Source: a virus. From it: a stretch of 50,276 bases of DNA. Position numbers and translations under genes: made by a program. The stretch spans positions 1 to 50,276 of the IMG/VR virus record IMGVR_UViG_3300047201_000026; one strand, 5' to 3'. Positions 1-50,276 of this stretch are shown piece after piece. The stretch's first letter is position 1; the number at the start of each line of letters is the position of its first letter. The notes beneath the pieces are model-generated. The model was not told where the DNA came from, did not search any database, and worked only from the letters and a program-made list of their open reading frames with translations.

Positions 1-91
1 TAGTAACACCGTCAACAATTGATCCATCAGATAGGGAATAAATCTGGTGTGCCTTGGTTTTATCGTATTTACGCTTTGCGTCCTTATCCAT
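1..91 (-). CDS. PD-(D/E)XK exonuclease, N-terminal part (duplicate of 49425-50153)
   Basis: This is the 5' end of the exonuclease gene, present again because of the terminal repeat; the full gene is at 49425-50153. The start used here is the ATG at 91-89, which has GGAGG eight bases upstream. An in-frame ATG at 106-104 is an alternative. The fragment runs off the left edge and is not a separate gene. Confidence 0.85.
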   Translation of the reverse strand, partial: MDKDAKRKYDKTKAHQIYSLSDGSIVDGVT

Positions 92-214
92 TATTTTATC
101 CTCCATGTGCTTCTCCCCCTACTCCTCTTTTTCAGGGTTGTCAAGCATTATTTTCAAATCTTTCAACCCTTCTTGTACTATCTTATGCAATCTTTGCCGC
201 AAATACCAGTATCC
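1..214. repeat. Terminal direct repeat, left copy
   Basis: These 214 bases recur at 50063-50276 with a single difference (T at 108, C at 50170). A long direct repeat at both ends of a contig is the usual signature of a complete circular assembly or of a terminally redundant phage genome. The unique genome length would be about 50,062 bp. The repeat falls inside the leftward early operon, so the exonuclease gene and the 52-residue gene are each cut by the window ends. Confidence 0.95.
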
Positions 215-277
215 AGTTACCCGATCTTGCTCATCTTCATGAAAATCTATCTCACTTCGTTCGGTACGCATGGTCAT
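119..277 (-). CDS. Small hypothetical protein, 52 aa
   Basis: No family recognised. The product is highly charged, with many Glu, Asp, Lys and Arg residues and no membrane segment; it ends in NPEKEE. Its ATG overlaps the stop of the upstream gene as ATGA (277-274), which implies translational coupling. The exonuclease start follows 12 bases after its stop. Its 3' part is repeated at 50181-50276 by the terminal repeat. Confidence 0.7.
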   Translation of the reverse strand: MTMRTERSEIDFHEDEQDRVTGYWYLRQRLHKIVQEGLKDLKIMLDNPEKEE

Positions 278-441
278 ATTCTCGCCCCCCTTAATTTTCT
301 ACTGGCTATATACCCCTTAATATCTTGCTCCACCTTGCGATTAAATAGGCTACGCTCGCTGCATATTCTTTTGTTGACGCGATCTTCTGATTCTTGTAGT
401 CGTGCAGATTTCTCCTGGTATTGCCATGTTTTATTTTTCAT
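274..441 (-). CDS. Small hypothetical protein, 55 aa
   Basis: This short basic protein (MKNKTWQYQEK...) is predicted mostly helical with mixed charge. GGAG lies about 6 bases before the ATG at 441. Its start region overlaps the end of the upstream 56-residue gene, and its stop overlaps the next gene as ATGA. The tight packing and good ribosome binding site support a real gene. Function unknown. Confidence 0.65.
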   Translation of the reverse strand: MKNKTWQYQEKSARLQESEDRVNKRICSERSLFNRKVEQDIKGYIASRKLRGARI

Positions 442-601
442 TTTTTACTCCTAAAATTTCTGATATTTTTCTTATGGTATGTTCTGCTTTAATGCAACAC
501 TCGTGTTTTGATTCTGCTATTTCATAAAGTGCATCAATGGCAAGGGTAATTGCTTGCATTATAAGATCAAGTTCGCCGATTTCCTTGTATTTATCTTTCA
601 T
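431..601 (-). CDS. Small helical hypothetical protein, 56 aa
   Basis: The product starts MKDKYKEIGELDLIMQ and appears helical throughout, with two adjacent Cys residues near the middle. A G-rich stretch (GGGGGTGGG) precedes the ATG. The gene overlaps the 3' end of the upstream membrane-protein gene and its own 3' end overlaps the downstream start. No known family recognised; it probably belongs to the early accessory set. Confidence 0.65.
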   Translation of the reverse strand: MKDKYKEIGELDLIMQAITLAIDALYEIAESKHECCIKAEHTIRKISEILGVKNEK

Positions 602-755
602 ACCCACCCCCTAGATATATCGCTACCATAAAACACGCTAACCCCGTTAATTGACAACATAGGATCGGCCAGAACGGGCCTTCATTATCCAGTGTACAGA
701 ACACCAGAAAGAAGCCCAACATGCCGAGGATAAATGCTATCTGGCGGCGGGTCAT
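591..755 (-). CDS. Small membrane protein, 54 aa
   Basis: Two hydrophobic segments are visible, at about residues 5-20 and 29-48, after a basic MTRRQ start. This predicts a two-pass inner-membrane protein. The ATG overlaps the stop of the upstream gene as ATGA (755-752). Two-pass small membrane proteins in phages can be holins or superinfection factors, but the early-operon location argues against a late lysis role. Function not assignable. Confidence 0.7.
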   Translation of the reverse strand: MTRRQIAFILGMLGFFLVFCTLDNEGPFWPILCCQLTGLACFMVAIYLGGGYER

Positions 756-982
756 GGCCGGGGCCTCTCATCGGTGAATGAATCAAAAACTAATAATGTC
801 TCGCGACATATATCAAGGTAAAACAATTTATTATCGATAGATTCCTCGGGTTCTCCAAACAGCGGGCACCAATCGCCGCAGTCCACATTGTCGGGAATGC
901 CAGCATAGGGGCAAAATTGCCGTTTAATAACCCCGCCTCTTTCAATATACAAACTTCCCCGGTTATCTATTTTCCCTTTCAT
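752..982 (-). CDS. Cys-containing hypothetical protein, 76 aa
   Basis: The product has a cluster of four cysteines (C24, C35, C39 and a later one near C59) around a CPYAG...CGDWCPLF segment, which suggests a small metal-binding or disulphide fold. GGAGGCAAGCC directly precedes the ATG. The identical leader also precedes the ATG at 1201. No function can be assigned. Confidence 0.75.
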   Translation of the reverse strand: MKGKIDNRGSLYIERGGVIKRQFCPYAGIPDNVDCGDWCPLFGEPEESIDNKLFYLDICRETLLVFDSFTDERPRP

Positions 983-994
983 GGCTTGCCTCCT

Positions 995-1201
995 TTAATC
1001 ACACGGTAATCCCAAATTAAACCAGACACTCCTATCCGGTTCAATTCCATACGCCTGCTTATAGAACACCTTGATAGCATCCTTTACTTCAAGTTGTCTC
1101 TTATCGGTCACAGTGGGTCTTATTCCACAACTCGTTCCAGCTACATTTGCTGATGCATTCTCTATCAGAATCATCAGGGCATCTCGTTGTTTCTTGGTCA
1201 T
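995..1201 (-). CDS. Small hypothetical protein, 68 aa
   Basis: A soluble helical protein starting MTKKQRDALMILIENAS. GGAGGCAAGCC lies immediately before the ATG, and the start overlaps the stop of the upstream gene by ATGA. A gap of 12 bases separates it from the next gene. No recognised family. Confidence 0.75.
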   Translation of the reverse strand: MTKKQRDALMILIENASANVAGTSCGIRPTVTDKRQLEVKDAIKVFYKQAYGIEPDRSVWFNLGLPCD

Positions 1202-1629
1202 GGCTTGCCTCCTCTTACGCTTATATCCGACCCGATCCGTCCCATAATAAAATCATTATAATCATCTACCCACCGATTGGTTGCCTCTAGATCCCCATCG
1301 TGTTTCAAGCGCATGGCTTCAAGCTGCCGGTCTACCTGGTCCATCTGAGCCGCTGTAGGTTCACCCCGTAGGGCATCGTACTTGCGCTTGATTATATCTT
1401 GTAGCACCTTATTATGATCTAGGGTTTTATCCAGAAACTTAAACAGGCTTTCCCTGAAAAGTTGAATCTCCCTTTCCTTTGGAGATATACCTTCCGTATT
1501 AACAAGCTCTAATTGCAAGGATGATATATCACCAGACTCTATCTCCAGGGGCATCTTATATGATACCTCCATGACCACCTTATTCTCCACCACGACCGAT
1601 AAACAAACATCACCGTTAAGCTTTAACAT
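1198..1629 (-). CDS. Hypothetical protein, 143 aa
   Basis: The start at 1629 is chosen because GGAGGA lies 5 bases upstream. An in-frame ATG at 1671 has no such site. The N-terminal half is rich in beta-type sequence and the C-terminal half (from about residue 65) is charged and helical. No recognised family. A G6/C7 inverted repeat sits upstream at about 1679-1708, between this gene and the one at 1723-1935. Confidence 0.75.
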   Translation of the reverse strand: MLKLNGDVCLSVVVENKVVMEVSYKMPLEIESGDISSLQLELVNTEGISPKEREIQLFRESLFKFLDKTLDHNKVLQDIIKRKYDALRGEPTAAQMDQVDRQLEAMRLKHDGDLEATNRWVDDYNDFIMGRIGSDISVRGGKP

Positions 1630-1722
1630 ATATTCCTCCTTCTTTTGTCCCTGGTATGCCCCAGGCTGCAAAGTTTAGAGGGGGGCAAGGTGATTATACC
1701 CCCCCCGCCATGTCATAGCTTG

Positions 1723-1935
1723 TCATAGTGTCGCCCGCTCTGCCAACGCCTGGCTGATCTCGCCCGACTTCTGCATATAGTCAAGCCAGTCCACCCACAT
1801 ACAGCGGGTATCTGTGACATAATCATTATGCTCATTTGTATTGCCATATTTGTATCTTTTATGGCTGGCTGTTGGATGTGTTGCCCAGAACTCACGCCGT
1901 AAATCCTTTTGATTGGTAATATAATACTTTTTCAT
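1723..1935 (-). CDS. Small hypothetical protein, 70 aa
   Basis: Starts MKKYYITNQKDLRREFW and is rich in Trp, Tyr and His. It has an AAAGGAGG ribosome binding site. The leader contains GGAGTGATTAAAA, a box shared with the leader of the next gene upstream (2320). A longer overlapping reading frame (1713-1895) was rejected. Function unknown; soluble, probably an early accessory protein. Confidence 0.8.
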   Translation of the reverse strand: MKKYYITNQKDLRREFWATHPTASHKRYKYGNTNEHNDYVTDTRCMWVDWLDYMQKSGEISQALAERATL

Positions 1936-1987
1936 AGTCTTAATCCTCCTTTAGTTTTAATCACTCCTTCAACTGGTAAGTAAACCT

Positions 1988-2320
1988 TTACAGTTCAAAT
2001 TTCTTGAACCTAAGCACATCCAAGGACACAACGTCCCTATCTCGGTACAGTTTCTCAGATGCCCATCTTATCTTGTCGGGTGTATGTTCTTTTATATCCA
2101 CCAGTAGCTGAAACATACCTCCATCCCTGCATAGTTCATAAACAAAATAAATGCCCTCCGCCCTGTCATCTTCAATAAGGCGGTATGAACTTACATCTAA
2201 CCAATCCGCACCCTTTGTGTGCGGGTAATTCTCCTTCCAGTCTCCGTCAAACATCCCTTCCGTTTTTTCAACATCCATGTAAATCTTACTCTTTTGGTTT
2301 ACGATTCTATGCATACTCAT
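1988..2320 (-). CDS. Hypothetical protein, 110 aa
   Basis: A soluble acidic/basic mixed protein starting MSMHRIVNQKSKIYMD and ending RFKKFEL. GGGAGG lies 8 bases before the ATG. The gene follows a highly structured 54-base element (2341-2394) and a GGAGTGATTAAAA leader box. No family recognised. Confidence 0.8.
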   Translation of the reverse strand: MSMHRIVNQKSKIYMDVEKTEGMFDGDWKENYPHTKGADWLDVSSYRLIEDDRAEGIYFVYELCRDGGMFQLLVDIKEHTPDKIRWASEKLYRDRDVVSLDVLRFKKFEL

Positions 2321-2340
2321 TTTACAGCCTCCCTTGTTTT

Positions 2341-2394
2341 TTAATCACTCCATGAACGCCCTCGCCTCCTACGAGAGCGCCGAGCAGTGATTAA
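2341..2394 (-). other. Structured leader element (nested hairpin)
   Basis: The outer arms TTAATCACT (2341-2349) and AGTGATTAA (2386-2394) are perfectly complementary. On the minus strand an inner stem, CGCTCTCG with CGAGGGCG (one G-T wobble), closes a loop containing TAGGAGG. It lies about 20 bases upstream of the 2320 start codon. No T-tract follows, so it is not a standard terminator. It may be an RNA control element or a protein-binding site. Confidence 0.55.
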
Positions 2395-2502
2395 CCCCAG
2401 TAAGCCTTTTCATATTCAAGTGAACGTGAAAGGATATAATCTGCCAAGTCGTGTTGTATTTCCCTTAATGTTATTGTGATCTTCTACTATGTACGCACTC
2501 AT
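2391..2502 (-). pseudogene. Frameshifted small gene with MSAYIVED start
   Basis: The ATG at 2502 has a strong GGGAGGG site and begins MSAYIVEDH, an N-terminus common in small conserved phage and plasmid proteins. The frame ends after only 28 codons (TGA at 2416). The +1 frame from about codon 8 gives a protein-like stretch (ITLREIQHDLADYILSRSL...) ending at TAA 2391, but that frame has no start of its own. This looks like one gene with a single-base frameshift; a programmed shift or an assembly error is also possible. Confidence 0.5.
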
Positions 2503-2577
2503 GTCTTTACCCTCCCTATATTTTTAATCCTTCTATAATGCCCTCAACCCTTCCCAGGTCAAGGGCATGAACAAGGA

Positions 2578-2808
2578 TCAATAATGTTCCCAATAATAAT
2601 CATTGGCTGGAAAAAACGGTTTTACTGCGTGCCAGTTTAACAGGATCGCTCCATCCTCTCGCTCGATCAACGGACCTCCGCATTTGCACGATTTACAATC
2701 AATCCTCCGAGCTGCCCGGATTGCCTGTTGCAATGATTTGCCCTCATACACTATCCTTCCGCCGTGGAATTTACTCGCCACTACTTTTATCATCATCTCA
2801 TACCCCAT
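2578..2808 (-). CDS. Small Cys-containing hypothetical protein, 76 aa
   Basis: Starts MGYEMMIKVVASKFHGG and carries a compact CKSCKC motif (about residues 38-43), possibly metal-binding. GGGGG lies 9 bases before the ATG; in-frame ATGs at codons 5 and 6 are alternatives. It is the second gene of the leftward early operon. Function unknown. Confidence 0.75.
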   Translation of the reverse strand: MGYEMMIKVVASKFHGGRIVYEGKSLQQAIRAARRIDCKSCKCGGPLIEREDGAILLNWHAVKPFFPANDYYWEHY

Positions 2809-2882
2809 CTTATACCCCCTTTTGCCTTACCACGTGGGCAAGGTTAAATAGTTTGTAGTACTCCCGTATGACTCCATACCCC

Positions 2883-3062
2883 TCATTCTTCTAATCCGAG
2901 CTTGATTGCAATGGAGCGGCACAGGAAACAGGCATCATTGTTGCGCTCTTTTTGCCGTAAGCGCAGCGACTTAAATTCTTTAACGGACGGATTGGCACCG
3001 TAACGACAATAATCCCGGACATGCTTTAATTCCTCTTTGGTCAATTTCTCTTGCCACTTCAT
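2883..3062 (-). CDS. First gene of the leftward early operon, 59 aa
   Basis: Starts MKWQEKLTKEELKHVRDYC and ends SIAIKLGLEE. It is helical and basic, with two cysteines in CFLCR. A strong GGGAGG lies 6 bases before the ATG, about 20 bases downstream of the promoter's expected start site. Being first behind the early promoter, it may act early in takeover, but no function is recognisable. Confidence 0.75.
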   Translation of the reverse strand: MKWQEKLTKEELKHVRDYCRYGANPSVKEFKSLRLRQKERNNDACFLCRSIAIKLGLEE

Positions 3063-3087
3063 ATTGTCCTCCCTCTTTTTGTCCTTC

Positions 3088-3116
3088 TATATATATAGGT
3101 GATAGAACCGTGCCAA
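3088..3116 (-). promoter_or_regulatory. Leftward early promoter, sigma70-like
   Basis: On the minus strand a -35 TTGGCA (3116-3111) is followed after 17 bases by a -10 TATATA (3093-3088), inside a run of alternating T and A. Transcription would start near 3081, giving a leader of about 20 bases before the ATG at 3062. It probably drives the whole leftward operon across the circle junction. Confidence 0.65.
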
Positions 3117-3275
3117 CCCATGTACATATATTGTAATTTCCCCCGCACACCCAGGCCCCGCCTAGCTAAAATAATTGTGGCACGCGGTTTGCATACACCC
3201 CCAAATCACCCACTTGGCATGATATTTGTTGCGAACCATTCTCATCAATTCACATGCCAATGGTCCTTTCGATTG

Positions 3276-3492
3276 TTCGATAAGTATCGAAGTATCAAAC
3301 AACCATCAAACATCCATCAAGCAATCCCCCAAAGTGAGCAACCATTCTCTACTAATTTGGTAGACAATGCCACCCCTAAAACCAGTTAGCTAACTTTGTT
3401 TTAAAACCTAGAACGAGAACTAGAGCCCTTCCCTGGTTTGTATACTAACTTAGTAGACAATTGAATCACATTAAGAGAGTGAGCACTCACTC
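3276..3492. promoter_or_regulatory. Palindrome-rich divergent control region
   Basis: The stretch 3063-3559 has no convincing gene. It contains TTCGATAAGTATCGAA (3276-3291, 7-base arms), GTTAGCTAAC (3385-3394, perfect), and TACTAACTTAGTA (3443-3455, perfect arms), of which a near copy occurs at 3350-3362. It also has GAGTGAG-CA-CTCACTC (3477-3492), about 20 bases upstream of the rightward -35. The near copies belong to an 18-base direct repeat (3351-3368 and 3444-3461, 16/18 identical). These look like operators for one or more regulators of the divergent early promoters. Confidence 0.55.
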
Positions 3493-3511
3493 ACCATATA
3501 ACTAAACCAGC

Positions 3512-3540
3512 TTGACATGTTCACCGATACATGATAGACA
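3512..3540 (+). promoter_or_regulatory. Rightward early promoter, sigma70-like
   Basis: A perfect -35 TTGACA (3512-3517) is followed after 17 bases by a -10 TAGACA (3535-3540). The expected transcript start is near 3547, just before the GGGGG ribosome site of the gene at 3560. It would drive the early rightward genes up to the sigma-like factor. Confidence 0.65.
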
Positions 3541-3559
3541 TCGAAACAGGGGGTAACAT

Positions 3560-3715
3560 ATGAAAATCAAGATTATCAGGGAGCATAAAACGGATGTTCT
3601 GGAATTGCGGTATGATGAAACGTATGGTTTCCTGCTGTTTTGCAATAATAAGCTCATCCTCAGCGAGCAGGATTGTAATGAGATATATGTTTACATGGAC
3701 GGGCCAAAACCATGA
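3560..3715 (+). CDS. Small hypothetical protein, 51 aa
   Basis: First gene of the rightward early operon. It starts MKIKIIREHKTDVLELRYD and ends MDGPKP, with alternating beta-type hydrophobics and one Cys pair of unknown meaning. AGGGGG lies 7 bases before the ATG. Its stop overlaps an ATG (ATGA) of a 15-codon micro-ORF leading into the nuclease gene. Function unknown. Confidence 0.7.
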   Translation: MKIKIIREHKTDVLELRYDETYGFLLFCNNKLILSEQDCNEIYVYMDGPKP

Positions 3716-3759
3716 CTGTGAAAGTTGTTAACAAACGGCGCAAGGGGGTCGTGAAATGA
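3712..3759 (+). CDS. Possible 15-aa coupling micro-ORF
   Basis: A reading frame for a basic 15-residue peptide (MTVKVVNKRRKGVVK). Its start overlaps the upstream stop and its stop overlaps the nuclease start, both as ATGA. It may serve only to carry ribosomes across the gap to the VRR-NUC gene. Evidence is limited to the double overlap. Confidence 0.3.
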   Translation: MTVKVVNKRRKGVVK

Positions 3760-4139
3760 AGCGGACAAAACCCAAGGTTATCAATGCCATACCCACCGAG
3801 CACGCAGAGCAATCCGCATTTATGACGTGGTGTCTAAAAACGCCGGAGTTGGAAAATGCTTTTGCAATACCAAACGCCGGGAAGCGGGGGTATGCATTAG
3901 CCAACTATATGAGAGCAGAAGGCATGCGGCGGGGGGTTCCCGATGTATTCATCCCGGTTGCACGGGGGGGATTCTATGGGCTCTTTATTGAATTTAAGCG
4001 TAGGGGACGCAGGCCCGATGAAGCGCAACAGGAATGGGCGCAGAGGTTAAACAAGGCTGGGTATTTGGTCGAGCTTGCCTATAGCTGCGATGAGGGCATA
4101 AAGATCACCCAGGCATATATGATTGACAAGTCCGTTTGA
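3756..4139 (+). CDS. VRR-NUC domain endonuclease
   Basis: A 127-residue stand-alone VRR-NUC nuclease, a PD-(D/E)XK fold family found in phages and in FAN1. Visible motifs are the N-terminal H-AEQ (about residues 16-19), PNAGKR (39-44), G-VPDVF with the metal-binding Asp near 63, IEFK with Glu79 and Lys81, and the downstream Q-W-L-AGY segment. Members act as structure-specific DNA nucleases, often Holliday-junction resolvases. Next to the helicase gene, a role in replication or recombination is likely. GGGGG precedes the ATG by 9 bases. Confidence 0.88.
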   Translation: MKRTKPKVINAIPTEHAEQSAFMTWCLKTPELENAFAIPNAGKRGYALANYMRAEGMRRGVPDVFIPVARGGFYGLFIEFKRRGRRPDEAQQEWAQRLNKAGYLVELAYSCDEGIKITQAYMIDKSV

Positions 4140-4157
4140 TTGTGCTAGAGACCTCCA

Positions 4158-4175
4158 GCATGGAGGATACCATGC
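4158..4175 (+). promoter_or_regulatory. Hairpin masking the helicase ribosome site
   Basis: GCATGG (4158-4163) and CCATGC (4170-4175) can pair across the loop AGGATA, with the start codon at 4176 directly after the stem. Two G residues of the GGAGG site are in the stem. The 14-base string GCATGGAGGATACC recurs at 6189-6202, inside the next gene. This suggests translational control but is weakly supported. Confidence 0.4.
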
Positions 4176-6143
4176 ATGTCTAATACCTTCCTGGCCCTAA
4201 CTATCCCGGACTATCGGATCATTAAGAACCTGGACCTACCTGTCGTCTACATGGACGGTACGGGCGACTGGCTCAAGCAAGTGCGCGGGCAAACACCGAT
4301 CCTCTTGCCCATCGATGCCAATGGTCCCGGAGCTGTACGCATACGCGCACTACAGGATGCACTCATCAAGCGCATCATACCACAGGCATGGCGCATCCCT
4401 GCATTCAAGACAGACAGGCAAGAGCTGTCCTTTGATGCATTCTATAGGTACGATATGGACATAGCAGAGACCACCCTCGCCACCCTCGCCACAGATCCGG
4501 TTACCGGTGGAGCGGTGGAGGTGAAAAAGCCATTCATGGAGGAAGAGACACCTCCAAAAAATTTAAAAAATATTTTAGAAAACTTCCCAGGTAGTAATAT
4601 TGTTTCTATCGATAAGAACATCGAAAAAGCAGAAGTGATTGACATACCGTTTGATTTGATTCGTAGGGCAAAAGAATCTATAGAGGAAGGTAGGGGTGAG
4701 TTAGTAAGTGGGCAACACTCACCCGATAGCACTGGTTTGGGTATTAAACCCCCTGAAGGGGGTAGCGTGCGTAGCACGCGGGGGTTGGATGGGTTAGATC
4801 CTGATTCTCTTCCTAAAGGTGGTCCCCCTTGGGGGGGACAGCCCGTAGCGGCTGGAGTGACTGAGGGAGCATCAACGACCGAGGGAACGGAAGCTAACGG
4901 AGGGCTAGGGGGGTTGACTCTTCTTAGTACAGCTGTACGTATTGGTAAAGAACAAACAACTGCTTCTAGTAATACACGTAGTACCCTCTTAGAGGAGGGT
5001 ACTACTTTAGCTTCTAACAGTAGTACAGCTTCTAGTATTATAAGTATTAATACAGATAAGATAGAAGAGGGGGTTATAGGGGGAGAAGGAAGAGAAGACC
5101 AGGATATGCATAATGATGCACAATCTGGAATGATTGGCCTAAGTAGGGATGCATTATGGGACTTGAAGGACAGGCTTTCTTATGGTGGTTTTAGTGTAGA
5201 TCAGGCTGATTATATAGCTGATTTGATTAAGGAATTTAGCAAAGAAATAGTCATACCATCCATAGAGAAACCTGGTAAGTATGACATGGATAAGAGGATT
5301 ACGGATTTAGCGCGGCAATGGGCGTTGGCACAACCTGGCGTGTTTATGGCATCAGAGGGTATACGTTGGGCTGATTTGGCATCACGGAATGACAAGCACC
5401 AATTTACGAATGCATTGGCGCGTTTTGCCAAGGAGGGTTTGATTGAGAGGTATGGCAATAGGCGTGGTTGTTATCGCAGGCGTGATGATTATTGCAACCA
5501 ACTGGATGTATTGGCGGCAAACACAAAACCTGTCAAGATACGATGGCCCCTGGGTGTGGAAAAGCAAGTGGTCATATACCCCAAAAATATTATTATCATT
5601 GCAGGTGAACCCAATTCCGGGAAGAGTGCTTTCTTGTTGAACACAGCCCATGACAACCAGGGATTGTTTCCCAATCATAAAGTGAAATACTTTTCATCCG
5701 AGATGGGTCCGCAGGAATTACGGGTGAGATTGGATAAATTTGATGGCACATTGAATGATTGGACGGGTGTGGAGTTTTTTGAACGCAACGGTAACTTTTC
5801 GGATGTAATTGATCCTGATGGTTTAAATCTTATAGACTACATGCAGTTGACTGATAATTTCTGGCTTATATCTCAATATCTGAATGCCATATTTGATAAG
5901 CTGGACAATGGTTTGGCGGTTGTGGCTGTACAGAAGAAGTGGGGTGCGGATATGGGACGTGGTCAGGAATTTGGGTTGGAGATACCACGATTATACCTTG
6001 CAATGGGGCAAGGCAAGCTAAAGATTGTCAAGGCAAAAGCATGGGATGTATTGAATCCCAACGGCAAGGAGATAACATTCAAGCTCGTCAATGGGTGCAA
6101 ATTCATTGAGCAATCTCATTGGCGTAAAGAAGGCGAAGACTAA
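4176..6143 (+). CDS. RecA/DnaB-type helicase or replication initiator
   Basis: A 655-residue protein with three parts. The N-terminal domain (about 1-110) is unrecognised. A long low-complexity linker follows (about 128-306). The C-terminal half holds a winged-helix-like segment (about 370-430) and a RecA-fold ATPase. Walker A is GEPNSGKS (near 477-484) and the Walker-B-like segment is LNLIDYMQ (near 550), so this is a RepA/DnaB-type P-loop ATPase. It is the only replication ATPase in the genome and probably loads or acts as the replicative helicase on host machinery. The linker DNA holds many hairpins, reminiscent of origins placed inside initiator genes. No primase motif was seen. Confidence 0.75.
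   Translation: MSNTFLALTIPDYRIIKNLDLPVVYMDGTGDWLKQVRGQTPILLPIDANGPGAVRIRALQDALIKRIIPQAWRIPAFKTDRQELSFDAFYRYDMDIAETTLATLATDPVTGGAVEVKKPFMEEETPPKNLKNILENFPGSNIVSIDKNIEKAEVIDIPFDLIRRAKESIEEGRGELVSGQHSPDSTGLGIKPPEGGSVRSTRGLDGLDPDSLPKGGPPWGGQPVAAGVTEGASTTEGTEANGGLGGLTLLSTAVRIGKEQTTASSNTRSTLLEEGTTLASNSSTASSIISINTDKIEEGVIGGEGREDQDMHNDAQSGMIGLSRDALWDLKDRLSYGGFSVDQADYIADLIKEFSKEIVIPSIEKPGKYDMDKRITDLARQWALAQPGVFMASEGIRWADLASRNDKHQFTNALARFAKEGLIERYGNRRGCYRRRDDYCNQLDVLAANTKPVKIRWPLGVEKQVVIYPKNIIIIAGEPNSGKSAFLLNTAHDNQGLFPNHKVKYFSSEMGPQELRVRLDKFDGTLNDWTGVEFFERNGNFSDVIDPDGLNLIDYMQLTDNFWLISQYLNAIFDKLDNGLAVVAVQKKWGADMGRGQEFGLEIPRLYLAMGQGKLKIVKAKAWDVLNPNGKEITFKLVNGCKFIEQSHWRKEGED
4748..5003 (+). other. Hairpin cluster inside the helicase gene (candidate origin)
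   Basis: Perfect inverted repeats are crowded here: ACCCCC/GGGGGT (4748-4763, loop TGAA), GCGTGC/GCACGC (4765-4779), GTCCCCC/GGGGGAC (4822-4839), GTACAGCTGTAC (4927-4938) and AGTACCCTC/GAGGGTACT (4980-5003). They coincide with the low-complexity linker of the protein, which tolerates such DNA. An internal replication origin, as in lambda gene O, is one explanation. Accumulated small mobile repeats is another. Confidence 0.45.
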
Positions 6144-6164
6144 TCCAGGGGAGGGTGAGGAGTG

Positions 6165-6335
6165 ATGGAAAAGATTTACATCTGGTTGGCATGGAGGATA
6201 CCCAAGAATTTAACTTATTGGATAACGGTTAGATTTATATTATCAACGAATTGGGGAATATCGCATGCCGAGCATATTAATCGTCAAGTGGAGATATTGA
6301 GAACCCTAAGACGATGGAGGGATTCTACTGGATGA
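6165..6335 (+). CDS. Small conserved phage protein, 56 aa
   Basis: Starts MEKIYIWLAWRIPKNLTYW and resembles a small protein often seen in phages (tryptophan-rich start with LAWRIPK...YW). GAGG precedes the ATG at 6165; a GTG three bases earlier is an alternative. Its stop overlaps the ATG of the next gene as ATGA. The N-terminal hydrophobic-aromatic stretch could be membrane-associated. Function unknown. Confidence 0.75.
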   Translation: MEKIYIWLAWRIPKNLTYWITVRFILSTNWGISHAEHINRQVEILRTLRRWRDSTG

Positions 6336-6526
6336 CTGAAACCATCTCCAGGGTTAACCGGGTATTGATGACGGAATGTGTAGCGTTACGATTAGCGCAA
6401 CAGCGTTATACCGTCAAGGACATATCTAGGATGTACGGGGTATCGCCGGATTTTGTGTACAGGGTTGCATATGCTGCAGGCATACCTACTACAAGGAGGC
6501 ATGAAAAATGTTCGGCAAAAAGGTGA
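6332..6526 (+). CDS. Helix-turn-helix DNA-binding protein, 64 aa
   Basis: Residues about 30-55 (YTVKDISRMYGVSPDFVYRV) form a clear helix-turn-helix of the homeodomain-like/resolvase type. The protein is small and basic, consistent with a transcription regulator. The start at 6332 is chosen for the ATGA overlap and the GGAGGG site; an in-frame ATG at 6314 lies upstream. It is a candidate ligand for the palindromes at 3276-3492, though that is inference. Confidence 0.7.
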   Translation: MTETISRVNRVLMTECVALRLAQQRYTVKDISRMYGVSPDFVYRVAYAAGIPTTRRHEKCSAKR

Positions 6527-6795
6527 AATCGGAACCATTGGTATTTGGTTATGTATCGCAAGATGTAGGTGATATCTTTAAGGACAAGACTATCCGTGGT
6601 ACATTGCGACGGTTATCCGAGCATCCACAGATAGACAAGTCTATGAAGGTTATTATTGTACTGCATGATCTCAAGACCAATGGGGTGCATTATTCTGCGT
6701 GGGGTTTTGACGAAAGTGTAGAACAGGTTTACCTATTGGAGGGTGCAGTGCAGCAGGTGCGATTTATAGATGTAGATGGACAGGGGAATGCATAA
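6508..6795 (+). CDS. Hypothetical protein, 95 aa
   Basis: A soluble alpha/beta-looking protein (MFGKKVKSEPLVFGYVSQD...). AAGGAGG lies 8 bases before the ATG. It overlaps the HTH gene by 19 bases, and its TAA overlaps the next ATG. No family recognised. Early co-expression suggests host interaction or regulation, unproven. Confidence 0.75.
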   Translation: MFGKKVKSEPLVFGYVSQDVGDIFKDKTIRGTLRRLSEHPQIDKSMKVIIVLHDLKTNGVHYSAWGFDESVEQVYLLEGAVQQVRFIDVDGQGNA

Positions 6796-7592
6796 TGTCT
6801 ACTCGCGTATGTGTCATAGCCGATATGCATTGTGGACACCGGGCCGGATTAACTCCACCATCCTGGCAGTGGCCCATCCATGAAGACAATCCGGCACGCG
6901 CCAAGTGGGCTGTTATGCAGCAGGAACTCTGGATGGATTATCTAGATATGTTGAATCTATACAAACCTATCGAGATACTTATTGTCAATGGTGATTGCAT
7001 AGATGGCAAGGGGGAACGTAGCGGTGGTACAGAACAAATTACAGCAGATCGCGATGAACAGGCAGAGATGGCTTCAAGGTGTATACAAGAGACAGGAGCC
7101 AATACTATTGTGATGACATACGGAACACCTTATCATGTCGGTACACAAGAAGATTGGGAAGATCGTGTTGCCGAACGTGTAGAGGCGTATAAGATCGAGA
7201 ATGAAGGCAAGTATGATATAGAGGGCAAAATATTTAATTGCAAACATTATATTTCGTCTTCTAATATTCCACATGGAAGACAGACTGCTCTTTCTAGGGA
7301 TAAACTTTGGACTTGGATATGGTCCGAGATGTATGGACAACCCAAAGCGGATGTGATTATCCGAAGCCATGTGCATTATTATGCACAGAATGATGATACT
7401 GCTTTGGGTTTTGGGCTCATCACTCCTGCATTACAAGGGCCAAGTACCAAATGGGGGGCACGGTTTTGTCAAGGATGGGTTGATTTCGGAATAACAATAT
7501 TTGATGTAACGAGAGGAGAGCATATCCAATGCCAAGTGGAACGCAGACCGGTATCCGTGTCGTCACAAGAACCGCTAAAACTTACACAATAG
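6795..7592 (+). CDS. Calcineurin-like metallophosphoesterase
   Basis: A 265-residue phosphoesterase. Metal-ligand motifs occur in family order: D-M-H near residues 10-12, GD near 66-67 (VNGDCIDGKGE), GTPYH near 109-113 and a late SHVHY near 190. Members hydrolyse phosphodiesters in nucleic acids or nucleotides. In a phage it may process DNA ends, degrade nucleotides or counter host signalling; the sequence does not choose between these. TAATG overlap with the upstream gene. Confidence 0.85.
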   Translation: MSTRVCVIADMHCGHRAGLTPPSWQWPIHEDNPARAKWAVMQQELWMDYLDMLNLYKPIEILIVNGDCIDGKGERSGGTEQITADRDEQAEMASRCIQETGANTIVMTYGTPYHVGTQEDWEDRVAERVEAYKIENEGKYDIEGKIFNCKHYISSSNIPHGRQTALSRDKLWTWIWSEMYGQPKADVIIRSHVHYYAQNDDTALGFGLITPALQGPSTKWGARFCQGWVDFGITIFDVTRGEHIQCQVERRPVSVSSQEPLKLTQ

Positions 7593-7732
7593 ACATGGAC
7601 ATGTTTTCCGGTCATGTCCATAACAGACCCCCATGCCCCAAATGTGGAGGAACCAGGATTTATAGCAAGGGTCCACATTGGTTATGTATAGGATGCAAGC
7701 ATCCGTTTTATAAGGAAGCGAGAAAACCATGA
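7529..7732 (+). CDS. Zinc-ribbon protein, 67 aa
   Basis: The C-terminal half has CPKC (about residues 36-39) and CIGC (about 53-56) separated by a short loop, a zinc-ribbon arrangement. The N-terminal 30 residues are polar. It overlaps the phosphoesterase gene by 64 bases in another frame, and its stop overlaps the next ATG. A GAGAGGAG site precedes the ATG. Probably nucleic-acid binding; target unknown. Confidence 0.7.
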   Translation: MPSGTQTGIRVVTRTAKTYTIDMDMFSGHVHNRPPCPKCGGTRIYSKGPHWLCIGCKHPFYKEARKP

Positions 7733-8112
7733 AGAATCGTATGGATACGGCTCCTTTTTTTCTTGATTTTAAAGAAGAATGTCTTAAGTGGATCGAATAT
7801 TTTGGTCTACACGATTGGGAGATTGTTTTTACCAATACTCATAATGGTGACAACCGAGCCAGTATTGCATGGAATACTGACAGTTGCATCATACGTATTA
7901 ACCTGAATCTGGATTGGGGAGAAACCGGTTTTGTATTGGATGAACCACAAGTACGGTCTTCCGCATTTCATGAGGTTTGTCATGTGCTGCTATGTCGAAT
8001 GTTTGATTTAGCGACTTACCGTTCCGCCACTGAAGAACAGATTCGCGCAGAGAATCATAGGGTTATAGAGATACTTACGAACACCGTCTATAAAAGGGCA
8101 AAGAATGGATGA
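7729..8112 (+). CDS. SprT-like zinc metalloprotein
   Basis: A 127-residue protein with HEVCH (about residues 81-85) in the hydrophobic context SAFHEVCHVLL, matching the HExxH zincin signature of SprT-like and phage metallopeptidases. A conserved Glu-rich helix follows (about 101-110). SprT/Spartan relatives cleave DNA-bound proteins, but the small phage versions are uncharacterised. It overlaps the sigma-like gene by 8 bases. Confidence 0.75.
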   Translation: MKNRMDTAPFFLDFKEECLKWIEYFGLHDWEIVFTNTHNGDNRASIAWNTDSCIIRINLNLDWGETGFVLDEPQVRSSAFHEVCHVLLCRMFDLATYRSATEEQIRAENHRVIEILTNTVYKRAKNG

Positions 8113-8632
8113 CTTGACGCTTGTACAGCATATGGCGAGATATGTACTTCATAGATTCCCGGATATTTTGGAGTTTGACGAACTTGTGAGCGAGGGATGG
8201 ATATTTATAGTTGGATTGCGTGAGAAAGGAACCTATGACCCCGGAAGGGATGATTGGGAAGCATATGCCAAGAGATGTGTGGTTAGACGTATGCTTGTTG
8301 CTTTGGCTTACCAAAGAAAGCAGGGTTTTCGCTATGCACCCCAAAAAACAGATGTGGAACAATCTGAATACGATGATGAAATAGGTTCTCCCTATACGGC
8401 AAATGATTCTGTTTTGGAAATTGATGTAATGATGAATGAATTGCTAGAAAAGATGAAAAAAGTTCTACTCGTGGAAGAATTTATACTTCTCAAGGAATAT
8501 TTTTGTGAGGATTATACTTTTGTAGAATTAGGCAAAAAACATAATTTAAGCAAAACCAGAATAGAACAATTAATCAAAAGAGCTTTAAATATTTTAAAAG
8601 ACAACGATCACCGACCCAATCGATTACTTTGA
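8105..8632 (+). CDS. Sigma-70-family-like transcription factor
   Basis: A 175-residue protein with a region-2-like segment (about residues 20-65, FDELVSEGWIFIV... then DWEAYAKRCVVRRML) and a region-4-like HTH near the end (about 135-160, TFVELGKKHNLSKTRIEQL). This is the layout of short ECF-type sigma factors. It is the last gene before the gap that precedes the lysis and structural block, so it probably redirects RNA polymerase to late promoters. Its cognate promoter was not identified. Confidence 0.75.
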   Translation: MDDLTLVQHMARYVLHRFPDILEFDELVSEGWIFIVGLREKGTYDPGRDDWEAYAKRCVVRRMLVALAYQRKQGFRYAPQKTDVEQSEYDDEIGSPYTANDSVLEIDVMMNELLEKMKKVLLVEEFILLKEYFCEDYTFVELGKKHNLSKTRIEQLIKRALNILKDNDHRPNRLL

Positions 8633-8795
8633 TTTATATCACTTGCTTTTTTCCATGGTAAATCTCTATATTAGAATAACAGTGACACCCAACTTGCCCA
8701 ACGGTCTCTGGACCAGTTAATATAAAGCGGGCTGAATCGGGTGGATTTTTACGCGGGGAGGGGAGGGTTCTGGTCATGCGACCATGGGGGGAACG
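8633..8795 (+). promoter_or_regulatory. Intergenic gap ahead of the late block
   Basis: This 160-base gap between the sigma-like gene and the late genes is the largest break in the rightward operon. It holds an AT-rich candidate promoter (TTGCTT then TATATT near 8667), the tandem repeat CCCAACTTG-CCCAAC near 8687, and a TGGTC/GACCA hairpin directly before the ATG at 8784. Late promoter function is inferred from position only. Confidence 0.4.
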
Positions 8796-8978
8796 ATGTA
8801 CAGGAAACGAATCATGGACGCCCTGGAAGTTGTGGACGGCATGAAGAAGCGACTAGAGCGTGCCCTGGAATGCGAAAAAGGCGGGTATTTCGTTGAGATG
8901 TCTACACACACACAATTGGCAATTAAGCTATTTGAGCGGTTGCCAGAGCTTTTAAGAGATGTTGCACACCGAAGATGA
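8796..8978 (+). CDS. Small helical protein, 60 aa
   Basis: Starts MYRKRIMDALEVVDGMKKR and is helical throughout. The ATG at 8796 is preferred because GGGGGGA lies just upstream, whereas the in-frame ATG at 8784 sits against a small hairpin. The stop overlaps the next start as ATGA. It opens the putative lysis/membrane module; function unknown. Confidence 0.65.
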   Translation: MYRKRIMDALEVVDGMKKRLERALECEKGGYFVEMSTHTQLAIKLFERLPELLRDVAHRR

Positions 8979-9337
8979 ACGAACAAGATCGCAGAGATTA
9001 CGTCAGTCTAAGGGATTACTTTGAACGCATTTTGGAAGAACATTGTAAAAAGGTTGAACAAAGATTCGAGGCACAGGAGACGGCACTCGATGAAGCAAAG
9101 GTCAATATGGAACGGAGACTTGAGGGGTTGAATGAATTGCGTCAACAAGTAATCCTAGATCGAAATATTTATCTACGCAGTGATATCTATGATGAAAAGG
9201 TCAAGTATTACGATACCTGGGTTGCGGGTGTGAATAAAGATATAACCACCATTAAGACCCGTTCGGTGACGTGGACGGCAGCTATTGGTGTATTTGTGGT
9301 TGCCATAGAATTATTGCTACACTTCTTAAAAGTGTAA
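8975..9337 (+). CDS. Coiled-coil protein with C-terminal membrane anchor
   Basis: A 120-residue protein: a long charged coiled coil (about 5-80) followed by one C-terminal membrane helix (about 98-118, TAAIGVFVVAIELLLHFL). This layout is common in phage lysis cassettes and resembles XhlA-like or holin-associated proteins. It is a candidate holin or holin partner, supported by its neighbours at 9490 and 11009. Confidence 0.7.
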   Translation: MNEQDRRDYVSLRDYFERILEEHCKKVEQRFEAQETALDEAKVNMERRLEGLNELRQQVILDRNIYLRSDIYDEKVKYYDTWVAGVNKDITTIKTRSVTWTAAIGVFVVAIELLLHFLKV

Positions 9338-9349
9338 GAAAGGAGAATT

Positions 9350-9493
9350 ATGAAAGTTGGTTCAACTGGATTAAAAATGAGCAGTGGCAAGATTCGGCAT
9401 TTTAAATCCAAGAAGGCCAGGGATGAATTTGAACGAGTGGCGCAAGCCGTGAAACATGGTTGGAAGCCAACCGGTAAGAAGCGTAGCAAATGA
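9350..9493 (+). CDS. Small basic conserved phage protein, 47 aa
   Basis: Lys/Arg-rich, with the core SGKIRHFKSKKARDEFERV and AVKHGWKP, a pattern I recognise from short proteins in many phages. AGGAGA precedes the ATG by 5 bases. Its stop overlaps the next ATG. It probably binds nucleic acid or the virion; the exact role is unknown. Confidence 0.75.
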   Translation: MKVGSTGLKMSSGKIRHFKSKKARDEFERVAQAVKHGWKPTGKKRSK

Positions 9494-9588
9494 TTAATTT
9501 TATCGTATGGTTTTCCATGATCTTTTTTGTATTTTTACTGTTGGCATTCATTGCATTGATGATCATGGCATTATTTGGAAGGGGATGA
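9490..9588 (+). CDS. Single-span membrane peptide, 32 aa
   Basis: Almost entirely hydrophobic (MINFIVWFSMIFFVFLLL...), ending in GRG, so it is one membrane helix. The ATG overlaps the upstream stop (ATGA), indicating coupling. It sits inside the membrane/lysis module and may be a small holin or antiholin. It is below usual gene-calling length. Confidence 0.6.
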   Translation: MINFIVWFSMIFFVFLLLAFIALMIMALFGRG

Positions 9589-9592
9589 AAAT

Positions 9593-9895
9593 ATGAAAGT
9601 ATCATTCTGGAAGGCATTGAGCATTGTAGGTTTGGTGGCGGATGAGCTTACCAAGGCCGGGGCGGATAACCGCATTACCATCGAGGAAGCATTGGGTATG
9701 GTAGCACGTCTTGCTCCTGCCGTAGGCATCAAGTTTGATGATACTGGTTCTGAGTTTGTATTGGCGGTAATTGAAAGGTTGTTGAATGCTGCTTCAGACG
9801 GTAAGATTACTATACGTGAAGCTGTTACATTCATTGAGGATGTATGCGGATTGCTTGGCATAGACTTTGATAAAGAGGGGATAATTCTAGGTTAA
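9593..9895 (+). CDS. Hypothetical protein with two EF-hand-like segments, 100 aa
   Basis: Two similar halves each carry an acidic loop followed by a helix (ADNRITIEEALGMV near 24-37 and SDGKITIREAVTFI near 68-81). This resembles a paired EF-hand or a duplicated helical unit. The loops lack several canonical calcium ligands, so calcium binding is uncertain. Start at 9593 chosen over 9575 for the GGGG site. Overlaps the next gene as TAATG. Confidence 0.7.
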   Translation: MKVSFWKALSIVGLVADELTKAGADNRITIEEALGMVARLAPAVGIKFDDTGSEFVLAVIERLLNAASDGKITIREAVTFIEDVCGLLGIDFDKEGIILG

Positions 9896-10254
9896 TGCGT
9901 AAACGGAATGTGCATATGCATTTTTGTAGTGAAGTACCCGGTTATTTTGGGGCAACAGCCATTACCCTTTATCCCAACATATACTATGCGCGTAGTTTGT
10001 CTGAGACGCCAAAATGTCTCCTCAAACATGAATTGGTACATATAGAACAAGTGGAAAAATCCAATCCATTCATGTTTTACATATCCTATGTTTGGGATTG
10101 GTTACTCAAGACCATAGAGAATCCCACCAAGGATGCTTACTGGATGTTGAAGAAGGAAAAAGAAGCCTATGTGCGACAGATGGAGGGGTTTACCTTGCGG
10201 GATAGGGAGATCTTGTTGTATAACGATATAACTGATTACGAGGTAAAAGCATGA
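9895..10254 (+). CDS. Zincin-like HExxH protein
   Basis: A 119-residue protein with LLKHELVHIEQ (about residues 42-52), giving the HExxH zinc motif, and a downstream acidic helix (KKEKEAYVRQME) that could supply the third ligand. It is the second HExxH protein of the genome. The position among lysis and membrane genes suggests cleavage of a cell-envelope or virion protein; the target is unknown. Confidence 0.72.
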   Translation: MRKRNVHMHFCSEVPGYFGATAITLYPNIYYARSLSETPKCLLKHELVHIEQVEKSNPFMFYISYVWDWLLKTIENPTKDAYWMLKKEKEAYVRQMEGFTLRDREILLYNDITDYEVKA

Positions 10255-10583
10255 AGAAGCTGTTTATTCTAGTCTTATTAGTATTGGTTGCATCACCCTT
10301 ATTCGCAGCCACCCGCAACTTTAAAGTAACCTGGATAGCCAACACCGATGACACCGCTATATACCGCCTGTACCTGAACAACACGGCCATTGCGGATATT
10401 GCGGGTAAGGCTACGGTTGCCTGGACTGGTGTATGTACAGTCAACGAGGGCTCGAATAAGTTTGAACTCTCCGCCCTAGACGCTGTAGGTAATGAATCAC
10501 CGAAGAGTACCCCCTGTTTTTTCGTATTAGACCTAACGGCACCGGCTATACCCAGTGGATTAAATCTATTATTGTTGCCATAA
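10251..10583 (+). CDS. Exported fibronectin-III-like protein
   Basis: A Sec signal peptide (MKKLFILVLLVLVASPLFAA, cleavage near 20) is followed by one beta-sandwich domain with fibronectin type III features (W-A-N-D, YRLYLNN, and the DAVGNES then LDLTAPAIP segment). It probably acts in the periplasm or at the cell surface. ATGA overlap with the upstream zincin gene suggests joint production. Confidence 0.7.
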   Translation: MKKLFILVLLVLVASPLFAATRNFKVTWIANTDDTAIYRLYLNNTAIADIAGKATVAWTGVCTVNEGSNKFELSALDAVGNESPKSTPCFFVLDLTAPAIPSGLNLLLLP

Positions 10584-10596
10584 CAGGATGGTTTAG

Positions 10597-11016
10597 GTGA
10601 AATTGGTAAAAGTCATACGTAAGAAATTTCATTCCGAAGATGGGGTACTTGGAACACTGTTCGTGGACGGTGTTGAAATATGTTCTACGCTGGAATTGCC
10701 ATGGCGGGACAATCAGGATAATATTTCCTGTATTCCTAATGGTTTTTATGACTTAAAGAAGATTACCAGTCCGCATTTTGGGACTGTGTATGAAATTGTG
10801 GATGTGAAAGATAGGGACGATATACTGATTCACAGTGGTAATAATGTAGAAGATACATTGGGTTGTATTCTTGTGGCCGAGAAATGGGGAACATTGCATA
10901 AGCGTAATGCTATTTTAAATCTATCCGGTCCGAAGGCGGGATTGAAGTCATTTATGCAGGCCATGGAATTTGATCAGACCGGTAAATTGTGCATCGGGGA
11001 GAAAGAAGTTGGATAG
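10597..11016 (+). CDS. DUF5675-like protein
   Basis: A 139-residue protein starting at GTG (10597) with AGGA upstream. It has the features of DUF5675: an early VDGVEICSTLELPWRDN, then CIPNGFYDLK, then the central ILIHSGN and a GCILVAE segment. The conserved His-Ser-Gly and Cys resemble those of L,D-transpeptidase-type folds, so action on peptidoglycan is possible. The next gene is a holin-like protein, which supports a lysis role. Confidence 0.75.
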   Translation: MKLVKVIRKKFHSEDGVLGTLFVDGVEICSTLELPWRDNQDNISCIPNGFYDLKKITSPHFGTVYEIVDVKDRDDILIHSGNNVEDTLGCILVAEKWGTLHKRNAILNLSGPKAGLKSFMQAMEFDQTGKLCIGEKEVG

Positions 11017-11170
11017 AAATATAGCCATCATAGGCGGATATTTATTGTGTGCGGTAGTTGTCATAGCTTTGGTGGATGCTCCCAAGGATATGGCGATGAT
11101 AATCAATCCTATTATAACGGGTATATTTGGAGTTGTTGTTGGACAAGCAATTGGTAAAAAAGAGGGGTAG
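11009..11170 (+). CDS. Putative holin, 53 aa
   Basis: A TTG start at 11009 with GGGGAG about 7 bases upstream overlaps the end of the DUF5675 gene. The product has two membrane helices (about 4-18 and 26-46) and a basic C-terminus (GKKEG), a typical class II holin layout. Taking the longer frame from 10970 would add a polar N-terminus without a good ribosome site. The terminase small subunit follows. Confidence 0.65.
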   Translation: MDRNIAIIGGYLLCAVVVIALVDAPKDMAMIINPIITGIFGVVVGQAIGKKEG

Positions 11171-11207
11171 CCCCACTCTTCCCAGGAGATGGGGACAAGT
11201 TCCGGGG

Positions 11208-11732
11208 ATGTCTCCTATGATGTATAAGTTCGTGGAATTTTATATTGCTGATCCCAAACAGAATGCAACACAGGCTGCCAAAGATGCGGGATATAGCCCC
11301 AAAACTGCTTATGCCAAGGGTAGTTCTTTATTGAAAGATCCACGCATACAGGAGTTAATTGCAAAGGCAAGATTGCGTCTTGAGAGTAAATCTTTGACCC
11401 CCGAAAAGCTCCTAGAGAGTTATTTGCGGGATATAAATTTTGATCCCAGACGATTGTATGATGAGAATGGGGTATTAAAAGATGTTACGGGATTGGATGA
11501 TGACACTGCGATGGCCCTGGCGGGTGCTGATATATTTGAGCATATTACTGAGGATAATCAAGGGAAAAGCACGGTAATGCGGCGTGGAGTGAAGTATAAA
11601 TTCCCCGATAAACGGGCAAACAGGGATAGTGTGGCCCGAATGTTGGGGTATATCCACGACAATAAAATTACCATTAATCAGCAATTTGCTACCTTGGTTA
11701 CAGTAGGTGTACCGGAGAGGTTGCCGGAGTGA
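11208..11732 (+). CDS. Terminase small subunit
   Basis: About 174 residues. The N-terminal NATQAAKDAGYSPKTAYAKG segment is the characteristic helix-turn-helix of phage small terminases, which bind the packaging site. A helical oligomerisation region and a C-terminal tail follow. The start is uncertain: ATG 11208 and ATG 11217 are both plausible, and the open frame extends back to 11127. It overlaps the large subunit start by 4 bases. Confidence 0.85.
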   Translation: MSPMMYKFVEFYIADPKQNATQAAKDAGYSPKTAYAKGSSLLKDPRIQELIAKARLRLESKSLTPEKLLESYLRDINFDPRRLYDENGVLKDVTGLDDDTAMALAGADIFEHITEDNQGKSTVMRRGVKYKFPDKRANRDSVARMLGYIHDNKITINQQFATLVTVGVPERLPE

Positions 11733-13084
11733 GCGCGCAGCCGGAAACCAAGATGATCTGGGAAGCATTTCCAAAGCAACGCCAAGCTCTTGAACGTAGA
11801 GAGTTTGAGATATTATATGGAGGTGCCCGTGGTGGAGGAAAAACCGATGCTGGAATGGTATGGCTTTTATACGACATTGATAATCCGAGATTGCGTTCAT
11901 TGGTCATCCGAAGAAACAGTGACGACCTATCCGATTGGATCGAGCGTGCCAAATGGATGTATCGACCATTCGGTGGAGAAGCCGTTGGAAAACCAGCCGA
12001 ATTTAGATTCCCAAGTGGAGCCGTATTTAAAACGGGGCATCTAAAGGATGAGGATGCTTATACTAAGTATCAGGGTCATGAATATCAACGGATGCTCATT
12101 GAGGAACTGACGCAGATACCCAGCGAAGAACGGTATATGAAACTTGTTGCTTCATGCCGTAGTACGGTGGATGGTTTGAAACCACAAGTATTTAATACCA
12201 CCAATCCAGATGGTCCAGGACATAAATGGGTTAAACGGAGATTTATATCTCCAGCTTTACCGGGGACGCCATTTAAGGATGCTATATCCGGTAGGTCACG
12301 GATATTCATTCCGGCACGGGTGAAAGATAATCCCGTGCTTATGGAGAAAGATCCTGACTATATTAAGTTTTTGGAATCCCTGCCGGAAGAATTGCGGGCT
12401 GCATGGCTTGAGGGTTCTTGGGAGATCGTAGAAGTTCGTGGGGCATATTACTGGCAATGGATCTTCCAGGCCAGTAAACAGGGACGCATTGGCAGTGTTC
12501 CCGCTGATCCATCGGCGCAGGTACACACAGCATGGGATCTTGGAATGGATGATAGCACCAGTATTATTTTCTATCAGAAGATTGGCAAAGAGTTTCGTCT
12601 TATTGATTACTATGAAGAGAATGGTGTGGGTTTAAACCATTATGCACAGATATTGCAGGAAAAGTCCAGAAAAGACAAGTATATATATGGTTCCCATTAC
12701 GCGCCGCATGACATAGAAGTGCGGGAAATGTCATCCGGCAGGTCACGGCGGGATGTGGCACGTGATTTGGGAATCAGTTTTATTTTAGTTCCGCGTGTGC
12801 GGGCGAAAGAGGATGGCATTGAGGCGGTTCGCAATACATTGCCATTTTGCTGGATTGATTCAGTTAGGTGCGAACAACTTATTTCATGTCTGGAAAACTA
12901 TCGCAAACAGTACGATGAAAAGCTGGATATTTATCGTGAGCAACCAGTTCACGATTGGTCATCTCATGGCGCAGATGCCATGCAGACATTAGCTTTAGCC
13001 ATGCAACAGATGCAAAAGGCGGCCAAACCTAAACGCAAGAGTAGATCACGCAGATATAGCGAATATGGCGGATATGGAGGTTGA
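11729..13084 (+). CDS. terL: Terminase large subunit
   Basis: A 451-residue packaging ATPase-nuclease. Walker A is GGARGGGKT (about 31-39) and Walker B is MLIEEL (about 121-126). The RNase-H-like nuclease shows AWDLGMDDS (near 268), a Y-APHD segment and HDWSSHGADA near the C-terminus. It pumps DNA into the procapsid and cuts concatemers. GTG start overlapping the small subunit stop; GCCGGA lies upstream. Confidence 0.93.
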   Translation: MSAQPETKMIWEAFPKQRQALERREFEILYGGARGGGKTDAGMVWLLYDIDNPRLRSLVIRRNSDDLSDWIERAKWMYRPFGGEAVGKPAEFRFPSGAVFKTGHLKDEDAYTKYQGHEYQRMLIEELTQIPSEERYMKLVASCRSTVDGLKPQVFNTTNPDGPGHKWVKRRFISPALPGTPFKDAISGRSRIFIPARVKDNPVLMEKDPDYIKFLESLPEELRAAWLEGSWEIVEVRGAYYWQWIFQASKQGRIGSVPADPSAQVHTAWDLGMDDSTSIIFYQKIGKEFRLIDYYEENGVGLNHYAQILQEKSRKDKYIYGSHYAPHDIEVREMSSGRSRRDVARDLGISFILVPRVRAKEDGIEAVRNTLPFCWIDSVRCEQLISCLENYRKQYDEKLDIYREQPVHDWSSHGADAMQTLALAMQQMQKAAKPKRKSRSRRYSEYGGYGG

Positions 13085-13087
13085 TGA

Positions 13088-15184
13088 GTGCAGGAAGTCT
13101 ATGTTGACGAACCCAAAGAAGAAAAGATAGAAACCGATCCGGCGGCGACAGAACTTCTTGAGCTTTATGAAGAATACTATAAGTCCGAGTATCGCAAGAA
13201 AGTAATGGACCGTATCAAAGGAGACCGCGAATCCTACGATGGGCACCGAGAACCCAAAAATGAACCTTGGGAAGGTTGTGCGAACTATAGCATGATGATC
13301 CCCACCATTGTTGTCGATAATTGTGAACCGCGTGTTGTATCGGCCATTATTGGTCGTGGTGAGGATTTTGTGGAAGTAACATCTAATTCCAAGGTGGATG
13401 TGGAAGGCGCGCCACGTACCGAGGCGTTTTTGGAATGGGCATTGCTGCATAATATCAAGTGGCCTCAGATAATTCCACCCATGATACATAATATGTTGGT
13501 AGATGGAACTATTTTTATTCTCCCGCGTTATGAGGAATATAGTATAAAACGTGGTGTTAGACAGACCGGACAGATGATTATAGATCCGAGTTCTGGGGAG
13601 GAAATAAGGGATCAAGGAACCTTTAAACAACTTTTGCAGCAAGGTTCAGATCCGCAACCGCAATGGCAGGATTCTGTTAAGTATCAAAGTATTAAGATTT
13701 GGAAAGTGGTCAACGAGTTCATTATGCCGGAGCGTATTTATGGACCAGATGAGATTATCGATTGGGAAGAAACGCCAATTATATGGACTTCCTTCTATAC
13801 TTATGAGGATTTGGAGGAAAAGAGTGAAAAGAATGGCGGTCCATTTATAAATATAACCAAGGATTTAAAAGTTGAGGCAACATCGATTGTTGATGAGGAT
13901 GATAAGCCTTTGGACTCGGATCGTAAGTTTGATGAACCTGAAATTATACGGGCACCCATAAAGTGCATCAATGGTTTTATAAAGTTTGATTTGGGAGAAG
14001 GTCGCGATTGGTGTTATTTAACCGTGGCCTATGATTCTGAAACCATAATCAGGAAACAGTATATGCGTAAGGCATATCCCTACAATTGCAAACCCATGAA
14101 GCGTATACAATTGTTTCAGGATGGGAACAGGTTATTTGGTGTGGGTTTGCCCCATAAGGTACGGCATCACGCCAAGGCCATTAATGACTGTGTCAATCAG
14201 ATGATAGATACGGGTACAATACAGGTCAATCCGCCATTATTCTATAGTGATGCGGCGGGTTTGCCCGATGAAATAGAGTTTGGACCCGGTGGTATCAATC
14301 GTATTACGGGAGACCCAAGGGCTATCGATAATTTGAAGTTGGGTGTTACAGCACAGATACTTATTGAGTTTGTCAATTTGCTTACGGCATTTATGGGTAG
14401 GCTTGTTCCCGGTGGTGATTCTTATGCATCTGGTACGGAAGATACAGCCATGGCAAAGGGCATGGGAACAGCATCGGGAATGCAGATGCTTTTGAATGAA
14501 GGACAGATAAAACATAACTATCTTTCAAAGAGCCTCAAGGAAATGTTATCTGAGGTTATCGAGGAAGACTTGCGGTTATATGCGTATTTTATGCCCACTG
14601 ATATCGAGATCAACGATGGCGAGAAATGGTTGCCGGTGGATACCAAGGATCTTTTGGGTGATTATAATCTTTCCATACGTGTGAGCGATAGTTCCCACAA
14701 TGATATGATGGAACGTATGGAAGCTCTTGAATTGTTTCAGTTGGCTGTGTCTGTGCCATTTGCAAATTCTGTTGAATTATTCAAGGAGCTACTTGCCAAG
14801 TATGACAAGAAGAATCCAGAGAAATATATCAAACCTGAGTTTTTGGTTGTATTACAGGCGGTTGCGGCAGATCCACAAATAGTGCAGGTGATACAGCAAT
14901 ATATGCAACAGAAGCAAATGCAACAACAGGCAGGTCAACAGATAGCACAGAAAGATACAAAAGATAAGATGCTTGAACCGCGCATGATGGAAGATGCACT
15001 CCGGGATGTAACCAAATCTATGGTTCGGGCGAAGATCACGGATGATATGGAACGTGATGCGGCTTTGAAACATATGAATAAGATTACCCAGAAGGATATT
15101 CTTGATGCAGAGGAGAAGGCACGCAAGAAGATAGCTACGGAGATCGTGGAGGGATTTACAGTAGGAGAACATCCCGCGAGGTGA
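13088..15184 (+). CDS. Portal protein
   Basis: A 698-residue protein in the position and size range of podovirus portals (P22's is about 725). It has the family-type segment EPWEGCANYSMMIPTIVVDN and a long C-terminal helical, Gln-rich barrel (about 580-660). Portals form the dodecameric gate at the head vertex. GTG start with GGAGG 8 bases upstream. Confidence 0.85.
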   Translation: MQEVYVDEPKEEKIETDPAATELLELYEEYYKSEYRKKVMDRIKGDRESYDGHREPKNEPWEGCANYSMMIPTIVVDNCEPRVVSAIIGRGEDFVEVTSNSKVDVEGAPRTEAFLEWALLHNIKWPQIIPPMIHNMLVDGTIFILPRYEEYSIKRGVRQTGQMIIDPSSGEEIRDQGTFKQLLQQGSDPQPQWQDSVKYQSIKIWKVVNEFIMPERIYGPDEIIDWEETPIIWTSFYTYEDLEEKSEKNGGPFINITKDLKVEATSIVDEDDKPLDSDRKFDEPEIIRAPIKCINGFIKFDLGEGRDWCYLTVAYDSETIIRKQYMRKAYPYNCKPMKRIQLFQDGNRLFGVGLPHKVRHHAKAINDCVNQMIDTGTIQVNPPLFYSDAAGLPDEIEFGPGGINRITGDPRAIDNLKLGVTAQILIEFVNLLTAFMGRLVPGGDSYASGTEDTAMAKGMGTASGMQMLLNEGQIKHNYLSKSLKEMLSEVIEEDLRLYAYFMPTDIEINDGEKWLPVDTKDLLGDYNLSIRVSDSSHNDMMERMEALELFQLAVSVPFANSVELFKELLAKYDKKNPEKYIKPEFLVVLQAVAADPQIVQVIQQYMQQKQMQQQAGQQIAQKDTKDKMLEPRMMEDALRDVTKSMVRAKITDDMERDAALKHMNKITQKDILDAEEKARKKIATEIVEGFTVGEHPAR

Positions 15185-15187
15185 TAA

Positions 15188-15436
15188 ATGGCGAGAAAGG
15201 ATTTGGCAAATAACGCGGATTTTAAATTGTATCAGGAAGATTTAAAGGTAGCATTGGGTCAAGTAATGTTAAAACTTCGTGCAGCCATGGATCAACCTGG
15301 ATTTCTTAATGTTGTAATGGATATTACATCAGAAATCAAGGCTCTGACAAAAGTACTTAGATTAACCGCATCTTATGGCGAAAAGAACGAAGAAGTGAAA
15401 ATGGAAACTGAAATAAGAAAGATTTGGACTAATTAA
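15188..15436 (+). CDS. Small helical protein between portal and scaffold, 82 aa
   Basis: Starts MARKDLANNADFKLYQED and is helical and soluble, with no Cys. The position between portal and scaffold is often taken by small head-assembly factors. Three bases separate it from the portal stop. No family recognised. Confidence 0.75.
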   Translation: MARKDLANNADFKLYQEDLKVALGQVMLKLRAAMDQPGFLNVVMDITSEIKALTKVLRLTASYGEKNEEVKMETEIRKIWTN

Positions 15437-15491
15437 TGTGGCCACGGACGGGGAGTGGATTGACCGTGAGAATATTTTATGGGGAGTAGTT

Positions 15492-16370
15492 ATGAGTGAC
15501 AGGTACATGGAAGTGAACCTAGACGAAATTGATGAGCCTACTGAAAAAGTAGAGGAAACCACCAAGGAAACGAAACCGGCAACTGAGACTGAGAAGATTG
15601 AACCAGCCAAGGTTGTTGAGGAAACGAAAGTAGAAACGAAAGTTATACCACCGGTGGAAACCGAGGATGAACGCAAGGCCAATGCAAGACTTGCGTACAA
15701 ATTGCGCCAGTATGAAAAGGAAGTACGAGAACTGAAACGCAAACAGGATTTTATGGAAGCCCAACGTCAGTCAGAGTTGGAGGAACGCAAACATGAAGTA
15801 ACGCTTGCCGACAGGCAAAGAAACATTGAAACAATACGGGTTACGGACCCAGACTTGGCTGAACGGCATCAACGGGAATTGGACAATGAGCGATTAAAAC
15901 ATGACATTGTCAAAGAGGTAAAGCCGCAGGTAAGACCACCTACTTATGTTGAGGATGTAAGACCCATACATGAGGAAGTGAACATGCGACTTGTTACCGA
16001 CTTTCCCGATGTTGCGGATCAAAACAGCGATTTATTTAAGGAGTCTAGGAAGATTCTTCTTGAGGAGTACAGTGAAGATGAGATTACCCATCTGGTGCAG
16101 GAGAAACCCACAATGTTTTACAAGATTGTGGAGCAGGCCAATACACGGCTTGAGATACGCAGGATGAAGGAATCCAAGGGTCATGAAGAGGCTGAGGTTC
16201 AACGGAAGGATCGGGTGGGTGCCCAGGGTGCACCCCCCGCACAACCAGCCAAGAAGACCGAAGTGAATCTTGGACCCGAAGAATTGAAATGGTGCAAGAA
16301 GAATGGCTATGATCCAAAAGAATATGCCAAGTATTATTCAAAGTTTAGTACAATTGAGAAGGGAGCTTGA
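15492..16370 (+). CDS. Scaffold-like protein
   Basis: About 292 residues, very acidic and basic in alternating blocks. There is a Glu/Thr/Lys-rich N-terminus (about 10-50), a long coiled coil (about 60-130) and a C-terminal basic-acidic helix. This composition and the position just before the capsid genes fit a scaffolding protein. Start at 15492 chosen for GGGGAG 8 bases upstream; the frame is open back to a GTG at 15438. Confidence 0.75.
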   Translation: MSDRYMEVNLDEIDEPTEKVEETTKETKPATETEKIEPAKVVEETKVETKVIPPVETEDERKANARLAYKLRQYEKEVRELKRKQDFMEAQRQSELEERKHEVTLADRQRNIETIRVTDPDLAERHQRELDNERLKHDIVKEVKPQVRPPTYVEDVRPIHEEVNMRLVTDFPDVADQNSDLFKESRKILLEEYSEDEITHLVQEKPTMFYKIVEQANTRLEIRRMKESKGHEEAEVQRKDRVGAQGAPPAQPAKKTEVNLGPEELKWCKKNGYDPKEYAKYYSKFSTIEKGA

Positions 16371-16372
16371 CA

Positions 16373-16990
16373 ATGGCTAGAGAAAAAGGAACCGATGAGA
16401 AAATCGAGGCTATGAATATAGAACAACCGACATCTCCTACCATCATACAGCAGATGGTGAACAAGGAAGACGCGATTATTCGTCAAATCATGGAGGAGCA
16501 GAAGGTACAGGAATTTCCCTCCATAGATGCTTTGGCCCTACAAATGTGGGAGGATCATAAGGGTATGTTTGAACTTCCCGACGCTTGCAAGAAGAAGCTC
16601 GGAGATTTTGCCTTTGTCTGGGTGGAAACAGACGAGAGAATGTTGAGGCTTTACAAGAAGGATTTTTGGAAGATAGTAAACAGGATAAATAGTCCCTGGA
16701 TGCCGGACAGTGAGTTTCATGTTTCGGGTGCAATCGAGCGGCACGGATATGCCAGACACGTTCTTATGTATATGCCCAGACCGTTGCACAATGCTATTGA
16801 GCAACGAGCGAGTCGTTTGAGTCGAGGACGTATTAAGGATCTTGATAAGAGTGGCGATGATAGATTCTATATGCAGGAGATGGGTACTACACAGGAAACA
16901 ACCCCACGTGGTCATTACCAAGTGGGGGCCGAAATAAGCCCAGACGGTAAGGCAGTAGGGGACGCGAACTTCGATTTTAAGGGAGAATAA
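16373..16990 (+). CDS. Hypothetical structural-region protein, 205 aa
   Basis: A soluble helical N-terminal half is followed by a mixed region and a glycine-rich tail that ends in DFKGE. GGGAGC lies about 9 bases before the ATG. It sits between scaffold and capsid genes, so a head-related role is probable. No recognised family. It overlaps the scaffold-like gene's stop region by a few bases upstream of the ATG. Confidence 0.75.
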   Translation: MAREKGTDEKIEAMNIEQPTSPTIIQQMVNKEDAIIRQIMEEQKVQEFPSIDALALQMWEDHKGMFELPDACKKKLGDFAFVWVETDERMLRLYKKDFWKIVNRINSPWMPDSEFHVSGAIERHGYARHVLMYMPRPLHNAIEQRASRLSRGRIKDLDKSGDDRFYMQEMGTTQETTPRGHYQVGAEISPDGKAVGDANFDFKGE

Positions 16991-16996
16991 AGGAAC

Positions 16997-17527
16997 ATGG
17001 CAAATTCAACTGCTTATTATGGGTTAATGCCAATCGGACCTCACAGACCCCAGGATGTGATGTGGTTTCCAATAGATCCAACGGGAACCGCAATGTACCA
17101 TAATGATCCGGTAAAGATGGTTGCGGATCAGGGTATTGAAACAATAACGGCGACTGATTCAGCTATACTTGGTGCAGTAATAGGCATCAAGGATAGCAAC
17201 GATCAACCGGCTTTGTATTATCCAGGGGCATCAAATACCGGCTATAAGGCGGGAGTTATTATTAATCAGAATCAACTTTACAAGGTGAAATGCCTTACGG
17301 CTGCAACTGCGGCTGATATTGGCACTGTAGCGGATATTGTGGTTGGTACTGGTAATACGACAACTGGACTTTCGGGTGCATATATACAAACATTGGAAAC
17401 CGGTAAAACAGCTAATGTGCGTATTTTGGGTTTGTGTGCTCAAGTCGGTAATGCCTATGGTGCATCACAGGATTTAATTGTCAATATCTGTGAGCATCAG
17501 TTCTTGCTTGGTCCGAATGGTCTATAA
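16997..17527 (+). CDS. Head decoration-like protein, copy 1
   Basis: A 176-residue beta-rich protein (MANSTAYYGLMPIGPH...) clearly paralogous to the next gene, sharing start, internal YHNDPVK and end (EHQFLLGP) motifs at equal length. The DPVK...GVVIGIKD pattern resembles capsid decoration or DUF2190-type proteins. It is placed immediately before the capsid gene, so it probably sits on the capsid surface. Confidence 0.75.
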   Translation: MANSTAYYGLMPIGPHRPQDVMWFPIDPTGTAMYHNDPVKMVADQGIETITATDSAILGAVIGIKDSNDQPALYYPGASNTGYKAGVIINQNQLYKVKCLTAATAADIGTVADIVVGTGNTTTGLSGAYIQTLETGKTANVRILGLCAQVGNAYGASQDLIVNICEHQFLLGPNGL

Positions 17528-17542
17528 GGAGGATTTAGATAA

Positions 17543-18073
17543 ATGGCAAATTCAACGGCATATTATGGTTTAGAGCCAGTTGGACCACACAATCCAGCCG
17601 ATGTATTTTGGTTTCCGTGCGATGCGACCACTGCACCATTGTATCACAATGATCCAGTGAAACTCGTAGCGGATGCTGGTGTAGCTCAATTGATTGCTAC
17701 AAATGCAACCTGTATTGGTGTGGTGGTTGGCATAAAGGATGGCGATGGTAATCCGGCGTTATATAAACCCGCTTCGGCTTCATCTACGGGATATTGGGCC
17801 GGTGTTATCATTAATCCCGATCAGATTTACAAGGTGAAACTTCTGGCGGCAGCTACGGCTGAGGATATTGGAGAAGCATCTGATCTTGCTATCGGTACTG
17901 GTAATACGGATACCGGTCGTTCGGGCGCTTACTTGGCAACTTGTACGGCGGAAACCGCCAATGTAAGGATATTGGGATTATGTCCAACTGTAGGCAATGC
18001 CTGGGGCGCATCTCAAGATGTTCTTGTGCAGTTTATTGAGCATCAGTTCCGGCTTGGTCCTGCTGGTGTGTAA
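17543..18073 (+). CDS. Head decoration-like protein, copy 2
   Basis: A 176-residue paralog of the preceding gene, with the same length, the same MANSTAYYGL start and EHQFRLGP end, but diverged elsewhere. AAGGAGG precedes it. A tandem duplication retained intact implies two different lattice positions or two binding partners. Probably a capsid-surface protein. Confidence 0.75.
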   Translation: MANSTAYYGLEPVGPHNPADVFWFPCDATTAPLYHNDPVKLVADAGVAQLIATNATCIGVVVGIKDGDGNPALYKPASASSTGYWAGVIINPDQIYKVKLLAAATAEDIGEASDLAIGTGNTDTGRSGAYLATCTAETANVRILGLCPTVGNAWGASQDVLVQFIEHQFRLGPAGV

Positions 18074-18087
18074 GGAGAAGATAAGAA

Positions 18088-18999
18088 ATGGCTACTGAAA
18101 CGAGATCACGGTTTAACAAATTATATGTACCCGGACTTTTCATGGTGGGTACAGACTCTTTCAAACGTCAGGCGGAGGATTGGCGTTCGATTGTCACTGT
18201 CAAGAAATCCGATGCAGCATATGAGGAGATTGCTTTTATGTCTGGGCTTGGTTTGGCTATTGAAAAACCAGAGGGTCAGGCAATTAGTTATGATGCACGC
18301 ATCCAGGGTCCATCCAAGAAGTGGGTTCACAAGACCTATGCTCTTGGTGTGCGGATTACCGAAGAGGCAATCGATGATGATCTTTACGACAAGATGGAAG
18401 GAGTCATGAAGGAACTCGGTTCGTCAATGGCCGAGACGGTTAATGTCCAGGTGTTCGATCTATTTAATAGTGGCGGTTCAGTTCAGACTACTGCTGATGG
18501 TCATTATGTATTTCTGGCAACCCATCACAGGCTGGATGGTTCTACATATTCCAATCTGTATACGGCGGCTTCGCTTTCACTAGATTCTATTCAGGATGAT
18601 ATTGCTGCATATGAGGCTCTACGGGATCATCGTGGCAAGATTGTCAACCGGACCGGCAGTGTGAAGACCATTGTTGCGAACCCGGCATTGGAATGGAAGT
18701 TGGCAGAGATTTTTGGTTCAACGATGAACCCGGAAACATCGGATAATGCTATCAATGCTCTCAAGAAACAGCGGGGCGGACTTGGTTTCATTACAACCCC
18801 GTATATCACCAGCACAACGGCGCGGTTCTACATTGGGGAGAAAGACCCCGTGCGTGGACCGATATTCTTCAACAGGCGTGCGGTGCGTTTTGCGAGAGAG
18901 GGCGATTTCGAGACCGGTGATGCACTGTTCAAGGCGGATGTACGCTTCTCAATCGAAGTGTGCGACCCAATGAACATTGCCTGCAATGCGGGGGCGTAA
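18088..18999 (+). CDS. Major capsid protein
   Basis: A 303-residue protein in the canonical position after the scaffold. It carries an HK97-fold-like pattern: N-terminal arm, a long segment with WVHKTYALGVRITEEAIDDD, and a C-terminal region with GPIFFNRRAVRFAREGD. It resembles the Mu gpT-type capsid group. AAGGAG lies upstream. The coat assembles with the scaffold around the portal. Confidence 0.82.
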   Translation: MATETRSRFNKLYVPGLFMVGTDSFKRQAEDWRSIVTVKKSDAAYEEIAFMSGLGLAIEKPEGQAISYDARIQGPSKKWVHKTYALGVRITEEAIDDDLYDKMEGVMKELGSSMAETVNVQVFDLFNSGGSVQTTADGHYVFLATHHRLDGSTYSNLYTAASLSLDSIQDDIAAYEALRDHRGKIVNRTGSVKTIVANPALEWKLAEIFGSTMNPETSDNAINALKKQRGGLGFITTPYITSTTARFYIGEKDPVRGPIFFNRRAVRFAREGDFETGDALFKADVRFSIEVCDPMNIACNAGA

Positions 19000-19008
19000 G
19001 GAGGAAGT

Positions 19009-19602
19009 ATGGCTTTTAAGGGAACACACCATAGGGGATTATGCCTTGCTGAATGGCTATCTTTTGGCAATAAAGCCGAAGGAGAACATAGCGGTTACAG
19101 TGTGGTGAAGATCCCTGTTGCGGTGGCGGATTATACTGCCGCTACGGAGATGGATACACTTTTTGATCTTGAGGCGGGATGGGAAATATTGGATGCATGG
19201 ATTGTTGTCAATACCACAGATGCTACAGAAACAGTTGATGTTGGTACGGATAGCAATCAGAGTGGAACTGCGGCAGGTTTTATTTCGGCGGCTAGCCTAG
19301 CTACTGCGGGTTTTGTTTATCCTGATGCAACGGTTACGACTGGATCAAATGAAACTTATTATGCGTCTTGCACGAGAGGTTCTTTGTTATGTAATTTTCA
19401 TGCAGGTGTGGATGATACCAACTGTAATCAAGGTGTTTATCATCCCAAACCATACAAAATTGGAACTACTATTGATTTGACATATACTGTTACTACGGGA
19501 ACCGATACGGCTGTATTTGATATTTATTTATTGATCTATGATCCAACTCCAACCGCCACTATTGATACAGTTGCAGATAATACAAATATAGTAGCGGCTT
19601 AA
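19009..19602 (+). CDS. Capsid-adjacent paralog, copy 1
   Basis: A 197-residue beta-rich protein (MAFKGTHHRGLCL...) nearly the same length as the next gene. They share HHRGLCL at the start, LFDLE/GFDLE with a W-DAWIV segment, GVYHPKPYK and a C-terminal PTATIDT motif. No family known. A capsid or head-completion decoration protein is likely from position. GGAGG precedes the ATG. Confidence 0.75.
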   Translation: MAFKGTHHRGLCLAEWLSFGNKAEGEHSGYSVVKIPVAVADYTAATEMDTLFDLEAGWEILDAWIVVNTTDATETVDVGTDSNQSGTAAGFISAASLATAGFVYPDATVTTGSNETYYASCTRGSLLCNFHAGVDDTNCNQGVYHPKPYKIGTTIDLTYTVTTGTDTAVFDIYLLIYDPTPTATIDTVADNTNIVAA

Positions 19603-19617
19603 GTGGTGAGGTGAGAT

Positions 19618-20217
19618 ATGGCATTTAAAGGAACTCATCATAGGGGACTATGTTTAAAGGAATGGTTGGCATTTGGTAACAAGAAGGAGGGGGCGCATAG
19701 TGGATTCAGTATAGTCAAGATCCCGGTATCTGTAGCACAATGTACTGCCAATGCCAATGCAGAAACGGATACAGGTTTTGATCTTGAATCTGGTTGGGTT
19801 GTATGGGATGCTTGGATTGTAATAAATACTACGTCTTCACATACAGTTGAAGTGGGTCTTAATCATAATGAATCTGGTGGTGATCTTGATGGTTTTATTG
19901 ATAATGCCAGTCTAGCAACTGCCGGATTTGTTTATCCCGATGCGGTGGTAACCACTGGAACTACAGAGACCTATTATGCTTCTACTACAAGAGGGGTATT
20001 ATTGGCGGATTACAATGTAGGTGCTGATGATGGCAATTGCAATGAAGGCGTATATCATCCCCGACCATACAAAGTTGGCACGACCGCATTATCGGTTGTA
20101 TATAAACCAACTACTGGTGCTACGGCGGCATTTGATATTTTCTTGAAGATTTGGAATCCGTCACCTACGGCAACCATTGATACGATTTCAACCAAAACAC
20201 ATGCGGCAGCAGCTTAA
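19618..20217 (+). CDS. Capsid-adjacent paralog, copy 2
   Basis: A 199-residue paralog of the preceding gene, sharing its motif order with moderate divergence. With the 16997/17543 pair, it makes two separate duplications flanking the capsid gene. GGTGAGG lies upstream. A GGGGGGA/TCCCCCC hairpin follows its stop. Confidence 0.75.
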   Translation: MAFKGTHHRGLCLKEWLAFGNKKEGAHSGFSIVKIPVSVAQCTANANAETDTGFDLESGWVVWDAWIVINTTSSHTVEVGLNHNESGGDLDGFIDNASLATAGFVYPDAVVTTGTTETYYASTTRGVLLADYNVGADDGNCNEGVYHPRPYKVGTTALSVVYKPTTGATAAFDIFLKIWNPSPTATIDTISTKTHAAAA

Positions 20218-20224
20218 TTATTAT

Positions 20225-20242
20225 GGGGGGATTATTCCCCCC
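20225..20242 (+). terminator. GC-rich hairpin after capsid genes
   Basis: A 7-base stem (GGGGGGA and TCCCCCC) with loop TTAT lies 8 bases after the stop of the 19618 gene. There is no T-tract, so full intrinsic termination is unlikely. It may attenuate transcription or protect the 3' end of the abundant capsid mRNA. The next gene lacks a clear ribosome site. Confidence 0.45.
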
Positions 20243-20253
20243 ATTCCTCTATC

Positions 20254-20451
20254 ATGAGAGAAGTTTACTCGGCAACGATTACGGCTATTATTGAACTTGG
20301 TGGTGCGGATTATGCTACAACATCATCTACATGGGTATGTGATAGGTGCGGTAGGCAGATATATAAGGATGAGGCAGTAAAAGACCCTGCGGGCTGGAAA
20401 GTATGCCCGGATTGTAAAGATAAGAAGAATGCTAAGGATAAAGGGAAGTAG
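20254..20451 (+). CDS. Zinc-ribbon protein, 65 aa
   Basis: CDRC (about 29-32) and CPDC (about 51-54) form a classic zinc ribbon, followed by a basic Lys-rich tail. Located between head genes and the glycosyltransferase, with 23 bases overlapping the latter. No Shine-Dalgarno site is visible before the ATG. The role is probably structural or nucleic-acid binding. Confidence 0.6.
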   Translation: MREVYSATITAIIELGGADYATTSSTWVCDRCGRQIYKDEAVKDPAGWKVCPDCKDKKNAKDKGK

Positions 20452-21484
20452 ACCATCACACGTTTCTATCGGCATTAACATGATCGTGAAGAACGAGGCC
20501 GATAAGATTGAGAAGATTCTGACTGATATTGAGAATCATGTGGATGAGATTATAATAGCAGATACGGGATCTGATGATAATACTATTGAATTATGCAGAA
20601 AGTACACATCAAAGATATATGAAATTCCATGGAAGGATGATTTCTCCTATGCCCGTAATTTTTGCATACCATGTACTACAACTGATTATATCATATGGTT
20701 GGATGCAGACGATAGGGTTAGCGAAGAGAATGCCAGACGTATTGGTATGTTGCGGAATACTCTACCGGAAGATAGGAGAATGGCGGGGTTTTTCAATATC
20801 GTTAATGAAATCGATGCGACCAAGAAATATCGGAGTCAACAATTACGATTGTTTCCAAGGGAAAGAAGGAAAGATGGTTTCTGGGATATTTATTGGGAAG
20901 GACGCATTCATGAGCAAATATCACGAACCATTGCACAATGTGGCATAGAGACGTTCAGCATGCCAATAACTATTAATCATTTGGGATATACATCACCGAA
21001 GATGGTCAAGGAAAAACAGACACGCAACCTGAAACTGCTTATGTTGCAGTATAATGAGAAGAAAAATCCCGATGTGGTGTTTCATATAGCGGCCAGTTTA
21101 TTTATTCTTGGTAGGCAGGAAGAGTCATATGAATATATCAAGGAAGTCAGGGAAATGAAATTGCAACCATGGTACAATTCATCTGCATTTTTGGCAGCGG
21201 ATTGTTTGGGTTCTATGAAACGATATGATGAATTAACGCCCATCATGGAGGAGACTGTATCCAAAGATCCAGAGAACCCATTGCTACATTATGCTACGGC
21301 ACGGGTTTATATGGAAGCGGGCGATATGTCCAATGTACTTAAGCATATTGCATTGGCAAAAAAATATCCTGTTCCGGCAAATAGTTTCTTTCCAGTACCG
21401 ACCAATATTAATGAACGTATTGATGAACTTTATGGGGAGGCTATGAAATGGCAGACGCCCAAACCACTATCAATAACAGTCTAG
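20429..21484 (+). CDS. Family 2 glycosyltransferase with TPR-like tail
   Basis: A 351-residue protein. The N-terminal GT-A domain shows MIVKNEAD (18-25), DTGSDD (45-50) and the metal-binding LDADD (91-95). The C-terminal half (about 215-340) is an array of helix pairs resembling TPR repeats. Relatives transfer sugars from nucleotide donors to proteins or glycans. It sits inside the head/tail gene block and probably modifies a virion protein, but host surface glycans are possible. The start codon has a weak ribosome site. Confidence 0.82.
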   Translation: MLRIKGSRPSHVSIGINMIVKNEADKIEKILTDIENHVDEIIIADTGSDDNTIELCRKYTSKIYEIPWKDDFSYARNFCIPCTTTDYIIWLDADDRVSEENARRIGMLRNTLPEDRRMAGFFNIVNEIDATKKYRSQQLRLFPRERRKDGFWDIYWEGRIHEQISRTIAQCGIETFSMPITINHLGYTSPKMVKEKQTRNLKLLMLQYNEKKNPDVVFHIAASLFILGRQEESYEYIKEVREMKLQPWYNSSAFLAADCLGSMKRYDELTPIMEETVSKDPENPLLHYATARVYMEAGDMSNVLKHIALAKKYPVPANSFFPVPTNINERIDELYGEAMKWQTPKPLSITV

Positions 21485-22104
21485 CGCGACTTAAAGATCC
21501 AGACAAGACAACCTGGACAGATGCCGATCTGTTGAAATTGCTTAACCATGGGATTGCCTATATTCAACAGAAACTCATATTATGGTGTTCCCCGCTTGCT
21601 GTAACCACATCCCATGTCGAGGCAGAGGACGGAGAGGAAACATATACGCTTGCTTCTTATACTATCACGGATTTTTATGCTGTGTACGAAGATAAGATTA
21701 AGGGCGATACCGGGGTATGGTATACTGATACCAGTTCATATACATTCCTAACACCAACCGATCAACAAGAGAGTATTGAATATACCAATGCAGCCGAGGG
21801 GCCACCAGAGAAGTATTATCTGAATGATACACAGATAGGGTTCCTACCCGTGCCCGATACGGATTACACGATATATATACGGTATTACAGAGCACATACC
21901 GATTTGGCGGTTGGCGGAACCATGCCCTATAATGGTATATTTAATGAGGCACTATCGGTGTTTATGAGTTCCATGGCGTTTACATTGGCTGAGTTTGCGG
22001 TGGGAGATATGGTTGCTCTTTATAATGACTTGGAAGCAACGGCCATGAGTATAGTGGCATTGCGTAGCGCAAAGCGACCCAAGTTTGTACTGAAGGGGGC
22101 GTAA
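21448..22104 (+). CDS. Head-tail connector protein
   Basis: A 218-residue protein beginning with helical segments (TTINNSLARLKDPDKTTWTDADLLKLLNHG, described in pieces) and a central beta portion, like the adaptors that plug the portal in short-tailed phages (P22 gp4-type). It overlaps the glycosyltransferase by 37 bases, with GGGGAGG upstream. It adjoins the nozzle-like gene. Confidence 0.68.
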   Translation: MADAQTTINNSLARLKDPDKTTWTDADLLKLLNHGIAYIQQKLILWCSPLAVTTSHVEAEDGEETYTLASYTITDFYAVYEDKIKGDTGVWYTDTSSYTFLTPTDQQESIEYTNAAEGPPEKYYLNDTQIGFLPVPDTDYTIYIRYYRAHTDLAVGGTMPYNGIFNEALSVFMSSMAFTLAEFAVGDMVALYNDLEATAMSIVALRSAKRPKFVLKGA

Positions 22105-24155
22105 TGCCGTTGCCGATACCACAGCAAGGCAAGATACTGTTTCCCAAGGCGCAACCAATGACGATTGCGTTCCAGGAGTTCCCGTATGGAATTAATAAGA
22201 ACTCCGGGGCTAAGCAGTTGCAGATAGGCGAGTTAGTGGATTGTATTAATTTTAGATATGATGCAGATGGCAGGATGATAACGCGGCGAGGACTACGGAG
22301 GGTTACTAGTACCGGAACAGGTGGCTCCGACATCAAATATATATCCAGCGGGTTGGTAGACCAAAAGGGTGTATTATTTGATGAGCATTATTTTGATGAA
22401 GATGGATTGACTTTCGGTGGCACCGGTTTAACCGAAACTGGTTTTAGGCATGTCTTATTGGTAGCCGATGCAGATCACAAGATTTATTATGTGGATGGAA
22501 CGAGTCTTGTATACATAGCCAGCAATTATACAGCCGAGGGCGATGTTACGATGGCACCTTTCGCTGGATATGTTGTCATCATGGATGGTTCCTATATAAA
22601 GTATTGGGATGGTAACTATTTTAAGATAGCCTATGATTATGGTTCGGGGACTACGGGTTACCAATTTGATGACACAGGCTTGACCAATGATGCATCATGG
22701 GCGTTGTATAATGCAACAGGACATATTAAATATGGTGGATCATTTACTACGCAGGAATGGTCGCCTGGTTTTACTATTCCCATATTAAGTTGTGAAGTTT
22801 ATTTATCTAAATTAAGTACACCTACCGGCAGTTTGTATGCAAAGTTATACGAACCGGGTTGGCTAACGATTAGTACAGTATGTGCGACATCTTATCCATT
22901 AGATGTAAGTACATTAACTACTTCGGCAGTTAAGAAGACAATTACATTCGATCCCGATGATACTAAAGAAATGTTGCCCAATACTACATATCTACTTTCT
23001 TTTGAATATGCTGGTGCAGATAGCAGTGAAACGAAGTTGGTTCAGGTACATAGAGATGAAGTAACATCTGGTTATACAGATTACTATTTTGATACCACTT
23101 GGCACGTGGCACATCAGGCTATTCCTCTCATGGCGGTGTGTCCGGGCAAACCACCCATGGCAACATTTGGCTGTGCGTGGCAGAATAGATTTTGGTTCAT
23201 GGACCCGCGTAATCCGGGTTGGATACGATTTACCAACGCCAATAGTATATTTGATTTTTCCACTGCCGATGGGGCTGGTTATATAGGCAGTGTTGATGAC
23301 AATGCCAAAAACTTTCCTGTTGGCGCGATCATGAAGATATATGGTGATCTATATGTTTTTGGTCGTAGCGAAGCACCGTACATATCCAAAATTACCGGTG
23401 TTGCCTTAGATGATGTTGTGCAGAGTGTGCTATTGCAGGAACTACCGGCTACATATATGTCTGTTGTATCTACTATCAATGACATATGGTTGACGAACGA
23501 ATCGGGTGTGTATTCTGTGCGTGGTGTGCAGGAATATGGTGATATACGGACGAATACACCCGGAGATCCCATACAGCGCATAGTCGAGGATTACTATGAT
23601 GACAATGCGTTTGCCGCATACAATCCTATAGATGGACAATATTTCTTGAAGTTGGTGGGGTATACCAATGTGCTCGTAGGGCATACGCGCAAGCCATTGC
23701 AGTTTGGCGGAGGCATACGGTATCCCTGGACTGAATATTTATTTGCCGGTATTACACCAAGCGCATTTGCATTCTCCGTAGATACTTTCTATATTGGCGC
23801 TACGGATGGACATTTGTATGCTCTTGATGCCGATGTATTGGATTATGAAACACAACCAGCATATACGATAAAGTCGTGTATTATAGAGAATCCATTTAAT
23901 CCAGTATTATTGAACCGTTATTATTTATCTCTTAATAGTGATGCTGCTGCGTCATGTTCATTAAAACTTTATAAAGACGGGGCGGCATCTGCACTTGTGA
24001 CCAAGGCCATTACTATACAGGCATCACGGACGGTTGGCAATGTATTGTTTGAATGTAGATCATTGCAATGGCAATTGGATACATTTGTGCTTACGCAACC
24101 CATTAATGTGGGTAGTGTGATTTTACAGGGCAATTCTATGGAGGCAAGGATATGA
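22104..24155 (+). CDS. Tail nozzle / stabilisation-like protein
   Basis: A 683-residue beta-rich protein whose N-terminus (FQEFPYGINKNSGAKQL then NFRYDADGRMITRRGL) matches the typical start of podovirus tail nozzle and stabilisation proteins. The rest has repeated short Gly/Asp-rich strands like a beta-propeller. It overlaps its neighbours by 1 and 4 bases. It probably extends the short tail below the connector. Confidence 0.72.
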   Translation: MPLPIPQQGKILFPKAQPMTIAFQEFPYGINKNSGAKQLQIGELVDCINFRYDADGRMITRRGLRRVTSTGTGGSDIKYISSGLVDQKGVLFDEHYFDEDGLTFGGTGLTETGFRHVLLVADADHKIYYVDGTSLVYIASNYTAEGDVTMAPFAGYVVIMDGSYIKYWDGNYFKIAYDYGSGTTGYQFDDTGLTNDASWALYNATGHIKYGGSFTTQEWSPGFTIPILSCEVYLSKLSTPTGSLYAKLYEPGWLTISTVCATSYPLDVSTLTTSAVKKTITFDPDDTKEMLPNTTYLLSFEYAGADSSETKLVQVHRDEVTSGYTDYYFDTTWHVAHQAIPLMAVCPGKPPMATFGCAWQNRFWFMDPRNPGWIRFTNANSIFDFSTADGAGYIGSVDDNAKNFPVGAIMKIYGDLYVFGRSEAPYISKITGVALDDVVQSVLLQELPATYMSVVSTINDIWLTNESGVYSVRGVQEYGDIRTNTPGDPIQRIVEDYYDDNAFAAYNPIDGQYFLKLVGYTNVLVGHTRKPLQFGGGIRYPWTEYLFAGITPSAFAFSVDTFYIGATDGHLYALDADVLDYETQPAYTIKSCIIENPFNPVLLNRYYLSLNSDAAASCSLKLYKDGAASALVTKAITIQASRTVGNVLFECRSLQWQLDTFVLTQPINVGSVILQGNSMEARI

Positions 24156-25051
24156 GCAGATTGGATAAGATTATTGTTGCCGTATGGTTAGTTTGCGTTA
24201 TAGCCATAGCAGGCAACATCTATTCGGCAACTAACTTTCCGACTACGTTGGATTCATGGACGGATCAGACAGCGGCAGACCTGATTACATCGGCCAAGTG
24301 GAATAAGTTGCAGGATGCAATTGGGGCACTTGAAGTCAAGGTAGGCGCTGATTCATCTGCTGTGACTACAACCATAGACCACAAGTTGACAGATGAAATA
24401 GCCGCTACTGCAAACTTGCGTTCCACATTGGGGGTTAGTCCAATGCCGGATTGGGTACGAACCATTGCCGTCAATGCTCATAGTTCCGGGGTTTCCAAGG
24501 CCGATCTTGTCAGGTTAAATGCTACTACATCATCTGCCGCAGAATTGAATGTATTGGATGGGGTTACTGTAACATCCGCACAAATTAATAATGCAGCCAC
24601 ACGGCCACGGGGTGCATTGGTATATAAAGCAAATGCAGACGATCAAAATATAACAAATGGTGCTTTAGCTGATTTAACATTTTCTTCTGAAGTATATGAT
24701 ACTGATAGCATTCATAGTACAGTTACAAATACAGAGAGGTTAACCGTACCAGCGGGTGTAACTTATATTAAATTGCATGGTTACATTTATCTTAATAGAT
24801 CATCTGGTTCGGGAATTGTCTATGCATTGCCATTATATAAAAATGGAGCTTTATATAAAGATATTAATTATGTTTATACTGAGGGTGCCGATTATCATGG
24901 CATGATGTTTAATACGGATATTTTGTCGGTTACCAGTGCGGATTATTTTACTATTCATCCGGCCAATTATTCAGGGGCGACTGTCACAATTCAAGGATCG
25001 GATACAGACAATGTATATCGATCTTCATTTGAAATGGAAATCATTTCTTAG
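24152..25051 (+). CDS. Signal-peptide-bearing fibre protein with jelly-roll C-terminus
   Basis: A hydrophobic N-terminus (MSRLDKIIVAVWLVCVIAIAG..., about 6-22, cleavage probably after SA near 27) precedes the fibre-type motif DSWTDQTAADLITSAKWNKL. AAELNVLDGVTVTSAQIN follows, as in phage fibres. The C-terminal 130 residues resemble a C1q/TNF-like jelly roll. The signal peptide is unusual for a virion fibre. Confidence 0.7.
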   Translation: MSRLDKIIVAVWLVCVIAIAGNIYSATNFPTTLDSWTDQTAADLITSAKWNKLQDAIGALEVKVGADSSAVTTTIDHKLTDEIAATANLRSTLGVSPMPDWVRTIAVNAHSSGVSKADLVRLNATTSSAAELNVLDGVTVTSAQINNAATRPRGALVYKANADDQNITNGALADLTFSSEVYDTDSIHSTVTNTERLTVPAGVTYIKLHGYIYLNRSSGSGIVYALPLYKNGALYKDINYVYTEGADYHGMMFNTDILSVTSADYFTIHPANYSGATVTIQGSDTDNVYRSSFEMEIIS

Positions 25052-25059
25052 GGGGCGAT

Positions 25060-25521
25060 ATGGCGACTAATTTAATGACAATACCAACCAATACTTTCCA
25101 GACAGCCTACAGTGGCATGGGGCAACCTTGGCAGGATTTTTCTACACAGAAGATCATGCCTATCATACAACAGTTATTGCAGGGTGGTGCTGGTGGATAT
25201 CGCAACCAAGTTTATGGCAATGCAATAGGAAATGTGGGTAACATGGCAACTACCATGATGAAGCCTGCCATACAGAATGTGATCAATTCATTGTCTGGCA
25301 GGAATATGATAAATTCAACTGTGGCCGGTGATACCATGAGCAAGGCAATGACCGATGTTGCTACTCCTATCATGGGTTATCAGGCCGGTCTTGAATCACA
25401 GGCCGCATCTGAGTATCCCAAATTGTTACAAGGTCTTGCGGGTATGGGGCAGTATAGTCTATCGCAAGATCCATTGGAAGCATACAAGTTGTTTGCCCAG
25501 ATGTTAAGTGGGGTGGCGTAA
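25060..25521 (+). CDS. Ejection-type virion protein, small
   Basis: A 153-residue, Met/Gln/Gly-rich protein (MATNLMTIPTNTFQTAY...) without charge clusters. Its position after tail genes and before two larger Gly-rich genes matches the internal (ejection) protein cluster of podoviruses. GGGG precedes the ATG. No defined family. Confidence 0.6.
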   Translation: MATNLMTIPTNTFQTAYSGMGQPWQDFSTQKIMPIIQQLLQGGAGGYRNQVYGNAIGNVGNMATTMMKPAIQNVINSLSGRNMINSTVAGDTMSKAMTDVATPIMGYQAGLESQAASEYPKLLQGLAGMGQYSLSQDPLEAYKLFAQMLSGVA

Positions 25522-26213
25522 TGGCATATATATCTATATGGGAAAGAGAAAAGCGTAAGCATAAGGCGGATACCGTCCAGACACCAGTAAAATCAACCAA
25601 TCCCATGGATGCTTTATCGCTCAAGGAGAAGATGGCGAGCGAAGCCAAATGGCTTGGCGGTGAGCATGAAAAGTATCTGGATACCATGGGGGGTGCCTAT
25701 GGCAAGTATGGTGATATATTATCATCTCTTGCGGGACAGTTAAATGATCCAGCCAGCAAGGTGAGTTTTGGATTACAGGGGTTCGATCCAATATCGTTCG
25801 TACCATCCAGCAGGCTACGTGAAATGAGCACCCTGGAGTCCCTTGCTGGTAAACAATTGGGGAACACAATGGCTATTCCTTTGGAGAAGTGGGGTTACTC
25901 ACAGACCAATACACCATATACACCTGAGTTTAAATATTGGGATGTAATCAATAGTCTAGCACAGCAGGAAGAGAATCGTAGATATGGCATTGCCGGACAA
26001 ACACAGACAGCTTCACTTACCAATCCAAGTCCCGACATATTGACACAGCTGGGGATTATCGGCAATCTTGCAAATACGGGTACGAAACTTTATGATTATT
26101 ATAATACTTCCAGTGGTGGAACAACTGGCGGGGGTACAAGTAATATTGCCAACACGGTTATACCAACAAACTTGGGTAGCAAAGACTGGGATTTGACCAG
26201 TTTATTTCAGTGA
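25521..26213 (+). CDS. Ejection-type virion protein
   Basis: A 230-residue protein with a basic start (MAYISIWEREKRKHK), a helical centre and a Gly/Thr-rich C-terminal linker (about 200-215). Its ATG overlaps the upstream TAA as TAATG. Composition and neighbourhood suggest an internal virion or DNA-ejection protein. Not recognised as a specific family. Confidence 0.6.
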   Translation: MAYISIWEREKRKHKADTVQTPVKSTNPMDALSLKEKMASEAKWLGGEHEKYLDTMGGAYGKYGDILSSLAGQLNDPASKVSFGLQGFDPISFVPSSRLREMSTLESLAGKQLGNTMAIPLEKWGYSQTNTPYTPEFKYWDVINSLAQQEENRRYGIAGQTQTASLTNPSPDILTQLGIIGNLANTGTKLYDYYNTSSGGTTGGGTSNIANTVIPTNLGSKDWDLTSLFQ

Positions 26214-26223
26214 GGAGGATGAG

Positions 26224-26574
26224 ATGCCGTTTCCCTGGATAGCAGCAGCTGTAATTGGAAGTGCCTTACTAAGTAAATTGGGTAGTTCCGGTTCTTCGGG
26301 ATCGGGATCGCAAACAACCCGGATGACGCCCGCTCCCCGTACTTCAGAAGGCAAGATTATATGGAATGATTTTATGAATCAACTTTACGGGATGGGACGT
26401 TGGAAGGCACCCGCTACTACAACTACTCCCCCTGTTATAAGAAATTTACTTGCATCAAGAACCAACCGTCCCGGTGGCGGTGGAGATCCTGGTAGGGGAA
26501 GTCGGGGTCTGAGTGGTGGTGATAGTCTGGGCGGATTTGGCGGCATGGGTGGCGGTGCCACGGGAATGGGGTGA
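26224..26574 (+). CDS. Glycine-rich protein, 116 aa
   Basis: An N-terminal hydrophobic stretch (about 4-18, PWIAAAVIGSALLSKL) is followed by a Ser/Gly linker and a strongly Gly-rich tail (about 82-116). GAGGAGGATGAG precedes the ATG. Gly-rich proteins of this kind occur among the ejection proteins; the membrane-like start could insert in the envelope. Function unknown. Confidence 0.55.
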   Translation: MPFPWIAAAVIGSALLSKLGSSGSSGSGSQTTRMTPAPRTSEGKIIWNDFMNQLYGMGRWKAPATTTTPPVIRNLLASRTNRPGGGGDPGRGSRGLSGGDSLGGFGGMGGGATGMG

Positions 26575-26578
26575 TGGT

Positions 26579-27520
26579 ATGAGTGTATTGGAAGCATTGG
26601 TGGGGGCACAGGATAGATCCAATCAGACCGCAATGCGCGGTGCGGAGTTTGCTACGAACGCCTGGGACAATCTGGTTGAAGGTCTTGTCATGAAGAAAGC
26701 CGGTAATGAGATATTGGATCTGATGCAAGGTGGACCAGTTAAACCCGAACAACTTGCACAGGTTGCTCAAAAGTATCATCTCAAGATGGAGCAGGTTGGT
26801 AAATTGGTTGAACTGTTAAAACAGAGCGGGGCAATGCAAGTACCAAAGACACCACAATTTATTACAGCAAAACCAGGTGAAACAATTTTTGAGGGTGCTG
26901 CTGGTACGAATCAACCTCTACAAAATGTTGGCAGTGTTCCGGCAGAGCCAAAGAAATCTACATATTATAATACTGGCGAGGGGGAATTGGTTAGGGTTAA
27001 TCCTGATGGTACAACTACAGTAGTTAAATCTGCAAGACCAAAAGAACAACAACCCAAAATATATTCAACCGGAGAGGGTGAATTGACCGAGGTTTCTGGT
27101 GGTACCGCCAGGGTGATTAAAGAACCAAGACCAAAAGAACCCGAAAAAATAACATCAGAGTTTGATATTATGAAATCGTTAGAGAACGACACACACAAAG
27201 TATCCATGGCTGGAGGAACTGCAACAGAATATAATATACCATTAAAGCCAGTAATAGAAAAAGGATATAACGAACAACTTGCCAACTATGGGAAAAAATT
27301 GGTAAGAAAGAATCTGCCGGAGATGAAGACAACTTTGCGCCATCCCATTACCGGAGAACCTACCGGAAAAGAAGGTACAACCTTTGCTGGTTATGATATA
27401 GTTTCTCTGACGGTTGGCGATAAAATTAGTGGCAAGACAATCAAACAGATTGGCAAGGGCGAGACAACTGGAAAACCAGTTTATCTATTGGAAGATGGGA
27501 CTGTAATAAGGACACGTTAA
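26579..27520 (+). CDS. Ejection-type protein with internal repeats
   Basis: A 313-residue protein starting MSVLEALVGAQDRSNQ; this ATG is preferred to the upstream one at 26513 because of the GGGG site and natural sequence. An internal repeat of about 37 residues, containing TGEGEL and ending ARPKE or PRPKE, occurs twice (near 141-215). A C-terminal beta domain follows. It overlaps no neighbour. Probably an internal virion protein. Confidence 0.62.
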   Translation: MSVLEALVGAQDRSNQTAMRGAEFATNAWDNLVEGLVMKKAGNEILDLMQGGPVKPEQLAQVAQKYHLKMEQVGKLVELLKQSGAMQVPKTPQFITAKPGETIFEGAAGTNQPLQNVGSVPAEPKKSTYYNTGEGELVRVNPDGTTTVVKSARPKEQQPKIYSTGEGELTEVSGGTARVIKEPRPKEPEKITSEFDIMKSLENDTHKVSMAGGTATEYNIPLKPVIEKGYNEQLANYGKKLVRKNLPEMKTTLRHPITGEPTGKEGTTFAGYDIVSLTVGDKISGKTIKQIGKGETTGKPVYLLEDGTVIRTR

Positions 27521-30500
27521 TTGGAAAATATCATTTGGGACGAACCCATGGGTAATACATCACAGAAACAAACCAGCCATGGTTTGGAGAATATCATTTG
27601 GGAGAAACCGACCCAATCTATACCAGAATCCATGAAGGATTGGTCTGCCAAGGATGAAGCTGAATTTCGGGCATGGTATAAACCAATTGCCAAACAAATG
27701 GGATTAGATACCAATCCTGATAATCCCTTGCATTATTATGATTACAGGGCAGCATATAAAGCAGGTGCAACTCCAGATGAAACTGGACATTGGCCTTCTG
27801 AGTTTAAAAAGGAAGGTCATCCGCGAATGATCGTAGATGGAATAAATACTAAGACGGGAGAAGTTGCAAATTGGACTGATACTATGGTTTCCCGTGCCAA
27901 GAAGATTCCTGGTTATACGATGGAAGAACTAAAAGATATTGGCAAGGAATTAAGTACAGTATGGGGCAATATTGGTTTTGAGGGTAAGGATGAAGAGGAA
28001 TTTGCCGGTCCCTTGGCTTCTGCCATAGGTGTACCCGTGGAAGTATTAAGATTGGGATTCACAGCATTACGTACCGCATTTGCACCAGTTAATGCATATT
28101 CACGTGCTATGTTTGAAGAACCATATACTGATTTGCTTGTGAAGCATGGCATGGATAAACGGTATGCTCAGGCCATAGCAAGAACCTATGCTTTTCTTCC
28201 CTACATTATGCAACCTGAAATGATGGGTGGCCGTACCGCCATGGCTGGTGTTAAGCGTACTCCCGGTTTTACAGCGGCAGAAGAATCCGGTAAGTATGCG
28301 GGGGTAAAAGCAAAACCACGTACCCTTGAAAGACAACGACAGGAACTACTCGATACATTGCAAAGTACCGTAGGCCAACGCAAGTGGGATGAGATGGAAC
28401 GATCAGCGGCAATTCAACGCAGAGCGGAACATGCCGAAGCTCGTTCTGATATAGGCGGGGAACAATTACGTGCAAAATTAACAGAGGAAGAAAAATTAAG
28501 TAATATTATTCCACCTGAAGAACCAACAATACCATATCAATATGAAGGTATATCCGAAAATATAATCTGGGAAGAACCAACCACGGGTAAACCTATTGTA
28601 CAACCAGAGATTGCGAAACAATCAGTGGGAGCAGAATTGAATAAGCCCCCCAATGTTCACGAAAATCTATTGTTCAAAAAAAATGAACGGTTACAAAATG
28701 TGAACAAACCAATCCCCGCAGAACCCGTTGTGCCGCCTACATCTATGAAACCCCCGGAAGTCACCCCGCAAGTAACCCCGGAAGTGGTGAAGCCTACTGC
28801 CGGTGGCAAACCGACAACCGATATTGGTGCCGAAGTAAACCCTGAAGTTTCTATCAAGGAACCTACTCGCGTAGCTAGAAAAGTTGGATTAAAACGTCCC
28901 AAACTAAAGATGAATATTATTGCTCCTGAAATTCCCGAAGCTATTGATAAGGCCATACCCAATGCTTTGGATGTATCCGCTGAACATTTAAAACAGATTA
29001 ATGATGTGAATACAAATCCCTACAGTACGGTAAATGGGCGTGAATTATTAAAAGAACTCAAGGATACTTACGGCGTTGTTAATATTAAATCCCCTTCTGG
29101 TAAGTTCAACTTTGACATAATTAATACCAAATATCATCTTGAAAACTTCAGAAATAATATAGCGGCACAACAGGGCAAACGTGGTGGGATAACCCTTAAC
29201 ATGGGCTTGGGTGGCGCACAACCGCTTCTTGATAAAGCCACCAAAAGAGTGGCAGAACAAGTAGAAGATTGGAAGCTCAAGAGTAAGATACCATTTGTCA
29301 CACATCGGGAACCACCGGTAAAAATCGACAATCCCCAATTTGCATTATCTGCCGATGAAGCACTTGGCAAACAGATGGATACATTGGGTATCAAAGGTGA
29401 AAGGCGTACTGCATTAATGGGTAATCTATTTGGCAACCTTGGTATCAATTCACAAGATTATGCTCTCAATAAACTCAGTAATAATCAAAAGGTTGCGTTA
29501 CGTAATTTCCTACAAAATGCAGATACAGATGTATATGGCAAGGCTGTTCTTGCAGATATAGCGGATAACCGTGGTGTGATGCTAGATCCTAAGTTTGTAG
29601 ACAATGTCGAGAGTTTGCGGGATTTGCCAAAGGGTTCGGGGGAAAGCATTGAGATATTCCGCGCCGCACCCTATGTTGATCCAACAATGACATTGTGGAA
29701 GAAAACTGGTGCGCCATATGAAACTGCCAATCATCTTATACGTGAAGAGAAGAAAGCAAAAGAAATGGTTATTAGCAAGTTGCTTCCGGGTATACGAGAA
29801 GGTTCCAAATTAAGTTCAATGTTGCAGAATTTTATAGAAAAAAAGTTGCCATTGGAGCAAGTGCCACAACGATACAGGCAAATGTTTGCCAAAGCAGATC
29901 AGCACTTCAGGGCGGAATATGACGACCTTTTAGGTCGAATCAATGAAGCCCGCGCTATGGTTAATAAGGCACCCATCAATCGGCGCGATGACTATTTTAC
30001 CCATACGCAACAGTTGGGCATATTGAGTTTGATGCATGGTGGTCTTGATAGAATACCCAATGAAGTATTAAAGATCATAGAAAAGACCCATGCCATTGCG
30101 CCACGATTCAAATACGAAGAGCGCCTTGGTGCAGAATATGTATCTGATGCTGTGGGCAACTACTTTAAGTATTTGAACAATGCATTAAATGTAATACATT
30201 TCACGCCCGTTATGGTGGAAGCCAAGGCATATGTACGACATTTGCCGCCACGGGCGTTCAAGTATTTTTCAACATGGATGGATGAAACATTGGCTGGCAG
30301 AAAATCTCATTGGGATCGCGGCATGGAAGAATCATTCCGTTATGGTGAGCAAGCCTTAAAAACATGGTCATGGATTAGAAGACGCACAGTTGCTAATATT
30401 ATTAGATTTTCTGCGCGTATGGTTGTTCAGCAACCATCTAGTTATGCCCTGACATTCAATGGATTGGCAACTGGACCGGCACGTGGAGTTGCCGATGTTG

Positions 30501-31477
30501 CCATGAATGTTACAGACGCCATTGCACCATTATTTACCTATTGGACAAAAGAAGGTAGGGCACTCACAGAACTTTCACCGGAGATGCAAAATAGAGCATG
30601 GGTGGAACATATAGATCCCACCACCCTAAATAAGTTGGACAGGGCATTGGATTATATGAATGCTCACGCGGATAGAATGCAGGTTGGTTTTTCTTTCCTT
30701 GGCAAGTATCGACAGTTAGTGCGACAGGGAGGTATGTCATTTGAAGATATGGTGATGCAAGCCGATTTATTTGCCAAGAGAACACAGGCTAGTTATCAAA
30801 AGGGCATGTTGCCACCTATATTACGTTCTGAATTGGGTAAGAACATATTGCCATTGCAGACTTTTACATTCAATGCCATGCATCAGATGGGTTGGGATGT
30901 AAAACGAATTATAGCAGAACGTGGCAAAGCGGCAGCTTTTGCATACGGACTTGGTGCATATGCTTCAATGGTAGCAATCAATCAGGTATATGCTACTTTA
31001 CATATGGCACCCACTTGGGATTTTATGTCGTTCATTCCGGGATTGGGTTATATAAAATATGGTGCTCCTTCGGGTATAAATTTTATGTATTCTTTGTTGA
31101 AATATTGGACGGGTGATGAATCAGATAAAAGTATGAAAAAGATTTTGACTAGGATGGCATATCAGATTATACCGCCGTTTGGTGGCGAACAGATACGCAA
31201 GAGCATTGATGGTTATTTAACAGCAAGCAAACCAGGCCATAAACCATATAGGTTGAGGGATGATGTAGACAGGGTTTGTGCTATTTTGTTCGGGCCGTCA
31301 TCCACTATGGCCGGTAGGGAATATTTTAACAAACGTGATAAAGCATTATATAATCGGGCATGGCAAAAATTAAAGAAGTATGCCAATGCCGAACAAGAAG
31401 GTGGATTAGAAACAGGCACAGTAGAGCAGGGTGAAATGAGTACAGGTGAATTGACAACCGGTACTCTAGGGCAGTAG
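27521..31477 (+). CDS. Giant internal virion (ejection) protein
   Basis: A 1318-residue protein starting at TTG directly after the upstream TAA, with AAGGA upstream. Near the N-terminus the motif ENIIW(D/E)xP occurs at about 2-9, 23-30 and again near 345-352. This resembles the short repeated motifs seen at the start of large ejection proteins. A YDYRAAYKAGATPDETGHWP segment (about 68-90), frequent in phage virion proteins, follows. The last 500 residues are helical, with ARMVVQQPSSY and large-polyvalent-protein features. It probably enters the host during DNA ejection. Confidence 0.7.
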   Translation: MENIIWDEPMGNTSQKQTSHGLENIIWEKPTQSIPESMKDWSAKDEAEFRAWYKPIAKQMGLDTNPDNPLHYYDYRAAYKAGATPDETGHWPSEFKKEGHPRMIVDGINTKTGEVANWTDTMVSRAKKIPGYTMEELKDIGKELSTVWGNIGFEGKDEEEFAGPLASAIGVPVEVLRLGFTALRTAFAPVNAYSRAMFEEPYTDLLVKHGMDKRYAQAIARTYAFLPYIMQPEMMGGRTAMAGVKRTPGFTAAEESGKYAGVKAKPRTLERQRQELLDTLQSTVGQRKWDEMERSAAIQRRAEHAEARSDIGGEQLRAKLTEEEKLSNIIPPEEPTIPYQYEGISENIIWEEPTTGKPIVQPEIAKQSVGAELNKPPNVHENLLFKKNERLQNVNKPIPAEPVVPPTSMKPPEVTPQVTPEVVKPTAGGKPTTDIGAEVNPEVSIKEPTRVARKVGLKRPKLKMNIIAPEIPEAIDKAIPNALDVSAEHLKQINDVNTNPYSTVNGRELLKELKDTYGVVNIKSPSGKFNFDIINTKYHLENFRNNIAAQQGKRGGITLNMGLGGAQPLLDKATKRVAEQVEDWKLKSKIPFVTHREPPVKIDNPQFALSADEALGKQMDTLGIKGERRTALMGNLFGNLGINSQDYALNKLSNNQKVALRNFLQNADTDVYGKAVLADIADNRGVMLDPKFVDNVESLRDLPKGSGESIEIFRAAPYVDPTMTLWKKTGAPYETANHLIREEKKAKEMVISKLLPGIREGSKLSSMLQNFIEKKLPLEQVPQRYRQMFAKADQHFRAEYDDLLGRINEARAMVNKAPINRRDDYFTHTQQLGILSLMHGGLDRIPNEVLKIIEKTHAIAPRFKYEERLGAEYVSDAVGNYFKYLNNALNVIHFTPVMVEAKAYVRHLPPRAFKYFSTWMDETLAGRKSHWDRGMEESFRYGEQALKTWSWIRRRTVANIIRFSARMVVQQPSSYALTFNGLATGPARGVADVAMNVTDAIAPLFTYWTKEGRALTELSPEMQNRAWVEHIDPTTLNKLDRALDYMNAHADRMQVGFSFLGKYRQLVRQGGMSFEDMVMQADLFAKRTQASYQKGMLPPILRSELGKNILPLQTFTFNAMHQMGWDVKRIIAERGKAAAFAYGLGAYASMVAINQVYATLHMAPTWDFMSFIPGLGYIKYGAPSGINFMYSLLKYWTGDESDKSMKKILTRMAYQIIPPFGGEQIRKSIDGYLTASKPGHKPYRLRDDVDRVCAILFGPSSTMAGREYFNKRDKALYNRAWQKLKKYANAEQEGGLETGTVEQGEMSTGELTTGTLGQ

Positions 31478-31494
31478 AGAGGAGCAGGAGGGGA

Positions 31495-31899
31495 ATGATG
31501 AGAAATTTTATAGTGTGCATCTTGGCAATTTTCGTAATCGGGTTCGGGCAGTACGCATATGCATTACAGAAGCAGAATGCGGCTGCACCGGGTACGGTAT
31601 TGGATTCGGCAACCGAGCAGACTACATCTGTACTTATGAAGGGTGTGTTTGCCATAGAGGTTACCTCAACCGGGGTGGGGACATTAAGTATCTATCGCAG
31701 CGAAGCAAACTCTGCGGCAGTTACCGGAACCGATTGGGTGAAGGTTAAGACCATTACCAATGCATCGGCAGGCGATAAACGCATATATATGTATGAATCT
31801 TTTGGTGATGCCTTTGGCGATGCCTCGCCAGGTGCATGGTATGTGGTGTACCTAACGACATTGACTTCCGGTTCCTATAGGGTGAGGTTGGTGAGATGA
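31495..31899 (+). CDS. Exported small beta protein
   Basis: A Sec signal peptide (about 1-23, MRNFIVCILAIFVIGFGQYAYA) precedes a single small beta domain (about 30-134) with a Ser/Thr-rich surface, ending LVR. It is the first of seven consecutive exported proteins. GAGGGG precedes two adjacent ATGs. The stop overlaps the next ATG (ATGA). Confidence 0.72.
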   Translation: MMRNFIVCILAIFVIGFGQYAYALQKQNAAAPGTVLDSATEQTTSVLMKGVFAIEVTSTGVGTLSIYRSEANSAAVTGTDWVKVKTITNASAGDKRIYMYESFGDAFGDASPGAWYVVYLTTLTSGSYRVRLVR

Positions 31900-34800
31900 A
31901 CGCATTATTTAAACAACTTTGGATTAGCATAGCAATCCTATTAATTGCAGGAGTATGCTATGCGGGGGGTATACCCTATACGGGGGATGTGGGTGCATCT
32001 GATGTAACCACCGATACAACGAATTTTAATAGCAACCTATCCAGCCTGGATACCGATCTTCAAAAGTGTCTGGAAACCTTAGATGAGATTCTTGGCGGTG
32101 CTGCATCAAGCATGGCATTCTCAGGATTGACTACACAAACCAATACTGCCGCTACCATGACTGTAGGTACAGGTGCAACATTAACCTATTCGGGTACTGG
32201 TATAATCAATGCAACACGGTTCTTGGGTGTTACGAGTGTTGATGCTACCGAGTTCGCGTATCTCAATGGGGTTACATCGGCCATACAGACACAACTGGAT
32301 GCCAAACAAACATCCGATGGTGAACTATCCGCAATAGCCGGATTGACCTCCGCCGCCAATAAGGTTCCCTATTTCACTGGTTCGGGTACCGCAGGTTTAT
32401 TGGATGCCGGTGCCAAGGGTAAGAATATTTTAGCAATAGATACTTTTGCACACTTACAGTCCAGCATGGGTGTAGCGTCATCGGGTGCCAATACCGACAT
32501 TACCAGCCTTGGGGGAATTACTACCCCATTCACCATTGCCCAGGGTGGTACAAATTCCGGGACTGCTCTAACAAATAATAGGGTTATGGTTTCATCCGGT
32601 GGTGCTATTGTGGTAGCACCGGTTATTACGGCGGCCAGGGTTTTGATCAGTGACGCCAATGGTATACCTTCTAGTTCATCGATTACATCAACCACGTTGG
32701 TTTTTCTTGATGCAACAAGCTCTGTACAGGGGCAACTTGATGCGAAACAGGGTCTTGATGCAGACTTAACAGCATTGGGTGGTATATCCGGGGTACGTGG
32801 CGATATAATCTATTACGGTGCATCTGGCTGGACCAGACTAGCAAAGAGTTCCAATGCTGGTTATATTTTAACACAGGGTGCCAATGATCCGGGGTGGGCT
32901 GCGGCTGGTGCCGGTGCCGGTAATGTAGTAGGTCCAACATCAGATCCGGGTATGTTGCACCATCTTGCCACATATGGCAATACCACTGGTTTATTGTTGG
33001 AAAATGTTTATAGTCTGGTTACTACAGTTGCCAATCCTGGATTAGATACAACCATTCCCACCGAAGCGGCAGTGCGTGCAGCAATATCCGCATCTGGTGG
33101 TGGTACATTCAGTGGACCGGGTTCTTCTACGGATAATGCAGTTGTGCGGTTTAATGGTACGGGTGGTGCAACCGGACAAGATTCTTACATGACCGTTGAT
33201 GATAGTGGTTCTGTCAATATACCAACCGGGCAACATTATAAGATTAATAATACGAATATTACTTATACTGATGTTGCGGCACTTCCATCTGGTTCGGGAG
33301 TATTAACATCTGCGGCACTTGCTACTGCCTTGTCAAATGAAACCGGTTCGGGTGTTGTAGTTTTTAACACATCGGGAACCCTGATTACCCCCAATATAGG
33401 TGCAGCTACCGCTACATCTATCAACAAAGTTGCCATAACCGCACCCGCAACATCGGCAACGCTTACACTTGCCAATGGCAGTTCATTGATTACAGTAGGT
33501 GCTTATGCGACCACCCTTACAGCATCAGCCACTACGGCATTAACTCTTCCAACTGCTGGTACACTTGCAACTACCAGCAATCTTCTTAGTGATTTCGGCA
33601 ACACCACATCGGCGCAACTCCAGGGTGTAATTACCAATGAAACAGGTGGCGGAGGGGGCGCGGGTTATTTGGTATTCTCCAGTTCACCGGCTTTAACTAC
33701 TCCCGATATTGGTGTAGCCACGGCTACATCTGTAAACAAAGTTACAATAACAGCACCGGCATCTTCGGCCACATTGACTTTGGCTAATGGTAGTTCCCTT
33801 ATAACCGTTGGTGGTTATTCTACGACTTTGACAGCATCGGGTACAACGGCTATCACGTTGCCGACTACCGGGACACTGGCTACTACAAGCAACAAGTTAA
33901 ATGCTTTTGCGGCCACATCATCTGCCGAATTGGCGGGCAATATCTCTGATGAAACTGGTTCCGGTCTACTTACATTTGCCACATCTCCGGTATTAACCAC
34001 ACCCAACATTGGTGTTGCAACAGCCACTAGCGTAAACAAGATGTCAATTACGGCACCTACTACTTCTTCTACACTTGCAGTAGCGGATGGCAAAACATTT
34101 ACAGTTTCCAATACACTTACTCTTGTTGGTACAGATTCAACCGTGATGACATTCCCAACCACGACCCAGACCATACCGGGTCTTGCACAGGCCAATACCT
34201 TTACGGGTAATATTTCATTGGGCGATGCCGATACCGATACATTCACGGTTCGCTCTATGATTCTTGGTGGCAATTCCAGAGAAGTACAGATTAATGCTGG
34301 TACGAGAACATCACCTAGCCATGTAAGTGGTACACCCACGCAAGATTTATATGTTGCAGGCAACATTGAAACACCCAATGATCTTTATGTAAAAACTTTG
34401 ACTAATAGTAAAACCAGTGGACAATCTGGTGTACTGCTTCTCTATAGCAAACCGGGAACAAGTACATTGGGTACTGGATTTGCAGGACCGATTACTACAC
34501 CCGCTGCATCGATTTACTTGCGGTTGCCCCCCGATGCTCCTACCAATGGATATACCCTTGTGGCGGGGAGCATTGATACGGATGGTTACTATCCACTTTC
34601 ATGGTCTGCTCCCGGTGGTGCAGTAGGGTTCAATGCAATTACAGCAGGCAATAACAATACCGGTCAATCACTGCAAGTTGGTACTACATCTACCCTTACA
34701 CCAACGGGTTCCGGTATTATTGCTGCCAATAGACTGGGAACTGTTGGAACAGATATGGTTACCGATAGTGCGGGCAACAACATTTTCAAAATTGTTCCAA

Positions 34801-36569
34801 TCGCCAGTGCAGTTGATTATTTTTCGTTTACCAATGCTGCCACAGCGGGTACGGGAATTGTTACCTTGGCAGCAGATGGATCAGATACTAATGTACGACT
34901 TGCCCTTGGTGGCAAGGGTTCCGGTGGTATTAGGCTTGGCGATGTATCCAATAACCTACTTATCAGTTCGGCGGGTGGAATGACCATGACGGGTACGGGA
35001 TCTATTACCGGGGGCGATGACAATTTAATTGCAGGCGGTATAACATTTGATTCTACTCCTGGAGCGGCAGGTGACATGGGATATGCTTCCAACCAGTTTT
35101 TATTCCATACCGCGTCTCTTGTTCCGGCTACTTCTGATGGCGGCGCGCTTGGTTCAGCATCCCTTATGTGGGGTGACTTATTCCTTGCATCTGGTGGCGT
35201 GATTAATTTCAATAACGGTAATGTAACCCTTACTCATGCGGCTGGTGTTCTTACAGATAATGGTAACTTCGCAGCACAAAATCTTATTCAAGGATATACC
35301 ACTACAGCCACAGCAGCCGGTTCGACAACCTTAACGGTTGCTTCTGCTAATCAGCAATACTTTACGGGTTCATTGGCGCAGACAGTTGTTATGCCAGTGG
35401 CAACAACCCTAGTAAATGGTCAACGGTGGATGATAATTAATAATTCATCGGGAACCGTGACAGTGCAAACCTCTGGTGGTAATACGATTCAAGCAATGGC
35501 GGCAAATACGCAATTGCTGGTTGCTTGTATCAATACTGCCGGTGGTACAGGTACAGCATCATGGAGTTGGACATATTCATATCTGAACGGCAATGCGGCA
35601 GGGTTAAGCGCGGCGGCCCTTGGGACTCAAAATACCTGGACAGGGGCACAGACTTTTACATCTGATGATATCCTGATTGCAGGCGGCATTACATTTGATG
35701 CGACCCCTGGTGTATCGGGTGATCTTGGTTATGCTTCTAATGTTTTCACTCTTATGGCGGGGGCAACATCAGAAACTTTAACAATCACTGGTGGATCTGA
35801 TTCATTTACTTTTGCCAGCGGAACAGGAGCGACATTTACATTTACACCCAATACAACCATTACAGGTACGCTGAGTGCGGGTGCAGCAGGAATGACAGTG
35901 GATGCCGATGGTGATACGGTCGCGAAGACGCTTACTACTACCAAATCAAGCGGCGTAGCGGGAACCCTTAAACTTTACTGTACAAATGGTACAGATGTAA
36001 CCGGCCCGGTTCTTACCGGTCCAGCAACAGCGGCAGTCGATTATAATGTTATATTCCCAATTGCCGCTGCGGGTGGTTCAGGCTATCTTATATCCGTCAA
36101 TGCGGCGGGTCAGTTAGCATATACACCCAACTTTGCATATGTATCTACCACGGGTGGCTATGACAATACAAACCATTCGTACAGAGGCCAAACCATTACA
36201 GTAGAGGCGGGTGAAACTCTTGCATTTGGTGATCTTGTTTACATTACCAATACAGTGGGTGCAGCACCGGTTGTTAATAAAGCGGATGCGGATGGGGCGG
36301 CCACTTGTGGTTCGCTACTTCTTATTGTTGATGCCGCAGGTATAGCCAATAATGCTGTTGGAAATGCACTTGTGCGGGGTACTGCTTATCATACCGATTG
36401 GACTATGACACGTGGACAGGTACAATATGTTGGACTTACGGCGGGGGCTATAGTTAATACTACATCGGGATATGCCAACCCGGATATTATACAAAAGGTG
36501 GGCTATGCCTTGCACCCTGATATATTATTGTTTGAACCGAGCATTGACTATGCTGTGGTGGCCCCATAA
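31896..36569 (+). CDS. Giant exported fibre- or adhesin-like repeat protein
   Basis: A 1557-residue protein with a signal peptide (about 1-23, ...IAGVCYAGG). The body is Thr/Gly/Ser/Ala-rich beta repeats. Units containing ATATSVNKV and GTLATTSN recur in the middle (see 33399-34180). AQLQ-ITNET, SPALTTPDI and fibre-like strands follow. The C-terminal domain (about 1420-1557) has YVSTTGGYDN...ETLAFGDLVYITNT and ends in IDYAVVAP, likely a trimeric adhesin cap. Sequence alone would suggest a tail fibre; the signal peptide suggests secretion. Confidence 0.72.
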   Translation: MNALFKQLWISIAILLIAGVCYAGGIPYTGDVGASDVTTDTTNFNSNLSSLDTDLQKCLETLDEILGGAASSMAFSGLTTQTNTAATMTVGTGATLTYSGTGIINATRFLGVTSVDATEFAYLNGVTSAIQTQLDAKQTSDGELSAIAGLTSAANKVPYFTGSGTAGLLDAGAKGKNILAIDTFAHLQSSMGVASSGANTDITSLGGITTPFTIAQGGTNSGTALTNNRVMVSSGGAIVVAPVITAARVLISDANGIPSSSSITSTTLVFLDATSSVQGQLDAKQGLDADLTALGGISGVRGDIIYYGASGWTRLAKSSNAGYILTQGANDPGWAAAGAGAGNVVGPTSDPGMLHHLATYGNTTGLLLENVYSLVTTVANPGLDTTIPTEAAVRAAISASGGGTFSGPGSSTDNAVVRFNGTGGATGQDSYMTVDDSGSVNIPTGQHYKINNTNITYTDVAALPSGSGVLTSAALATALSNETGSGVVVFNTSGTLITPNIGAATATSINKVAITAPATSATLTLANGSSLITVGAYATTLTASATTALTLPTAGTLATTSNLLSDFGNTTSAQLQGVITNETGGGGGAGYLVFSSSPALTTPDIGVATATSVNKVTITAPASSATLTLANGSSLITVGGYSTTLTASGTTAITLPTTGTLATTSNKLNAFAATSSAELAGNISDETGSGLLTFATSPVLTTPNIGVATATSVNKMSITAPTTSSTLAVADGKTFTVSNTLTLVGTDSTVMTFPTTTQTIPGLAQANTFTGNISLGDADTDTFTVRSMILGGNSREVQINAGTRTSPSHVSGTPTQDLYVAGNIETPNDLYVKTLTNSKTSGQSGVLLLYSKPGTSTLGTGFAGPITTPAASIYLRLPPDAPTNGYTLVAGSIDTDGYYPLSWSAPGGAVGFNAITAGNNNTGQSLQVGTTSTLTPTGSGIIAANRLGTVGTDMVTDSAGNNIFKIVPIASAVDYFSFTNAATAGTGIVTLAADGSDTNVRLALGGKGSGGIRLGDVSNNLLISSAGGMTMTGTGSITGGDDNLIAGGITFDSTPGAAGDMGYASNQFLFHTASLVPATSDGGALGSASLMWGDLFLASGGVINFNNGNVTLTHAAGVLTDNGNFAAQNLIQGYTTTATAAGSTTLTVASANQQYFTGSLAQTVVMPVATTLVNGQRWMIINNSSGTVTVQTSGGNTIQAMAANTQLLVACINTAGGTGTASWSWTYSYLNGNAAGLSAAALGTQNTWTGAQTFTSDDILIAGGITFDATPGVSGDLGYASNVFTLMAGATSETLTITGGSDSFTFASGTGATFTFTPNTTITGTLSAGAAGMTVDADGDTVAKTLTTTKSSGVAGTLKLYCTNGTDVTGPVLTGPATAAVDYNVIFPIAAAGGSGYLISVNAAGQLAYTPNFAYVSTTGGYDNTNHSYRGQTITVEAGETLAFGDLVYITNTVGAAPVVNKADADGAATCGSLLLIVDAAGIANNAVGNALVRGTAYHTDWTMTRGQVQYVGLTAGAIVNTTSGYANPDIIQKVGYALHPDILLFEPSIDYAVVAP
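33399..34180 (+). repeat. Tandem ~100-residue repeats within fibre gene
   Basis: Three units, starting near 33399, 33710 and 34012, encode GAATATS/GVATATS followed by NKV, an LTLANGSSLITVG core (divergent in unit 3) and LPTTGTLATTSN. The first two have near-equal length and high protein similarity, yet diverge at the DNA level. Such fibre repeats set shaft length. Confidence 0.7.
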
Positions 36570-36579
36570 GGAGATGGAT

Positions 36580-37752
36580 ATGAGAAAATATATATTAATT
36601 ATAATCTTATTGGCGTGTTCTACGGCATTGGTTGCTGCGGGTATATCATCGTGGAATGAAGAAACCATCAACCCTACTACGGTAGGAGGTACAAGCGTGA
36701 CAGCCAGTGCTGCACGTATCCTCGCCAATGATTATGCTGGTATGCGTACCACGATGGGTGTGCAGACATATGACGCTGACCTTGCCACTTATGCAGGCAT
36801 CACACCTTCCGCTGTTGCTCAGAGATTGCTCTTACTGAACTTTGCCCAGATACTAACCTCTACTGGTGCACAGGCCGCCGATGCGGATTTGACTACTTAC
36901 GCGGGCATAACACCTTCAGCAAGCGCACAGCGTTTATTGCTATTGTCTTTCGCGCAGATACTTACATCTACGGGTGCTCAACCATTAGATACCGACCTCT
37001 CAACCTACTCGGGCATTACCCCCTCCGCCAACGCGCAACGCCTGCTCCTGCTCACCTTTGCCCAACTTGCAACTACCCTTGGACCTGCTTTTGACTTTGC
37101 CCTTACCGCCGATGCCGATGCGGGAGACTACGACATCTTGAGCATTGACAAGTTGGAGGGCGTGGACGCCACCGAGTACATCGATATGGGTGGCGATGGG
37201 TATGTGGATATCTATGCGGGCACATCTATACGGGCGGTGACAGGGACTCTTGCTGTAACGGGCGCGGTGACTGTATCTGCTGGATTGACAGCCAATGGTG
37301 CAGCAACCATAGGAGACGGCGGGGATGCAATCAACGTAGTAGAATATATGGTTACGGCTAATACCACCTATAGTGGAACATTGCAGTATTATACTACGTC
37401 AAGTGGTATAACCCCGCATGTATTTGGACAACCTGTACACATTACCTCAGTCAGTAAAGTAAATGCAGCCAATGCTACCGCAGCCACCACTTCACCGGCA
37501 ATAGGTGTTTTGATAGATCATGCGGATAATACGGCCAATCAACGTGTTCTGGTGCATGGAATTATAGCAAATACTGCTTGGACTTGGACGCCCGGAGCAA
37601 TTCTTTATCTACAAGATACACCGGCAACAACAAATGGGTTTAGAGAAACAGCTCCGTCAACGACTGGACATCAAGTACAAATTATGGGTATGGCTATTTC
37701 GGCTACACAAATCTTTGTCAACCCACAGCTGATACTTATAGAGATTAAATAA
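36580..37752 (+). CDS. Exported repeat protein with fibre-cap-like C-terminus
   Basis: A 390-residue protein with start at 36580 (AAGGAG 7 bases upstream). The signal peptide is about 1-20 (MRKYILIIILLACSTALVAAG). LLAC resembles a lipobox, but the Cys follows only 11 residues. Three 36-residue repeats occupy about 65-168. The C-terminal part ends in IFVNPQLILIEIK and resembles the end of the preceding protein. Confidence 0.72.
   Translation: MRKYILIIILLACSTALVAAGISSWNEETINPTTVGGTSVTASAARILANDYAGMRTTMGVQTYDADLATYAGITPSAVAQRLLLLNFAQILTSTGAQAADADLTTYAGITPSASAQRLLLLSFAQILTSTGAQPLDTDLSTYSGITPSANAQRLLLLTFAQLATTLGPAFDFALTADADAGDYDILSIDKLEGVDATEYIDMGGDGYVDIYAGTSIRAVTGTLAVTGAVTVSAGLTANGAATIGDGGDAINVVEYMVTANTTYSGTLQYYTTSSGITPHVFGQPVHITSVSKVNAANATAATTSPAIGVLIDHADNTANQRVLVHGIIANTAWTWTPGAILYLQDTPATTNGFRETAPSTTGHQVQIMGMAISATQIFVNPQLILIEIK
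36772..37083 (+). repeat. Three 36-residue repeats (108-bp period)
   Basis: Units start at 36772, 36880 and 36988, each encoding DADLATYAGITPS or a close variant, then AQRLLLL and FAQIL (FAQLA in the third). Period is exactly 108 bases. Protein identity is high while codons differ strongly, with the third unit GC-rich, for example CTGCTCCTGCTC for LLLL against TTATTGCTATTG in the second. Confidence 0.85.
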
Positions 37753-37753
37753 T

Positions 37754-40114
37754 ATGCGTAAGATACTTATATTCATCTTACTGTTTTTGGGGATAGCCTC
37801 TTCCTCCTGGGCTACCGGCTGGTCGTCCATGGGGATAGTATATACTACAACACAGGATGACTTTGTGCATGGAGCTGTCTGGGATACCACGGGGTATTCA
37901 TTCATGGTATCCATCAGGCGTACTCCCGGTTATGGCAATGGGGATCAGATGTCTATCATTAGAACCACCACAGCCGGTGCCAATGAAGGTGCATCCACGG
38001 CATTACAATATACGGTGGCCGGTAGTGGGGAAACCAAAGAACAGATCCAGGGTGTAGCTTATAATGCACTTGTGGATAATGCCAATATCTATGTCTTTTA
38101 TGATGTGGGGGGGGATGTTACCATGACCCCGCATATTGCCAAGTTTGCCAAGACGCTTGCCAATACAGCTGGTGTAAGTGCGGTTAAGTTTGAAAATGCA
38201 GTACTTGAGCCAGCCCCAGTATACTCTCAAAATGGTATGCTGACTTGGAATGCATACAGTACAGCTGGTATCTATCATGTGGGGGGAACGATATTACCCG
38301 GACTTATCATATGGTGGAACCAGCTTGACTTGTCGGCAGATAGACATTCGACCCCGCGCAGGTGGCGTATAGCTGGCAGCAATACTGCGGGTATGGCTAT
38401 AGGTACAGGAGTTATGCGCCGATCCCCAACCCATGTGACAGACCATGGGGCATTATTCTATTGTCCCGGTGTGGGTAGACGGGGAGATCCCAATAGTTCC
38501 CGTGCGCCTGTATTGGAACGTGTTTATCAGGATCAAGATGGAAATAGTTTATCCAATCTGGTTGGCAGTGATGGTGTAGCATTTTATCCCAATGTAGCTG
38601 TAAGTTCACAACCACTATGGCAAAGCGATGGAACTATAGATATCAATGCGGGGTTGTATGACCTTGCTTTTGATAGTAACTCGTCTGGTGTAGCTTGGGC
38701 TTGCGGTTCTATACCCAGATTTGGTATGGTTGGGGAGGCAGGAGAGGGCTCGGATGGATTTATAGCCAAGCTGAGCATCTCTGGTGCATTGAATATCACC
38801 AAGATATACAGGTTCAGTATTCCACAGGATAAAGAATACGGTCTGCGGTTTTCCAACATTGAAGAAGATGCCAATCATCTATATGTATCCTCCACTTATC
38901 TCAAGCACGTCAACCTGGGTGATAATACCGAGTATCAAAAACCACACAGCCTGATGGTTATGAAGATACATAAAGCAAATGGCGCAACTTCAATTGATCC
39001 CCTAACGATAGAATGGGCATTGCGATATAATAGTCCGGGATTAAGCAATCAAGTCGCTTCTGCTATTGGTGGTGGAGGATTGAAACTGCATGTGGCAACA
39101 TCCACTTTATATGTCTTTGGTGACACGAATCTATATGGAACGTATTTAACACGAGATCCTACGGAAAACAATCCATTCCTAATTAAACTCAATATAGATC
39201 CCACCACGCCGACAACCAACAAATCAGATACTACAGGTTTATTCAAACAGTATGACATATCCGGCAGTGTTACTATAACCGATATTACCACTGCCATGAC
39301 AATTGAAACCGACAAATGTACACTTGTTGAAGAAGCGGCTGCACAAACCACAGATGCCAAATCATTTACCGCAGATACTTGGGCAAACAAGAAAGTGATA
39401 ATGAATCAATCTACCCTATATTATACCAGTTATCCGGTGGCAGATGTTGCTACGGATGCTTATGTTACTCCCCGTATTAATGGCACAACCGCTGGTACAG
39501 CCACAGCCATGTGGGAAACCTGCACCAATGTTGGAGATCATGTTGACGAATATCTTGGTGTTGGTCATGCGTTGGGACAGGCAAACAGATCGGGAATAAC
39601 TACGTTTACCCTTACTCCGCAAGTTAATATCGCTGCGGCCATTACAAATGTTACAGCTTATGCAAAAATAGATCATGTTAAGGGTTCTGGTAATGATGCT
39701 GGATTTTATTGGAGGTGGCGACCGGGCAGCAGTGGTTCATATTATGATAGTGAAGCGTCCGCACTTACTGGAAGTATAGTTGATCCACCAAGCACTTCAC
39801 AAACAGGGGGTACTATTAATAATACCTATAATCCCAACACCAATGATTATTGGCATTGGTCTGAAACTGATACCACTATAGCAGGCATAGAACTTCATAC
39901 TGCTGGAATAGTATATGAAGCAGTCGGTTGCAATGAATATACACTTGTATGGACATATGAAATGCGTCCCGATCCCTGCTCGATTAAAATAGCAGGCGTT
40001 GAACAACCAAGAAAGATGGGTGGTGCTACTTTATATGATCCCACTGGTACGACAGGCGGGCATACAGCAAACAAGGTCGGTGGCGTCAACTGGTGGATGT
40101 ATCCCGATGATTAA
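37754..40114 (+). CDS. Large exported propeller- or adhesin-like protein
   Basis: A 786-residue protein with a Sec signal peptide (about 1-21, MRKILIFILLFLGIASSSWA). The N-terminal two-thirds consist of beta strands with repeated Gly/Asp/Thr loops that look like a beta-propeller. The C-terminal third (about 500-786) is a second beta domain rich in Thr/Asp. Adjacent genes overlap or abut. A host-surface or cell-surface binding protein is likely; no family recognised. Confidence 0.65.
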   Translation: MRKILIFILLFLGIASSSWATGWSSMGIVYTTTQDDFVHGAVWDTTGYSFMVSIRRTPGYGNGDQMSIIRTTTAGANEGASTALQYTVAGSGETKEQIQGVAYNALVDNANIYVFYDVGGDVTMTPHIAKFAKTLANTAGVSAVKFENAVLEPAPVYSQNGMLTWNAYSTAGIYHVGGTILPGLIIWWNQLDLSADRHSTPRRWRIAGSNTAGMAIGTGVMRRSPTHVTDHGALFYCPGVGRRGDPNSSRAPVLERVYQDQDGNSLSNLVGSDGVAFYPNVAVSSQPLWQSDGTIDINAGLYDLAFDSNSSGVAWACGSIPRFGMVGEAGEGSDGFIAKLSISGALNITKIYRFSIPQDKEYGLRFSNIEEDANHLYVSSTYLKHVNLGDNTEYQKPHSLMVMKIHKANGATSIDPLTIEWALRYNSPGLSNQVASAIGGGGLKLHVATSTLYVFGDTNLYGTYLTRDPTENNPFLIKLNIDPTTPTTNKSDTTGLFKQYDISGSVTITDITTAMTIETDKCTLVEEAAAQTTDAKSFTADTWANKKVIMNQSTLYYTSYPVADVATDAYVTPRINGTTAGTATAMWETCTNVGDHVDEYLGVGHALGQANRSGITTFTLTPQVNIAAAITNVTAYAKIDHVKGSGNDAGFYWRWRPGSSGSYYDSEASALTGSIVDPPSTSQTGGTINNTYNPNTNDYWHWSETDTTIAGIELHTAGIVYEAVGCNEYTLVWTYEMRPDPCSIKIAGVEQPRKMGGATLYDPTGTTGGHTANKVGGVNWWMYPDD

Positions 40115-40129
40115 CCCAGGGAGGTGCAT

Positions 40130-40846
40130 ATGCGTAGACTGATTGTATTGTTAACCATCCTGACCATACCGCTCTTCTTGCAAGCCTCCGTGGTGGGCAG
40201 CGGGGTGGTGGTGGGCAGTGGGGTGACTATGGTGGCACCTACTATAACTTATGCGGATTATACTGATAATTTCGCTTCTGATTCTGGCTACTGGACTACA
40301 AGAGCCGGGACATGGACAATAGGCAGTGGCGTTATGACAGGGTCGACAATAGGTGGGGCAAAATCTCAAGTTAATTATACCAGGGCTTCGGCTACTGTAA
40401 GTCAATATATTTCTGCCATGAGCGCCTGCGCCAATGCTGAGTATCCACAGCTTTGCTTTAGGAGAACTGGGGTAACAGGAGAAAAATATTACAAGGTAGC
40501 ATTTCATCAGGGATATAGTGCCGTCTCCTGGTACTGGGGAACAGATGATGCCGGTCTTGGAGATGAGGAAATAGCAAATAGTAACTTGTCGCACATTTTT
40601 GAACAGAACGATTATGTTGGAGCGGACGTTATTGGAATTGGCGCGAGTACGGTCGTTAGAGTTTGGTGGTGGGATTCGACTACTCCACCAGGCGCATATA
40701 GCACTTGGGGTACGCCTGATGTGACTTTTACAACCGATCCCGGCACTGGCGATAATTGCGACACCGGTCTGTATTTTGGGTTGGCTACATATAATGAAGC
40801 GGCAACTTGGTCATGGGATAACTTTACAGCTGGAGATGCGCGGTGA
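40130..40846 (+). CDS. Exported jelly-roll-like protein
   Basis: A 238-residue protein with a signal peptide (MRRLIVLLTILTIPLFLQA, about 1-19), a Val/Gly/Ser linker and a LamG/concanavalin-like beta-sandwich core (YTDNFASDSGYWTTR ... DNCDTGLYFGLATYNEAATWSW). Start 40130 is preferred over GTG 40124; GGGAGG lies 5 bases upstream. The C-terminus overlaps the next gene's GTG as GTGA. Probably carbohydrate-binding. Confidence 0.68.
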   Translation: MRRLIVLLTILTIPLFLQASVVGSGVVVGSGVTMVAPTITYADYTDNFASDSGYWTTRAGTWTIGSGVMTGSTIGGAKSQVNYTRASATVSQYISAMSACANAEYPQLCFRRTGVTGEKYYKVAFHQGYSAVSWYWGTDDAGLGDEEIANSNLSHIFEQNDYVGADVIGIGASTVVRVWWWDSTTPPGAYSTWGTPDVTFTTDPGTGDNCDTGLYFGLATYNEAATWSWDNFTAGDAR

Positions 40847-42255
40847 AGAAATTATTCAGTCTAATCATTCTCCTTTTGTTTTCCACTACCCTGTGGTCTG
40901 CCCCTGCCGTTACCGGCGTTAGTGGCACTGTTACCCACGGGCAGAGTATTACCGTAACCGGCTCAGGATTTGGAACAAAGTCTACGGCTGCACCCAACCT
41001 CTGGGATACGGTGGACAACCAAACCTCCTATGGGACGATTGTTGAAGGGGCGACCGTCCCTAATGGCAGTAGTTATCCGTGGCATGCCGCAGCTTCATGT
41101 GATGGATCATGTTCTTTATTCAGTATAACTTCTGGCGAGCAGAGGAGTACACATTCAACTGCTTGCTATCATAACCACAATTCTTATTATAATTTAATGG
41201 ATGGAAGGGATGTTACCGCCAACTATGTTTATCTGTCTTGGTGGTTTAAAACAAATCAAAATCTTGCATCTGCGGGAAGTAACAAGTTTTTAAGAATGAA
41301 TCAAGGCGGGGATGGTGATATAACCAATACACTCACTTGGGCACAATTGGGTACTGATGATGTCTCTTATGTTTATCGTACCGGATGTAGTGCATGTACT
41401 GGAGGCGGACATGCTGATTATTGTGGATGTGACCAATGTAGTGGAAGTACCTGTACAGTTTATGATGGTAGTGCCCCCTCTGCAAATACATGGCATTTCT
41501 TTGAAGCATGGTTTGATAATACAGGATCAAGAAAATGGCATCTTCGCATAGACAATTCTGCCTGTGCCGATGCGACCTTTACGGAAACAGGAATTTATTT
41601 TAATTATGTTTGGAAAATTGGCATGGATGCTGGAGGTTCACCAGCTCTCGCCCAAACCTCATTCCTCGATGATATCTATGTAGATACCGCCTGGTCGCGG
41701 GTACTTATCGGCGATGCCTCCACCTATGCGAACTGCACCCATTTCGAGATGCAACCGCCGACTGTATGGAACGCCAACGGGCAGTCCATTGCAGTGACTG
41801 TCAACCAGGGTTCATTGCCAAGTTCACCCACGAAAAGCTATGTCTATGTAGTGGCTTCTGACGGATCATATAATGCCAGTGGTTATGAAGTTGCCTTCGG
41901 CGATGGCGGCGGCGATACCACGCCCGATCAGTTCACCTTCACGGATATAACCGGAGCCGCGCGCTCGACCGTCTATACCTCCAACCAGATCACCGTGGCC
42001 GGGATAGATGCCACAGCCGATGTAACCATCACCGGCGGCACCTATAGCAAGAACGGCGGGGCATATACGGCCAATGCGGGTACCTGTGTAGTGGGCGATA
42101 CCTTCACCGTACGGCAGACATCGAGCGCGTCCTATTCGACCACAACCAATGCCATCCTCACCATTGGCGGGGTGAGCGATACCTATTCTGTAACCACTGG
42201 AGCACAAACACCTGTTATATCAGGATGTACTATATCAGGTGGTTCCGTCCAGTGA
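40843..42255 (+). CDS. Exported IPT/TIG-domain adhesin
   Basis: A 470-residue protein with GTG start overlapping the upstream stop. Signal peptide is about 1-19 (MKKLFSLIILLLFSTTLWS). An IPT/TIG-like domain follows (VTGVSGTVTHGQSITVTGSGFG), then a Cys-rich central LamG-like part (about 155-215, with CxxC and CDQC), and an Ig-like C-terminal half that is markedly more GC-rich than the centre. It ends in GCTISGGSVQ. Confidence 0.7.
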   Translation: MKKLFSLIILLLFSTTLWSAPAVTGVSGTVTHGQSITVTGSGFGTKSTAAPNLWDTVDNQTSYGTIVEGATVPNGSSYPWHAAASCDGSCSLFSITSGEQRSTHSTACYHNHNSYYNLMDGRDVTANYVYLSWWFKTNQNLASAGSNKFLRMNQGGDGDITNTLTWAQLGTDDVSYVYRTGCSACTGGGHADYCGCDQCSGSTCTVYDGSAPSANTWHFFEAWFDNTGSRKWHLRIDNSACADATFTETGIYFNYVWKIGMDAGGSPALAQTSFLDDIYVDTAWSRVLIGDASTYANCTHFEMQPPTVWNANGQSIAVTVNQGSLPSSPTKSYVYVVASDGSYNASGYEVAFGDGGGDTTPDQFTFTDITGAARSTVYTSNQITVAGIDATADVTITGGTYSKNGGAYTANAGTCVVGDTFTVRQTSSASYSTTTNAILTIGGVSDTYSVTTGAQTPVISGCTISGGSVQ

Positions 42256-43631
42256 GGAAAGTATTTGTTATCTTATTGTTATGTCTATTACCTAGTTTGA
42301 CATGGGGGGCGACATATACCGTCTGCACGAGCGGGTGCGACGAGACCACAATCCAGGCAGTTATAAACAATCACAATCTATCTGGTGGCGATAATATCAT
42401 TGAGGTTCAGCCCAATACTCCTGGTGTACCACAGACCTTCACTTTGACCGCCGAGATCAATCTTGGGGCTAACGACAACGGGATTGCCGGTCATCCCAAT
42501 ATATTGAGGGGGCAGGCCGGTGAAACGATTATCATTGATGGGCAAGATACGGTTAGTCATATTATTAAAGCATCTGGATCTTCATATTGGCGGATAACAA
42601 ATCTTACTATCCAGGATGGTAAAGATTCTGCATTTGGCGCACAATCATCCACCACCAATACAGATATAACCTTAGATCATTTAACAATTACACGGAATGT
42701 AGGCACAAGTGTAGATTATAAAGGCTTTGATATTTCAACCAACGCTGGCCAAATCATGACCAATTTATTGATTGAAGATATATCTATTACCAATCTTTTA
42801 AGTACGGGATTTTGGTTGGCAGATTGTAACAATTTAATCATCAGACGGGTAAATATAACGAATTGTGGTACTGCCGGTTTGGTTCATTGTGCCGTATATT
42901 TAGATGATGGCACTTTAAATTTCTTAATAGAAGATGTCATAGTCACCAACTTTACTTCATCTTCTCCCGCTTTTAAATGTGCAATATCTGATGCAGCCAC
43001 GGTTGCGGGAACATTCAATCGATGTCAAGCCATAAACACGGGAACTGGTGGATTTGAAATGATTGGAGCAGCAACAGATACTTTTTATATGACAAATTGT
43101 TATGTTTATAGTGATGGAGGTATGACGAATGCCTTTAGATTTTCCACCAATTCTAATGAGTATGTATATAATTGCACAGTGGTTGGATCTTTTATAGCAT
43201 CTGTTTTCCGAATGGATGAAGCAGGAACCAGAACCGTAGTTATGAAAAATAATATATTCTCTGGTACGGCCGGATTTGTAATAAGAAGTGCTGCCGCAAC
43301 TTGTACTCTAACAAGTGATTATAATTGTTTTATCGGTGGAGGACATTTTGCTTATATGGATGCAGCAAATCATACGTGGGCAGAATGGATAGCCGCACCA
43401 CATAGTTATGATGAACATTCCCTTACATGGGGAACCGATCCCCTCCTCGCCTCCACCTACATCCTCTCCGCCAACTCCCCCTGCATTAACACTGGTGCAA
43501 CCCTGGCTGATGTAACCACCGATATCCGGGGCGTGGTAAGGCCACAAGGTGCAGCATATGACATCGGAGCATATGAATTTATAAGTGCAACCATGCAAGG
43601 CTGTGTATTATCCGGTGGTGTGTTGCATTAA
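42252..43631 (+). CDS. Exported parallel beta-helix protein
   Basis: A 459-residue protein with GTG start overlapping the upstream TGA and AGGTGG upstream. Signal peptide about 1-20 (MRKVFVILLLCLLPSLTWGA). The rest has repeated short strands with I/V-T/N ladders typical of right-handed beta-helices (pectate-lyase-like), and near the C-terminus the DIRGVVRPQGAAYDIGAYEF segment characteristic of such proteins. It ends GCVLSGGVLH. It may be a depolymerase-like or surface-binding protein; no catalytic residues could be assigned. Confidence 0.75.
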   Translation: MRKVFVILLLCLLPSLTWGATYTVCTSGCDETTIQAVINNHNLSGGDNIIEVQPNTPGVPQTFTLTAEINLGANDNGIAGHPNILRGQAGETIIIDGQDTVSHIIKASGSSYWRITNLTIQDGKDSAFGAQSSTTNTDITLDHLTITRNVGTSVDYKGFDISTNAGQIMTNLLIEDISITNLLSTGFWLADCNNLIIRRVNITNCGTAGLVHCAVYLDDGTLNFLIEDVIVTNFTSSSPAFKCAISDAATVAGTFNRCQAINTGTGGFEMIGAATDTFYMTNCYVYSDGGMTNAFRFSTNSNEYVYNCTVVGSFIASVFRMDEAGTRTVVMKNNIFSGTAGFVIRSAAATCTLTSDYNCFIGGGHFAYMDAANHTWAEWIAAPHSYDEHSLTWGTDPLLASTYILSANSPCINTGATLADVTTDIRGVVRPQGAAYDIGAYEFISATMQGCVLSGGVLH

Positions 43632-43647
43632 ATAGATATTATTTACT

Positions 43648-43686
43648 CCCCGCTGGATCAGCATGGCAAATGTGCCTCCGGCGGGG
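43648..43686. terminator. Hairpin between converging operons
   Basis: CCCCGCTGG (43648-43656) and CCGGCGGGG (43678-43686) form a 9-base stem with one G-T wobble and a 21-base loop. It lies between the ends of the rightward (43631) and leftward (43788) operons. There is no strong T-tract, but position argues for a two-way terminator. Confidence 0.5.
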
Positions 43687-43787
43687 TTATCTGTATCAAA
43701 ACACTTATTTTTTATGTATATTTCCTCACCATTTGGCCCAGGTTGCATAGTTTTAGGTGGGGCGTGCTAGATTGTATGGTATCATGT

Positions 43788-44336
43788 TTATTTGTTGAAT
43801 CTAGAACCAAAGGGGACGTAATTATTTTCTATTATATACTCGTTTGGTGTAATCTTAAATGGACGTTCCAATTCATCTATCCGCTTCTGCAATTTCTCTA
43901 TCTCATCCTGCTGCCGCTTGAGCGTCTGCTCGATACGGAACAGGCGGATATTCTGGTTAGAGTCCCAATTATCCACATAAAGTATATCAAGACTTGGACA
44001 ATTATGCCACGTGACAGTTCCATCGGGAGCAAATTCTTGATAGCAAGGGTCTATTCCTGTTCCAGAAAAAGTTGGAGCCTCTGAATGGGGAATAGCGGAA
44101 TCTACATGATCTGGACAAATTAACTTTTTTGTTGTGGTAAGAGTTGAACCCGACCCGATTGTCATATCATCAATAATTTCAGTATATATTGGAATTGCTT
44201 CTGCTGTGGTCGTATACGTATAAGTCCAGTCTTTATTGTGCGGATCTGCCCATACCTCCGCCGATTTCCATCCTATCTGATGGACAAAGAAAATACATGC
44301 CGCCAATAGTATTAAGGCTATGATAAACTTCTTCAT
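43788..44336 (-). CDS. Exported or lipoprotein-like coiled-coil protein
   Basis: A 182-residue protein. The N-terminus MKKFIIALILLAACIFFVHQ has a lipobox-like LAAC (Cys14), although hydrophobic residues continue beyond it, so a transmembrane anchor is possible. A beta region follows, then a C-terminal coiled coil (about 135-165, LKRQQDEIEKLQKRIDEL). It is the last gene of the leftward operon. Function unknown. Confidence 0.65.
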   Translation of the reverse strand: MKKFIIALILLAACIFFVHQIGWKSAEVWADPHNKDWTYTYTTTAEAIPIYTEIIDDMTIGSGSTLTTTKKLICPDHVDSAIPHSEAPTFSGTGIDPCYQEFAPDGTVTWHNCPSLDILYVDNWDSNQNIRLFRIEQTLKRQQDEIEKLQKRIDELERPFKITPNEYIIENNYVPFGSRFNK

Positions 44337-44406
44337 TTTTCCTCCGTGTTATAGTAAAGATACCCCTCGGACTTCTTGAGTTCATTTATCTGCTTCTGGA
44401 GATCAT
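44333..44406 (-). pseudogene. Frameshifted small ORF upstream of 44336 gene
   Basis: An AGGAGG site precedes ATG at 44406, but that frame ends after six codons. The adjacent frame encodes DLQKQINELKKSEG then YLYYNTEEK and stops at 44333, overlapping the 44336 start as ATGA. The length, 74 bases, is one short of 25 codons, as if one base had been lost after ATG. It may be an assembly error or a decayed gene. Confidence 0.4.
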
Positions 44407-44414
44407 ATATCCTC

Positions 44415-44537
44415 CTACTTTTTTAATCTATTTTCGATGCTTACCAACCATATAAATACGCCTACAATCATGATATCTAAAATAATCCAATCAATGTTTT
44501 TTGGAATATCACTGATTTGATATAACCATTCAATCAT
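44415..44537 (-). CDS. Single-span membrane peptide, 40 aa
   Basis: Starts MIEWLYQISDIPKNIDW, then one membrane helix (about 17-33, IILDIMIVGVFIWLV) and a basic C-terminus RLKK. AGGAGA lies 7 bases before the ATG. Too short for usual gene calling. May be a small membrane modulator; function unknown. Confidence 0.6.
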   Translation of the reverse strand: MIEWLYQISDIPKNIDWIILDIMIVGVFIWLVSIENRLKK

Positions 44538-44545
44538 ATGTTCTC

Positions 44546-44926
44546 CTATCTTATCCCTATTTTATAATTCACGCTTACGCATCCTGTTTCCAGACCAATA
44601 GAAAAGAACTGGAACCAATCCCTATATGGATGTGGCAGAGCAATAGCTACAAGCGGATGCAGAATCATACAGACCGCCATATAATTATCTACCTTCCTGA
44701 CACTTGGATGTCGTCCTAGGTACGGATTATATTCATGCCAATATCCATTAGACTTGGCTATTTCGCGGGTCTGATGCCAATCTACTACACTTAATCCCAA
44801 GTGTATTGATTCTAATACCGTATCCTGTGTAGTCCAATTGTTTTCATCGGCATATACGGGTGAGCCCAATATGAGCCCTATCGTAACCAATATGGGTACA
44901 ATTAATTGCTCGCGCATAATTATCAT
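44546..44926 (-). CDS. Exported conserved phage protein, 126 aa
   Basis: The start at 44926 is chosen because it overlaps the upstream stop as ATGA; an earlier ATG at 44953 lies inside that gene. A signal peptide (about 1-26, ending ...PVYA) precedes a conserved domain with DWHQTREIAKS and NPYLGRHPSVRKVD, a pattern I recognise from widespread small phage and bacterial proteins. Probably periplasmic or membrane-associated. Role unknown. Confidence 0.7.
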   Translation of the reverse strand: MIIMREQLIVPILVTIGLILGSPVYADENNWTTQDTVLESIHLGLSVVDWHQTREIAKSNGYWHEYNPYLGRHPSVRKVDNYMAVCMILHPLVAIALPHPYRDWFQFFSIGLETGCVSVNYKIGIR

Positions 44927-45036
44927 TTGCTCGCGTACAAATAATTGATACAATCGTGCGGTGTGGACATACAGTTACCGCTTCCCTCGGTAATCGGGTT
45001 CCATGTTTTATCCCACCAAAGATCATTTCGTCTCAA
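44923..45036 (-). CDS. Small WWDKTWNP protein, 37 aa
   Basis: A TTG start at 45036 has GGAGG 6 bases upstream, inside the end of the upstream gene. The product begins MRRNDLWWDKTWNPITEG, and the WDKTWNP stretch resembles the N-terminus of DUF5131 (phage Gp37/Gp68-like) proteins, here apparently reduced to this part. It ends by ATGA overlap with the next gene. It could be a remnant or a real small protein. Confidence 0.5.
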   Translation of the reverse strand: MRRNDLWWDKTWNPITEGSGNCMSTPHDCINYLYASK

Positions 45037-45238
45037 GATCAGCCTCCAACTTCTCAATCAGGGCTTGACACCTTTCCATAATTGCATATGGTTTGTGGCC
45101 TACTTCTAATTGTACCCGTCTTAAATCTTCTTCGAATGTGACAACTTTGTTATATAGATTTACAACCTTAAACGATAATGCACATATCTCCCGCATCCCC
45201 TTCAGGCAATCAAGGATCTCTTGCTTATCTGCTGCCAT
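45023..45238 (-). CDS. Helical hypothetical protein, 71 aa
   Basis: Starts MAADKQEILDCLKGMRE and is helical with coiled-coil potential at its C-terminus (MERCQALIEKLEADLE). GGAGG lies 6 bases before the ATG. Its 3' end overlaps the TTG-started gene downstream. No family recognised. Confidence 0.75.
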   Translation of the reverse strand: MAADKQEILDCLKGMREICALSFKVVNLYNKVVTFEEDLRRVQLEVGHKPYAIMERCQALIEKLEADLETK

Positions 45239-45264
45239 GCTGCACCTCCGTCACCGATGTAATT

Positions 45265-45645
45265 TTACAGTAAGGGAACCTTATCACGCAAAACCCGTGT
45301 GGCTATAGAATCCCCTGGGATGAAGAATCTACAGAGCACTTGATATCTTTCTCCCTCAGTTTCCGGTGGGAATACCAGAACCCATGCCGTGATATCTGTA
45401 GTCGATGCCAAATCCAACCCGCCATAAAAGGGTATGCCCTTTACTATAGAAGATGGTAAACCAAGCAAACCAAGAGGATTACTTTCTTTTGCTGGTAGTT
45501 TGCGGCACTTCTTGAGTTCGGGGCAATTCCTCTCCTTGCATGAATTATCTCTACTTTTATCATTTTTACATACATCTCCATACATATCATATCGACAATT
45601 GCCACACGCCTTTTTGAATCTCACAAAGCTCATTGCGTACATCAT
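45265..45645 (-). CDS. Cys-rich protein fused to a truncated terminase-like segment
   Basis: A 126-residue product. Residues about 14-48 are Cys-rich (CGNCRY...CKND...CKERNCPELKKC). From about residue 70, FYGGLDLASTTDITAWVLVFP, followed by RFFIP and RVLRDKVP, resembles the start of the nuclease domain of Terminase_1-type large subunits, including the catalytic Asp of GLDLAS. The frame stops there, lacking the remaining catalytic residues. It is unrelated to this phage's own terminase, so it is probably a transferred fragment. Confidence 0.6.
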   Translation of the reverse strand: MMYAMSFVRFKKACGNCRYDMYGDVCKNDKSRDNSCKERNCPELKKCRKLPAKESNPLGLLGLPSSIVKGIPFYGGLDLASTTDITAWVLVFPPETEGERYQVLCRFFIPGDSIATRVLRDKVPLL

Positions 45646-45857
45646 CGCTCCTCCGCCTTTCTTATGGAGGCTTCATACTGTGACCTCCATTGTTCAAGTT
45701 CTTCAATGTCCATCTCTGGCATCCCAATGGTGAAAAATGTTATAAAGAGGCCAAACATAAACCCCAACCACAACCACCATAGATTACTTTTCTCCATGTT
45801 GGCTATCCACGGGTTGATATTACCGTCTATTGTAAAGTTGAGGATAGAGTTGATCAT
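45642..45857 (-). CDS. Single-span membrane protein, 71 aa
   Basis: Polar start (MINSILNFTIDGNINPW), one membrane helix (about 26-44, LWWLWLGFMFGLFITFF) and a charged C-terminal helix. Overlaps both neighbours by 4 bases. It belongs to a run of three tandem small membrane proteins upstream of the tRNA-like element on the map. Function unknown. Confidence 0.7.
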   Translation of the reverse strand: MINSILNFTIDGNINPWIANMEKSNLWWLWLGFMFGLFITFFTIGMPEMDIEELEQWRSQYEASIRKAEER

Positions 45858-46054
45858 TTTTTCTTTCCCTTCTTGATCTTATGCATCTGCTTGCGTTCCA
45901 GGGCTTTCGTCTCTAACCCCGCCTTCCACTTCTGCAACTCTAACAACCTCCTTCTCCATTCGCTGGACAGTATCCATACCAGCCCAACACTGCTCCAGCC
46001 CCCTATGGCTAGGTAGAGTATATTCATCCAGGTGATACGGTAGTATTCTAGCAT
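45854..46054 (-). CDS. Small membrane protein, 66 aa
   Basis: One membrane helix near residues 10-29 (MNILYLAIGGWSSVGLVWIL) followed by a strongly basic tail (KALERKQMHKIKKGKKK). No good ribosome site is visible; it starts 4 bases after the upstream stop, so coupling is likely. Basic-tailed small membrane proteins can be holins; here the early operon makes that uncertain. Confidence 0.65.
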   Translation of the reverse strand: MLEYYRITWMNILYLAIGGWSSVGLVWILSSEWRRRLLELQKWKAGLETKALERKQMHKIKKGKKK

Positions 46055-46057
46055 AAA

Positions 46058-46159
46058 TTATAACTTCTTTACCCTTATCCAGGCAAACATCAATACCAAG
46101 AACACAGCCTCTAAAATTACCATATAGAACATGACCCCTCGGAATAGATGCATCCACAT
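46058..46159 (-). CDS. Single-span membrane peptide, 33 aa
   Basis: Starts MWMHLFRGVMFYMV, with one membrane helix (about 8-27) and a basic RVKKL end. AGAGGAA precedes the ATG. It follows the tRNA-like element directly in transcript order and runs into the 66-residue membrane gene. Too short for usual gene calling; function unknown. Confidence 0.55.
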   Translation of the reverse strand: MWMHLFRGVMFYMVILEAVFLVLMFAWIRVKKL

Positions 46160-46181
46160 TACTTTCCTCTCATGGTATGAA

Positions 46182-46314
46182 GACGGGGGCAGGACTCTCA
46201 CCTGCAAGATATAGCCGCACACGACTTAGGCTATATGTCTGGGTACTGAATGGGAATATCGTGTATCCCATCCTTATGTTCGCTCCCATGCGTCTATAAT
46301 TCCGCCACCCCGTC
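46182..46314 (-). ncRNA. tRNA-Leu-like RNA element, non-canonical
   Basis: On the minus strand, GACGGGG (46314-46308) pairs perfectly with CCCCGTC (46188-46182), like a tRNA acceptor stem. It is followed by TG and a D-arm-like GCG-GAATTATAGA-CGC close to bacterial tRNA-Leu. Directly before the 3' strand, GCAGG-TGAGAGT-CCTGC forms a T-arm. Between the arms lie 84 bases instead of about 32, with ATGGGA/TCCCAT and ATATAGCC/GGCTATAT stems. GG of the D loop and TC of the T loop are both missing, and no CCA follows. No anticodon loop can be assigned. Confidence 0.55.
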
Positions 46315-46320
46315 ATATCC

Positions 46321-47223
46321 CTATTTCCCCCAATATGTCTTCCAATACAGTTTGAGCGTTTCCTTGTACTGGATTCCAGGCATAGATAATTTAAGCAATG
46401 TCAATACAACCAAACTGAATAATCCATCTGCCATAACAGCGGGCCATGGTTTATACTTCTTGGTTAGTTTGATAAAGTTGCAAGGTACATATATTGAACG
46501 CCAATTATCTTTATCCTGCTCGCGTATTGCACCCCAGAAGTTGGGCAAGTATTTTCTTAATTTATCTGTATCAATACCGGGCAATAATCTGAATATCTCT
46601 TTTTCGGGATGGTGTAAGTGGGCATTATGAACAACACGCATGCAATATCCTGCTTTCTTTGCCCGTAGACAGTAATCGTGGTCATCGTGGCCTATAAAAT
46701 AATCAGGATCATATACACCTATATCTTTTATAACATCCCGATGAATAAGTAAGCCCGATGATGGTGCCATGTCTGTAAAGTCAACCCTATATCCAACTGG
46801 ATAATAGTTTCCCCATATGCCATTCTTTTTCATGTTCTTATATATTACTTTGCCGGTATTGGGATCAGATATGACCGGCACCCTAAGCTCTGGTGAATCC
46901 CAATAGGGCATAATCATCTTCTCCAAACAATCCGGCTCCGGCCAATCATCCTCATCGTGCAACCAGACCCAGTCTGCACCGTGGTTATAGGCTTTTTTCA
47001 TTCCCCAAGCAAATCCACCTGCCGAACCCAAATTACTTTTCATAACCAACACGCATGTATTGGATATTGGAAAAGCAATATTATAGGGATTGTAAGGCAC
47101 CCCGTTATCCACGATCAAGATCCTATCCAATGGGTATGTTTGCCCGCTCAGTGCATCCAAGAGCTTCTTGAAATTGGCGGGATCAGGATAGTAGATAGGG
47201 ACTACGGCCCAGACTTTATCCAT
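46321..47223 (-). CDS. Family 2 glycosyltransferase
   Basis: A 300-residue GT-A enzyme. LIVDNG (36-41), NLGSAGGF (64-71) and HDEDDWPE (89-96, metal-binding DxD type) are followed by GHDDHDYCLRAKKAG near 197, the acid segment of rhamnosyl/galactofuranosyl transferases. It transfers a sugar from a nucleotide donor; the acceptor is unknown. It is not closely similar to the first glycosyltransferase at 20429. AAGGT lies before the ATG. Confidence 0.82.
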   Translation of the reverse strand: MDKVWAVVPIYYPDPANFKKLLDALSGQTYPLDRILIVDNGVPYNPYNIAFPISNTCVLVMKSNLGSAGGFAWGMKKAYNHGADWVWLHDEDDWPEPDCLEKMIMPYWDSPELRVPVISDPNTGKVIYKNMKKNGIWGNYYPVGYRVDFTDMAPSSGLLIHRDVIKDIGVYDPDYFIGHDDHDYCLRAKKAGYCMRVVHNAHLHHPEKEIFRLLPGIDTDKLRKYLPNFWGAIREQDKDNWRSIYVPCNFIKLTKKYKPWPAVMADGLFSLVVLTLLKLSMPGIQYKETLKLYWKTYWGK

Positions 47224-47365
47224 ATATTTTACCTTTCAATCCTTCGCACCAATACCTTCTCTGCGCCCTGCGTGGGAAGAGGTCGCTGACTGTGCAGATG
47301 AACAGCAGGAACCCCGCTAGCAGGATGAGTTCAAGTGCAACAATGCTCAGGATTACATATTTCAT
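47216..47365 (-). CDS. Single-span membrane protein, 49 aa
   Basis: One N-terminal membrane helix (about 3-24, YVILSIVALELILLAGFLLF) then a basic cytoplasmic tail (FPRRAQRRYW). The ATG overlaps the upstream stop, and the 3' end overlaps the glycosyltransferase start. It may tether the glycosyltransferase pathway to the membrane, by neighbourhood only. Confidence 0.62.
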   Translation of the reverse strand: MKYVILSIVALELILLAGFLLFICTVSDLFPRRAQRRYWCEGLKGKIYG

Positions 47366-47661
47366 TGTGTCTTAGGTACTTCCGCCTTGGGTGCTGTTGG
47401 TATTCCCTTGCCATCCAATTTCAGATCCTTCTTTTCCTTATCCAGCATGGGTTGCAGTTCATCCATGATCTGCTTGTACTGTTGTTGCATGACGGTGAGT
47501 TTTGTCTGCATAAGCTCAAACTGTGTTTCCAGCAGAGCCTTCTGGGTCAACAACAGTTCCTTGCGTGTTGGCTGCGGCTGGTCTGCTGCACCCGCCACAC
47601 AATACAATCCGATTACTACTGCCAGTATAACCAGTATTACCACTAAATGCTTGCGATTCAT
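47362..47661 (-). CDS. Exported coiled-coil protein, 99 aa
   Basis: A signal peptide (about 1-25, ending VAGAA) is followed by a Gln-rich coiled coil (about 34-75, with repeated LLxTQ units) and a Lys/Pro-rich tail. It is probably periplasmic or anchored. GGAGG upstream. It resembles small spanin-like or adhesion partner proteins but no family is certain. Confidence 0.68.
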   Translation of the reverse strand: MNRKHLVVILVILAVVIGLYCVAGAADQPQPTRKELLLTQKALLETQFELMQTKLTVMQQQYKQIMDELQPMLDKEKKDLKLDGKGIPTAPKAEVPKTQ

Positions 47662-47674
47662 TGTTACCTCCTAT

Positions 47675-47872
47675 TTATAGTTTTTCTTCCATTGACGTGC
47701 TCAATGGCATGTCATGGAGATCGTCAATACGCTTGACTGAAATGGTTCCGGTATAATCTTCCAAACCCCTATTTTCTATATATTCCCTTAATGCTTGCCG
47801 TATCATAAATGGATCAAAAAGCCTATTAGTACCCCATTTATCAATACATTCAATCTCAAACGTCTGTGCCAT
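47675..47872 (-). CDS. Small hypothetical protein, 65 aa
   Basis: Start at 47872 is chosen because GGAGG lies 6 bases upstream; the frame is open further up. Starts MAQTFEIECIDKWGTNRLF. Soluble and helical. It overlaps the 3' end of the zinc-ribbon gene by 17 bases. Function unknown. Confidence 0.7.
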   Translation of the reverse strand: MAQTFEIECIDKWGTNRLFDPFMIRQALREYIENRGLEDYTGTISVKRIDDLHDMPLSTSMEEKL

Positions 47873-48044
47873 CTTCATCCTCCTTAACCTCATGGCCTAA
47901 ATGTATGGTATCTAAGATTTCAGCCCTGTATCCACATTCTAAGCATCGCCATGTAGTAAATCCACAACTTGGTGCATAATACGCATCATCATCATGGAAA
48001 CCACACTTAAGACAATCAACTGTAAAGATGTATCTGTCACCCAT
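47856..48044 (-). CDS. Zinc-ribbon protein, 62 aa
   Basis: Starts MGDRYIFTVDCLKCGF. CLKC (about 11-14) and CLEC (about 34-37) form a zinc ribbon, with CGF between. The start at 48044 has a GGGGG site; the frame extends to 48068. Probably nucleic-acid binding. Confidence 0.7.
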   Translation of the reverse strand: MGDRYIFTVDCLKCGFHDDDAYYAPSCGFTTWRCLECGYRAEILDTIHLGHEVKEDEDGTDV

Positions 48045-48046
48045 AA

Positions 48047-48277
48047 TTAACCCCCTTCCCCTATCCATCTATCCTTGATTGTGCAGTCATAGTCTGCATT
48101 ATCCGCCCGAAATTGTGGGGCAGTCATATCCACCTTGGTTAGCGTGTATACATGGCCGTTATGGTACAACTGCCCCATGTTACACCGTGTATCAAGGTAA
48201 GAGCAATGCGCCAACCATGCACCCGATGCACAAATACCAAACCCTATCACTAATCCAACGATAATCCATCGAATCAT
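48047..48277 (-). CDS. Membrane-anchored small protein, 76 aa
   Basis: A single N-terminal membrane helix or uncleaved signal (about 3-22, RWIIVGLVIGFGICASGAWL) precedes a polar domain with several Cys (C26, C32 and C65). The ATG overlaps the upstream stop. Probably faces the periplasm. Function unknown. Confidence 0.68.
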   Translation of the reverse strand: MIRWIIVGLVIGFGICASGAWLAHCSYLDTRCNMGQLYHNGHVYTLTKVDMTAPQFRADNADYDCTIKDRWIGEGG

Positions 48278-48561
48278 TGGGTTAATCCCTTTTTGTTCTT
48301 GAGTTTTGTATAGGCACCCTTCATGCTATTACAACGAGCCTCCAAATGTGTAATAATGTCTTGTTTTATTTCCAACTCATCTTTTAGTTTGTCCTCTTCT
48401 GATTTATCTGGATAATGATTTTTGCAACCATTGGGACAATAAAACGATTTATGGGTTATTTGAAGTTCTTCATAAAATAGATTTGGTATTGCAAAAACAG
48501 TTCCACAACCACAACAAATAATTAATGTCATATCTTTTGCTTGAAACATATCTTGTATCAT
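48274..48561 (-). CDS. Zinc-ribbon coiled-coil protein, 95 aa
   Basis: The N-terminal zinc ribbon CCGCGTVFAIP...FYCPNGC is followed by a coiled coil (about 56-90). This architecture is common among small phage proteins of unknown role. The ATG at 48561 has GGAGGA 10 bases upstream; an in-frame ATG at 48531 is an alternative. Confidence 0.75.
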   Translation of the reverse strand: MIQDMFQAKDMTLIICCGCGTVFAIPNLFYEELQITHKSFYCPNGCKNHYPDKSEEDKLKDELEIKQDIITHLEARCNSMKGAYTKLKNKKGLTQ

Positions 48562-48562
48562 A

Positions 48563-48778
48563 TCAATATTCCTCCATACTCGTCAATTGTTTTTTCGTTG
48601 ATTCTTTAAACCATTCTTCACGCATTCTACGTCTGTTGTGTGCCTGCACTATACGCAACAGCATGTCCCGCTGTAACTCCTTCTTGATGACATTGTATAT
48701 GTGTTGCTGGTCGCGTTCAATCTCCTGGTTGATCTGGTTAATAGCGCAGTTTATGTCGTCTATGGTAATAGTTGTCAT
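48563..48778 (-). CDS. Helical hypothetical protein, 71 aa
   Basis: Starts MTTITIDDINCAINQINQEI and is helical and basic at its C-terminus. GGAAGT precedes the ATG. The start overlaps the upstream stop by 4 bases. No family recognised. Confidence 0.72.
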   Translation of the reverse strand: MTTITIDDINCAINQINQEIERDQQHIYNVIKKELQRDMLLRIVQAHNRRRMREEWFKESTKKQLTSMEEY

Positions 48779-49038
48779 ACTTCCTCCATGAATTTATCCC
48801 TGAATCCATTGGCCGATGCTATGATGCCTCCCTCTATTGCCTCATTGTTAGGCGGTGGGTCTTCCTTGTTTCCACTGTATGTCTTGCATTCGTTTCCCCA
48901 TACCCATACACTGTATTGTTCTCCGGCAACCAGGGCAACGGGTATCCCCTTGTGCATGAAGTGTATATACCACGAGAATAAATCTTCATCCAGTTCGCTG
49001 TAGCGCGTATACCGATAATAGGGATACTTGCGCTTCAT
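48775..49038 (-). CDS. Hypothetical protein, 87 aa
   Basis: A Tyr- and Trp-rich protein (MKRKYPYYRYTRYSELDED...) with a central beta segment and a polar, Pro/Asn-rich part near 60-70. GGGGGGAG precedes the ATG, and both ends overlap neighbours. No recognised family. Confidence 0.72.
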   Translation of the reverse strand: MKRKYPYYRYTRYSELDEDLFSWYIHFMHKGIPVALVAGEQYSVWVWGNECKTYSGNKEDPPPNNEAIEGGIIASANGFRDKFMEEV

Positions 49039-49412
49039 ATCTCCCCCCTGGGCTTAAAGTTCCAGATATGGTTGCAGTACAGATCAAACGCAACCTCTAC
49101 GTCACATTGCTTCAACTGGCTTGACTGTATCAATGCTGCCACGATAGATGCTGCACCATTCTTGGCATTGAGTATACGCATACTCTCGGCCTTATGCAAT
49201 TCATTGTCGGCAATGACGGCGGAACGTGATGGTTTGGGTTCAGCCGTAGGAACAGCATTCGCTGGTTCCGTTTTGGGAAAATCTAACCATATGGTATGAT
49301 CCTGTACACCGCTTTCGCACTTCCAGAATGCATTATATGGTTTGCTTGTCTTCTTGCTGACACCCGCCGGTATCAATGACATCTTCTTGTTACACTTTGG
49401 ACAAAATTCCAT
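49035..49412 (-). CDS. Zinc-ribbon protein with linker and helical domain, 125 aa
   Basis: The N-terminus MEFCPKCNKKMSL... with a second Cys near 32 (WKCESG) suggests a small zinc-binding domain like those of single-strand-binding helpers. A Pro/Ala-rich linker (about 47-65) and a helical C-terminal domain follow. Immediately upstream of the exonuclease, so a recombination role is plausible but unproven. Confidence 0.65.
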   Translation of the reverse strand: MEFCPKCNKKMSLIPAGVSKKTSKPYNAFWKCESGVQDHTIWLDFPKTEPANAVPTAEPKPSRSAVIADNELHKAESMRILNAKNGAASIVAALIQSSQLKQCDVEVAFDLYCNHIWNFKPRGEI

Positions 49413-49424
49413 GTTATTCCCTCC

Positions 49425-50153
49425 TTATTCCCTGCGTTGCTTGGGTGGATTTATTTCCTTTTTTAACTTGTGTATTTCCAGTAAATGTTCAAAAACACAC
49501 CAATATTTTAATAATTCTTTACTGGATTTGGACATAACTTCAAATTCCTTACCTTCTGTCTTGCTTATATGTAATATCTTGAAGTCGGGCCATGTAGCCA
49601 GGGTGCGCCAATCCCAATCATACATCTCGTCCATGTTCTCATAATCAAGTCGCAGTAGAGCTGCCGCCTGTATCCAGTGTTCATCATATACCCCAACGCT
49701 GGACTTCCAATCAAGAATGGTTACACGTCCATCCAACAGACACTTGATATCCCGTGTACCCCCATATCCATATATCTCGGCAACAAGGGGGCGCTCAACG
49801 TCCATAACGGTAAGATCATGCTCAGATTTCCAGAGCAGAAACTTATTAAAACAGTGCAATCCCACATCTATCTGATTGCTGCTAAAATCAGACAGATCCG
49901 GCTCTTCTTTGGCAAGGTGACAGTCAACCAGGAAATGCACCAAGCTACCAATATCTCCAGCTTCCACCAATACTTTGTTGGGATCACGTCCGGCGGTTGC
50001 CTCCTTCCGTGCCCACCCTATCAATGCACCCTTGTTCCAGCCCAGATTGTTGCCGATGATAGTAGTAACACCGTCAACAATTGATCCATCAGATAGGGAA
50101 TAAATCTGGTGTGCCTTGGTTTTATCGTATTTACGCTTTGCGTCCTTATCCAT
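49425..50153 (-). CDS. PD-(D/E)XK exonuclease
   Basis: A 242-residue nuclease of the Cas4/RecB/lambda-exonuclease-like superfamily. The catalytic pattern is visible: a Glu in VERPLVAEI, the Asp of GGTRDIKC, the LDWKSS motif (D then K two residues on) and a later Q (WIQAAAL). It probably resects DNA ends in recombination or replication. Start 50153 has GGAGG 8 bases upstream; the frame is also open from an ATG at 50168 with GGAG. Adjacent to a zinc-ribbon protein. Confidence 0.85.
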   Translation of the reverse strand: MDKDAKRKYDKTKAHQIYSLSDGSIVDGVTTIIGNNLGWNKGALIGWARKEATAGRDPNKVLVEAGDIGSLVHFLVDCHLAKEEPDLSDFSSNQIDVGLHCFNKFLLWKSEHDLTVMDVERPLVAEIYGYGGTRDIKCLLDGRVTILDWKSSVGVYDEHWIQAAALLRLDYENMDEMYDWDWRTLATWPDFKILHISKTEGKEFEVMSKSSKELLKYWCVFEHLLEIHKLKKEINPPKQRRE

Positions 50154-50276
50154 TATTTTATCCTCCATGCGCTTCTCCCCCTACTCCTCTTTTTCAGGGT
50201 TGTCAAGCATTATTTTCAAATCTTTCAACCCTTCTTGTACTATCTTATGCAATCTTTGCCGCAAATACCAGTATCC
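50063..50276. repeat. Terminal direct repeat, right copy
   Basis: Identical to 1-214 except C at 50170 where the left copy has T at 108. The single difference falls two bases upstream of an alternative exonuclease start, which could reflect natural variation in the sampled population or a sequencing error. Confidence 0.95.
50181..50276 (-). CDS. Small hypothetical protein, C-terminal part (duplicate of 119-277)
   Basis: This is the 3' end of the 52-residue gene described at 119-277, present again because of the terminal repeat. It runs off the right edge, and its stop at 50181 lies 12 bases from the longer exonuclease start. It is not a separate gene. Confidence 0.8.
   Translation of the reverse strand, partial: GYWYLRQRLHKIVQEGLKDLKIMLDNPEKEE

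Follow-up and report, generated by a model that had tools for sequence, protein, structure and literature searches.

Predicted export signals on tail-fibre-type proteins in the late operon of a podovirus-like genome

Tailed-phage morphogenesis is taught as cytoplasmic. Why, then, would seven consecutive late genes of a podovirus-like genome, together with a fibre gene upstream of them, begin with what look like Sec signal peptides? We addressed this question in a virus contig of 50276 bases (IMGVR_UViG_3300047201_000026), analysed over its whole length and referred to here as the window, which has a podovirus-like gene order. The two contig ends carry a 214-nt repeat with a single mismatch, and the genome is thus essentially complete and circular. 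The gene series runs from the terminase (11729) and portal (13088) through the major head protein (18088) to tail genes at 21448 and 22104, followed by the fibre gene 24152, small internal proteins, 27521 and then the block at 31495–43631. PHROG matches support the terminase, portal and head. The putative roles of 22104 as nozzle and 27521 as ejection protein are assigned from their place, size and conservation in G001, the closest syntenic relative found (identities of 63% for the head protein, 47% for the portal and 41% for the nozzle-like protein). The ejection-like 27521 protein lacks a signal and is not predicted to be exported.

1–214, no strand: terminal repeat copy 1, 213/214 identical to 50063–50276
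50063–50276, no strand: terminal repeat copy 2, 213/214 identical to 1–214
22104–24155, plus strand: nozzle-like tail gene, its stop overlapping the 24152 start; 41% identity to the G001 gene
24152–25051, plus strand: fibre gene behind the nozzle-like gene; predicted signal 24152–24229 (MSRLDKIIVAVWLVCVIAIAGNIYSA/TNFP), then a fibre N-terminal domain
27521–31477, plus strand: ejection-like gene (1318 aa), directly before the block and in the same place as a 1801-aa G001 gene

An alignment of the major head protein matched only G001, which indicates few close relatives among the sequences searched. Scans of viral contigs with the single proteins 27521, 22104 and 31896 as queries gave no hits; alignments did give matches. 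A terminase scan of genome contigs for a host returned six distant loci from different phyla and pointed to no host, and no tRNA genes were found in the window. Beside the major head protein lie two tandem duplicated gene pairs (16997–18073 and 19009–20217, with 63% and 64% identity within pairs). Two genes that read as glycosyltransferase-like from their sequence (20429–21484 and 46321–47223), one of them within the head-tail region, match a single 605-aa gene located at the same place in G001. Near the terminase, several phages of the window's terminase group also encode GroEL/Cpn60-type chaperonins; these genes are annotated in L002 (6021–7646) and L007 (9945–11387) and were seen by eye upstream of the terminase in G004 and G010.

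The signal-bearing block and its proteins

The block comprises seven consecutive plus-strand ORFs within the late operon, with intergenic gaps of 17, -4, 10, 1, 15, -4 and -4 nt from the end of 27521 onwards.

31495–31899, plus strand: 134-aa orphan, predicted to be exported; signal 31495–31563 (QYAYA/LQKQ); no confident family match
31896–36569, plus strand: 1557-aa fibre; predicted signal 31896–31964 (VCYA/GGIP)
36580–37752, plus strand: 390-aa fibre-like repeat protein; predicted signal 36580–36639 (LVAA/GISS); match to phrog_12121 (unknown function) at 1.1e-5
37754–40114, plus strand: 786-aa orphan, predicted to be exported; signal 37754–37813 (SSWA/TGWS)
40130–40846, plus strand: 238-aa orphan, predicted to be exported; signal 40130–40186 (FLQA/SVVG)
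40843–42255, plus strand: 470-aa protein, predicted to be exported; signal about 40843–40902; 13 Cys in the mature part
42252–43631, plus strand: 459-aa right-handed beta-helix; predicted signal about 42252–42305; 13 Cys in the mature part

Signals were called by a custom rule, not SignalP, which demands a basic n-region, a hydrophobic core of 8–16 residues and small residues at -3/-1. We wrote both the rule and its cut-off, and the signal prediction rests on this one heuristic; as a control, ten textbook E. coli signal peptides were put to it, and 10/10 pass. A sequence-only reading of this DNA had described such N-termini on all seven block genes and on the 24152 fibre-like protein, and the rule agrees throughout, passing 7/7 block genes as well as 24152 and 10251. 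For the background, hits were counted at internal Met positions (9/3238, or 0.28%), at the starts of genes of at least 100 aa in 25 comparison phages (29/829, or 3.5%, a figure that includes true signals) and among other window genes (3/38). With the most lenient of these rates, 7/7 would pass by chance with a probability of 2e-8. The longest run of passing genes is eight in the window, counting the opposite-strand neighbour 43788, and at most two in any comparison genome. As predicted by the rule, the block signals are not a chance pattern. All eight proteins show the n-, h- and c-regions of Sec (SPI) signals with small -3/-1 residues, most weakly in 24152 and 42252.

Some starts and cleavage sites involved a choice. 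Tandem ATGs occur at 31495 and 31498, the 36580 start is the signal-peptide ATG within a longer ORF, and 40130 was started at its ATG, the longest ORF beginning at GTG 40124. For 31896 the top-scoring cleavage site of the script was residue 34, and residue 23 was our choice. A lipoprotein assignment of 36580 (LLAC) was rejected, as the hydrophobic stretch does not stop at the Cys but leads on to VAA, a better site. Upstream of the block by ~140 nt, within the end of 27521, lies an 11/12 sigma-70-like promoter (TTAACA-17-TATAAT, 31326–31354); promoter and terminator matches in the block showed no excess over shuffles. Outside the fibre block, the gene at 10251–10583 near a DUF5675 gene encodes a small signal-bearing protein, and its G001 homologue (34%, terminase +38069) is also signal-bearing.

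The bodies of these proteins had been read as fibre shafts, LamG/IPT domains and a beta-helix. Fibre and beta-helix stood: 31896 matches the virion structural protein family phrog_6002 over three stretches (1.1e-28) with a shaft that matches phage fibres, and 42252 matches PF13229 (8.6e-9) and the choice-of-anchor Q domain NF041518 (2.5e-14). LamG and IPT domains found no confirmation in Pfam or NCBIfam. The 40843 protein matches a short-tail-fibre PHROG weakly (2.2e-5) and cyanophage fibres in part. Fibre homology is clear in 24152 and 31896 and weak in 40843 and 36580; none was seen in 31495, 37754 and 40130. No relatives of 37754 were found in phages or the PDB, PDB sequence searches gave noise only, and an AlphaFold2 model of 40130, made without relatives (pLDDT 31), was too poor for a fold search. 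Pfam and NCBIfam gave no outer-membrane beta-barrel match for any of the eight proteins, and their mature parts contain no recognisable membrane or wall anchor.

The choice-of-anchor domain of 42252 is followed by 16 residues ending GCVLSGGVLH, with no match to a recognised sorting signal. This end (43599–43631) shares the C-terminal peptide G-C-x-[IL]-S-G-G with that of 40843 (42223–42255, GCTISGGSVQ); the two coding sequences differ at third positions, and among the loci compared the peptide ends no further ORF. The peptide could serve in sorting or docking. The mature parts of the same two proteins contain 2.9% Cys, against 0.66% in signal-less virion-type proteins, a richness that suits oxidative folding and that the other six do not share.

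A signal joined to a fibre domain and the recurrence of the trait

The ATG of 24152 overlaps the stop of 22104, and no start codon lies at the junction of signal and domain. From about residue 26, the protein matches the N-terminus of a G001 protein (MSTNFPTSLDS; G001 residues 2–56) with 45% identity over the domain. The fibre-like genes of G001 have no signals. In 80/80 viral contigs (the best 80 of 382 matches) the TNFPTSLDS... domain likewise lacks a signal and starts from its own Met; these are not 80 independent cases, since many of the contigs are related. Given these signal-less carriers, the lack of a junction start and the ATG overlap, the signal of 24152 is best explained as an addition ahead of a standard fibre domain; signal loss in all other carriers would be the less simple alternative. 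The predicted cleavage site is weak (YSA, with Y at -3). For the TNFP domain, AlphaFold2 gave mostly one helix at pLDDT 57, a model of insufficient quality for a fold search.

Signals had been called unusual on virion fibres, and the fibre-shaft sample bears this out. It consists of 74 ORFs with an intact 5' end among the 80 best matches to residues 30–138 of 31896 and, like our other viral contig samples, is redundant. At most 3/74 carry a signal: 71 are signal-less, L264 and L288 are signal-bearing, and L240, the best match, has a signal only with an alternative start. Signal-bearing fibres are also carried by G031 and G032, and at L288 (G032) two adjacent signal-bearing fibre-type genes (755 and 980 aa) lie behind a structural gene.

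Further podoviruses show the trait on a gene at the corresponding place. In a second lineage (G004, G010, G013, G014, G033, G034, G035 and the L238 record), 8/8 phages encode, immediately after the nozzle gene, a fibre whose N-terminus includes a hydrophobic segment. In one of these fibres, L234 from G033, the C-terminal part is a tail-collar domain (phrog_9116, 9e-35), so that it is of a genuine tail-fibre type. Among three fibres of this lineage the N-terminal segments are 26–43% identical and the domain behind them 62–83%; this faster divergence is typical of signal sequences. Several segments show no clear cleavage site, so anchors are possible there, and L238 fails the rule entirely. In G010, G013, G014, G033, G034 and G035, one or two small proteins with an N-terminal hydrophobic helix are encoded directly behind the major head protein (for example L128, L232–L237 and L325–L330). 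Signal positives in G002 and G015 were set aside; they represent one gene in two near-identical records, with what looks like a wrong start.

Within the window, a composition-based fibre test gave 6/12 for fibre-like and 3/27 for other genes (p=0.014); the corresponding figures for G004/G010/G013/G014 were 12/17 and 8/94. The p-values are descriptive only, as these four genomes were picked after their signals had been seen and the cut-offs were set by us. Judged from these predictions, the trait is uncommon but recurrent. No earlier report of signal-bearing tail fibres was found in the open-licence papers searched.

Candidate fates of the proteins predicted to be exported

We propose, at a probability of roughly 0.4, that the eight proteins are Sec-exported tail appendages that join the particles at or after lysis. 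The fibres are probably routed through the host membrane and not built onto particles inside the cell. On this view, the block and 24152 would supply the phage with fibres, spikes and adhesins for its own tail, synthesised late as Sec pre-proteins that the host Sec machinery would export and signal peptidase would trim. The mature proteins would fold in the periplasm or outside, with disulfides possible in 40843 and 42252, and their freed N-terminal domains would dock onto the tail when particles meet fibres at or after lysis. Some of the exported proteins may act on the surface of the infected cell in the meantime. The signal of 24152 ends where the domain of the 80/80 contigs and G001 begins, so processing would yield the usual fibre N-terminus. 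The low background rate of such signals, the tight packing of the genes within the late operon, the recurrence in the second lineage and in G031 and G032, and the faster divergence of the N-terminal segments also speak for this reading.

A podovirus needs a receptor-binding protein, and no tail fibre or spike without a signal was recognised in the complete genome, a result that concerns recognition only, as a divergent receptor-binding protein could escape. Since no other fibre was recognised and a receptor-binding protein is required, tail appendages are the simplest reading of the signal-bearing proteins. Several points weigh against it. Capsids and tails of tailed phages assemble in the cytoplasm, so exported fibres must find the particles after lysis, and we know of no precedent for exported tailed-phage fibres joining virions. 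By sequence, 42252 and the orphans could pass for bacterial surface proteins as readily as for fibres, and only 2/8 of the proteins are Cys-rich. The wider proposal, in which tail building is divided between two compartments in several unrelated podovirus lineages, with a cytoplasmic capsid and nozzle and with Sec-exported fibres that fold in the envelope and are fitted at or after lysis, is tentative, and we consider it rather doubtful.

It is possible instead that the exported fibre-derived proteins stay on or around the infected cell and are not virion parts. Roles in receptor masking (superinfection exclusion), in binding debris or neighbours or in building a matrix are nearly as likely as the tail-appendage reading. 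Display or secretion explains the signals equally well with no new assembly route, and the choice-of-anchor domain of 42252 is typical of bacterial surface proteins; however, it leaves a complete genome with no identified receptor-binding protein, and the mature parts have no recognised membrane or wall anchor. Display is also disfavoured by the signal-bearing fibre that follows the nozzle gene in two lineages, since virion fibres are usually encoded there. Precedents for display are lambda Lom (PMC12309495) and, as a prediction, P1312 ORF22 (PMC4569894), signal-bearing proteins whose genes lie among structural or late genes.

An unlikely option is a mixed set, in which 24152, 31896 and 36580 are virion fibres and 42252, 40843, 40130, 37754 and 31495 are host-like surface proteins on the infected cell; that these five were acquired together with their own signals is equally unlikely. 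The restriction of clear phage-fibre homology to 31896 and 24152 and the bacterial surface-protein domain of 42252 would fit such a division, but the signals on the fibres themselves stay unexplained, all eight genes share a single late operon, and no donor among bacteria was identified for the block.

That the hydrophobic N-terminus is an uncleaved anchor, fixing the fibre in the tail or membrane, is improbable. Of the models put forward in the sequence-only reading, the two that involve export, later attachment to virions and display on the infected cell, gained support alike from the signals on real tail-type fibres, and the anchor fits the window less well, because the hydrophobic cores are short and peptidase-like sites follow them (AYA, SWA, VAA, CYA). 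The n-regions are also basic, and a virion anchor needs none of these features; moreover, in 80/80 contigs the fibre domain of 24152 needs no such segment to attach. Evidence in favour of an anchor comes from the second-lineage segments without a peptidase site, including L238, which fails the rule, and from the weak 24152 site. Finally, wrong starts or chance hydrophobic N-termini are very improbable even with a rule and cut-off of our own making, given that only 0.28% of internal Met positions pass, that the starts overlap or abut upstream stops and that 24152 has no alternative start near its domain.

If some lineages do route fibres through Sec, then tail completion takes place outside the cytoplasm or infected cells are coated with the phage's own receptor-binding-type proteins, and either outcome, if true, would change the understanding of host range and superinfection exclusion. 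Pairs with and without a signal (24152 against G001 and the 80 contigs) provide a ready comparison for testing fibre export. Annotation pipelines may label such fibre genes as bacterial adhesins.

Comparison with known systems

The fibres with the TNFPTSLDS... domain (L146–L225 and G001) share the N-terminal domain of 24152, and the G001 homologue likewise lies directly behind a nozzle-like gene; the difference is the signal before the domain, present only in 24152 and not in the 80 sampled contigs or G001. The second podovirus lineage resembles the window in the fibre position behind the nozzle, in having several signal-bearing fibre-like genes per genome and, for G004/G010/G013/G014, in a related terminase, but its fibre domains are others and its segments are often anchor-like with an unclear cleavage site. 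The three-stretch match (1.1e-28) places 31896 close to phrog_6002, whereas the 31896-like phage proteins compared (from Synechococcus, Pelagibacter and Sinorhizobium phages; MW202483) begin without a signal.

Lambda Lom is a signal-bearing protein encoded among tail genes (PMC12309495). It is a single outer-membrane beta-barrel, in contrast to eight fibre-, helix- or orphan-type proteins without a barrel match. ORF22 of Thermobifida phage P1312 is a large protein with a predicted N-terminal signal, predicted to be secreted (PMC4569894), but it is a single metallophosphatase gene with a carbohydrate-binding module and not a fibre. The choice-of-anchor Q surface proteins (NF041518) are like 42252 in its combination of signal, beta-helix and choice-of-anchor domain; 42252 differs in lacking a recognised C-terminal anchor, in ending with a short GCxxSGG peptide and in its location in a phage late operon.

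Virion tail fibres themselves are homologous to 24152 and 31896, and all eight genes are encoded among late tail genes. The present proteins differ in the signal-like N-termini on all eight, a signal-less start being a general property of virion fibres and not a strict criterion. Tail fibres are of a known kind, and what is new here is the predicted export signals on tail-fibre-type proteins.
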